Source: Nymphaea colorata (lineage: Eukaryota > Streptophyta > Magnoliopsida > Nymphaeales > Nymphaeaceae). From it: a stretch of 64,000 nucleotides of DNA. Below are positions 1-64,000 of the stretch, piece after piece. The position numbers and the translations under genes were made by a program. How positions within the stretch are numbered: position 1 is the stretch's first letter; every line of letters begins with the position of its first letter. The stretch covers positions 3,543,503 to 3,607,502 of the forward strand of contig NC_045143.1 in the NCBI RefSeq assembly GCF_008831285.2, in the 5' to 3' direction. A model generated the notes under the pieces. The model did no database searches and was not told where the DNA came from. It saw nothing but the letters and a program-made list of their open reading frames with translations.

Positions 1-1997
1 ATACTGACCCACCGTTATTGTGGCTACATTAAAGCTCATTCAGTTCCTTAATGGTACATAACATTAAAAATGTAAATACAACCATGTTTTTGAGAAACTA
101 TTTAAGCTTGACATGCAGCTAACAGAAAATTCAAGCCATCTAATTCCATATAAAAGTTAAGTAGCTTGCATACAATGGCTGTACAAGCAGACAGGATCTG
201 TGCATGAATAGTAATATTGTTACAGATATTTACAACAGTGAACTGCTTTCACCGTCACATTTGCATCCACATATACAACTGAAAGTATAGCTTGGCATAC
301 TGCAAATTTTACGTGCAAACAGGTTTGATTACTTTCAAGTTTCAATTCAGGATTCCATTCTGTGGAGACACGGTATTTTTAAATCCAACAGATATTAGTA
401 AGAGATTGCAACACAAACAACGAGAATCACATAGACTAGGTCTTAAAATGCATATCAGAAACTAGCCCACTTTGATCAATTGAGGAGACTGTGCACAAGT
501 TTGTTCCACGTTAATGGCATTCTTTGCCCATATCATCTCATTTTTTACATGGCCTATGCAAGAAAGGCAGATAAAAATAAAGGAGATGGACATGATAATA
601 ACTAAAACAGTACTCTAGCAATATATGAGGCATTAAATAGGAAGTCATTACACTCTCATTTTACAGTCAAACTCAGTTTTTTGTTCTCCCCTACACTAAA
701 TCAGCATTTCTCCAGTACCATACAACGAGGAAATATATTAAGACAAGTTTTAGCCTACTACATAAACATCCCTATAGATGCAAGTAAAGATGCATGTAGC
801 CTGGTAAAAGTTTCTGACTATCATTTAGACCTGCTATAGAATTTAGCATCAGAGGTCATGTGAAATCATCAACAACTTTTAGCATATAAATCATGCTTCC
901 CATGCAGAAGCAAAGATTATCATGCCCTCTACAGGAAATGTATTTGCGGTTGTTCTCCAAAGAAGTTGCACAATTCTCTGCAGTTTATATGGAGTGAAAG
1001 TGAAATATTGAGGCCCAAAATTTGACTCCAGACTTTTGCTGCAGACATAACTGACAACAAGAAAATTATTATGAAGTCTTTAATTATTGACAAAGTTTGG
1101 TACATGAATCAGTGTGGCAAAAACTTGGAAGGAACCATATAATTGGATCAATAGTGGAGGCCTGTGGTGGCAGTGGATGGGTTGTGCGGATAGCTTTTAT
1201 TGTGTGTTTGAGGATTCAGCGAGAGTTCAATGGCAAAATAATTGCCAAAAGAAGGATGAGGACAGAAAAAGCCTCTTAGTTTTAAGGCCTTTTGCTGAAA
1301 TAATGTGGAAACCTTAATAATTATTGAAAGAATGGTCTTATTGTCCCAGCCTGGTATAAAGTCCGCAATATTTGAAAACCAGCAAAGACTAAGGATCTCC
1401 GTTTAATGGCAATTTTTATCAGTAGAATAAGCTAGTTTTATGCTGTTATGAGAAAATGATGAACAAATAGAAGCGTCAAACAGTTAACAGACCTCACACG
1501 CTATGCTTGTCTGTGATAATTTGAGTTCGTTGGCGAAAATAATACATACTTAAGAGTGGTAACCTCCTGATTGAATTGGATAGGAAGTTCAAGTCTTGCG
1601 GTCTAACTGGAGATCAACGTTGTTAGGATGGGTTTCTGAAACAAATCAATTTCCAGTACATTAAGAAATTTGTCCCCAACCAACTTCAGCTTGAATCAAT
1701 CTATTCAAGAATCGACTTTATATCCCAAAAAAAAAGTTAAGAAAAACAAGGTAAATTTGTTCTAAAAAGAAAATTACATAAAAAAGATATTATGAGACGT
1801 GCAATGAAGGTCTAAATTGTTTATATGTAGGATGAACAAATTCCATAGTTTCTCACAGAAGCAGGAAAACGAAAAAGGAAAGGAAAAGGAAAATTTGTTT
1901 AAGAAAAAAAAAAGCAAAACGTATAAAGTCCGGAACATGCATTTAAGGCCTAAAAGGCTAAAACGATAACATGTAGCAGCCACAAACACTATAATTC
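1..1997. other. Downstream intergenic region, no gene supported
   Basis: The stretch is AT-rich with no exon chain that can be recognised. On the minus strand a 45-codon open stretch follows a TGCAG acceptor-like site at about 1040 and ends at a stop near 905. Another acceptor-like TTTCAG lies at about 1636. Either could belong to a gene with the ORF at 1998-2330, but nothing matches a known family. Confidence 0.4.
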
Positions 1998-2330
1998 TCA
2001 CAGAAGCTGCAAAATAGAAGGGAAAGTAAAACCAATCCAGGCTGAATTGCAACGAGCTACCCGTTCGTTGGATAAAGCAAATGCAATTAACTGTTCTGAG
2101 GTTGAATAGAAGAGGTTATGGACGCTGAATGGTTGCATTGCTTGCATTTCAATGCTGGTCGTATCTCTTTCCAGTCTTTCTGCAACGTCCAAAATTTGAT
2201 CACGTAAAAAGAGCAAATAAAGGCACCAACTTAAATCACCATTGCTTGCTGAATCAGCAGTCCAACTAAATTGCAGAAAATTATAAGGATAGCGGGAAAG
2301 AAAGAACCGGACGAAGTTACCTGTTGGCAC
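1998..2330 (-). CDS. Unrecognised minus-strand ORF or exon
   Basis: I do not recognise this product. The reading frame is open for about 110 codons. The part between about 2265 and 2046 has a protein-like composition (for example DQILDVAERLERDTTSIEMQ and HNLFYSTSEQLIAFALSNER). It may be an exon: an acceptor-like TTTAG lies at 2266-2270 and a donor-like CGG/GTAGCT follows at about 2060. A CAG/GTAACT donor at 2321/2320 would imply a 55-nt intron, unusually short for plants. No start codon context or domain supports it further, and it could be chance. Confidence 0.25.
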   Translation of the reverse strand: MPTGNFVRFFLSRYPYNFLQFSWTADSASNGDLSWCLYLLFLRDQILDVAERLERDTTSIEMQAMQPFSVHNLFYSTSEQLIAFALSNERVARCNSAWIGFTFPSILQLL

Positions 2331-4688
<2,358 letters not shown>

Positions 4689-7600
4689 TCACTTCCAAAG
4701 TCTGACAAACTTATCATGACTAGCAGAAGCAACAACCCCTGTGACATTTGACACCGCCAAGGCTGCAATCAGGCCTTCATGAGCAGCAATGGTCATCGTC
4801 CTGTTATCAACCATGTTCCACAGCTCCAGCGACTGAAGAAAGAAAATTGCATGAGCCTGCAACCTTAAAGTTACACAAGAAAGGAAGAATGGAGCAAATC
4901 AAAGTTAGCATTTCTTGCCTGATAACAGCCGATCACTAGCAAAGATGGATAGCTAGGATGGAAAACACAGGAATGGAACTTGTTGCCGTTACAGTTCAGT
5001 TCATGAATGCATTCACCCTCACTTCCAGATCCAAGACTCCAGACCCTGACGGAATCTTCACTCACAGAAGCCAGCAAATCACCCGTTGCATCCCAGCATA
5101 TGGAATTCACGGACTTTGTATGCCCCTATCAAGGATCACAAGGAAATTAAGTTATTTCCCGTGAAAAGATTGATGCGGCACCTTTCTTGCAGCAATACGG
5201 CAGATCAGCAATTTGAATATGTACTAAATAATCTAATAAGGAAACCCTTTCAGACAGTCACCTGGAGAGTGGTACGGCATGCTTGTGTCTCAACATCAAG
5301 AACGGAAACAATAGTCTCAGAAGCTGCAGCAAGATATTTCCCAAGACGGGGTTGGAATCTTATTTGGTTTGTGCCACCCTGTGTAAGGAGACAAGTATTA
5401 ACAGAAAAAGTATGAAATGCTGCATGATCAAACAATTAAAAAGTCTGAAGTGCTAGCGGATAAATTGCATACTCTGAACACTCTTGCGCAGCTGCCATTG
5501 TTGATGCTCCAATATCGAATTTCACTATCACCATCACAAGAGCAGATTAGGTCCTCTCTATTTGGATGGAAATCCAAAGACATTACAGACATGGAATGGC
5601 CTGTGAAGGTCCGAAGGGAATATGATGGCTGTCAAAAAAAAGTTGTGATCAGAATATAATCTTACATAAGGGTGCCAAACAAGATCTGAGATCGATATAA
5701 TCTACCATGACTTCATCTCTACGAACCAAGACCAAATAAAAAAACATATGCACAACCAAAAAGAATCACCATCTGGAATGAAGAGGAATAAAACAAGAAA
5801 AGGAGAAGAATAATTCACCTTATCAGCATCCCAAACCCTGACAGTTTTGTCAAATGATGAGGTGGCCAAACGAGGAATGCTAGGACTAAATCGAACATCA
5901 GTTATCAACTGAGAATGTTCCTCCAATGAACTCTTTGGCTTCAATGTATCAGCATACCACAGCACAGCCTGGATTGTTAAGTTACCAAGATAGCATGAAA
6001 ATTATCCTGCTTACCATAATTTCAAACCTAAATCATGTTTTACATTTTTCCAGATAAAATAGGAAAATATACATATTACTTTCAATTTTTTTTATGACTC
6101 ACTTTAATGTAACACCCAGCTCCTTACCTTTTTCTCGTGGCCTGCACTAGCTAGTAGTTTTCCATCAGATGAAAAATGGCAACATGCGACCTTGCTTGAA
6201 CTTGCCCGAACATTATTAATCTGGCTAAATGAAAACCCTGACACGAATTCACATTAAGAAAGGCAGTTGTAAGCATAACAAATATCATTTTCGTATTTTA
6301 AACGGCAATGTTTTTCTCGGGTATAATACTGGAAGCTTGATAAAAACAGGAAAAAAAAAGGAAAAATATGGTAAATTTAAAAAAGTTAAAAATTAAGAAA
6401 AAATAAAATAAATGAGAAACTAATAATACAACTTCAAAAAATAAGTAGATAAGCAACAAATAAAATTAGAAATTGGAAACAAGCAGGTTGGCATTAAAAA
6501 CTGAGGAAAAAATGCTTAAAATGAAAAAACTGCTGGAAAAGGCATGAAAAAAAGGGAAAAACACATTTTTTTGTGTTTTTTCGTTTTGGTGGTTTTTTCA
6601 AAAAAAAAAAAAAGCAAATTTTTCCGTTTGTTTCAGCTGACTTATTTTCACGCTTTTAACATGTTTTTTCCGAAAAACACATTTTTTTGTGGCTATGGTT
6701 ATAAGCAAGCTCATTATCAGGTCCAAATTTCGAAAGGAGGGGAAAATAATAACATAACTATGAACAAAGTTTAAGGTGGAAATTAAATAAGAAAAAGAAT
6801 AATAAATAGAAAAATGATCTACCTTTGGTGCCCTCCATTCCAACAGTGTCTCTTTGATCTGTATCATCATGAGACAAAAATGAGTCCACATTTTCGTCCA
6901 ATGAACCATCCTCAGCAAGTCTTTCTATGTCAGCCTGTAACCCCATATCTTTGTCATCCCACTGCCAAAATTGAAAACTGATGAGACTCTAGGTCCAAGC
7001 ATCTACGAAATAATCATCAAATAAAAATATTGTTTGTTTTCAATGGTCAGAGCAAAGAAGCAACATTACAAGTTGATTCGATGGTGATGTAAGTGTTCCA
7101 GTTCCATCTGAACCAAACATAACCAAAGGCTTAGATGAAGTGGCACCGTGCTGCAATGGCATTGGCATCACATCTCCTGGTGTATGAGTTGATGGCGTAG
7201 AGGGTGCAGAGCTCGGTGATGGGCCTGTAGTGTTTGCTGTTCCTGAGCTATTAGCAGGACCTGAAGATGATACCGGTTGTTTCCTTTTTCTTCCACTCTG
7301 GTTCTTGGAGGCCGTCTTAGTTCACCCAAAAAAAAAAAAAAAAGATATCAGTCAGATTAAGATGGCAAATTCTATCTAGAAGTCAAAGAAGATACCTACA
7401 GATACTACAAAAGAATGACATGATCAACCAGGATGAGAAATTAAGTTTTGAAAATTCGATAGAGGCAAGAAAGTGTAAGACCTGATCATTTCCCCGATAG
7501 GAATTTGACATGCTGCCATCCATAGTGACACCACCATTAACTTTATCTTGCTGATGAAGATGGTGACTGCTGCTTTGGGATTGCTGACTTGAGAGTGGAT

Positions 7601-7797
7601 GCTGTTGCAGCTGCTGCTGATTGCTATTTTGTTGTGGCTGTTGCTGTTGTTGTTGCTGCTGTAATTGAGCAATCTTCAGCTACTCAAAAAGAGGTAGATA
7701 TTTAGTGCTATCAGGAAGAAAAATTTAGCAATGAAAAAGACTGACAAAAAAGAAATTAACTGAATTTGCAAAAGATAATTTAATGAAGGCATGCAAG

Positions 7798-7856
<59 letters not shown>

Positions 7857-7991
7857 CAGGCAGACAGACACATATATATAAGGTTAACAGATTCTTCCAA
7901 CCATCCGGATCTCATAGACGCAGCCCAATGCATCGGGCTATGTGTGTGAGATCCCGATGGATGGATGGCTGGAGGATTTCAGCTTTCTACA

Positions 7992-8025
<34 letters not shown>

Positions 8026-8202
8026 AGAGAGAGAGATTAGGATGTACGTGACCCTTAGGTGCATGAACCTTAAAGAATCATCTTGGCTGTTGACTAAAAT
8101 AACATATCTCCTTTTCAGTCCTTGATTTTCTCCCAGTCTTCCATTCTTCAAAAGATCAATGGCCAAGATGATTTTTTACAAGTTACGCACCTAAGAATCA
8201 TG

Positions 8203-8283
<81 letters not shown>

Positions 8284-11200
8284 ACCCAGTCCCCAGATAA
8301 AAACTTTTTTGAAGGAGGGGCCACAACTGCACCCTGCACCCTGTACCCATACTCATGCAGCATAGATATTAAGCAGATATGACCACAAATTTCAAGGAAG
8401 ATAGCCAAGGTAAAATGACCTTAAGCAAAAAATCATTCTCTCCCCTCTGCAAAACAGGAGATGCAGCCTGCATTGGAGATCCAACACCCTGAACCATCTC
8501 CCCAACAGGATTTGGCTGGCCATCTTTTCCAAGAGCCATATTCCTGCTGTTCAAAAGCATCCGCAGTCTTCTGCTATCAATATCAGCTGCCGAAGTAGAT
8601 GTTATATTTTGCTGTGCCTGAGCTTGCATCAGCAAATGTTGCTGCTGTGGAGTTAACATCTGAATCTGATGGTACTGTTGAGGTGACTGTATAAATGACT
8701 TCTGTGGTTGTAGAAGACCTGGACGAAGCTGGTCAAGGCCCTACCCATGCACAACATAACAAAGAATAAAATAACTAAACAGAAAATCTAACAGCATAAA
8801 CTCAGAACCCAAAAAAAAATGTTAGAAGACGATAAATCTCTTGAACAGTTGAACTAGTCAGTATACAAGCAATTGGATGCTCCATCGTCTCAACTTTAAA
8901 GTGCAGAATAAAAGAATGCCATGTCATATGAGCAACATTGAATTCAACTTGTATGTATACATATTCAGTTAAGTCTTAGGAGTAGCACCATTTGTAGTCT
9001 TCAGGGAAATTTCCTCCTATATTAACTTTGTCTAGCTTTGTCATACATATAGGTGCTCTGTATAGTTAAAAACTTAAAAGAAAAAGTTAAAAGATATCAA
9101 CTCAAGTTGCACCCACAGAAATTAACCCTAACGAAAGAAGTCATTTTGGGTTGTATGTGTCTCTATGCCATGGCAACCTTATGTTTCCCTCTAAACATTT
9201 CATGATTCATGAATACACAATCATGCACATACGTGCCAATATACTTATACACATTAGTTATACACAGTTACACACACAAACATCATGAGATCTGGCCCAT
9301 CAGTAGCTGCCTCTGTATGCCCAGGAAGTGACAAAATGTTACTTTCATGTCTCTAAGAAACAAGATCCCCACTCTTATGGATAACCTTTCGAACTTGGGG
9401 CATATGATAAGATATTTTACTCTGTCACACTTCCAGTCTCTTATACAAATGCAGAAATTTTCTATTTAAGTACTCAAGACATGGGGCCCCTTTTTAGAAG
9501 GCATGACTTTCCAAAAAAAGCACAAGTTCAACTTCAGATTCACACATCTACCAGTCAAGTGTACTCAAAATAAAGGGACTTGAGTACAGTATGTGATAAC
9601 CATAACATGGTGCTAGCAACACATTTTCTTATTCCTTTTAAATTATGAAAAAAGCCAAGCCGACAGGGGCTCTTTCCATTTGGTAGACAGATATGATAAT
9701 TGATAAGTGACACTAAGCTAGGAGATGTCACAAATTTAAATCCGACAAGTATGAATCCATTGTGGTGAGGCCAAAGCCACAAAAGGGGACCCCAAGGATC
9801 TTCCCAACTGGAAGCTAGCCAATATGCGGTAAAGTGAAGATTGGGGTTCCCGTTGGGTTCCCAAGAAAAACATGGAAAAAAAAATATCATTAATAAAATT
9901 AAAGATGCATTAAAAGACAGCATTGGCAGAGAGTTGTCACACTCAAGAAAACAAACATAATAAGCTACAAATTGTCACTAAGGAAAAAAGTCTTTAGAAG
10001 AGGCAGAATGATATTTGTGCACATGGAAACAATTGCAAGAGAAGAATCACAAAGCAACTAATAAAAGGTGATTCATGATAAAGCAGACAAACCGTGAGGG
10101 GCCATCCTTTCAAAGTCAAATTGTTACCACCCTGGTTGGCTCCTGCACATTGAGACACATTCAGATATATATAAGTGTTCTAGAACTAGCCACCATAAGT
10201 TCGAAAATCATATAACATGTGCTTGCCAGTGCTTCCAATAACAAGCCAGGTGGTCAAAATGGCAAATTAAATGTGGAAAACTGGATAGAGGTAAAGCCAA
10301 AATAAAGTCAACATGTAGGTTAATCTATCAGTGTGCTTTTCTAGAACTAGCCTCCATAAGTTCGAAAATCATATAACATGTGCTTGCCAATACTTCAAAT
10401 AACAACCAGGTGGTAAAAAATGGATAATTAAATGTGGAAAACTGGATAGAGGTAAAGCCAAAATAAAGTCAACAGGTAGGTTAATTTATCAGTGTGCTTT
10501 TCTTCAGGGGAGAGCCTTGGATATAAATGCCCCAAGGACAATCCAAAATGGTTAGAAAAAGGAGGGAAAATTATTTTAAAAGTAAGAAATCATGGACTAC
10601 ATAATGAGAAGAATTTAACATAAGAAGTCCTGACTAGACATTACCAGGAACTCCAATCAATGATCCGTCGGGTCCTGCAGCTCTAGGGTTCAGCACAGCG
10701 TTTATCTCACTTTTTATGTCCTGCATGTGTTTCATTCATATCAAAGAGTAAAAAATTGAGTAGATAAGAGAAAAAAAAAAAGAAGCCTTGCATCTCATGC
10801 ACACACCATAGTAGGCACTTGAAGTTGTTGGTTCCGTGCTTGGACTTGCTGAAGAGTTGCCGACATACCTCCAGCTGTCCCTTGAAGCAGTTGCCTGAAA
10901 GTAAGAACAACAAAGAAACATAATATATAAATGTGCTTCAGGCTTCAGCCTACTAGTATGACAAGTACTAGACAGTCCAGACCTAAAACCAGAGAATTAG
11001 AAGAAAAATGAAGGTAAGGAAATTGAAAAGCTAGGGGAGAAAAATGGCATGATAGATTAACTACAGAAAATATGTATGAGTACTCAATCTCTGCTCTTGC
11101 CTAAATAACAAAAGTTTCCAAAGTCTGGTATGGTCCATCATGTTGACAACTTGACATGCAAGATAAGATCAGGAATTTTATTTGTTTAAAATGTTTATAA

Positions 11201-11858
11201 GCAAGAACCGTGCATGTACTTTGGAATGTGCCATTTATAAAGTTAACCAAAACATCCTCCACAGCATCCATGGCACGATTAAGCAAACGATAAGAAGACA
11301 GTGAAGTAATTAGAACATCCTCCGCAGCACATTTCTATCAGAAGTTCAGAACATCCTCCGGGACCTCGACAGTGCATGAGTTTGACACAATCAGACACTG
11401 ACGACTGGAAGGCCATGATTAGCCGATTTGAGAAGGACTATAATGGTCAAGAAACAGACGTTGCATTACCCTGTAGGTTGTGTAGGTGCGCCTGCTGACT
11501 TCAGCATCGAAGCATGGTTCGGATCTGGTAGCTGGCCCAAATTATCACTGAACCTCTGTTTTGAACATATAAATGGTAACATTAGGAAAATGGGGCGTAA
11601 TATTAATACAGCCTTGACACCAAGAGAAACAGGAACTTGGGAAAAACCTTCATGGATGGATCATCAAGCGAGTCTCTTTGAATTGGCAACTTTAACCGTT
11701 CTTCATACATTTTTGTGGCTAGGGCATTTGCACCCTGGGTCGGCCTCAAGAGGTCAGCACCAACAAGACCATTTGGAGTACCATTGAGAAGATGGGCACC
11801 TTCTCTCCTCTGCTGCTGCTGCTGCTGCTGATGTTGTTGTTGCTGTTGCTGCGGTTGT

Positions 11859-11902
<44 letters not shown>

Positions 11903-12871
11903 TTGTTGTTGTTGTTGTTGCTGCTGCTGCTGCTGTGCTGCATGCCTCTGCAGTATAAGTTGTTGCATTTGCAGTTGTTGTTGTTGTTGTTGCTGCTGCT
12001 GCTGTTGCTGTTGTTGTTGCTGCTGCTGTTGCAACTGAGGTTGTGGCGGCGGCTGATGCTGCTGTTGCTGCTCCCTCGCTTTTATTAGCTGGGTCTGCCA
12101 CGGGAAAAAAAAATGCTATCAACCGCATTCTGATAATGCAAAAGCAAGCCCTTGTCTGATTATATACACCCGATTTATACTTGATATGAGCAATGGAATC
12201 ATCTTAATATATGCTGATCTGAATATAAAACGCGGAAAGCATGTTTCATGACACCGGGGGAATCAATTGCGCACTTAATATTACAAACAATGACTATAGA
12301 AGCTCTCCCTACACTGAGATTAAATTGACATCATAATCAAACTGCAAGTGACTATTATAATAGATGCATCAGAATATCGAAATACGATTAACAGTTGATG
12401 GAGAAGAAGCAAGACTACCTCTATGTATGACGCAGCGACATCAGAATGCTTCTCGTTCGTTCGGGCGATGAAGATGTCCCAGAAAACGGACCACCATTCG
12501 AAAAGGAAGCCACCAGGCGCATCAATGGCTGAAACAAGAACCATCAAAACTTTCTTCATCAGAAAACGAGACGAAAAAAGACCACTTTGACGGATCGCTA
12601 GAGGATTCCCGTTACGCTTACCAACTGGGTCTGAAGAAACTTTGCCCTCGGCCTGGAAAGCCTTGGCCGACGCTTGCAAATTCCTCTTCACCAAATAGTC
12701 GTAAATATAGACATCTAACCTGTTTCACAACAACAGGCAGAGACAATCAACACCAGGAAAAAGAAAAAAAAATCAGTGGCGAAAAAGACACGGAGAATCA
12801 GAAAGAAAGGAGAAGAGCGAGCGAGAGAGAGAGACTCACATTTTATCTGCTTCCCAGTTGGTCTGAGACAT
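4689..12871 (-). CDS. LUG: LEUNIG transcriptional co-repressor, complete, 18 coding exons
   Basis: LEUNIG is a nuclear Groucho/Tup1-type co-repressor; in Arabidopsis it works with SEUSS to repress AGAMOUS and shape floral organs. Coding exons, 5' to 3': 12840-12871, 12622-12719, 12419-12528, 11648-12094, 11470-11555, 10807-10894, 10645-10720, 10093-10142, 8420-8740, 7482-7679, 7070-7315, 6823-6961, 6128-6237, 5819-5968, 5473-5628, 5262-5378, 4919-5125, 4689-4832. Phases join without a break to give 2775 nt and 924 aa, close to Arabidopsis LUG (about 930). Residues 1-90 form the LUFS/LisH domain (starts [20 protein letters not shown]; later [15 protein letters not shown]). Residues 81-229 are glutamine-rich, with a second Q-rich stretch near 437-460. 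The WD40 propeller fills about 635-924 and ends [10 protein letters not shown]. The long form and double Q-rich regions favour LUG over LUH. Intron 17 has a GC donor (CAG/GCAAGA at 4919/4918). No truncation or frameshift is seen. Confidence 0.96.
7680..8419. repeat. Microsatellite cluster in LUG intron 9
   Basis: This intron holds a (TC)n run at about 7805-7855, an (AT)n run at about 7987-8023, and a compound (CT)n(GT)n run at about 8206-8282. These create long spurious reading frames (Arg-Glu and Leu-Ser repeats). They are purely simple-sequence DNA and good candidates for length polymorphism. Confidence 0.9.
10180..10501. repeat. Tandem duplication of 161 bp inside LUG intron 7
   Basis: Two adjacent units, 10180-10340 and 10341-10501, share the same order of landmarks: TAGAACTAGCC, ATATAACATGTGCTTGCCA, GTGGAAAACTGGATAGAGG and ATCAGTGTGCTTTT. 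They differ by scattered substitutions and small indels, so the duplication is not brand new. It lies wholly in the intron between exons 10645-10720 and 10093-10142 and does not touch splice sites. Confidence 0.85.
11790..12079 (-). repeat. Polyglutamine-encoding CAG/CAA tract in LUG exon 4
   Basis: On the coding strand this is a mixture of CAG and CAA codons giving runs of about 20 and about 27 glutamines, separated by a short spacer ([13 protein letters not shown]), then PQQQQQQHQ and more Q. Glutamine-rich linkers after the LUFS domain are typical of LUG. The tract also produces long spurious frames (poly-Ala, poly-Asn/Ser, poly-Leu on the other strand) that should not be annotated. Confidence 0.9.
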
Positions 12872-13128
12872 GATGACAAGCCAAAGTGAACCCAAAAGGA
12901 GAAAGGGGAAGAAAAGGAGCAGAACAATGATATTACAGGGAGTACAAGGGAGAAGCCATGGGTTTGAGTTTGGGTTTCCTCTTTCGAAGCTGGCCACCAG
13001 AAGAAGACATTCCCAACCCCTAAGTGTAGAAAGAAGAGAGAGAAAAGGCTTCTTCTTGGATATGGGCAGAGAGAAAAACACCGGTGCTCACCTGGGCTTT
13101 GCCCTCCTTCCCTGTCTCTCTTCTTTCT

Positions 13129-13136
13129 CTTTTATA
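13129..13136 (-). promoter_or_regulatory. Probable TATA box of LUG
   Basis: The minus strand reads TATAAAAG here, about 258 nt upstream of the LUG start codon at 12871. It is followed by CT/GA-rich sequence typical of a plant 5' leader. It would place transcription start near 13100 and give a 5' UTR of roughly 230 nt. No other TATA-like element was found between it and the ATG. A further upstream start or a 5' UTR intron cannot be excluded. Confidence 0.45.
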
Positions 13137-13399
13137 CTATACAAGATTTAAGAAAGATGCTGAAGAATTTTGGGTTGTGTCGAGGTTGTGGCCGAGGGGA
13201 TTGAGCTTTTCCACACACATAGACAGCACACAGAGACCACCCCCAAATTTCCTTTTCCTCCTGCTTCATTCTCTTTCGCTCGATTTGCCTTTTGCCCTCC
13301 CTTCTTCCTCCATTTCTTTTTCTTTTTCACCACCTTTGTTCAATCGGAGATGCGATCAATTATGATGAAGTCTGCAAAATCTGCCTCGCTTCTGAGTCA

Positions 13400-15670
13400 A
13401 TGACCAAGATTGTCCCTTGAGCGAAATGACACTACTAAGCCTCGTACTATTCCTTATTCCCACTCTGAGGCGTCAAAGAGTTGGATATCATCACGAGATC
13501 TTCGCCGAATCTTAATCGTCGTCTATCTCTCCCACATCAGTTCAGGACACGTGAGTCAACATACCTCCATGGAAGAAATCTGTCTCCAAGACTCCAAGTT
13601 TTCTTACCAACTCAAATTTACTCAAATCTTAAATCAAATCGTTCGACGGCAAAAACCTTCAAAAATATGGGAATCAGTGCCAAATCAAACTTTCTCTGGA
13701 TCATGAATGCAAGTTCTCCATGGATCAAGAATGCATGTTCTATACCTCTTTGTGACCTGGTTATGAAGCGTAGGTCCATCTATAAAAGCATGGTTGTTAG
13801 AAAAACTTTCCTGCCCATAATGAATGGTCAACTAAGTTGGTGTTTGATTTGATTTGAGAACTAAATCATAATTAGATTAGGTGTAAGACATAAATCAATG
13901 AAGCTCAATTTCTGTGGTCGATTTCTATTTTGACATGTGACAATGATATATGAACATGATCAAGTGAACTGAGACCACAATCAATACATCGCAAAATGAA
14001 CTTTAGTAGGTATGTCGTCTTCTGTTTGTTTAAAAGATCTTAATGTTTCATGAATATGGCAAGTCATAACTTGGTTCACATCAATGAGGTTAAAATTAGA
14101 CATTTTTTGTCCTTCTTAGGTCACGTTTGCTGGATGCATGAATTTCCATTGTCAACCTTTAGGTCTTTCATGTGTCAATCGAGTATTCTACCCTTTCCTC
14201 CAGTAGCCGAGTGATAATTTTTCATTTTTCATATAAAGCTAAATATATAATCAACAAATTTCCAATTGGTATTGGGCAGTGACTCAAATCTTGTGAAGCT
14301 GATCCATATAATTGGATCCAAATCTATCGAGATCCAATCACTGAAGATAAGGCTTTATAGTAAGCTTCGTGGGGCATACGCCATAGGAAAGACCCCACTT
14401 TGTCTCCGCCCTTGCTTTCCTCCATTCAATGAGAGAAAAATGGTCATTAAAAGGCGATTGTCGGGAAAGTGGCAATAAGATGAACTTCTTAATTTGATGT
14501 CTATCATGAATCAATGACTGTATCATTCCTCTTTAGAAAAAATGGCCCATGTTTATGAAAATTCACTCTATAAATAGATTGCACAAAGTGCTTTTGACTC
14601 AAAAGCTTGAACTTTAGTAATAAAGGTAAGGAATCTGTCTCCCAGCAATTTTTTTTTATTGGAAAAAAAAAATCAAAATCCACCTTTTTCTCTTCCTGCT
14701 ATTGAATTTTTTGCTAGAAAAATAGTGACCAGAACTTTATAAATATTTACAGAAACCAGAGTTTTGAATAAACATGCTTAGTCCGGGGCGAACAGGCCAA
14801 ATCAAGTATCAAAGATCCAATAATGCCCGTGAGCAGTTAACCCAATGCACATCCTTCGGGCATTTAAGAATGCGTTAATGGCGTTTTTGTCATTTTGGGA
14901 AGTCAAATCCCAGGAATGTCCAGCCATCTAGTTAGTATTCCAAGTCCCTTGTCCTTTTATTTGTAGTTTGCCCATGCTTCATTATAAAGGAATTAAAAAA
15001 TGACTTCATGAACCTGACAACTGGTCAACCGTAACCAAAAGAAAGAGGAAATTTTATGAAAAGTGCCTAAAGATTTTATATAATAAAAGACACTAGCAAA
15101 TTTTTAATGTTATTGAAAATGCATCATGTTTGGGCCCAAACAGGTTGGTTATCACGTTACACTTTTAGAAAAATCAAAATTTTATTTTGTATTAAAATTT
15201 TTAATTTAATTTTTATATAAAAATTCTAAAATTATTATTTCGATTCTTGTTAAAATCTTAAAATTATAATTTAAGAGGCTGAGCCTGAGCTACCATCTTG
15301 TCCGTAGCATTGTCCGTTGATCAATCGTGCAATTTATAAGGCTGCTTGTGGCAATATGGAAGCCTTAAGTGGCTGTATGAATACTGCTGGAATTTGGAGG
15401 GCAGTTCCATAAAATTATTAAAAAAAGGGAATATGGAATTCTCTTGAAGCCCTAAAATAAAACCCGTGCCTTCTTAATTAGACAAAGGCGTAATGACCTT
15501 AGTCAAGATGGTGAAGTTTAGTTAGTTGGACGTTTGTTAGAACAAACATACCTTTATATATCCGCCTTATTCATGCAATGCAGAGCTTGAATTAGGCACT
15601 GGGTTGTGAGTCGTCAGACGATTTCTTGTTTGAACTTAAATAGATAAAACCACAAATTATATCGGAACCA

Positions 15671-15701
<31 letters not shown>

Positions 15702-16402
15702 TTTGAGTTTTATCCACATCACGGTTGCTCGATGCAATGCACATTGTATTGTGAGAGGACGAAGGATTTCTCTTTCTAAACTAGGATGAAAAAATCCAAA
15801 AAATTATATATACATATGTGTGGTGGTGGATTACTTCAGTCAGAATGGGGGCCTCCTTTTATGTAGATGCCGATATATATATATATATATATATTAGATA
15901 GAAGAGATCTAAACGGTCCGACTTAAAATCGAACTGTTCAAACTTGATGCCCCCAGATATCAACAAATAGTTAGAATCATTATTTAGTTTTACTATATAT
16001 AACTATTTGGTAAGTCCCAACTGTCCCTTATTAGGCCTTACCAGAAAAGAAAGAAAGCTGAGGCTCCAGAAATTTGAATGGCACGTTTAAATTTTGATTG
16101 GGGTTTTGACATATTTCTTTTATTTTTCCTTATGCAACTTGGCAACAGTGATAAATGTGGTATTTTTCTGTTTTTAATGCAATATTATTGTTAATAAATT
16201 GTCTGAGTGATAAAATAGCAATTAGAACTTGGGACGTTGGTGGGTTTTCTCAATTATAGCTTGCTTGTTCTCCGTCAAGCAGTTGGGAAAGTGTCTCTAT
16301 TTAAACGCTACGCCTACGTATCTATTAAAAGGCAATGTTGTGTTTTCAAGTTTGTATGTCCGATTTCTGCTTGCTTCCATTATGTTTGAGGGAGCTTTCA
16401 TC
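13400..16402. other. Intergenic region upstream of LUG
   Basis: No gene is supported. The segment 13711-13870 recurs at 33130-33290 in the same orientation with high identity, so it is a dispersed repeat. Short (AT)n runs lie at about 15670-15696 and 15871-15893. A very AT-rich block sits at 15160-15270. Confidence 0.55.
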
Positions 16403-16576
16403 ATGCATCTAGGCTGTTCACCAGTCAAGTTCGAGCTAAACTGGGCCGGCTCTCTCGAACTAGGTCAAGTGCCTTAGGTCACAACTCGTGCTCAAGATCG
16501 GCTCAGCTTGAGCTTCAAATGCTCGAGCCGGCCCAGTTTAGCTCGAACATGACTGGTGAACGGCCCTAGATGCATG
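16403..16576. repeat. Inverted repeat with about 50-bp arms
   Basis: The left arm 16403-16454 and right arm 16523-16576 are near-perfect reverse complements (each carries ATGCATCTAG, TTCACCAGTCA and a GGGCCGGCTC-type core), with a loop of about 70 nt. It has the look of a small MITE or hairpin. The loop contains a CAAGTGCCTTAGGTCACAAC motif that also occurs twice at 35108-35190, where the left arm is missing. Confidence 0.75.
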
Positions 16577-16873
16577 CTCGAGCCGAGCTTGGGCTTGAGC
16601 ATAGCTGCTACCCACAAGAAAATCAATTGGAACTAATTGTCTTCTTGTCATAATATTGTGAAATGCCATGTACATATTCTCTTCTTTGTAAGCTCAACCG
16701 AGTTCAAGCAAGCTGAGTTTGCTTAGCTTTGATTGGCTCGACTTATTATGTGCATTCTTCTGCACCTGATTCTCTTTCTTTGTCGCTTTAAAGTGGGCAT
16801 GTCAAAATTTTACATTCAGAATTCATAAAACTTTAAAGTGGAGATGTAAACATGATTTATTTATTTATTTACG

Positions 16874-17085
16874 TGACACTCCAAAAGTGGATCCTGTGAA
16901 AGAAGTTCAAAGTGTTTTTGAACAAGGCGTAACTTTTGAGATATTCCAGCATCCCGTTTTCTGTGATAAGATATGTGTGGAAGGACTAACAATTATATAT
17001 AGCATTCTGAAACAGACTATCATTTCTAATGCTCCAAATGGACCACTAGAAAACAAACTACCAAACTCTACATATAAATCTTCTT
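16874..17085 (+). other. 212-bp island identical between the two duplicates, open frame
   Basis: These 212 bases are identical, base for base, to 35645-35856, although the flanks on both sides show several differences per 100 bases. The plus strand is open for about 70 codons (starts DPVKEVQSVFEQGVTFEIFQ), and the minus strand is open too. I do not recognise the product and see no ATG; the frame could begin at GTG 16887. It may be an exon relic, a recently converted tract or a short transposed copy. Confidence 0.5.
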
Positions 17086-17209
17086 CTTCTTTTTTTTTAT
17101 TTGTGTAATTGTTAATGACCAAAGATTAAAAGACTCAACCGCTATAATTGGAGTAGGCTCTTCTAGAGAGAACTCCATACAAAACCAAAACAGATGGGGG
17201 ATGGATTAT

Positions 17210-17212
<3 letters not shown>

Positions 17213-17273
<61 letters not shown>
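17213..17273. repeat. (AT)n microsatellite
   Basis: About 30 AT units. The corresponding site in copy 2 (35975-36050) has only short AT runs, so this locus has expanded or contracted since the duplication. Confidence 0.95.
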
Positions 17274-17274
<1 letters not shown>

Positions 17275-19661
17275 TAAAAACCAAGCACTTAGGTCATGGA
17301 TAAAAGCCAAACCCTTTAATTTTTTGTTAAAAATTTATGTTAAATAAAATATAAACATCTTGATATATTTATTGAAATTATTTTGGTATGAAACATGCTT
17401 TAAATCAAGTTGTTTTTATGAAAATTATTGATTTTTCTATTATCAAAATCTGATGCTATGAGAGAGAGCCATTCATTTTTGCTTACTATAAGGACAGTAT
17501 TAAAACCCAAAAAATGATCGACATAGCATATATTTTGCATCAACCTATTCATAAGATCATGTGGGCAGTGTTACACTACAAAACACATTTTATGTATCAT
17601 ACTTAAAGGGTCAGGCTGGTTTCTACAAAAAAAATGATCATATGTATATATATATGTGTGTAAAGAGAGTGATTAGGATTCTTAGAATCACATGCAAAAC
17701 CTAAAGAACAGCCGCGCATACGAAGACAATATGTCAGAGATGTTCAATCCTCCACAAGCACTAAGCGGTTATGTGCACGAAAAAGTATGGACATTGACCA
17801 AATACTCTCATTAAAATAAAAAACTTTTTAAAACCGTAAAAAGGGATTGTGAAGAAGTAAAAAGTTGAAAATACATATTATTTTATAAATTTTTTTAAAA
17901 ATACCCTTATGACGGAGGAATTTCATTTTCATTGATGATAATGAAGGTCATTGATTCAAGTAAAACAACAAATAAAGTAGAAAAAATAAAGTATCATTAT
18001 GTAAATAAAATAAATTTCGTAGGCGTATATATAAACAACAACAACAAACAAATAAAGTAGAAAAAATAAAGTATCATTATGTAAACAAAATAAATTTCGT
18101 AAGCGTATATACAAACAACAATAACAAATACGGTTCCGCCGCTGGGTTTGATCATCTTACTTGGTGACCAATACGAGCAACACGTTTCATTTGGTGGTTT
18201 CATACATAGACTTATAGTGGAGGTCCATGGAATATAAGTAGGGATCTTTCTGCAATTAACGATAAGATGTTGGCTTTGAATCACAAAATTTGTGTGGTGG
18301 AGAAACGGACATATAAAATTGCAAAATGACCACATCATGATCAACTCTGTCAACTTTTAGATGGAAAGAATATCGGTACTTGGAATAATTTATGCGTCGT
18401 TTCACTTTCTTTCTAGTCCCCAAGAGATTATTAAAATACCAGCCGCTAGTTAATCTGTCCTCCTCACTCGAAGCGGTACCTTGAACTGACGGTTTGTTTA
18501 ACCCTATAATTATTCATCCTCCAACAACTGAACTTTCTTGGCAAAATTTTTCATTTACAGGGCTAGCTTTTGGTTACATTTTGAAATACGGTTGCCTTTT
18601 ATCATGTTTAAATGACAATACATTAAAGTAGACTGTATGTTAAAATATTTCATGGTCGTAGTAAAATACCGTAACATCCAAATCGTCATTCATAATTAAT
18701 GATTACATAAAAAATTTAAAATTCTAGCTATAATCTTTAAAAAAAAGGTAAAAATAAAACCCATCTAAAAATAGTACAGTTGATTTCTCACACTTGGAAA
18801 TTGACCTGACCAACTTGACCAACTTGTAACAGAAGCAAACAAATCATCCCGCCATTGGTGTACAAATTCATATATGCATCTATGTCATATTTAATTTACA
18901 ACTGCAAGTGCATTCCTAGTTTTTTTATGGAAAGAAATTTCTACTGCAAAGCAAGATTTGAACAGTTGCTCAGTTTGAAGAGTTGGAGAGACTTGAAGCA
19001 GAAATAGGCCAGAGTTCTTTCTATGAAATAGATTGGTCCTTCTTGCTTTGCTAGAGTTCAGATCCGAGGCCAACATAACTGTCATACCATCTGCAGTTAT
19101 GAAGCAGAAAACTTGATATCGGCTGCAAATTTTTCATTTTGAAAAAAGAAGAAGTTTGAGATCAGATTGGCTTAGTGTACCAATCAAGATTAAGAAAAAA
19201 TTTGTTCTATGACTCTTTCAGAATTTTCATTGAGAATCTAGCCTTCCATCAACATCTAACATCTTATTTTTCAAAAATCTTAAGGGGGGCCCTTTGCTTT
19301 GCCCCTGTCCATAAGCACTTCTCTGATTTATTATTGTAAGACTTACCTTGCAATTAAAACTACTTGTTCCAATGTTGCTAACACAAATCAAATATGCTGA
19401 AAAGTGTTGCAGGCCTAAGCGCTCAATTTTTACTCCCTATGGCTTCGTAAATTTGTTTTAAAAAATGAAGCATACTCATAAAAATTGTATTACAATGTTT
19501 TACAAAAATTCACTAACTTTAAAACAAATTGCGTCAAACTATTTTTGTCGCCAAAACGTAACATATTTTTGAAAACTGATTTGTAAAGAAGCTTCGGTAG
19601 AAGGGAGACCGCCGACGTTGCCGACAACTTTTCCCCTTAATAATAATGTTGGATGTTGTAG

Positions 19662-19975
19662 GAGCATGGACTGGTTCAACCTGAACGGAATCAAATGTGC
19701 GTTGGACACCACGCCGATCCTAAAGAACATCTCACACTTGGAGGTGGGAACGGACCAGCGACTCTTATTGATGGCGATGAAGGTTCCAGTGTTCTTCGTG
19801 AACCTGACGACCCTATCCGAGTACCAGAAAGATGCACATACATCCGTTTACACGATCCGGCAAGGCAAGCTTCTGAACCCCGAGCAGAAGGCCGACGCCG
19901 AAACTTACGTTGACTGTATCCATTGGTGCCTGCCTCGGGCTGCTCGACACTTGGAATGAGTTCTTGAACGAGTTT
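19662..19975 (+). pseudogene. TBL-type O-acetyltransferase, last exon relic (copy 1)
   Basis: The translated exon matches the C-terminal part of trichome birefringence-like (TBL, PC-esterase) proteins, Golgi enzymes that acetylate xylan and other wall polymers. It starts after a TTGTAG acceptor (MDWFNLNGIKCALDTTPIL). It continues through FFVNLTTLSEYQKDAHTSVY and TIRQGKLLNPEQKADAETY, and reaches the DCIHWCLP block, which holds the catalytic Asp and His of the DxxH motif. A one-base shift just after WCLP (about 19930-19943) ends the frame early as RAARHLE. One frame over, TWNEFL, the normal continuation, is still visible. No upstream exons with the GDS motif were found, so this is a fragment. 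Confidence 0.82.
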
Positions 19976-21496
19976 TTTTTTTTCCCTTATTTTTTAGTGT
20001 AATATGGCTTGTCTCCTTTGGCCTGCTAAGGTAAAAGGCAGCTAGCAAGCAGGGGCGGTCTTTATTTTCTTAGTGTATCACCAACCGTATTTTCATGTTT
20101 TATTCATTTGATTAATGGAAAACTTCTAGCGCTTAGTGTTATTATTGAAAATGATAAGTAAAATGATGGTGATGGTGAGCTTGTTTTAGATGTTTGGCTA
20201 TTTATTTTTGTATTTAAAAAACAAAGAGAAAGAGACAAGAACATATATAAGGCGCGTAACACTTTCCAATATTTGAACTACCAAGGTAGCTACAATATGA
20301 CATCCAACCTAACCGTTTGCACAACTTATCAAAAAAAGTGGTTAAAGTGCATGGCTCACATTAGGACAAGACATGAGAGTATGTGACATGACCCATAAGA
20401 ACAAAAAGATAGACCATATTTTTTACATGTAAATTTGTCTTTTATTCAAAATCTAGCACGCGCACACACACACACACACATATGTATTAGATCCACCAAA
20501 TTGACTAACCTACGTATGACACAAAAATAAATTGCAGTAAGACGTCAGTAAAAGTTGAATATGAAGAAAATACATTTCACAATTGACAACAGATTTATAG
20601 AAATATGACACTTAACTCATTCCTTTATAAATCAATTATGTTGGGTGAATCCTGAAACGTCACTTGGTTCCTTCAAATTTGAACTATTTGATATAAATAT
20701 GATATGACATGTTTTTGACTGATGGGCCAAAATGTTTATGGTAAAAGTGATAATTCATGAAGCTAAGGATCTTAAGTCGGATCCTGAAATCCTTACTTCA
20801 CATTTTTTTTGCATTGAGAAAATGTGACATTTAATATCAGATAAAGGAAAGATTGATTTTAAGTCGATGGTTATTAAAACCTGAGGATTTTAGATCAGGT
20901 GCAAATAAATGTCCTCTAAGCACTTAATATGTCTCCAAGAACAACATGTAAACATGGACAACTCGGAAGTACATAGGCTAGAAGAAAATCTGGGCGAAGT
21001 AACAATTTAAATCCCCAACCAGATAAGCCTATCCGACCAACCTCAACTAAGTCCGCCAACGTGAATCCGGTGACTGCTAGACATAGTAGGCCACCACATA
21101 CCCGACTACGCACCATGAACATGGTAAGTCTGAGCTAAGTTGAGTCTTCAGCCATTACCAACTCCGTTAAGTGTTTAATTTCAATTAACATATCATTAAT
21201 CTCAACTTTATTAATTTCATTGCCTAATATCGCACTTAGGCTAAACTAATTGGCTTTTGAAGTTATTTTGCATCAAGTTGACTTGCATTCGCATAAGTTT
21301 ACAGGATGATGCAATTAAGAGTGGCGCACTTGATTTGACCGAACGAGTATGAAATTTGTTGAGTTTGTTCAAGTCAAGGCATCAATGCAGCAGGATCTTA
21401 TTTTTAATCATAGCACTCAACATACCAGTCAACTTTTGAACACAAAGGCAGTCAAATTCCATGTATTATGATATGGAAATTCAAAAAACATTACTG

Positions 21497-21776
21497 GGCT
21501 TCTCTAGGTAGGTTAGGTCAATTTAATAAGAGATAAAGTGCTTCATTGTTTGTACTTTCTTTTGTGTACTATTTGTTGACTACGTGCATGTTGTTTGTCT
21601 GATGAATAAAAACTTTTTTGTTTGACAATAAGTGAACTCCATTATGGAGCATTTGGTAACCTCGGATTCGAGACCACTAGAATCTCGTAGTCATGAATTT
21701 AAGGACAGATCTCATCCCATTCAACCTCAAATCCGATGTTTTTTCCATAAGTGCTTGGGAAACAAACCCTCTTGTT
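21497..21776. repeat. DNA present only in copy 1 of the duplication
   Basis: Copy 2 joins AAAACATTACTG directly to AACATAGTAGTAAAATTCAG at about 41355-41375. Copy 1 has about 280 bp between the matching points. It may be an insertion in copy 1 or a deletion in copy 2. I see no clear terminal repeats or target-site duplication. Confidence 0.6.
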
Positions 21777-23249
21777 TCACATAGTAGTAAAATTCAGTGT
21801 TTGTTTCCATTGTGCATCTCCATGTAAAAGGGATCTTAGCCAGATGAGCTTTGGAATTAAAATCTGAGGTTAATTGTCAAACACACTCTTAGTGTTTGAA
21901 GATGAAAGACGCGAACCAAAGGAACTAGGTGCTAGATATGTATAATATATAGAACCACACATGTGTCGAGGTTGACATCCCTTGTATAGTTGGACAGAGT
22001 TTGGGTTTAGATTTTGGGCTTGGCTCGGGGCAGTGGGCTGTTGGCTGCTTTAATTTTGGGCTGTTGGCTGCTTTAATTTTTATTGAACTTTTTGTAATTG
22101 TTTATGCAAATTAAACTTTTAATGAGTTCCTTGCATTGTATTGGCAATATGCATTGCTGAAACCCATTTGAAGCTTTACTACTTTGTGAAGAGCAAGTCC
22201 AAAGTAGACTTCTTTACTCAAACTGGCTGGACGTTTGATGTGCTTTCTGTGGTGTCTTGTTCTTTGATTGCTCTTGTGAAAGAAAACCTTTAGTTTCTTA
22301 TGTATGTAAATTCTATATGTGTCATTTCCCTTAAAATAGAGGTTTATATCATGTGTGGATTTCTATTCTCATACATTGATCGTTCTTCTGCTGACTTAAA
22401 TCAACAATTATGAATATATGATGCAATTATCGAAATTTTTAACTAAATAATTTAAAATCATTGTTAGTAATCAAATATCAATATTTGAAATTTAAAATAT
22501 CAAATATGATCTTTTAGATTTTTCAAGCATGTCTTAGATATGAAAATGGAGAGTGTTATGCAAATGATTTAACGTTGTAAAAACAATCTTCTCAATAAAA
22601 GAAATGTTATTATTGTTAAGGATAATGTGGTGACTTATAAGAGAACGACATCTATGAAACCAAAGATGTAATAAAAATAATAAAAACATTGTTATCAATG
22701 AGCATAGTCATCCACTTGAATTTGCAAAAAAATCAAGTTTCTTAATCTTATTGTAAACTGCGAGTTGAAATATCAAATCTAACAATATTGACATTGCCCA
22801 AAGTATTTTTGCTCAACAAAAGAAATGTTATTATTGTTGAATATAATTTTGCAACCTATAAGGAAATGATATCTATAAAAATAAAGAAACCAACAAAAAT
22901 AATAATTGCATCGCTATCACCAAAGAAATTTGGCGACCCAGAGTTATAAAGAAAATCAAAGATATCCCTAGAGATTATTGCAAAGAGACAATATAAATAT
23001 CAAATCAAACACTATGATCCTTAAGGCCATTGGTGGCCTTCTGTGGCCTTCCGTAGTGGAAAACCACGTTAAATCTCATGCTTTCATTACAAAACCTCTT
23101 CCAACTTTTCTTCAGGCAGTCCTACTTAGAGCAAATGACTTTTCTTTCTCTCTCTTTAGCTATCCAACCAAACGATTACCTCCAAACCGGGTTATCCTAC
23201 TTAGAGTTAAATTACTAAATGTAAAATAATTGATTTTTAAAATCAATTG

Positions 23250-24704
23250 AAACTGCAGGCTTAATTACTGTTACTCATATGAAGCACACAGATGTTATAA
23301 GTTACAACCCCTCTTATTTAATGGTTACTGAGGACCATGGCGACAACAAATTCAGATTTGAAGTTCACTCACCCTTTCTGTATGCATGCACATAGATGTG
23401 TGGGTGTGAGTATGCATGCATTCGTGCATGCGCGATTGACAAGCTTCTCTCTCTTTGGGGATAGGGGAATTATTCTCTTTCTGTAACTCTAAGCTTGGAA
23501 TCATGTTCACAACAATGAGAAAGACATGAAAGGAAATGGAGGGACCAAATCTCTCAGCCATTATGGCCTCTAAATTAAAACATGAGGAGCGGTTGATGGG
23601 AAGAATGGTGAACGCATAAAAGCTAACACTAAATGTTGTAGAACGGAAGTACACTTATTTCTAAGGCAAGCACTCAACTAAACCCAACATCCCTTTCTTG
23701 GGTCTTCTTTATCCATGGACTATGTGTACACTAGAAGATTTCCTTTTATTAACATGGAAAGTTGGTATATATTGATGTCCAAAGGAAAACTTTTCATAGA
23801 GTTCAATCAATTGCCTAGACAACATGGCAAGCACTATGATGGCTAGAGGCCTCAGATGTCATCAGTTAATCCTCCTTTTTTGTATTGGACGCTTTCTTTA
23901 GAGGTATATCGAGTCGAGTCTGGAAGTGTGATTTTTACCATTTCCGGTGCTGGCTGACAGAACTCTTCTTACCCAACAGAAACATTGTTGTTTAACTTCA
24001 AGCCACTTTCAAGTTGGATCCTTTAAAGGCCATTTGGTGCTGATAACAAATTGTTACTGTCCAGTAAAACTGCTAAAAAATTGGAGCATATTAACATAAG
24101 GTTTCATGAATACCCCAAATTGTACAACAGAATCATTGGACGGTAAAAATTTATTACGGGTGCCAAATGGCCCCTTAAGCCCACTTGACTAGCCAAAGAA
24201 CCCGAACCCTTGTGCATATGAGCACTAATTCCCTCTGAATTGGCATATTCTTCTAGTACAAAGTAACATACTCTTCAAAAAAGTTGCTGCACCCTATTCA
24301 ACACTACTCGGGTGCAGACACAGCCGGGTGTGGCTGGGGTAATGACAACAAACAAATTGTTCTTTCAGTTCATTAAATCATTTTATAAAAACATGGCTTA
24401 TTAATTGTTAATCACTAGTTTTATTACTGTTGAACAATCATATGGCAGTTTTTTTCCTTGTTAATTTGCTCAACCAAAAAGCAATGCATTGTGAAATTTC
24501 TACCTAGTAATCTATTTCAGCAGCTTTTAAGCACTTTTCTGAAGGTTGGTGATGAACACTTAGTGTCTTTTCATTGTGCGTTATACGTGGGACATTTTGC
24601 TTGGTATTCCACTTCAAATAATTATTCACATGTCAAATAGTGAGGGGCTGTAACTTATAACATCTGCGTGCTTCATATGAGTAACAGTAATTAAGCCTGC
24701 AGTT
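23250..24704. mobile_element. 1.46-kb element with about 63-bp terminal inverted repeats
   Basis: The left end 23250-23312 and right end 24642-24704 are reverse complements with about two or three mismatches (shared core TACTGTTACTCATATGAAGC). The whole segment is absent from copy 2, whose homology stops at 42745. No transposase frame is visible inside, so it would be non-autonomous. A clear target-site duplication was not found. A palindrome, TTGATTTTTAAAATCAA, lies directly outside the left end. Confidence 0.6.
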
Positions 24705-25574
24705 TGGACATGGAAGATAGGTGGTTCAATAGCTTAATCTTCACAACATGATTCAAATATCTTGGTTATTCATTGAAGTCAAAATTCGGCATGCTCTAAC
24801 GCAGGCACAAGTTGGAGATGAATTTTGACTCCCCCTTTCTCTTTACTGCTTTTTGGAAAGCAGAATGCAAGGAGATGCAATTTTTTTTTAAACTAATGAT
24901 AAATTTTTTGTTTTCCTAATATTCAATTAGTATAAGCTGAAGGTGGTGGGTTGGATTACTCTCTCTCTTCCTCCCTTTGTTTCATCTGTATAAGTGAATG
25001 TGTACATGAGGACTGGGAGGAGGGGGCCGACCTTGACCTTGAAGATAATTGAGCGAAGGAAAGGAAACCAGAAAAAGACGCGGTGCTCTGCGTCTTAGAC
25101 TTAAACCTCATGAATTACGGTAGGAATAGTCGTTGTCAATGACAATGATTCTTTTCTCCTTTCTGTCTACGTTAGTATAGCTAATCTTTGATGTCTTTTG
25201 GTCACATATACCTTGATAAAATCCTAGTTGTTGTGATAGTGAAACTATTTGGGCCAAGGGGCTGAGTTTCTATCAGCATCCTTCATAGCCCATTCAATCC
25301 TTCAATTCATTGGGCATAGCCTTAAGAAGCAACACATTCTCCTCTTTAGAGGCTATAAACCCCTCGACCAAGTTAGACAACTCCCCACAGGCATTGTCAA
25401 CTGCAAGTAGCTCCTTCAAGTGTCGCGTCCATCATCTCAAGATCACCTCTTGGGGATCCATAATGATTTAATTCTCGTGCATACGTTAAATGTTTTGTTC
25501 TCTCTCTCTCTTGCTCATTAAATTTCTTCTTAATCTCATTCATTTCGAAGATCTTCTGAAATTTAAACTATTAC

Positions 25575-26661
25575 TATAAAAGCAAGTTAAAAAATTTTTC
25601 ATGAAAAGGACCCAATTAATTTCTATATAGATAAACAGTAATAGTTATATGTAGATAACGTGTCTTAAGAAAACAGTAAGTCATAATGCTTTTGAGACAC
25701 AGGTTACAAAGAAAAAGCAAAGTTATTTTTAAAAATATGATAGGTTTATGCTTAGCATTTGGTCTATAAATCTAAAAATAAGATCAATGGTGACACCGTT
25801 TTTCAAATTATAATATCTTTTGTATCATTATCAAATGCGGACCTTTGATTATTAGATCTAAAAGTACTTTTAGTAATGACATTGTGTTTCATGAAACAAA
25901 AACACTTTGCTTTTGAAAAATAATCTTTTATTATTATTATTATTATCAAACCTCTTTCTAAGGCAACCTGCCTTTGTTCTATAACCATCAATTTGGGATT
26001 AATCCCAAAAGTTGTGCTATTTTTGAAAAGCCGATAGTTTGAATAACTCATGGCACCGTGGTGTTAGTTCTAGGTTAAAAAATTTATATGTGCTGGATGA
26101 TTCTCAGGTATGAAAAATGTTTTCCGAAATACAACCTGAGAATCATCCAGCACATATAAATTTTTTAACCTAGAACTAACACCTCGGTGCCATGAGTTAT
26201 TCAAACTATTGGCTTTTCAAAAATAGCACAACTTTTGGGATTAATCCCAAATTGATGGTTATAGAACAAAGGCACGTTGCCTTAGAAAGGGGTTTGATAA
26301 TAATAATAATAATAAAAGATTATTTTTCAAAAGCAAAGTTTTTTTGTTTCAAGAAACACAATGTGATTACTAAAAGTCTTAATAATCAAAGGTCCGTATT
26401 TGATAATGATACAAAAAAGATATTATAATTTGAAAAAGGGTGTCACCATTGATGTTATTTTTAGATTTATAGACCAAATGCTAAGCATAAACATATCACA
26501 TTTTTAAAAATAACTTTGCTTTTTCTTTGTAACCTGTGTCTCAAAAGCATTATGACTTACTGTTTTCTTAAGACACGTTATCTACGTATAACTGTTACTG
26601 TTTATCTATATAGAAATTAATTGGGTCCTTTTCGTGAAATTTTTTTTAACTTGCTTTTATA
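25575..26661. mobile_element. Foldback element: long inverted repeat with about 530-bp arms
   Basis: Arms 25575-26109 and 26134-26661 are near-perfect reverse complements around a 24-nt loop. Each arm holds the same landmarks: TTGGGATTAATCCCAA, a (TTA)n tract, GTCATAATGCTTTTGAGAC and AGCAAGTTAAAAAA. Arms of this length fit a foldback transposon or a locus producing a long hairpin RNA. No protein is encoded; the two mirrored frames (SYSNYRLFKNSTTFG and SYSNYWLFKNSTTFG) are just the arms read outward. The right end runs into the TATA box of the MADS-box gene. Confidence 0.85.
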
Positions 26662-26665
26662 TAAA
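26658..26665 (+). promoter_or_regulatory. Probable TATA box of the MADS-box gene
   Basis: TATATAAA lies about 215 nt upstream of the ATG at 26879 and is followed by a (TC)n-rich leader at 26826-26850. It overlaps the outer end of the right foldback arm (ends 26661), so the element edge and the core promoter coincide. Transcription start would be near 26690. Confidence 0.45.
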
Positions 26666-26878
26666 ATTCAAAAGTGCAGCAAGGACTCTCTATTCTCCCT
26701 CTACCAAAAATGGCACCAGAGGGCTGTTACCCATCCACACCACCTTTTCCTTTTTCCCTTCTTGGTATTGCCGGCCGGCAGACCTCATGAAATTCATGAC
26801 TGAGAGCACCTCGCCTCCTCCCTTCATGTCTCTCTCTCTCTCTCTTTCTTCTGTTCATCACCCCGTTTCAAAATTGCG

Positions 26879-29376
26879 ATGGAGAGCGGGAGCGCCACCA
26901 AGCGGCGGGGCTGGTTGCTGAAGAAGGCCCGTGAGCTCGCCCTTCGCCACGATGATCAGGTCGGACTCATCATCTTTTCCAGCAGCAGGCAGATGTTCAA
27001 GTACTGCAGTCCCAACTCCAGGTTCCAACATATATCTCTGTTGCAGTAATGCTGTTCTGTTTTACAATTGTTTTCTCTTGCCTAGGATCTTGGTCTAGAA
27101 AATTTGATGAAGTGAAGCCTTTCTTCAGATGGTTGTATAGATGCTAGGGTAAATCTTGACATGAAAATGATATTGCTTTCTTTCTATTTAATTTGAACAT
27201 GTTGTCTCAGCCTCTGAGTCCATGTTCTTCTCCAATGGATTATTTTGACTAAAAAATCGAAGGCGCCTATCAAATAATTTTGTTCTGATATGCTTGTTAT
27301 GAAGAAGATGGCGATACGATGATCATGAACCATAGTTATTTGATGCACGACTGTTAATCAAAAGAATTATATAAATGAATCACGACAGTCGAACCAAATT
27401 AACTAAGTCTTGGGGTTAATGAGCAAGTACTGGGTTTGCCATGTGGGTCTGCAGGTCATCCGAACAGGCAGACTGTTCTAAGTCTGTAGTAGGACCACCC
27501 TGCACACTGAGAAGTGGTGCAGAGTCCCAATGAGAGCTCATCATTTCCGGGCTTGTTTAGACGTTAGTTAACGAGCGTATAATCACAAGCATCGGGATAT
27601 GTTTCTATTGTGTCGCCAACTTATGGGATTTGATTTCGTGATATTTGCAATTTATTTTTACATGTTTGTGTTTAAAGATTTCTTCTCGACTTTTTATTTT
27701 TCTTGAGTAATTTTGAGGTTTAAATTTCCCAAGATTCATCTTGAGAAAAAACGGCGAAGTTAAGGAAAGGAAGTAGATGACTCTATCCGTGAAATGTGCA
27801 GGAATATGGTACAAGAACGACATGCATACGAACTTTTGCTGCTATGTGTAGCTTAGATGAGCCGAGATGCTGAGATTTCAATCCAACTGCTACTAGTGAC
27901 CCTGCAGGACATATAAACGAGAATTCCCGATCTAAGAACTTTGACGATTATCAAGGGAGAGCTACCCAATCAAATACTACATTTTGTTGGTCGATTGCAC
28001 TAATAATTTGCCTTTACGTTTTCTCTTTTAAAATATAATTTTCTCAATCAGATGTCTATACTCTGTTTCTGTGTTTACACTTAGTCATGTTATAGAATAT
28101 TTATTTCATCCTTGTGAGCGCATAGTAGCTATTACCATGTAGCAAATGATGAAATAGAATGTGGTCACTCTTGCAGCATGCTCCAGATTATTGATAGATT
28201 CAAGAAAGCATCAGGCACTCAAATTCAGGAAGAGGATGATAAACAGGTTGGTCAGCAGCGACAGATCTTCGCATTTTTTTTTTCTTTTACGTAAATTAGT
28301 AGGATGTACAATATCGTACAGAAGATTGATTCTCGCAATTGAGTTCGATAAGATTACTGACCATTGCCAGCAGATATACCGTGAGATGACGAAAATGAAG
28401 AATGAGAATAACAAGCTGCGAGCAACCATGCGACAGTTAACTGGGGAGGATCTCACCACTCTCACCAAAAACCGATCTGAGTTTCTCTAGATCGAGTTCG
28501 CTCAAGGGAGGTACAATGACAACGACAACTCTTCATGCTCTGCTCTATCGCTCTCTTTCTCGCTCTCCCTCTCTGTCTATGGGGTGCACTAACACATGAT
28601 GCTTACGCAGATCCAGTTGCTGCAAGAAGAGCTCGAAGAATTGAGGAGGCAGGTACTACTTGTGCTTAAATGCATGGTTTCTTCATTTAGTTCATCATGC
28701 CATAAAGTTATAAACAAAAATCAAGATCAGGTTAACTGTCTTCTCTTTTGAATATAGTGGCGGCGCATTTTGGAAGCAAAATTCTCGAGAGCGGTAATCT
28801 CTACTTTCAAGTTTCAACTTCGTTATTTTTCCTGTTTTCCATTTCTGCAGATCTATAACTGTTCTTTTTGGTTGGATAGGCTTTGGCTCCTGTTCATATT
28901 TATGCCAGTTTTGTTTCAAATTTCAGCCTGAAAATCTGTAACTTATAGAAGTTAAAATCTAGCTTGGTGTATCTGTTTCTGAGTCGAATAAGTGTGCTTT
29001 CTTATTCATTTTACATCGGCATGGAAAGGTGCTACTAGAAGAAATTTAAGTAGAGGCTAATATTATCCCATAAAGATTCGGTTGATCTGAATCTTATAAG
29101 AAATCACGCCTTACAATACCTACCAAAATTGAACTGGTGATTCATTCTTGTTTTTTTTAGTGCTGATTCCGTCTTCCTCTTCGACCATGTAACGAGTTCT
29201 CTTCCATGTTCTAGAGAGAGAAAGAAACAGAAAAAACAGAGGAATCCAGAGACCTGCTTCAGCTTTCTCCTCCTTTCTCCAACGGGCTTCAACCCACTCA
29301 GCCAAACCTGGAAGATCCAAACCTCCATCACCATGCATGCAGCTCCGGTAATCTGAAAAAAACCGAGAACATAAAG
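26879..29376 (+). pseudogene. Bsister-type MADS-box gene, shortened MADS domain and premature stop
   Basis: Bsister MADS factors (TT16/GGM13 type) act in ovule and seed development. Exon 1 (26879-27021) encodes a shortened MADS domain: MESGSATKRRGWLLKKAREL, then LIIFSSSRQMFKYCS. It lacks the usual MGRGK start and the NRQVTFS stretch. Exon 2 is 28177-28246 (IIDRFKKASGTQIQEEDD). Exon 3, 28371-28510, gives the K domain (IYREMTKMKNENNKLRATMR, then LTGEDLTTL); it fuses the usual exons 3 and 4 and is about 22 nt short. An in-frame TAG at 28488-28490 stops translation at 110 residues, yet IEFAQGR follows in frame. The 42-nt exon 5 (about 28612-28653, IQLLQEELEELRRQ), a short exon near 28759-28794 and a terminal exon at about 29215-29376 remain. 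The terminal exon carries the PI-like motif GLQPTQPNLEDPNLHHH. It is most likely a pseudogene, or a gene for a short non-DNA-binding protein. Confidence 0.8.
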
Positions 29377-32300
29377 GTACACCTTCACACCGTCCATTCT
29401 GTATCGTACTTCTGTCATCTGAATCTTATATATTTCACTACTTTGATCACTATCCGATTATCTGCAGGCTGTCTTGCTGATGATGAAATGTCTGGAATGA
29501 TGCTGTGAAGAGCAGACTAGTGAAGTCGGGGCAGAGAAATGAAGACATAGTTATGTTTTAATTTCTTTTTCCATGCTAATTAGAAGAGCAGACTACTCTA
29601 TTTGGGTTCATATATGGGGAGACCCTGAACAAGTTTATGTGACAGAAGACTAAGTGATTATGCTTCAATATTTGATTTGTACATTTAGCGTAATTAAGCA
29701 CATAAAATTGTAAACATAGTAGAACCATGCATTATTTCATAAGAGAACATATCATAGACAATTTAAATGGTACTTTTGTGCTAACCTCCTTAACCACCAA
29801 ATGGTTATATATAGCTCAAATTCCAATTATATCTACCTGCAGAGACCTTCTTTTCTTTTCTTTTTCTCTTGATGCAAGCGTTATAGCAAGGCCACCTTAG
29901 TTGAAATACTTAATCGGTTGCCTGGCAGCATAAAACTCAGTGATGGCATTTGACGCCGCACCCAGGAACCATGTTTGCTTGGGCTTTCCCAATCCCTCGG
30001 CGACCACTGGGTTTGATCTGGCGATGTGGGTATACCGGAGCCCGCCCAACTTTGGATTCAAATTCAGACCCCGTGTTTCAAAACCATATTCAAATCCATC
30101 TAATAAGATATGAAACTTATGTGTAATGGAATGACATACTCGTCGCATCACAGTTGAATACTGAATTTTCAGGCATATGTACAACTGCAACATGAATCGA
30201 AATCGGACTAGGAATTGAGTCGAAATTTCTTCACATAATTCTGGCTGAATGAATTCAGTATTAAATCAATATAATCTGACATATCTGATCCATTTTACGT
30301 CCCTAACGCATACGGTGAAACAATGGATTTAGTTGACAATACAATTTTTTACATTTTCAACGATAGGAATATCTCTTCTTCAGAGTATATGCTGCTGCAT
30401 ATTTGGTTGAACATTTCCAAACTAATTAATCAAAGTTGAAGCACAGAGGGGTCCTTTTTCTATTCGTGGTAGCAAAAGTTTTGTCATCAAAGTAAAGATG
30501 AAAAGACGTCAAGGGGGTTGGCGCAAGGGGGTTGGTAGGCGGCAGATTTTTCCATGGCACCAATCCTTTGTGCAGCAAAGGAAGGCTACTAACGTGCAAA
30601 CGTAACCACAGCGGGAGTGGCACCCAAGCCATCGAAAGCAGACCCTGTACCTTTAGAACCCTTAGAGGATAAGGGGTTTGGTGGGGGCTTCAGTCTTTTT
30701 ATGAACGGTGGGAATCACCCAAAAAGTAAGAAGGAAAATTATTGCGGAGGAAATTTGTTGAAGGAAAGAGGCAATCATCACGTATGAAACAAACTCTAGT
30801 GCAAAAGAAAGAGACAATTATTATGTTATAAAGTTTTGTAATCGAATTGGAACCCGACTGAAATAACATAAAGATCTGATTAATCTATTACATTTACACA
30901 CATGTGAGATCTAATGCTAGTTAGATCCTAATCAGGATTCAAAGAAAGAAGATGTAAAATTAAGTTCAAACTATGGACTCAAGTACACAGAGAAAGATCA
31001 TGCGAGGTAGATAAAAAGTTGAATCCAACCTAGATATGGGCATCGGGCTGGCCAAGTAAGAAGCGGGTCTAGGCCTGCTCAATGTCTGAAACTGGAGCCC
31101 GGGCCCGATACCTTAAACTCGGGCCAAGGTCCGGCCCGATTATAATAATTTTTTTAATATAAAATATATTTTTAATAATGAAATATATATAATTAATAGC
31201 AAGGCCACCTAGATCTAAAGGCTGGGCTTATTAGGAGCAAGAGACTTGGTGGCAACAACCAGAATGAAATATTATTGAATCGTGGAAATAACACGTCAGG
31301 TGCACCTACCAGAATCAGAACAGACCAGATCCACCTAGATCTCATATCACGGCACATCTCAAATGTGTGGTGAAACAAACACAACCTTCTTATCATCATG
31401 CCTCATATCTCAGATCGACATGATTTAAAATTATCAAATCTTCGGTTTCAAGCCCACAGATTTCAATAGGGACTTTGCCCTCATTCCAAAGCAGACGGAG
31501 CCGGCTGAGCCAGCCTCCGCCTCCCTTTCTCTAGCTAGAGATTCGTAGATTTGGTAGACAACAGGAATCTCATAAATTCATGGTTCTAAAATCCACGGTT
31601 TAATAAGACCATGGATTTTAACTGGGCCACACATCAAATTTATACCGATACCAAATGCATGGCAGTCAAAAGCCCCCTAATACAATTGGACATCAAATCT
31701 TTATTTAAAAGATATGTACTATTTTATATTTTATATTTTATGTAGGAGGAGTTGGAAATCAGACAAGTCACAGGTTAAGGTCGATAGGTCGGGCATGTAG
31801 TGTATAAAAGGTACATTGTTAGCTCGATTCCCGTGGATAATACTCTTCTGGGACCACATGCGGGATTGTGGTACCACTTACGTCACTTAGGCTGCTGATG
31901 TAGCTCTAGACCTCAGATGCAAGAGAAATGAGGGAGGTTTCTGGCTTCTTTTCTGGACGGTGGATTGCTAACCTCTCACTCAGAAAATTAAACTAAGTCA
32001 AGCTTACTCACACTTATCGTCGTATCTAGACAATACATTTATTTAAATAGCCTGGTTTAAGCTAGGTCACTACAGAAAAGCTACGTGCTTCAATGCTGAA
32101 AGCAGTTGGATTTGAACTTTAGATCTTTTGATCCAGAGCTAAATACTGCACGGAAACCATTTTGACTGACATTATGTCAAGAAGGCATCCCTCATATCTG
32201 CTGCTAGTTAACAAGCCTGTGTGAGCAAAACTAAGCCCAACTCATCACTTAGTTCTGGCTGAATGAATTCAGTATTGAGTCTAAATTTCTTCACCTAATT

Positions 32301-33129
32301 CTGGCTGAATGAATTCAGTATTAAATCAATATAATTTGATATATCTGATCCATTTTACGTCCCTAACCCATATGGAGAAACAAAGGTTTTAGTTGACAAC
32401 ATAATTTTTTACATTTTCAACGATAGGAATATCTCTCTCTTCTTCAGAGTATATGCTGCATATTCGGTTAAAACAATTCCAAACGAATTAGACAAAGTTG
32501 AAGCACAGAGGCGCTCCTTTTCTCTATGTGGTAGCAAAGCAATTGTCATCAAAGTAGAGATGGGAAGTCCCTCGGAATGGAGGCTGGCATAGTCAAATAC
32601 GGACACTTGATGGGCACTAACTTCTAATGATGCAGTCAATATGATATGAAAGTTTGCAAACAGATACACATAAAGTAACTTTTCTAAAAGTTCACTTTTT
32701 GAAGGGGACAACTTATTTTGTATTTGACGTTTCTTATCTCCCTATTATATATAGCTATATTAGCAATTAAAGAAAATAGCTACACATATTGAACACTTTA
32801 TTATGTTTCATCTTGGATTTTGGCTGAATGCTAAAAAATTTTGTCAACTAAATTGGTTGCCAGATGAGTTTGGTCTTCCGATTACGTAAAGTAGGCCATG
32901 CATTTTACCATTAATTTTGTAAAACTAGCTGACGGCCGACCATATTTTTATTCCAACATTATTTATAGGCTAGCAGTTAGAAAGCTGCTAATTCATCTTC
33001 GAGACTACTTTGCATCATAATTCTTTCAAATTTGGATGGCATTCCAAAGGCAGAAAGAGCATGGTCACTGATTCGCATATGACAGCAATTACATTTACAT
33101 CTAATTTTAGCCATCTTATGTCCCCATCA
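29377..33129. repeat. Segmental duplication, copy 1 (second block), non-coding
   Basis: 29470-30190 matches 46350-47250 and 32570-33110 matches 48365-48893, in direct orientation. A 290-bp segment occurs three times: 30210-30500, 32275-32560 and about 47270-47540 (shared TTCTGGCTGAATGAATTCAG). A GGGCCCGATA-rich stretch at 31035-31145 resembles common plant transposon sequence. No gene is supported. Confidence 0.75.
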
Positions 33130-33650
33130 AACTTTCTCCATGGATCAAGAATGCATGTTATATACCTCTTTGTGACCTGGTTATGAAGCGTAGGTCCATC
33201 TATAAGCATGGTTGTTAGAAAAACTTTCCTGCCCATAATGAATGGTCAACTAAGTTGGCGTCTGGTTTGATTTGCAAACTGAATCATAATCTAGTTGGAC
33301 CTCATTTTCTGTTCCAACTAGAACCCTAGCTCTTTATAACTCCACCCTAGGCTTAAAGGTTCTTTATTACCAAATCCAGAAAGTTGTGGTCATACCACAT
33401 TATGCCAAGCACATTTATTTTGGATGTCGACGTTGAAAAATGAATTCCTAACCGTAGATGTACTTTCTATCAAGATCCTTCCTCCTCCCTACCTGCTTCT
33501 TCTTCTTCTGTGAAAGTCAGTTCCTCACAAACATTTCTTCATATTACTATTTTACTCTTCGCCCAGGTATCTGCTGCACATGTTATGTGCCTCATTCTCT
33601 CTTTCTCTTTCTCTGAATTAAGAAGCGGATCAACATTTCTATCCCGCAAT
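33130..33650. repeat. Dispersed repeat: joins pieces shared with 13.7 kb and 43.1 kb
   Basis: 33130-33290 matches 13711-13870, and 33290-33650 matches 43052-43410, both direct. The second part has the look of a 5' leader (TATAACTCC, a long CTTCTT stretch, then a CCAG/GTATCT junction). It might be the displaced promoter region of a gene, but no coding sequence follows in either place. Confidence 0.6.
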
Positions 33651-33734
33651 TAGTTTACATCTAAAACTACATTCAATTCAATCGGGTTCGTGTGGCAAGG
33701 CAGGCTTGGACTGTCAGACAGTTTCTTCCACTCA

Positions 33735-34218
33735 TCCACCTAGTTAAATTACTAAATGCAAAATAATTGATTTTTAAAATCAATTTAAACCGCAGGCTTA
33801 ATTACTGTTACTCATATGAAGCACACAGACTTGAAGTTCGCTCACCTCTCCCTTTCCGTATGCATGCACATAGATGTAATGAACAGTAAGTCATAATGCT
33901 TTTGAGACACAGGTTACAAAGAAAAAGCAAAGTTATTTTTAAAAATGTGATATGTTTATGCTTAGCATTTGGTCTATAAATCTAAAAACAACATCAATGG
34001 TGACACCCTTTTTCGAATTATAATATCTTTTTTGTATCATTATCAAATACGGACCTTTGATTATTAGACTTTTAGTAATCACATTGTGTTTCTTGAAACA
34101 AAAAAACTTTGCTTTTGAAAAATAATCTTTTATTATTATTATCAACAAACGCCTTCTAAGGCAACGTGCTTTTGTTCTATAACCATCAATTTGATCCCAA
34201 AAGTTGTGCTATTTTTGG
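33735..34218. mobile_element. Deletion derivative of the 23.2-26.1 kb element block
   Basis: 33735-33880 matches the left part of the block at about 23207-23397 (GATTTTTAAAATCAATT, then TACTGTTACTCATATGAAGC). 33883-34218 matches one arm of the foldback (about 25672-26023). The roughly 2.3 kb between these points in copy 1 is missing. This suggests that the TIR element and the foldback moved or were copied as one unit. Confidence 0.7.
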
Positions 34219-35156
34219 TGGACATGTGCGTCTCGGAAGTATTTCATTTTGAGCACGGCACGAGTAGGCCAAGGGGACTGGAGTGGGTGTGGTCCAACTT
34301 TTGTTGCTAAAAAGGAATTTGGAGGTCGGGTTTGGATCAAGTTTGAGATCGTGTCCATGAACAGTTGCAGATCCTTCTGGACGGGAAAGTGGAAAACCAA
34401 GCTAAGCTATGTGTGACTTTTGTGGAAGGAGTTGATTACTGGGATTGGTTGCTGGGGATTAAATAATAATAATAATAATAAGTTTGATGCAATGGAAGGG
34501 AGGGTGAGGATAGGCACTCACATTTGGGTCCTCCGCTTTTATTTGGGATTGACCAAGCAGCTATAAATAATCCCTCACTTAAAATAAATTGACTACCGTC
34601 ACTCTCCCTCCCATAATTTCTTTCACGTGAAGCCCTATTTTCAACAAAGAAGAAGTACATTTTGTTCCAAATGTTACTAACATAATCTGACTTTTAACAC
34701 AACTGGTAAATAGGGGGGCTGAACTTACCATGATGCATGACTTGCCTCGAAATTAACCGAGAAACCATTTCTAAACTAGGTACTATGCATAACCAACAAC
34801 TTGGTTGAACTGTTAAATTTCCATAGAAGCTGGTTGGAGCTTCGAAATTAACACTTTATTCTATGGAAATTTAACCGTTCGAGCCCGCCCCTGAAGCAAG
34901 ACCTGGGCAAGAAGGGCAGAGGGAGAGGGGGCTGCCTGGGCCATGGCCCGAGTGAGCGTTGAAAAAAAAAAGTATATTGAAAAAATGATTTTTTTTTATA
35001 TTAAAAAATAAAATTTTTTAGTTTGACCCGACCCGTCACTCCTTTTGGCCCGATTCACGATCGTCTTGGCCCACCCCTGAAGCAAAACCTGGCTCCACCC
35101 CTGAGCTCAAGTGCCTTAGGTCACAACTCGTGCTCAAGATCGGCTCGGCTTGAGCT
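34219..35156. other. Intergenic region, repeat-like, no gene
   Basis: This holds a short (AAT)n tract at about 34462-34481 and, at about 34990-35040, AT-rich DNA next to a GACCCGACCCG motif. From 35104 it contains tandem CAAGTGCCTTAGGTCACAAC motifs shared with 16.46 kb. Nothing coding is supported. Confidence 0.45.
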
Positions 35157-35644
35157 TAGGTCAAGTGCCTTAGGTCACAACCTGTGCCCAAGATCGGCTC
35201 AGCTTGAGCTTCAACCGCTCGAGCCGAGCTTGGTTAAGCTCGAGCCGAGCTTGGGCTTGAGCATAGCTGCTACCCACATGAAAATCTATTGGAACTAATT
35301 GTCTTTTTAGGTCATAATATTGTGAAATGCCTTGGTTGTACATATTCTCTTCTTTGTAAGCTCAACCGAGTTCAAGCAAGCTGAGTTTGCTTAGCCTGAG
35401 CTCGACTCGTTTACTTGATTGAGTCCATTACTTAACTCGAACTGCACTTATTTAACACCTGAGTTGAGCTCAGTCAAGTTCAACAGAAGGATCTCGAGTC
35501 CAGCCTTGATTGGCTCGACTTATTATGTGCATTCTTCTGAACCTGATTCTCTTTCTTTGTTGCTTTAAAGTGGGCATGTCATAGTTTTACATTTAGAACT
35601 CATAAAACTTTAGAGTGGATATAAATATGATTTATTTATTTACC

Positions 35645-35856
35645 TGACACTCCAAAAGTGGATCCTGTGAAAGAAGTTCAAAGTGTTTTTGAACAAGGCG
35701 TAACTTTTGAGATATTCCAGCATCCCGTTTTCTGTGATAAGATATGTGTGGAAGGACTAACAATTATATATAGCATTCTGAAACAGACTATCATTTCTAA
35801 TGCTCCAAATGGACCACTAGAAAACAAACTACCAAACTCTACATATAAATCTTCTT
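35645..35856 (+). other. 212-bp identical island, second copy
   Basis: Identical to 16874-17085, including the same open frame. The following poly-T tract and frame end differ between copies, which shows that normal divergence resumes at once outside the island. Confidence 0.5.
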
Positions 35857-36413
35857 TTTTTTCATGTGTAATTGTTAATGACCAAAGATTAAACGACTCA
35901 ACGCTATAATTAGAGTAGGCACTTCTAGAGAGAACTCCATACCAAACCAAAACAGATGGGGGATGGATTATTACTATATATATAAATATATAACTCCATA
36001 CAAAACCAAAACAGATGGGGGATGGATTATTACTATACATATATATTGGTAAAAACCAAGCACTCATGGATAAAAGCCAAACCCTTTAATTTTTTGTTAA
36101 AAAATTATGTTAAATAAAATATAAACATCCTGATATATTTATTGAAACTATTTTGGTATGAACATGCTTTAAAATCAAGTGGTTTTTATGAAAATTATTG
36201 ATTTTTCTATTATCAAAATCTGATGCTACGAGAGAGAGCCATTCATTTTTGCTTACTACAAAGACAGCATTAAAACCCAAAAAATGATTGACATAGCATA
36301 TATTTTGCATCAACCTATTCATAAGATCATGTGGGCAGTGTTAAACTAAAAAACACATTTTAGGTATCATACTTAAAGGGTCAGGCTGTTGCTATGGTTT
36401 CTACCAAAAAATG

Positions 36414-36416
<3 letters not shown>

Positions 36417-36492
<76 letters not shown>
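36417..36492. repeat. Compound (AT)n(GT)n microsatellite in copy 2
   Basis: About 22 AT units are followed by about 15 GT units. The same site in copy 1 (17639-17662) has only a short ATATGTATATATATATGTG run, so it expanded after the duplication. Confidence 0.95.
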
Positions 36493-36500
<8 letters not shown>

Positions 36501-36808
36501 GTGTAAGGAGAGTGATTAGGATTCTTAGAATCACATGCAAAACCTAAAGAACAGCCGCATACGAAGACAATATGTGAGAGATGTTCAATCCTCCACAAGG
36601 ACTAAGCTGGTTATGTGCACAAAAAAGTATGGACATTGACCAAATACTCTCATTAAAATAAAAAACTTTTTAAAACCGTAAAAAGGGATTGTGAAGAAGT
36701 AAAAAGTTTAAAATACTTATTATTTATTAAAAAATTTAAAAATACCCTTATGAGGGAGGAATTTGATTTTGATTGATGATAATGAAGGTCACTGATTCAA
36801 GTAAAACA

Positions 36809-37204
36809 AATCGTTCAAAATGCTGACCAAAAGTGAAATGAAATGTCATTATTGAGATCACACTGATAATGGTTGTTTCATGACATCTTGGTAAGGTGGC
36901 CTTGAAGTGGGTAGCTTTGCTCATGCACGAAGAGCTAGCGTGGGGAATAGCGGTGCTCCAACCAAAGAAGCGCTGCCTAACACGCACTGGTTCTATCCTA
37001 AAGCACAACCTTCGCGGCTAGTGCTTTACTCCTTGGCCAAGCAACCAAAGCCGGGACCTAGGTGCGTGCATACTTGTTCATTCTCCGCAAGCATTTGTGA
37101 AATTGAAATATTATTAATTAATTTGAGATAATTTTTTGAAAAGTAGAAAAGCATTGAAAAGTATTATAGTGGTGGAACTAGAATATATATATATATATAT
37201 ATAA
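36809..37204. repeat. Insertion of about 395 bp in copy 2, GC-richer core
   Basis: Copy 1 reads AAAACAACAAATAAAG without a break (about 17965). Copy 2 has extra DNA here, ending in a short (AT)n run. The core 36895-37080 is much richer in G and C than its surroundings and is open on the plus strand (SVGNSGAPTKEALPNTHWFY). The composition suggests transferred DNA, possibly organellar, or a piece of a transposon. I could not identify it. Confidence 0.5.
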
Positions 37205-37921
37205 ACAACAAATAAAGTAGAAAAAATAAAGTATCATTATGTAAATAAAATAAATCTCGTGAGCTGATGTGAACAATTCCAGCCCAAATTCCGCCGCTGG
37301 ATTGATCATCTTAGTCGGTGACCAATATGAGCAACACGTTTCATTTGGTGGTTTTATGTATAGTGGAGGCCCGTGGAATATAATTTTAAGATTGTAAGGT
37401 TCTTTCTGCAATTAACGATAAGATGTTGGCTTTAAATCACAAAAATTGTGTGGTGGAGAAACGGAGATATAAAATTGCAAAATGACCACATCAGGGTCAC
37501 CTCAGTCAACTTTTAGATGGAGAGAATAATATATCAGTACTTGGAATAATTTATATGCGTTCGTTTCCCTTTCTTTCTAGTCCCTTCATTTTATTTCCTT
37601 TCCAAGGAAGATATTATTAAAATATCAGCGCTAGTTGATCTGTCCTCTTCACTCGAAGCGGTTCCTTGAACTCACGGTTTGTTTAGAAAAATAATTATTC
37701 ATTCTCCAACAACTGAACTTTATTGACAAAATTTTTCATTTACAGGGCTAGCTTTTGGTTACATTTTGAAATACAGGCACTTGCTTTTGCCTTTATCATG
37801 TTTAAATGACAATATATTACAACAGACTGATACCGTAACATCCAAACCGTCATTCATAATTAATGATTACATAAAAAATTTAAAATTCTAGCTATAATCT
37901 TTTAAAAAACTTAAAAATAAA

Positions 37922-38519
37922 GTCTTATATGAAGATTGCTAGTAAAATTGATGCTCAATGTATATGTATATATACATAGTGGAGATAAATTTTTTTTGCT
38001 ATGGGACACTCTTATAAAAATTCTCATTTTTTAAAGGGCTCAACATATATAGATAAATAAATAAGTAGTTGTAAGAAATGTATATAAAAATATATAAAAA
38101 TAAATAAAAATTTTGTTGCTGGCGTGGGCGACTGCCCTCACCAGCTTATATGTAGCTCTGCTATATATATATATATATATAACGAAAATCGAACAACTGA
38201 ATATTTTAAAACATTTTTAGACAAAATATAAAAATGCTAATATAATTGAATATACTACTTTAATATAAATCATGCACTAATTCAAAATATATTTCATATT
38301 CTTGTGGAATATACTATTAAAATTTTGATGTTACAAAAGCAGTTAAATTTTTTATTATTAAGAACGTACATGTAAGCTGAAAAGAATTAACCAAATATAC
38401 ATTGCATATCAAATCACTCTTAACATTATATTTGTAAGATTAGATTACACAAGAAGCACATAATATATATAACCAACGTTATGAGGCCTGCTTGGAAAGA
38501 CTCGGATCATGAACATTAC
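37922..38519. mobile_element. Insertion of about 600 bp in copy 2, possible target-site duplication
   Basis: Copy 1 reads AAAAATAAAACCCATC without a break (about 18755). In copy 2 this is split, with AATAAA on both sides of the extra DNA, which fits a 6-bp target-site duplication. The segment 38000-38175 recurs at 48890-49070 (shared TTGCTGGCGTGGGCGACTGC). It is therefore a dispersed, probably mobile, repeat of unknown class with no coding capacity. Confidence 0.5.
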
Positions 38520-39418
38520 AATAAAACCCATCCAAAAATAGTAGAGTTGATTTCTCACACTTGGAAATTGACATGACCAACCTGTAACATGAGCAAACAA
38601 ATCATCTCGCCATTGGTGTACAAATTCATATCTGCATCTATGTCATATTTAATATACAACTGCAAATGCATCCCTAGTTTTTTTATGGCAAGAAAGTCCT
38701 ACTGCAAAGCAAGATTTGAAGTGTTGCTCGGTTTGAAGAGTTGGGGAGGCTTGAAGTAGAAATAGGTCAGAGTTCCTTCTATGATACAGATTGGTCATTC
38801 TTGCTTTGCTAGACTTCAGATCTGAAGCCAACATAACTGAACAATGTTCATACCGTCCGCAGCTATGAAGCAGAAAACTCGATATTGGCTGCAAATTTTT
38901 CATTTTGAAAAAAGAAGTTTGAAAACAGATTGGCTTAGCGTACTAATCAAAATTAAGAAAAAGTTTGTTCTATGACTCTTTCTGAATTTTCATTGAGAAT
39001 CCAGCCTTCCACCAACATCTAACATCTTATTTTTCAAAATTCTTAAGGGGGGCCCTTTGTTTTGCCCCTGTCCATAAGCACTTCTCTGATTTATTATTGT
39101 AAGACTTACCTTGCAAACTAAAACTATTTGTTCCAATGTTGCTAAAACAAATCAAATATGTTGAAAAGTGTTGCAGGCCTAAGCGCTTAATTTTTTACTC
39201 CCGATGGTTTCATAAATTTGTTTTAAAGAATGAAGCATACTCATAAAATATTGTATTACAATGTTTTACAAAAATTCACTAACTTTAGAACAAATTGCGA
39301 CAAACTGTTTTTGTCGCCAAAACATAACATATGTTTGAAAACTGATTTGTAAAGAAGCTTCTGTAGAAGGGACACCGCCGGCATCTTTTCCCCTTAATAA
39401 TAATGTTGGATGTTGTAG

Positions 39419-39660
39419 GAGCATGGACTGGTTCAGCCTGAATGAAATCAAGTGTGCGTTAGACACCACACCAATCCCAAAGAATATCTCACACTTGGAG
39501 GTGGGAATGGACCAGCGACTCTTAGTGATGCCGATGAAGGTTCCAGCAAGGCAAGCTTTTGAACCCCAAGCAGAATCCTGACCCTGAGACTTACGCCGAC
39601 TGTATCCATTGGTGCCTGCCCGTGCTGCCCAACACTTGGAATGAGTTCTTGAACGAGTTT
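39419..39660 (+). pseudogene. TBL-type O-acetyltransferase, last exon relic (copy 2)
   Basis: This is the duplicate of the relic at 19662-19975. It begins after the same TTGTAG acceptor (MDWFSLNEIKCALDTT). It lacks about 71 nt in the middle, just after GAAGGTTCCAG at about 39548, which removes the LTTLSEYQKDAHTSVYTI part and shifts the frame. The C-terminal end is in better shape than in copy 1: CIHWCLPVLPNTWNEFL reads through without the one-base shift. The two copies therefore carry different disabling lesions. Confidence 0.8.
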
Positions 39661-40286
39661 TTTTTCTCCTTATTTTTTAATGCTATATGGCTTGTCTCCT
39701 TTGGCCTGCTAAGGTAAAAGGCAGCTAGCAAGCAGGGGTTGTCTTTATTTTTTCAGTGTGTCACCAATCGTATTTCCATGTTTTATTCATTGGATTAATG
39801 GAAAACTTCTAGCGCTCAGTGTTATTATTGAGAATGATAAGTAAAATGATGGTGATGGTGAGCTTGTTTTAGATGTTTGACTATTTCTTTTTATATTCAA
39901 AAAACAAAGAAAGAGAGACAAGAACATCTATAAGGGCGCATAACACTTTTCAAGATTTGAACTACCAACATGACTACAATATGACATCCAACCTAACCGT
40001 TTGCACTACTTATAAAAAATAGTGGTTAAAGTGCATGGCTCACATTAGGGCGAGACATGAGAGTATGTGACATGATCCATAAAAACAACAAGATAGACCA
40101 TATTTTTGTGATGTAAATTTGTCTTTTAATCAAAATGTAACACACACACACACATATATATATATGTGTGTGTGTTTGTTTCAAAAAAGATCTTTTTCAA
40201 ACAACAACTAGCGGTCTTGATAACCAAACCCATATAAAGTTTTCCAAAAAAATATATATAAAAAACTAGATCCACCATTTTTCCAC

Positions 40287-40287
<1 letters not shown>

Positions 40288-40352
<65 letters not shown>
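40288..40352. repeat. (AT)n microsatellite in copy 2
   Basis: About 32 AT units. It lies in a stretch of about 180 bp (40170-40350) that copy 1 lacks at its matching CACACACATATGTATTAGATCC site near 20470. Confidence 0.95.
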
Positions 40353-40356
<4 letters not shown>

Positions 40357-42745
40357 TCCACCAAATCAACTAACCTACGTATGACATAAAAATAAATGGC
40401 AGTAAGACGTCAATAAAACTTGAATATGAAGAAAATACATTTCACAATTAACAACAGATTTTTAGGAGTTTTGACACCTAACCCATTCCTTTATAAATCA
40501 ATTGCATTGGGTGAATCCTGAGACATCACTTGGTTCCTTCAAATTTGAACTATTTGATATAAATCTGATATGACATGTTTTTGACTGATGTGCCAAAATG
40601 TCTATGGTAAAACTGATAATTCATGAAGCTAAGGATCTTAAGTTGGATCCTGAAATCCTTACTTCACATTTTTTTTGCATTGAAAAAATGTCAGATTTAA
40701 GATCAGATAAAGGAAAGTCTGATTTTAAGTCCACAGTTGTTAAAACCTGAGGATTTTAGATCAGGTGCAAATAAATGTCCTCTAAGCACTTGATACGTTT
40801 CCAAGAACAACATGCAAACAAAGACAACTCGGAAGTATATAGGTTAGAAGAAAATCTGGGCGAAGTAACAATTTAAATCCCCAACCAGATAAGCCTGTCC
40901 GACCAACCTCAACTAAGTCCACCAACATGAACCCGGTAACTGGTAGACATAGTGGGCCACGACATACCCGACTACGCACCATGAACTTGGTAAGTCTGAG
41001 CTAAGTTGAGTCTTCAGCCATTACCAACTCTGTTAAGTGCTTAATTTCAATTAACATATCATTAATATCAACTTTATTAATTTCATTGCATAATATCGCA
41101 CTTAGACTAAACTAATTGGCATTTGAAGTTATTTTGGATCAAGTTGACTCGCATCCACATAAGTTTACAGGAGGACGCAATTAAGAGTGGAACACTTGAT
41201 TTGACCAAACGAGTATAAACTTTGCTGAGTTTGTTCAAGTCAAGGCATCAATGCAGCAGGTTCTTATTTTTAATCATAGCACTCAACATATCTGTCAACT
41301 TTTGAACACAAAGGCAATCAAATTCCATGTATTTTGATATGGAAATTCAAAAAACATTACTGAACATAGTAGTAAAATTCAGTGTTTGTTTCCACCGTGC
41401 ATCCCCACTTAAAAGGGATCTTAGCGAGATGAGCTTTAGAATTAAAATTTGAGGTTAATTGTCAAAAACACTCTTAGTGTCTGAAGATGAAAGACGCAAA
41501 CCAAAGGAACTAGGTGCGTGATATGTATAAAATATCGAACCACACATGTGTGGAGGTTGGCATCCCTTGTACACTTGGACAAAGTTTGAGTTTAGATTTT
41601 GAGCTTGAATCGGGGCAGTGGGTTGTTGGCTGCTTTAATTTTTATTGAACTTTTTGTAATTGTTTTGGCAAATTGAACATTTAATGAGTTTCTTGCATTG
41701 TATTGGCAATATGCTGAAACCCATTTGAAGCTTTACAACTTTGTGAAGAGCAAGACTAAAGTAGACTTCTTTACTCAAACTGGCTGAACGTTTGATGTGC
41801 ATTCTATGGTGTCTTGTTCTTTAGTTGCTCTTCTGAAAGAAAACCTTTAGTTTCTTATGTCTGTGAATTCTATATGTGCCGTTTCCCTTAAAATAGAGGT
41901 TTATGCCATGTGTGGATTTATATTACCATAAATTGATCGTTCTCTTGTTGACTTAAATCAACAATTATGAATATATGATGCAATTCTCGAATTTTTGAAC
42001 TAAATAATTTGAAATCATTGTTAGTAATCAAATATCTATATTTGAAATTTAAAATATCAAATATGATCTCTTGGATTTTTCAAACATGTCTTGAAGATGA
42101 AAATGGAGAGTGTTATGCAAATGACTTAACATTGTAAAAACAATCTTCTCAATAAAAGAAACATTATTATTGTTAAGGATAATGTGGTGACTTATAAGAG
42201 AACGACATCTATGAAAGCTAATATGTAATAAAAATAATAAAAACATTGTTATCAATGAGCGTGGTCATTCACCTGAATTTGCAAAAAAATCAAGTTTCTT
42301 GACTTTATTGTAAACTGAGAATTTAAATATCAAATCTAACAATATTGATGTTAGGCAAAATATTTTTACTCAACAAAAGAAATGTTATTATTGTTGAGGA
42401 TAATTTTGCAACCTATAAGGAAATGATATCTACAAAAATAAAAAAAACCAACAAAAATAATTATTGCATATTTATCACCAAAGAAATTTGGCGATCTATA
42501 GTTGTAAAGAAAATCAAAGATATACCTAGAGATTATTGAAAAGAGAAAGTATAAATATCAAATCAAACACTATGATCCTTAGGTCATTGGTGGCCTTCCG
42601 TAGTGGAAAACCACGTTAAATATCATGCTTTCATTACAAGACCTCTTCCAACTTTTCTTCAGACAGTCCTATTTAGAAAAAATGACTTTTTTTTCTCTCT
42701 CTTTGGCTATCCAACCGAACGATTACTTCCAAACCGGGTTATCCT

Positions 42746-43810
42746 TTCTTTTTCCTTTTTATTGTGGCGGTGCAGGAGTTGCACATCCAGTACTTTTTAA
42801 GGGCATCATAATCATCAATATCCAAATTTTGGAGGAAGGTTTCTTTTTATCCTCTTTCAAGAACATATTTCTTACATCATTTTGCAATCCATTTGACAGG
42901 ATCATTCATGTGTCAAACTTGACAATGCCAACTTAAAAACTTGCATCAGCCTCGCCACTGATTGGTTCACATGTGTAGCTTAGCTCTTGTGAATGGGATT
43001 GAATTCGTTGCAGGCAGATCGAGATCCAAGTTGGTTTAGATTACTTTCTAGCTTGGACCTCATTTTCTGTTCCAACTAGAACCCTAGCTCTTTATAACTC
43101 CACCCTAGGATTAAAGGTTCTTTATTACCAAATCCAGAAAGTTGTGGTCGCACCACATTATGCCAAGCACATTTATTTTGGATATCGACGTTGAAAAATG
43201 AATTCCTAACCGTAGATGTACTTTCTATCAAGATCCTTCCTCCTCCCTACCTGCTTCTTCTTCTTCTGTGAAAGCCAGTTCCTTACAAACATTTCTTCAT
43301 ATTACTATTTTACTCATCGCCCAGGTATCTGCTGCACATGTTATGTGCCTCATTCTCTCTTTCTCTTTCTCTGAATTAAGAAGCGCTTCGACATTTCTAT
43401 CCTGCAATTAATTTATATCTACAACTGCTTTGAGCAGAGGCAAGCCATCCGGATCAGACCGCTAAACCGGGTCAGCCGATTCAGACCCATGCAGCAAGAC
43501 CGACCCAAACAGATCTCGATCCAACACCATTTCGGAATAGGTCTTTGGATCAATTCACAGAATCAGATCTGCTATTCAGATCCAGATCCCAGATCCATCT
43601 CACCCTCCAGATCCCAACCGTCCATCTTTAGCTTCGCCCTTAGATGTTTCTAGAAACTCTAAGATCCATCCGTTCACCCTTCCATGCCATCTGGGCCATT
43701 GATCTAGCCCGGAATAAACCACCACCGTCCATCCATAGACCCTAGCCACGGGTAAATCTCAGCCCTCCATCTAGGAACCCTAAACCCGAGCTAAACGCTG
43801 GCCACCCATC
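42746..43810. other. Copy 2 spacer before the MADS hairpin locus
   Basis: 43052-43410 repeats 33290-33650. 43431-43800 is a C-rich, repetitive-looking block with recurring CCGTCCATC and CAGATCC motifs and no open frame of interest. It looks like transposon-derived DNA. No gene is supported. Confidence 0.5.
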
Positions 43811-44471
43811 TACAGACTTAGAACAGTCTGCCTGTTCAGATGACCTGCAGACCCACATGCCAAACCCAGTACCTCTACTTGATGTCTGCTTGTTTAATGT
43901 CTTGTGCTGCTGCTCATTAACCCCAAGACTTGGTCAATTTGGTTCGTCTATCGTGATTCGTTCATATAATCCTTTTGATTAACAGCCGTGCATCAAATAA
44001 CTATGGTTCATGATCATCGTATCGCCAGCTTCTTCATAACAAGCATATCAGAACAAAATTATTTGATAGGCGCCTTCGATTTTTTAGTCAAAATAATCCA
44101 TTGGAGAAGAACATGGACTCAGACGCTGAGACAACATGTTCAAATTAAATAGAAAGAAAGCAATATCATTTTCATGTCAAGATTCAAGATTTACCCTAGC
44201 ATCTATAAAACCATCTGAAGAAAGGCTTCACTTCATAAAATTTTCTAGACCAAGATCCTAGGCAAGAGAAAACAATTGTAAAACAGAACGGCATTGCTGT
44301 AGCAGAGATATATGAAGGAACCTGGAGTTGGCTGTAATACTTGAACATATGCCCGGTGCTGGAAAATATTATGCTATGGATCTGGTCATCGTAGCGAATG
44401 GGGAGCTCACGGGCCTTCTTCAGCAACGATCCCCGCCGCTTGGTGGCGTTCTCCATCGTAATGCTCTCCAA
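43811..44471 (-). pseudogene. MADS exon 1 plus intron 1 piece, inverted (unit I, left arm)
   Basis: Read on the minus strand, this matches the MADS-box gene from its ATG into intron 1 (26879 to about 27494). The frame begins MESITMENATKRRGSLLKKA and continues FSSTGHMFKYYS, then runs into intron sequence (CFTIVFSCLGSWSRKF). It shares the loss of NRQVTFS with the 26.88-kb gene, so that deletion predates this copy. The inner part, about 44271-44481, pairs with 44518-44697. Confidence 0.85.
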
Positions 44472-44517
44472 TTTTCAAGTACTGATAAGTATGGACATTA
44501 TCATGAAGCGATAATGG

Positions 44518-44817
44518 AACTTGGAAAATTGGAGAGCATAACGATGGAGAAGGCCCGTGAGCTCGCCATTCGCTACGATGACCAGATCGGACTCATAATA
44601 TTTTTCAGCACCGGGTATATGTTCAAGTATTGCAGCCAACTCCAGGTTCCTCCATATATCTCTGCTGCAGCAATGCCGTTCTGTTTTACAATTGTTCTCA
44701 GCGGGGATGACTGCTGAAGAAGGCCCGTGAGCTCGCCATTCGCTACGATGACCAGATCGGACTCATAATATTTTCCAGCAGCGGGCAGATGTTCAAGTAC
44801 TGCGGTCCCAACTACAG
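44518..44817 (+). pseudogene. MADS exon 1 pieces, sense (unit I, right arm)
   Basis: 44518-44697 is the reverse complement of the left arm across a loop of about 36 nt. It has lost the KRRGWLLKK segment (reads MEKARELAIRYDDQ). A second partial exon 1, 44700-44817, follows directly (KKARELAIRYDDQ, then FSSSGQMFKYCGPNY). It ends exactly at the exon 1 boundary, where other sequence (CTCAAGATCTGCCTAACC) begins. Confidence 0.8.
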
Positions 44818-44912
44818 TCTCAAGATCTGCCTAACCCCAATCTAAGTCAGATACAAGCCACGACTTGTTCATGATGTGGCATAAAATCATCACCTAAACC
44901 CTGGCCACCCAC

Positions 44913-45551
44913 CTACTGACTTAGAACACTCTGCCTGTTCAGATGACCTGCAGACCCACATGGCAAACCCAGTACCTCTACTTGATGTCTTGCTCATTAA
45001 CCCCAAGACTTGGTCAGTTTGGTTCGTCTATCGTGATTCGTTCATATAATCCTTTTGATTAACAGCCGTGCGTCAAATAACTATGGTTCATGATCATCGT
45101 ATCGCCAGCTTCTTCATAACAAGCATATCAGAACATAATTATTTGATAGGCGCCTTCGATTTTTTAGTCAAAATAATCCATTGGAGAAGAACATGGACTC
45201 AGACGCTGAGACAACATGTTCAAATTAAATAGAAAGAAAACAATATCATTTTCATGTCAAGATTCAAGATTTACCCTAGCATCTATAAAACCATCTGAAG
45301 AAAGGCTTCACTTCATAAAATTTTCTAGACCAAGATCCTAGGCAAGAGAAAACAATTGTAAAACAGAACGGCATTGCTGTAGCAGAGATATATGGAGGAA
45401 CTTGGAGTTGGCTGCAATACTTGAACATATGCCCGGTGCTGGAAAATATTACGAGTCCGATCTGGTCATCGTAGCGAATGGGGAGCTCACGGGCCTTCTT
45501 CAGCAACCATCCCCGCCGCTTGGTGGCGTTCTCCATCGTAATGCTCTCCAA
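44913..45551 (-). pseudogene. MADS exon 1 plus intron 1 piece, inverted (unit II, left arm)
   Basis: This is the second copy of the 43811-44471 segment, offset by about 1.1 kb. The frame begins MESITMENATKRRGWLLKKA and keeps IRYDDQIGLVIFSSTGHMF. The inner part, about 45349-45561, pairs with 45598-45812. Confidence 0.85.
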
Positions 45552-45597
45552 TTTTCAAGTACTGATAAGTATGGCCATTATCATGAAGCGATAATGG

Positions 45598-45929
45598 AAC
45601 TTGGAAAATTGGAGAGCATAACGATGGAGAAGGCCACCAAGCGGCGGGTATGGTTGCTGAAGAAGGCCCGTGAGCTCGCCATTCGCTACGATGACCAGAT
45701 CCATAGCATAATATTTTCCAGCACCGGGCATATGTTCAAGTATTGCAGCCAACTCCAGGTTCCTCCATATATCTCTGCTGCAGCAATGCCGTTCTGTTTT
45801 ACAATTGTTTTCAGCGGGATGGCTGCTGAAGAAGGCCCGTGAGCTCGCCATTCGCTACGATGACCAGATCGGACTCGTAATATTTTCCAGCAGCGGGCAG
45901 ATGTTCAAGTACTGCGGTCCCAACTACAG
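45598..45929 (+). pseudogene. MADS exon 1 pieces, sense (unit II, right arm)
   Basis: 45598-45812 is the reverse complement of the unit II left arm and keeps the full exon 1 (MEKATKRRVWLLKKAREL). It therefore forms a longer and better paired stem than unit I, about 213 bp. A partial exon 1 follows at 45813-45929, as in unit I. Confidence 0.85.
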
Positions 45930-46019
45930 TCTCAAGATCTGCCTAACCCCAATCTAAGTCAGATACAAGCCACGACTTGTTCATGATGTGGCATAAAATC
46001 ATCACCTAAACCCTGGCCA

Positions 46020-46207
46020 CCCACCTACTGACTTAGAACACTCTGCCTGTTCAGATGACCTGCAGACCCACATGCCAAACCCAGTACCTCTACTTGATGT
46101 CTGCCTGTTTAATGTTTTGTGCTGCTGCTCATTAACCCCAAGTCTTACAGTCAATTTGGTTTGTCTATCGTGATTCATTTATATAATCCTTTTGATTAAC
46201 AGCCTTG
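46020..46207 (-). pseudogene. MADS intron 1 piece, inverted (start of a third, truncated unit)
   Basis: This matches the outer ends of the left arms at 43811 and 44913 (shared TGTTCAGATGACCTGCAGAC and CTTTTGATTAACAGCC). It breaks off before exon 1. It shows that the 1.1-kb hairpin unit was tandemly duplicated at least twice. Confidence 0.75.
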
Positions 46208-46232
46208 CGAACCAAAATCAAACATGCCTAAA

Positions 46233-46452
46233 TAGAAGTCTTCATTTCTCTGCCCCGACTTCACTAGTTCAGTAGTCTGCTCTTCACAGCATCATTCCGG
46301 ACATGTCATCATCAGCAGGACAGTGATCAAAGTAGTAGTGAAATGTCTGGAATGATGCAGGTTGTCCTGCTGATGATGAAATGTCTGGAATGATGCTGTG
46401 AAGAGCAGACCATTGAACTAGTGAAGTCGGGGCAGAGAAATGAAGACTTCTA
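46233..46452. repeat. Second hairpin, from the 3' end of the MADS gene
   Basis: Arms 46233-46322 and 46363-46452 are reverse complements (TAGAAGTCTTCATTTCTCTG against its complement) with a 40-nt loop. The right arm matches the 3' end of the MADS gene at about 29470-29555 (GATGATGAAATGTCTGGAAT), so the left arm is an inverted copy of it. The GTCTGGAATGATGC motif also occurs within the loop. Confidence 0.85.
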
Positions 46453-48893
46453 TTCAGTTATGTTTTAATTTCTTTTTTCCATGCTAATTAGAAGAGCAGA
46501 CTACCCTATTTGGGTTCATATATGGAGACCCTGAACAAGTTTATGTCACAGAAGACTAAGTGATTATGCTTCAATATTTGATTTGTACATTTAGCGTAAT
46601 TAAGCACATAAAATCGTAAACATAGTAGAACCATGCATTAATTCATAAGAGAGCATATCATAGTCAATTTAAAATATCTTAAGCATTATATATAAAAATG
46701 CAGATAAGCGACTGGAAAACAAATGAATCCAGTGATCAACCAATTACTTGCTTGTGAACCATCACCTGCATTTTCTGCTGATCCACCGATGATCTTTGCG
46801 TGGGCACATGACCAACACAGCGCTTTGTTTTTCTTTTCATTTTGCTTTTTGATAAGCACAAAGCATGCGCCCCATGGGAGAGCAGATCAGGTTCACGTTC
46901 GTATTTACAATGCAATGTCACGGTTCCGATATATATGTGGATACGTGATGGCTGATTTAATTTATCTCCATAGGGTTATTGGTGACTGGAGGTGCTGCCT
47001 TCGTTGCGCACCCAGGAACTATGTTTGCTTGGGCTTTCCCAATCCCTCGGCGACCACTGGGTTTGATCTGGCGATGTGGGTATAGTACACCGGAGCCCGC
47101 CCGACTTGGATTCAAATTTAGACCCCGTGTTTCAAAACCATATTCAAATCCATCTAATAAGATATGAAACTCATGGGTAATGGAATGACATACTCCTTTC
47201 ATCACAGTTGAATACTGAATTTTCAGGCATATGTACAACTGCAACATGAATCGGAATCAGACTAGAAATTGAGTCTAAATTTCTTCACCTAATTCTGGCT
47301 GAATGAATTCAGTATTAAATCAATATAATTTGATATATCTGATCCATTTTACGTCCCTAACGCATATTAGTTGACGACATAATTTTTTACATTTTCAACG
47401 ATAGGAATATCTCTTCTTCTCAGAGTATACGCTGCATGTTTGGTTGAACAATTCCAAACGAATTAGTCAAAGTTGAAGCACAAAGGAGCTCCTTTTCTAT
47501 ATGTGGTAGCAAAAAAATTGTCATCAAAGTAGAGATGGTAAGTCCCTGGGAATGGAGGCTGGCAAGAGGTAGATTTTTCTTTCGAATGCCCAAGCTGAAT
47601 CATATTGGAGGTGGTACCCGAGGCACCCAAAGCAGACCCTCTATCATGAGGAGATAAAGCGTTTGATGGGGAGTTTGGTCAGTGGTGGAAAGCCCCGGTC
47701 ATCCAGATAAAAAATTATTGTGGAGAAAGTTTGTTGAAAGAGAAGAGACAATCATCATATATGAAACAAACTCTACTGCAAAAAAAAAAAAAAAGAAAGA
47801 GACAATTATTATGCTATAAAGTTCCATATCATGCTAGTCAGATCCGAATCAGGTTTCAAAGAAATAAGGTGTGAAATCCAGTTCAAAAAACAGACCAAAC
47901 TACACATAGAAAGATTCGTGCGAAGTTGATAAAAAATTGAATCCAATTGAACTGCCTACATCCCTGCATCTGATCATTGACTGGATCTGGAGTTGGTTTT
48001 GCACGCATTTGAAAATTCAAGGCCCACAAGACAATCAACCAAATCCACTTAGGCTACCTGATTTGCCATTAAGTGTTAGCCATTTCTCACTCTAGGGTTG
48101 CAACAACCTGATCAAGCCTGTATTGAGGAGCATGAAATAGCTGGTGGGGTGGCAGGCTGGTAAAAGTCTAGTCATCAATTCGATTCTCATGGGCGCTCTT
48201 TCTATGTACTTCAAATGATGGATGCACAATACTCCATTTGACAGATATGCAACATATTTGTAAGAATAACATCTATTGGAATCAAGATTAATAATAAAAT
48301 CTCATAAAATTGACAATTTGGGTGGCATATACACGCACAGACTCAAACACACAAAAAATTCTGTCAACTGCAGGCATAGTCAAATACGGACACTTGATGG
48401 GCACTAACTTTTAATGATGTAGTCAATATGATATGGAAGTTTACAAACAGATACACAAAGTAACTTTTCTAAAAGTTCACTTTTTGAAGGGGACAACTTA
48501 TTTTGTATTTGACGTTTCTTATCTCCATATTATATATGGCTATATTAGCAATTAAAAAAAATAACTACACATATTGAACACTTTATTATATTTCATCTTG
48601 GATTTTGGCTGAATGCTAAAAAATTTTGTCAACTAAGTTGGTTGCCAGATGAGTTTGGTCTTCCGATTACGTAAAGTAGGCCATGCATTTTACCATTAAT
48701 TTTGTAAAACTAGCTGACGGCCGACCTTATTTTTTTTCCAACATGATTTATAGGCTAGCAGTTAGAAAGCTGCTAATTCATCTTCGAGACTACTTTGCAT
48801 CATAATTCTTTCAAATTTGGATGGCATTCCAAAGGCAGAAAGAGCATGGTTACTGATTCTCATATGACACCAATTACATTTACATCTAATTTT
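46453..48893. repeat. Segmental duplication, copy 2 (second block), non-coding
   Basis: 46453-47250 and 48365-48893 match 29555-30190 and 32570-33110 in direct orientation. 46690-46960 is unique to this copy and is open for about 90 codons on the plus strand (MNPVINQLLACEPSPAFSAD), with no recognised domain. 47620-48360 holds no gene. Confidence 0.65.
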
Positions 48894-51009
48894 AGCTCTG
48901 GGACACCTTATAAAAATTCTCTTCTTTGAAGGGGCACAACATATATAAATAAATAAGTAGTTGTAAGAAATGTATGTAAAAGTATATAAAGTTCAATAAA
49001 ATTTTGTTGCTGGCGTGGGCGACTGCCCTCACCAGCTTATATGTAGCTCTGCAATATATATATATATATATATATAATAATAATAATGAAACAAAAATTT
49101 GTGGATAATATTTTACATAAATATGTATATATAATATAAATCATGATAAATATATATATTTTGATATTATATATATATATATATAAATATTTTAAGAAAT
49201 GACATCTGATCGGATTCAATTTCAGAAATACATAAATATGTGGTTGGATTCAGATAAAATTTAGTTTAAAATAAATATCCTATAACCAAAACTCTTACAT
49301 TTTTAAAATGGGTCAGATTCGGTCAAAAAAATATGAATGTAAAAGCTTTTGTCTTAACAGCATCCATGTGGAATACCCACACGGTCACACCAGCCCCGAG
49401 TTAGTGCCCTACAGGCTAGGAACCCCCTAACTTGGGGAACAGTAAGTGCCTTTTAGTCAAAATTTTCGCCATTTGGTCGGCTCTAATAGTCCCCCTCTAA
49501 GGGTTTAGCTATTGATAAACAAATTAAAAATTTAACACGAAGAGAAGCGAACTTAATGCAAAATGTGAAGGTTATGGAACGTTATTAATTTCTTGTTAGA
49601 AAATGTTGAAAGACCGCGCGAGCCAAAGTGCTTTTGGCTCATCTACTTCCATTTATGATAAAGACAGCCAATTCAATATGATGTGTTTGTCATATTATTC
49701 GCCGAGTAAGTGGTTGTTCACAACTTCTTTGCATTTAGTTATGCCCTTTTGGAGGACAACTAATTTTCAGAGACCCGAAAGCTCCCCCTCCTCTCTTCCC
49801 AATACTCTGCCTCTTAGGTCCTCCGGACTATAGGAACACCTTTTGAGACATAAACTTCCTTTCAAGCCATTTGGGACTATTCTTTTGAACATGTCAATAT
49901 ATTCGATTTGGATGAGTTATCTAATTGAATTGTCCAAAAAAAAAATGGATATGAAAAAAGAATTGTATCCAATTAAAAATTTGAATCAAACTCGGATTCG
50001 GATATTCATAAGTATTTGATTGGACTTGGATTTAGTTTTACATAAATATCCTATATCAAATGCACTTTATTGTGAAAGTCTGTTGGATTTGATTTAAAGT
50101 TCCGATACAAATTCAGATGTAAATTCAAATGGCAGATTTGGATTGGATTAAGATATGAATACAACTTGTCTTCGTTCCCATTTGAATCTGAACATACAGA
50201 AAAGCATATATGGCTATGACTACATTTTACTTTCACAAGTTTTCTCTCAGCAAACTAAATTTGACTATAAATATGATCATGAAATGACAATTCTTGTTAG
50301 GAAATGCTCACAAACCGACAGCAAACTAAATTCTTTCACATATTGACTTGTTTATCGACACTACACTAGGGCACTCTTAGTTAGCCCAAATAACAAACAA
50401 CCGAATATTTAAAATAGAAAAGCTATTTTTTTAATAAGATGGTGTTTAGGTAAAGAACCAGAAAACAAAAGCCCGACATTTTTTGAGAAAATAAAATATA
50501 TATAAGCGGTTTCTTGAAAACTGGAAAAAGTGTTGATTTTTGAAAACCTGAAAACGACGTGTTACTTCCACTGCCATCCTTTCTCTGGTAATTCTTAGAA
50601 ACGATGGCCCCAGCTCAGGGCTTGATCCTTTTGATCTCAGGTATTACATCATTTTTAAAAAGTTTAGTTTAAGATGGTATGAAGCAGGACGTCTACTTAC
50701 AGTCACTTGAAATATAAAACCCCAGCGTATGTCACTATTTCTTTGAGACTAATATTGGATTTTTTTTTTAATTTTTTGACAATATTATTTTGAAGAAATT
50801 ATAAAAGGCTGCTCAAAGATTAGAAAAATAACAAACAAGTGCGCACCTAACTTTTGAATTACAACAACGGGGACACTCAAAGTTTCAATCAGCAATCGAA
50901 ATTCTAGTTGTATGGATAAAAGGATCGGCAAATCTTTAAATTACAAGAAATTAACGACAAAGTCTACAAGTGACATTAAATTCAAATTTCAAACGATCGG
51001 TGGAGCACA
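48894..51009. other. Intergenic region, repeat-rich, no gene recognised
   Basis: 48894-49070 repeats part of the copy 2 insertion at 38000-38175 and ends in an (AT)n run. 49370-49860 is a less AT-rich patch with a 76-codon plus frame from 49603 (MLKDRASQSAFGSSTSIYDK) that I cannot assign. The rest is AT-rich. Confidence 0.45.
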
Positions 51010-51222
51010 CGGAGATGGAGGAAACTTCGAGACTGGAAGAGGAAAGTAACCGCCTCTTCTTGAAGTATTTTGCTTCAAGAAAAAGGAAACCGTCTGTTGC
51101 CGCTCTCGCTTTCCCGCGCTTCCAGCCCTCTACCTCCGCGATCGCTCGCTCTCCCGCCAGCGCTCTCCACCACCATCGCTGCTCGCTCTCCAGCCGGAGG
51201 CCTCCATCACCAAGGTAAATGC

Positions 51223-51278
<56 letters not shown>

Positions 51279-51280
51279 CT
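51010..51280 (+). other. Possible leader exon with (CT)n tract upstream of the F-box relic
   Basis: A plus frame from ATG 51015 (MEETSRLEEESNRLFLKYFA) runs about 65 codons up to a CAAG/GTAAAT donor-like site near 51214. A (CT)n run of about 27 units follows at 51224-51277. It might be the 5' end of the F-box gene whose relics lie downstream. The composition is CT-rich, leader-like DNA and no domain is seen. Confidence 0.25.
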
Positions 51281-51477
51281 TTGCGTTGGCCATGGCGAGG
51301 GAAGAAGGCTTGCTCCGGAAGGGGATGGGTCGGGGGGAACTCTGACCCTAGGCAGCGTTGCCAAATCCATATACTGATCTTGACATCTCTCTTCATCCCA
51401 GAGAACTGCTCTAGAGCCGGGGGGCGCTGTCAAAAGGGAAAGAGGGGGAAGGAGAAAGAACATGGTCATTGAATCTT

Positions 51478-52226
51478 TTGAGTCTTTGTGAATGTTGGGT
51501 TTCTCGTGCAAGCGACAGCGACACATAGGAAGGCATATAGGAATCATGTGACCCTAGCCAGCTTGCTGGATCACTCTCTCCATCTACCTCATCGTCCGTC
51601 GGAGTAGCAGATTGATCCCCTTGCCTTTCGCCTCCCTACCGTTTGGACCTTATATCTGATCAGCGTTGTTTTCCTTCCTATCGTTGTTCCATCTGATGCT
51701 TTCTAGGGTTTCAATACTTTGACCTAATATGTTTGGCATGAGAAAACTCACTTTTCTACTTAAGTAATCTCTCTCGTTTGCTTTTCTTCTCTTCTTTCTT
51801 TCTAGGGTATCCTTCACTAGAAACATGTCGATTGGTGTTTTATCTGAGGCTCTCTCTACGTTTTGTGTACTTTGGCACAGAGAACGATGGAAGGGGGGAA
51901 GACGAAGCTGAGCCGCAGGCCGTCGATCAACTCGTTGGACGACGGATGCCTTATGCACATCTTCAGTTTCTCGTTTCAGTCTTTGTGGATGTTGGGTTAC
52001 TCGTGAGGGCGATAGCGGCACATAGGGAGGCATATACGAATCATGTGGCCCTAGACAGCTTGCGGGATCATTCTCTCCATCTACCTCACCGCCCGTTGGA
52101 GTGGCAGATTGATCACCGTGCCTTTCACCTCCCTACTGTTTGGACCTCATATCTGATCAACGTTGCTTTCCTTCCTACCGTTGTTCTATCTAACGCTTTC
52201 TAGGGTTTCAATACTTTGACCTAATC
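51478..52226 (+). repeat. Tandem duplication, unit about 480-500 bp, around the F-box relic
   Basis: 51480-51728 recurs at 51979-52225 (offset 498), with shared GTCTTTGTG, CTCTCTCCATCTACCTCA and CTAGGGTTTCAATACTTTGA. The F-box starts recur at 51887 and 52364 (offset 477). The two units differ by many substitutions, so this is an old duplication. Confidence 0.8.
51887..52006 (+). pseudogene. F-box protein first-exon relic (unit 1)
   Basis: The frame from ATG 51887 encodes MEGGKTKLSRRPSINSLDDG followed by CLMHIFSF. This matches the start of plant F-box domains of the SLDDxCLxHIFSFL type; F-box proteins are SCF ubiquitin-ligase adaptors. After IFSF the homology is lost and the frame ends at a TGA (52004-52006) after 39 residues, where the next tandem unit begins. 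It is a truncated fragment. Confidence 0.6.
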
Positions 52227-52363
52227 AGTTTTCTAGGTAAGTAATCTCTCTCGATTGCTTTTTCTTCTCTCCTTGCTTTATAGGGTTTCCTTCACTAAAA
52301 ATATAAAAACATGTCAATCTCTGAGTCTCTCTCTGCGTTTTGTGTATTTTGACACGGAGAACG

Positions 52364-52465
52364 ATGGAAGGGGGAAGACGAAGCTGAGCTGCCGGCCGTC
52401 GATCATCAACTCATTGGACGACGGGCACCTTATGCACATCTTCAGTTTCTTTCCTCCACTCTCTG
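52364..52465 (+). pseudogene. F-box protein first-exon relic (unit 2)
   Basis: This is the second copy of the F-box start. One G is missing from the G-run after the ATG (five G instead of six), so the ATG at 52364 is out of frame. In the shifted frame GKTKLSCRPSIINSLDDGHL then MHIFSFFPPLS is readable. A TCTCTG/GTACTT donor-like site ends the homology. No further F-box exons were found. Confidence 0.6.
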
Positions 52466-54157
52466 GTACTTTATTGCTCTCGACTTTCCTTTGTTTTTCT
52501 TTTTTTGCCTTTCTCTTTGCTAGGGTTTGGTATTCCATGTTCAGAATGATGGTCGACTTGCCTCTTATGTGGGTCTAAGTTTTTGTGGCGACTCTAATTC
52601 CAATCGTTGATTTGGCTAAGTAGTTATCAAGTGAAACGTGGGCTTTTAATAGTCAATGAGCATGATCGAACTTGGGTATAGCACATATTTGGAGCCATGA
52701 ACCATTAATTTGTTATTAAAATGCAGCAGGACATGCCCCTGCATCAACATCTCAAGCAAAAAAATACTTACATTGCAATTAAATTGTTTTTGTCTCTTCT
52801 TATGTGAAAAATTAGGTGAAAACACGGGACCCCTAGGGTTAGGCTTTTTAAGCCTCTTGAAAAAATGGTTGTCATTCAGATACTAGATTGCTGGAGCAAG
52901 TTCTTATCAGCTTGAATGATCTGATCCCTTGAAGATTTTTATAATCTCCAATAAGCTTGGAGCGGGTTTGAGCAGTTGCATAGAGGGGAGGCCTGTCTTG
53001 CAAATGGAGTATTTTGCTATCGATAGTTTTCTCTTCTTTAGTCTTCAGTAAGGAATGACCTTCGGCTCATGTTGCCTCCTAGTTTCTGTCTTTCAATCTA
53101 ATATGTAATATGGGGAACATTTTGATTTTTTTCACAAAGAATATTCTTTGTACATACCATTTTTTCTTCATTAAAAGGAGGAAAGGGATCCAGCCATTAA
53201 GGCTGGAAGGAATCAGAATAACCTCCAATTTTTGTTTGTTTGTATCATGAAAAATATATTCAGAGAAAACACAATAGAGCTTATACATGTATACATGAAG
53301 CAAGACATAAATGACCAAATGAAAATTGCTAATGCTGCAAACATTCTCAGTTTTAATTGGACCTAGGAGCCTTTTCTTTTTTCTTTTTGCAAATGAACAT
53401 CTTCAGTGTTGCTGCCTGCTGCTTTAGAAATGAATTTTTTGTAAGTCTTATATTTGTCTGTTACCAAACCAAGTTTTGGCCTCAGACAACAAATGCACTC
53501 TAAGGGAGTTAAGAGAAGTACTCAACTAATTTTTAGTTCAAATTACAAATAGATATACACAGATGGATGCAACACAGGCACCTGGACTTGGTGGATGTAG
53601 ATGAGCTGATCAAGCTGCTTTAATTGTTATAAGTAGCTGCTTGCTAATATAATCCATCAAATGAGCTCTGACTTCAGAAGTGACAGGTTCTTTGTCATGA
53701 TGAGCTAATGCAGTTAGAATATAGAATGGTGAGAACCTAACTATTTTCTTTTTTTTTTTTTGTAAGTTAATAGAACCTTCATAATCTAAATAGACAAACT
53801 TTCTTACACACTGTCCACATAGTGACTATCAAGTTTCTACCTAACAATTTATGGTCAAAGTTTTCGTTGATTCCACCACATATTGGAGATATTTGTTTTT
53901 GTCTATCTGGTCATATTTTATTTACTGCCTAGATTGTTGTAGTTTCAAAAGTGTTTTATGGTTTTTGCTATGCATTGCTATGTTAGGGAAGTTGTCCTAC
54001 ACTACACTGTGAGTTTGTTTTGGTGCCTGTTCTTTCTATTGTTTATTGTATCTTCCCGTCTAGTGTATAACTGTATGTATATCTTTTTTTTTGTTTTTTT
54101 GTTCTCAATGTGTATATTTTTCTTTCTTCAAAACTGATGCTTCCATTGTTCTTTTAG
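52466..54157. other. Intergenic region, no gene seen
   Basis: This is AT-rich with T-runs (for example 53748-53761). No recognisable exon, repeat family or conserved motif was found. Confidence 0.5.
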
Positions 54158-54559
54158 CAGTTACATGCTGCTGCACCAATATTAGCAGGCTTGGAGAGAC
54201 CAATTGCAGTTGCTTAAGTAAATGCTGACAAATGCAGGCATCTTGCTTCAAAATTTGATGGCAAGTATGGTGCTTCAAATCGATTGTTCATTACTATTCT
54301 CAGCTGTTTTCATATTAAAATAGTTTCTTCTTCGTGTTCTAGATCTTTTTCTGAATTTTGTGTCATCAAAGAATTTTCCTGCTTTGAGGGACTGAGTTGT
54401 TTGCATTATTTTAGTGATTAGATTGAGGACAGGAGTGACTGCATCTAAAAAGTTTTCTTGTAATGCAGTGGGTTTCCAACTCTCAAGTTTTTTATTCATG
54501 GTGTGCCAGTGGATTATACTGGTCCAAGCCGGTCAGAATTGCGTGTTGAGGGCTGCTAG
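54158..54559 (+). pseudogene. PDIL5-type protein disulfide isomerase relic, two exons
   Basis: PDI-like proteins are thioredoxin-fold oxidoreductases of the ER. Exon 54158 to about 54258 follows a CTTTTAG acceptor and encodes QLHAAAPILAGLERPIAVA, then a TAA where a Lys is expected, then VNADKCRHLASKFD. Exon 54469-54559 encodes GFPTLKFFIHGVPVDYTGPS with the cis-proline FPT of the thioredoxin fold, and stops after RSELRVEGC. The exon carrying the CGHC active site was not found upstream. Nonsense mutation and missing ends mark it as a pseudogene. Confidence 0.75.
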
Positions 54560-56040
54560 TTGACCTCCTTATTCAGGTTAGAGGATTTATTTTGCTTTAT
54601 TTAGTACAATTATACAGATATTAGAAGTTTGCAGAGCACCATAAAGTGGTATGGTAGCGTTTACAACTTTCTTTTGTCTTTTAGACCAAAGAAAATACTA
54701 TATCATATAAAAGGTTAGTAAGTAAAACAGTTATGCTGCTAGCTCTCAATCTGAAAATGCTTTCAACTGCTTTTGTAGTTATATATCCTAGTGTTATTGA
54801 TTGCAGCTTAACTTTTTCATTTTTGCTGCTTGAGCATTTATTTGTTATTGTTGGTTGTTCATGCATCTTACGCTTTTGTTGTTTCATGAACCGTTGAGGG
54901 ATAGTTGGTGACACAGCAGCTGCATTATCATTGTTAATGCATGACTAATTGTGATAGTTAATAGCAATGAGTGCACCATTCATTCCGTAATTATTTTTAA
55001 TGGTGCCATTCGTGATGAAGAGTTAGCATCATTGATGACATTTATTGAAGCATGTTGTACATCACTAAATGTCATTTTCTTGTAGTGAAATTTTTTAAAT
55101 GTTTGACAAGTGTCATAAATATTTAGAAACCTTGTGTATTTTGATATGGTTTCTTGAACATAGGTAAACACTTTTTAAAACTTTTTTTATAAAACTTTAG
55201 TAACATTATTGTTGCTTCATACAATTTTATAGAAATTTCTAAAATTAATTTTTCACATTTATTAAAAAAAGTTGGAAGTAACAAATTGTTTATATAGATT
55301 TTGGCAAAGTCTTGTGCACATTTTAATGCTCGTGAAACATTTTTGTTCTTTTAGATTTTCATGATTCTTTTAACCAATGTTTGCAAGCATTTTTTACTCT
55401 TTTAGTTTTTTTTTTTTCGAATTACCATAGACATCTATGATGACTTAAACCGATGATCATATATTATTATCTTGGATGACAATTTCCATATTTTTCTGAA
55501 TTAGTACCTCTCTAATTTCTTTTTTTATATTTGTACTTAGTTTCCCAAGCGTATTTGTTGACCCTTCACACCCAAAATACCATGATTATCAAAGATTGTT
55601 ACTGTCATGTTGGAATTTTTACAAAGATTCAAATGTTCTCTAACATAAACATTTGGTGAACTTTCATGCGACAAAACAAAGATTTTTTTTTTTCAAACTT
55701 ATTGCTATTTAAATGGCTTGCACAAGTTTTCATAGAAGTTTGAAAAGTGTTGTCAATTTTTTACAAATTTTCATGCATCGTTATGTGGTTTGATGAACAC
55801 TTGCATAACATTTTTGAAAATTATATATACAGATTTTTAACATTTTTTATTGCCTCCATGATTCTAAATGAACTACAAATTTTCATGCATCATTAAAAGA
55901 TGAATGTTTGAACAAGTTGAAGCAAATTCATTACATACTTTTTAATAGGCGCTTTTGGACATTTATAGACTCATGGAAAACAATGGTTTTTTTATTATGT
56001 TTTCATGTCTTTCTTGATAGATGTTGGTTGCTTAAGGAAA
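54560..56040. other. AT-rich intergenic region
   Basis: This is T-rich DNA with recurring but loosely related phrases (for example TTTCATGCATC at 55773 and 55878). No gene, tRNA or clear transposon end is visible. The 5' end of the LTR described next may lie in its right part. Confidence 0.4.
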
Positions 56041-56505
56041 TTTGAGAAAAGTTAGTAGTTAGTGTAGAAGTAATTAATAGTTGGGTCGCGTCTTATGCCT
56101 ATGCGAACCCCATTAATGACCATTTAAATGTGTAGTGATACCCAAGCGGGCTACAGTTAATGAGAAGTTAATGCCCTTGGATGCTTAACCCTAATTAACG
56201 GAGTTGAGTGTTATTGGGTAGTCTTAATTCTTGTTTGTCATCGTTTTCTCCTATGGTAGTCCACTGCTACAATTGGGCGTCAGAGCAGATTCAAGAAGAT
56301 CGAAAATCTGTGGTTGTGTGGATGGAAGAGGTTGAGAAGCAATACGACAAATTGATGAGTGTTTCGCCACTATAGATCAACATGTGCAATCTATGATTGC
56401 AAAACAACAATCTTAGGTTCTCTTACCAAACAACACCGACCTCTTAGGTTGTTGGGAACTAAATCCCATTGCAAACAATCGAGTTAATTACACACTTGAA
56501 AATGC
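56041..56505 (+). mobile_element. LTR-retrotransposon remnant: LTR end, primer site, start of gag
   Basis: At about 56273-56290 ATTGGGCGTCAGAGCAGATT resembles the tRNA-iMet primer-binding site of plant LTR elements (TTGGTATCAGAGC), degenerate in the middle. It directly follows an LTR-like end (CCACTGCTACA). An ATG at 56322 opens a gag-like start (MEEVEKQYDKLMS). After a frameshift this continues as FATIDQHVQSMIAKQQ. The element is then interrupted by the satellite array. Confidence 0.5.
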
Positions 56506-59500
56506 GTAAGATAGAGACCACTCATTGTATCTCAACATATTTAGATCAGATATGACCACTGATCGTATTTGGATCAGATATGACCACTGATCGTAGTTCA
56601 ACAATATTTAGATAAATATGATCGAAGTTCAACAATATTTAGATCAGACATGACCACTGATCGAAGTTATACAATATTCAAATCAGACAAGACCACTGAT
56701 CGAAGTTCTAGAATATTCAAATCAAATAAGACCATTGATCGAAGTTCAACAATATTTAGATCAGATAAGACCTTTGATTGTAGTTCAACAATATTCGCTT
56801 CAGATAAGACCAATGATCGAATTTCAACTATATTCTAACTAAATGAGCCCACTGATCGAACTCCAACAACATTCAGATTAGATAAGGTAGCTGATCGAAG
56901 TTCCACAATATTCATATATGATAAGACCACTCATCGAAGTTCTACACCATTCAGATCACATATGACCAATGATTGAAGTTCAACAATATTGAGATCAGAC
57001 AAGACCATTCATCCCAGTTTTATAATATTCAGATCAGACAAGACCACTCGTCGAAGTTCAACAATAATCAGATCACATAAAACCACTGATCGAAGTTCAA
57101 CTATAATCGGATCAGACAAGACCATTGATCGAAGTTCTACAATATTCAGATCTGATAAGACCACTGATCGAAGTTCTACAACATTCAGATCACATATGAC
57201 CACAGATCGAAGTTCAACAATATTCAGATCAGACAAGACCATTGATCGAAGTTCTACAATGTTCAGATCAGACAAGACCAATGATCGAAGTTCAACAATA
57301 TTCAGATCAGATAAGACCACTGATCGAAGTTCAACTATATTCGGATCTGACAAGACCACTCATCGAAGTTCTAGAATATTCAAATCAAACAAGATCATTG
57401 ATCGAAGTTCAACAATATTTAGATCAGATAAGTCCTTTGATTGTAGTTCAACAATATTCGCTTCAGATAAGACCACTGATCGAATTTCAACTATATTCTA
57501 ACTAAATGAGCCCACTGATCGAACTCCAACAACATTCAGATTAGATAAGGTAGCTGATCGAAGTTCCACAATATTCATATATGATAAGACCACTGATCGA
57601 AGTTCTACACCATTCAGATCACATATGACCGCTGATCGAAGTTCAACAATATTCAGATCAGACAAGACCATTGATCCAAGTTCTATAATATTGAGATCAG
57701 ACAAGACCACTCATCGAAGTTCAACAATATTCAGATCACATAAAACCACTGATCGAAATTCAACTATATTTGGATCAGATAAGACCTATGATCGAAGTTC
57801 AACAATATTCTGATCCGATAAGACCACTGATCGAAGTTCAACTATATTTGGATCAGACAAGACCACTGATTGTAGTTCAACAATATTCGCTTCAGATAAG
57901 ACCACTGATCAAATTTCCACAGATAAAACCAAGTTCTATAATATTCAGATCAGACAAGACCACTGATCAAAGTTCAAAAATATTCAGATCAGGTAAGACC
58001 ATTGATCGAAGTTCAACTATATTCGGATCAGACAAGACCACTGATCGAAGTTCTACAAAATTTAGATCAATCAAGACCATTGATCGAAGTTGCACAATAT
58101 TCAGATTTGATAAGACCACTCATCGAAGTTCTACAACATTCATATCATATATGACCACTGATCGAAGTTCAACTATATTCAGATCAGACAAGACCACTGA
58201 TCAAAGTTCAACAATATTCAGATCAGATAAGACCACTGATCGAAGTTCAACTATATTCGGATCAGACAAGACCACTGATCGAAGTTCAACTATATTCGGA
58301 TATGACAAGACCACTCATCGAAGTTCTAGAATATTCAAATCAAACAAGACCATTGATCGAAGTTCAACAATATTTAGATCAGATAAGACCTTTGATTGTA
58401 GTTCAACAATATTCACTTCAGATAAGACCACTGATCGAATTTCAACTATATTCTAACTAAATGAGCCCATTGATCGAACTCCTACAACATTCAGATTATA
58501 TAAGGTAGCTGATCGAAGTTCCACAATATTCATATATGATAAGACCACTGATCGAAGTTCTACACCATTCAGATCACATATGACCACTGATCGAAGTTCA
58601 ACAATATTCAGATCAGACAAGACCATTGATCCAAGTCCTATAATATTCAGATCAGACAAGACCACTCATCGAAGTTCAACAATATTCAGATCAGATAAGA
58701 CCACTGATCGAAGTTCAACTGTATTCGGATCTGACAAGACCACTGATCGAAGTTCAACAATATTCAGATCAGATAAGACCATTGATCGAAGTTCAACTAT
58801 ATTTGGATCAGAGAAGACCACTGATCGAAGATCTACAACATTTAGATCAATCAAGACCATTGATCGAAGTTGCACAATATTCAGATCTGATAAGACCACT
58901 GATCGAAGTTCTACAACATTCAGATCACATATGACCACTGAGCGAAGTTCAACAATATTCAAATCAGACAAGACCATTGATCGAAGTTCTACAATGTTCA
59001 GATCAGACAAGACCATTGATCGAAGTTCAACAATATTGAGATCAGATAAGACCACTGATCGAAGTTCAACTATATTCGGATCTGACAAGACCACTCATGG
59101 AAGTTCTACAATATTTAGATCAAACAAGACCATTGATCGAAGTTCAACAATATTTAGATCAGATAAGACCTCTGATTGTAGTTCAACAATATTCGCTTCA
59201 GATAAGACCACTGTTCGAATTTCAACTATATTCTAACTAAATGAGCCCACTGATCGAACTCCAACAACATTCATATTAGATAAGGTAGCTGATCGAAGTT
59301 CCACAATATTCATATATGATAAGACCACTGATCGAAGTTCTACACCATTCAGATCACATATGACCACTGATCGAAGTTCAACAATATTCAGATCAGACAA
59401 GACCATTGATCCAAGTCCTATAATATTCAGATCAGACAAGACCACTCATCGAAGTTCAACAATATTCAGATCAGATAAGACCACTGATCGAAGTTCAACT

Positions 59501-62500
59501 ATATTCGGATCTGACAAGACCACTGATGGAAGTTCAACAATATTCAGATCAGATAAGACCACTGATCGAAGTTCAACTATATTCAGATCAGACAAGACCA
59601 CTGATCGAAGTTCTACAAAATTTAGATCAATCAAGACCATTGATCGAAGTTCCACAATATTCAGATCTGATAAGACCACTCATCGAAGTTCTACAACATT
59701 CATATCATATATGACCATTGATCGAAGTTCAACAATATTCAGATCAGACAAGACCATTGATCGAAGTTCTACAATGTTCAGATCAGACAAGTCCATTGAT
59801 CGAAGTTCAACAATATTGAGATCAGATAAGACCACTGATCGAAGTTCAACTATATTCGGATATGACAAGACCACTCATGGAAGTTCTACAATATTTAGAT
59901 CAAACAAGACCATTGATCGAAGTTCAACAATATTTAGATCAGATAAGACCTCTGATTGTAGTTCAACAATATTCGTTCCGGATAAGACTACTGATCGAAT
60001 TTCAACTATATTCTGACTAAATGAGTCCACTGATCGAACTCCAACAACATTCAGATTAGATAAGGTAGCTGATCGAAGTTCCACAATATTCATATATGAT
60101 AAGACCACTGATCGAAGTTCTACACCATTCAGATCACATATGACCACTGATCGAAGTTCAACAATATTCAGATCAGACAAGACCATTGATCCAAGTCCTA
60201 TAATATTCAGATCAGACAAGACCACTCATCGAAGTTCAACAATATTCAGATCAGATAAGACCACTGATCGAAGTTCAACTATATTCGGATCTGAGAAGAC
60301 CACTGATCGAAGTTCAACAATATTCAGATCAGATAAGACCATTGATCGAAGTTCAACTATATTTGGATCAGAGAAGACCACTGATCGAAGTTCTACAACA
60401 TTTAGATCAATCAAGACCATTGATCGAAGTTGCACAATATTCAGATCTGATAAGACCACTGATCGAAGTTCTACAACATTCAGATCACATATGACCACTG
60501 AGCGAAGTTCAACAATATTCAGATCAAACAAGACCATTGATCGAAGTTCTACAATGTTCAGATCAGACAAGACCATTGATCGAAGTTCAACAATATTGAG
60601 ATCAGATAAGACCACTGATCGAAGTTCAACTATATTCGGATCTGACAAGACCACTCATGGAAGTTCTACAATATTTAGATCAAACAAGACCATTGATCGA
60701 AGTTCAACAATATTTAGATCAGATAAGACCTCTGATTGTAGTTCAACAGTATTCGCTTCAGAGAAGACAACTGATCGAATTTCAACTATATTCTAAATAA
60801 ATGAGCCCACTGATCGAACTCCTACAACATTCAGATTAGATAAGGTAGCTGATCGAAGTTCCACAATATTCATATATGATAAGACCACTGATCGAAGTTC
60901 TACACCATTCAGATCACATATAACCACTGATCGAAGTTCAACAATATTCAGATCAAACAAGACCATTGATAGAAGTTCTATAATATTCAGATCAGACAAG
61001 ACCACTCATCGAAGTTCAACAATATTCAGATCACATAAAACCACTGATCGAAGTTCAACTATATTCGGATCAGACAAGACCACTGATCGAAGTTCAACAA
61101 TATTCAGATCAGATAAGACCACTGATCGAAGTTCAACTATATTCAGATCAGACAAGACCATTGATCGAAGTTCTACAAAATTTAGATCAATCAAGATCAT
61201 TGATCGAAGTTCCACAATATTCAGATCTGATAAGACCACTCATCGAAGTTCTACAACACTCATATCATATATGACCACTGATCGAAGTTCAACAATATTC
61301 AGATCAGACAAGACCATTGATCGAAGTTCTACAATGTTCAGATCAGACAAGACCCTTGATCGAAGTTCAACAATATTGAGATCAGATAAGACCACTGATC
61401 GAAGTTCAACTATATTCGGATATGACAAGAACACTCATGGAAGTTCTACAATATTTAGATCAAACAAGACCATTGATCGAAGTTCAACAATATTTAGATC
61501 AGATAAGACCTCTGATTGTAGTTCAACAATATTCGCTTCGGATAAGACTACTGATCGAATTTCAACTATATTCTGACTAAATGAGTCCACTGATCGAACT
61601 CCAACAACATTCAGATTAGATAAGGTAGCTGATCGAAGTTCCACAATATTCATATATGATAAGACCACTGATCGAAGTTCTACACCATTCAGATCACATA
61701 TGACCACTGATCGAAGTTCAACGATATTCAGATCAGACAAGACCATTGATCCAAGTTCTACAATATTCACATGAGACAAGACCACTCATCGAAGTTCAAC
61801 AATATTCAGATCACATAAAACCACTGATCGAAGTTCAACTATATTCAGATCAGACAAGACCACTGATCAAAGTTCAACAATATTCAGATCAGATAAGACC
61901 ACTGATCGAAGTTCAACTATATTCGGATCAGACAAGACCACTGATCGAAGTTCAACTATATTCGGATATGACAAGACCACTCATCGAAGTTGTAGAATAT
62001 TCAAATCAAACAAGACCATTGATCGAAGTTCAACAATATTTAGATCAGATAAGACCTCTGATTGTAGTTCAACAATATTCACTTCAGATAAGACCACTGA
62101 TCGAATTTCAACTATATTCTAACTAAATGAGCCCATTGATCGAACTCCTACAACATTCAGATTATATAAGGTAGCTGATCGAAGTTCCACAATATTCATA
62201 TATGATAAGACCACTGATCGAAGTTCTACACCATTCAGATCACATATGACCACTGATCGAAGTTCAACAATATTCAGATCAGACAAGACCATTGATCCAA
62301 GTCCTATAATATTCAGATCAGACAAGACCACTCATCGAAGTTCAACAATATTCAGATCAGATAAGACCACTGATCGAAGTTCAACTATATTCGGATCTGA
62401 CAAGACCACTGATCGAAGTTCAACAATATTCAGATCAGATAAGACCATTGATCGAAGTTCAACTATATTTGGATCAGAGAAGACCACTGATCGAAGTTCT

Positions 62501-64000
62501 ACAAAATTTAGATCAATCAAGACCATTGATCGAAGTTCCACAATATTCAGATCTGATAAGACCACTGATCGAAGTTCTACAACATTCAGATCACATATGA
62601 CCACTGAGCGAATTTCAACAATATTCAGATCAGACAAGACCATTGATCGAAGTTCTACAATGTTCAGATCAGACAAGACCATTGATCGAAGTTCAACAAT
62701 ATTGAGATCAGATAAGACCACTGATCGAAGTTCAACTATATTCGGATCTGACAAGACCACTCATGGAAGTTCTACAATATTTAGATCAAACAAGACCATT
62801 GATCGAAGTTCAACAATATTTAGATCAGATAAGACCTCTGATTGTAGTTCAACAGTATTCGCTTCAGAGAAGACAACTGATCGAATTTGAACTATATTCT
62901 AACTAAATAAGCCCACTGATCGAACTCCTACAACATTCAGATTAGATAAGGTAGCTGATCGAAGTTCCACAATATTCATATATGATAAGACCACTGATCG
63001 AAGTTCTACACCATTCAGATCACATATAACCACTGATCGAAGTTCAACAATATTCAGATCAAACAAGACCATTGATAGAAGTTCTATAATATTCAGATCA
63101 GACAAGACCACTCATCGAAGTTCAACAATATTCAGATCACATAAAACCACTGATCGAAGTTCAACTATATTCGGATCAGACAAGACCACTGATCGAAGTT
63201 CAACAATATTCAGATCAGATAAGACCACTGATCGAAGTTCAACTATATTCAGATCAGACAAGACCACTGATCGAAGTTCTACAAAATTTAGATCAATCAA
63301 GACCATTGATCGAAGTTCCACAATATTAAGATCTGATAAGACCACTCATCGAAGTTCTACAACATTCATATCATATATGACCACTGATCGAAGTTCAACA
63401 ATATTCAGATCAGACAAGACCATTGATCGAAGTTCTACAATGTTCAGATCAGACAAGACCATTGATCGAAGTTCAACAATATTGAGATTAGATAAGACCA
63501 CTGATCGAAGTTCAACTATATTCAGATATGACAAGACCACTCATGGAAGTTCTACAATATTTAGATCAAACAAGACCATTGATCGAAGTTCAACAATATT
63601 TAGATCAGATAAGACCTCTGATTGTAGTTCAACAATATTCGCTTCGGATAAGACTACTGATCGAATTTCAACTATATTCTGACTAAATGAGTCCACTGAT
63701 CGAACTCCAACAACATTCAGATTAGATAAGGTAGCTGATCGAAGTTGTACAATATTCATATATGATAAGACCACTGATCGAAGTTCTACACCATTCAGAT
63801 CACATATGACCACTGATCGAAGTTCAACGACATTCAGATCAGACAAGACCATTGATCCAAGTTCTACAATATTCACATCAGACAAGACCACTCATCGAAG
63901 TTCAACAATATTCAGATCACATAAAACCACTGATCGAAGTTCAACTATATTCGGATCAGACAAGACCACTGATCGAAGTTCAACAATATTCAGATAAGAT
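56506..64000. repeat. 39-bp satellite array with 780-bp higher-order repeats
   Basis: The monomer is 39 bp (one strand reads DRSSTIFRSDKTT per unit; core GATCGAAGTTCAACAATATT). About 190 monomers fill 7.5 kb to the window end and clearly continue beyond it. A marker monomer with TATTCTAACTAAATGAGCCC recurs at 56831, 57494, 58449, 59229, 60009, 60789, 61569, 62115, 62895 and 63675. The spacings are 663, 955, 780, 780, 780, 780, 546, 780 and 780 bp; all but 955 are exact multiples of 39. The basic higher-order unit is therefore 20 monomers, with deletion variants of 14 and 17. Marker variants show a further order: the pair at 60789/61569 recurs at 62895/63675, 2106 bp (54 monomers) away. Confidence 0.95.

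Follow-up and report, generated by a model that had tools for sequence, protein, structure and literature searches.

Tandem fold-backs in a rearranged Bsister-type MADS-box pseudogene of Nymphaea colorata, a candidate source of long-hairpin siRNAs

A rearranged MADS-box pseudogene, apparently of the Bsister type, is present in the 64-kb window of the Nymphaea colorata genome analyzed here (the whole stretch C6:3543503-3607502) and consists largely of inverted gene pieces that form three consecutive fold-backs. A transcript crossing this locus would fold into long, nearly perfect double-stranded stems, and the chances appear to be about even that the locus, if transcribed, is a source of long-hairpin siRNAs. 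The plant enzymes DCL2, DCL3 and DCL4 would be expected to process such stems into a population of 21-24-nt siRNAs rather than a single miRNA. The first targets of these siRNAs would be the locus itself and the other copies of the family on contig C6, and they could also pair with the mRNA of the Bsister-type gene on contig C1; a useful effect on the C1 gene is the less likely half of this proposal.

Layout and folding of the array

Self-comparison of the window reveals tandem units that begin at about 43791, 44894 and 46006 (positions within the window), the last one truncated, with offsets of 1103 and 1112; tandem units of ~1.1 kb with inverted exon-1 arms had already been recognized in the first-pass annotation, with starts that agree with these to within a few tens of bases. 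Units I (43791-44893) and II (44894-46005) are direct repeats, and the truncated start of the third unit (46006-46208) is 93% identical to positions 43791-43991. Each unit runs from antisense intron 1 through antisense exon 1 and a short spacer to sense exon 1, and then to a second, truncated sense exon 1, and the truncated third unit is followed on its 3' side by two copies of the gene's 3' end, the first inverted and the second direct. The gene pieces at the locus are thus six copies of exon 1 and two of the 3' end, with zero matches to exons 2-6.

The antisense arm of unit I, which includes MADS exon 1 and the start of intron 1, lies on the minus strand at 44268-44476, and the sense arm, which lacks 33 nt that the antisense arm has, on the plus strand at 44524-44699; the corresponding arms of unit II are found at 45348-45556 (minus) and 45604-45812 (plus). 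All exon-1 arms are ~78-82% identical to the C1 gene. The truncated second sense copies (44701-44817 and 45816-45929, both on the plus strand) are, respectively, 89.7% and 89.5% identical to copy A, another member of the family in the same window, and the first of them is 82.9% identical to C1 exon 1. These second copies were absent from the earlier account, as was a third fold-back at 46214-46471, whose antisense arm (46214-46323, minus) comes from the gene's 3' end and whose sense arm is the part up to 46471 of a 3' remnant on the plus strand (46356-46746). This remnant is 88.8% identical to copy F and, over 46356-46721, 82.4% identical to C1:26784120-26784515.

The spacer of unit I (44477-44523) aligns, by eye, with the stretch that precedes the C1 start codon, so that the two exon-1 copies face each other by their 5' ends; its three genome matches are in unit I, in unit II and at C6:3640726-3640777. 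The left flank of the array is an antisense piece of intron 1 (43433-43812, minus), 91.6% identical to window-relative positions 101119-101487, which lie in intron 1 of copy B, and beyond it is an inverted copy (43001-43426, minus) of a stretch that precedes the C1 gene by ~1.8-2.3 kb (78.6% to C1:26777709-26778195), which also occurs downstream of copy A (33290-33668, 96%). This far stretch is the sole match to the C1 upstream region at the locus: the proximal promoter region, that is, the 0.9 kb leading up to the start codon of C1 (C1:26779129-26780028), has no match within 43000-49000.

The gap-free arm alignments comprise 155 nt at 92% identity in unit I (122 nt between the arms), 209 nt at 94% in unit II (47 nt between) and 109 nt in hairpin III (40 nt between). 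Folding yields 177 nested pairs for unit I (44250-44720; -334.8 kcal/mol, z = -38.1) and 209 for unit II (45330-45830; -411.7 kcal/mol, z = -38.3), with none of the 100 shuffles as good in either case, in line with the stems of ~180 and ~213 bp proposed earlier. The stem of hairpin III (-184.5 kcal/mol, z = -22.0; none of 200 shuffles as good) is mostly near-perfect as well. A loop of ~36 nt had also been proposed; a loop is indeed present, but by the arm ends it measures 47 nt (45557-45603 in unit II) and is in part paired inside, the innermost loops of hairpins I, II and III being 7, 7 and 3 nt. With copies <2 kb apart, stems of >100 bp and loops of <2 kb, the array has the geometry that defines long-hairpin or inverted-pseudogene siRNA loci in a rice study (PMC2708354).

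Young MIRNA genes had been invoked in the first-pass annotation along with hairpin-siRNA genes, and inverted duplication of a target sequence is, reportedly since the work of Allen in 2004, a known origin of MIRNA genes. The inverted duplication and the fold both hold at this locus but an actual MIRNA gene is very improbable: plant MIRNA fold-backs extend over no more than ~300 nt and have imperfect stems, whereas fold-back I is 432 nt long with 177 nested pairs, fold-back II is 465 nt long with 209, and hairpin III, although only 258 nt long, is near-perfect. No Rfam family matches the 64-kb window at the gathering score.

Elsewhere in the window, a long tandem-repeat stretch (56977-63682) contains open frames of up to 259 codons made of a short repeated motif, and the minus strand at 8369-12724 carries glutamine-rich open-frame pieces with a LisH-like start, which presumably resemble a LEUNIG-type co-repressor.

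The gene family and the history of the arms

The genome searched here comprises 407.8 Mb in 783 contigs; the genome report gives 409 Mb, 804 scaffolds, 14 pseudo-chromosomes and 70 MADS-box genes, lists the genome data under PRJNA565347 and describes transcriptomes of organs (PMC7015852). A MADS profile search of the genome yields 97 matches, and hairpin II, used as a DNA query, has at least 31, those listed being all on C6 or at the C1 gene. The tandem and inverted arrangement could, in principle, reflect a foldback transposon or a MITE with a captured MADS exon. This origin is, however, highly unlikely because the copy number is low, the matches listed belong to the C1 gene and to the family copies on C6 rather than to a dispersed multi-copy element unrelated to the host gene, and the locus is colinear with the gene in its intron and exon parts. 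Because there is overlap between the other readings considered here and those of a MIRNA gene or a transposon, the probabilities we attach to all of them add up to more than one.

The C1 locus (C1:26780029-26784008) contains a predicted intact gene with six exons and GT-AG introns that encodes a protein of 233 amino acids with the MIKC structure, in which a MADS domain (PF00319, 88.1 bits) is combined with a K-box (PF01486, 93.7 bits). The C-terminal motif and the exon sizes point to Bsister, and residues 1-64 are 69% identical to the TT16 sequence used for comparison; this motif, the exon sizes and the likeness to TT16 together suggest that the C1 gene is of the Bsister type.

The five gene copies examined on C6 (A, B, D, E and F) all appear to be broken, as judged from the start, gap and frame differences from C1. 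Copy F no longer has the ATG and shows a gap of one base in its last exon, the matches of copies A, D and E begin only late in the MADS domain, and that of copy B begins at codon 17, with an ATG just before it that is, by eye, out of frame. Exon 3 of copy A (26682-29767, plus strand) additionally contains 24 gap positions. In copies B, D, E and F, the K-box exon aligns with C1 without gaps. The dN/dS values against C1 (0.34 and 0.30 for the sense and antisense arms of unit II, 0.26-0.81 for exon 1 and 0.83-1.49 for exon 3 of the C6 copies) come from few sites and are set aside. A coding role of the arms was considered and rejected: the 82-codon frame in the sense arm of unit II covers only positions 13-48 of the Pfam SRF-TF profile, this arm lacks, by eye, 21 nt of the MADS domain, and a 2-nt deletion precedes the exon end in all four arms.

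Copy A, the Bsister-like gene at 26890, had been named as the source of the hairpins, but this is rejected by divergence and tree; it is a broken cousin. The four arms diverge from copy A by 15.6-18.1% and from one another by 3.8-7.4% (8-13 differences per 176-209 sites), and in trees of 12 rows, built without the window-relative fragment 97040-97310, they form a clade of their own that is split from all other rows with support of 92 in IQ-TREE and 0.915 in FastTree. Against copies A, D and E, the arms show 26-37 differences per 166-200 sites, a count that takes in the 5' end, where these copies differ in kind from the arms; over 111 clear exon-1 sites, the antisense arm of unit II differs from copy A at 14. 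Between this arm and copy A, exon 1 diverges by 15.3% and the next intron stretch by 2.4%. The same trend is seen between C1 and copy A (18.4% in exon 1 and 7.3% in the intron stretch, compared with ~15% over the longest gene stretch), and hence the proximal intron is read as slow-evolving rather than the arms as fast. Across copies A, B, D and E and the hairpin units, divergence is only 0.6-4.3% in a stretch near the start of intron 1 and 2.5-24.7% in exon 1, the latter partly over poorly alignable 5' ends; copy D contains ~355 bases of the intron 1 start stretch three times.

In the scenario that we favor, fold-back or template-switch duplication would have produced inverted copies, almost or entirely free of spacer, of exon 1 plus a portion of intron 1 and, separately, of the 3' end; the exon-1 fold-back would have been tandemly duplicated afterwards. 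The arms within a unit differ at 13 of 176 sites in unit I and at 12 of 209 sites in unit II. Outside the arms, the two units differ at only 12 of the 694 aligned sites (24 gap columns excluded), a similarity which suggests that the inversion preceded the tandem duplication. At five adjacent columns (98-102), the antisense arm of unit I is identical to the sense arm of unit II, and the sense arm of unit I to the antisense arm of unit II; this block swap mispairs each unit internally, indicating that perfect pairing is not maintained. At column 104, the base of the antisense arm of unit II recurs in the second sense copy of that unit but in none of the other arms, pointing to gene conversion at this position at least. 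In a sister unit at C6:3640660-3640795, the loop survives along with some of the second sense copy and a short piece of the antisense arm; the sense arm is missing and most of the antisense arm is gone. Given this decayed relative with its loop, and given that the arms of each unit differ from one another, an origin of the hairpins from a sequencing fold-back artefact is unlikely.

The same observations are compatible with a second account, under which the locus is inert palindromic debris, that is, part of a pseudogene cluster prone to fold-back duplication that was never usefully transcribed, its hairpins having arisen as a by-product of DNA repair and now decaying. The broken appearance of the five examined C6 copies, the lack of a match to the proximal promoter, the disturbed stems and the decayed sister unit all fit this account, which we consider a serious alternative, if one of somewhat less than even probability.

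Predicted guides and the C1 gene

The complementarity to MADS-box transcripts postulated in the first-pass annotation is borne out by prediction, and the genome search supplies the kind of target with matching sites that had been envisaged, namely, the predicted intact C1 gene. With guides defined as gap-free 21-mers and an Allen-type scoring scheme at a cut-off of 4, the best scores of the four exon-1 arms on C1 are 3.0, 1.5, 1.0 and 3.0. The windows scoring ≤4 on the C1 coding sequence number 17 and 33 for the antisense arms of units I and II and 14 and 19 for the respective sense arms (83 altogether), and 45 and 39 for the second sense copies (84); hairpin III adds 23 and 44 windows on the C1 3' region (67), with scores down to 0. 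None of the windows in eight other MADS loci (out of the 97 matches; 3,144 bases each, forward strand) scores ≤4, the best score being 4.5 (L005 and L007), and none does so in five mononucleotide shuffles of C1, where the best score is 7.0.

The guides fit the C6 copies better, with, for example, 565 windows on exon 1 of copy A, so that these copies would be the first targets. Most guides have mismatches against C1 and, with the arms matching C1 at only ~78-82%, many would be poor. These features weigh on the strongest form of the siRNA proposal, in which the locus is a real regulator of C1 analogous to FERR-R/ARR17 of poplar and, in certain organs or genotypes, its siRNAs reduce the C1 mRNA or cause methylation of the C1 gene. 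Like FERR-R, which is a rearranged partial copy in which exon 1 recurs and which produces siRNAs (PMC7674411), the Nymphaea locus is a rearranged partial copy with a repeated exon 1, and its predicted guides reach scores of 1.0 on C1 exon 1 and 0 in the 3' region, the latter relevant only if the C1 mRNA extends to that site. Nevertheless, we judge such a role to be unlikely: besides the mismatches, there is no sign of conservation of pairing between the arms, the swapped block disrupts pairing in both units, the C1 proximal promoter has no match at the locus and the stem of the sister unit is mostly lost.

Palindromes of the C6 cluster and known hairpin systems

Other palindromes accompany the family on C6. 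Directly upstream of copy A, at 25575-26661, lies a near-perfect, near-spacer-free palindrome with 522 pairs and a 4-nt loop; the left arm has eight genome matches, six on C6 (including its own two arms) and two on C1 near 29.71 Mb. Its sequence has no match to the C1 gene, which favors the inert-debris account. Further near-spacer-free palindromes are found in intron 1 (C6:3642014-3642168, 76 pairs), upstream of copy D, with promoter pieces in both orientations (C6:3402713-3403884, 542 pairs), and in copy B, where a palindrome of 781 nt (C6:3646192-3646972; L014:8690-9470) contains exon 4, intron sequence and the beginning of exon 6. It folds with 343 pairs, located at C6:3646197-3646968 (-570.2 kcal/mol, z = -69; none of 20 shuffles as good).

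Of eight clusters of inverted repeats, five occur at MADS blocks (circular-shift p = 0.017), and a stricter scan detects 10 fold-backs in 278,152 bases, low-complexity palindromes having been removed before both scans; the scanned letters were mostly picked around MADS loci, so that this is not a genome-wide rate. Six of the 10 are Bsister-derived, one is that just upstream of copy A, two, both weak (75% and 78%), are at other places in the window and one lies beside a MADS gene on C14; the stricter scan finds none at copy F, C1, C12, C7 or L001-L008. The palindromes are thus a feature of the C6 cluster, which speaks for a common cause at the DNA level. The origin of six of the 10 from one gene family, among letters mostly picked around MADS loci, counts against the inert-debris account. 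On C14, inverted copies of another MADS gene are arranged tail to tail (L047, C14:3458603-3460034; 643 aligned nt at 85%), with a further palindrome of 440 nt next to them (C14:3458089-3458528).

A broader version of the siRNA proposal would view the entire C6 cluster as an RNAi nursery, in which separate fold-backs of the promoter, exon 1, intron 1, the 3' end, and exon 4 together with the beginning of exon 6 give rise to siRNAs that jointly span a large part of the family, keep the C6 copies silent and either act on the sole intact Bsister-type gene or drove its divergence. We consider this version improbable. Counting both strands, guides from the hairpin locus cover 151 of the 188 bases of C1 exon 1, and those from the copy B palindrome cover 16 of the 42 bases of exon 4 and 29 of the 198 coding bases of exon 6; guides from the palindromes of copies B and D over the C1 upstream region may comprise CT-rich repeats.

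Returning to the three-hairpin locus as a putative siRNA source, the MADS-box targets are shared with miR444 and miR824, which are miRNAs with precise products that target MADS-box mRNAs; the locus differs from both in having long, near-perfect stems rather than a miRNA-like precursor. Among the literature matches listed, the titles and abstract beginnings describe no MADS hairpin locus in Nymphaea. The closest parallels are long-hairpin systems, and FERR-R is the closest of them. The rice inverted pseudogene pairs, which were picked by a stem of >100 bp, a loop of <2 kb and small-RNA density, likewise consist of inverted pseudogene copies within 2 kb with the same stem and loop geometry (PMC2708354); they were, however, chosen with small-RNA reads, whereas the Nymphaea locus was chosen by sequence and has spacers of only 47 and 40 nt (hairpins II and III) and three hairpins in a row. 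The ability of long hairpin RNAs to control genes is illustrated by the teosinte Tpd1 hairpin (PMC11390486) and the Drosophila simulans Nmy/Tmy hpRNAs (PMC10292708), which, as would be the case here, are sources of siRNAs against protein-coding genes. FERR-R resembles the locus in being a rearranged, repeated and inverted partial copy of a flower regulator, with an intact target elsewhere and possible action through siRNAs (PMC7674411). Tpd1 and Nmy/Tmy are backed by genetics, in a gene-drive setting, and FERR-R is Y-linked and transcribed, has promoter segments and makes siRNAs, whereas the Nymphaea locus, which has no match to the proximal promoter, is described here from its sequence.

By its anatomy, the Nymphaea locus is a new candidate member of this class of long-hairpin siRNA loci. 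If the stems are transcribed, it would represent, in an early-branching flowering plant, a gene-derived hairpin family between pseudogene and regulator, aimed at an ovule and seed gene. Even if it is inert, the presence of several near-spacer-free palindromes from one family makes it possible to read in which order inversion, tandem duplication and exchange of sequence took place, and this order bears on the birth of hairpin RNA genes.
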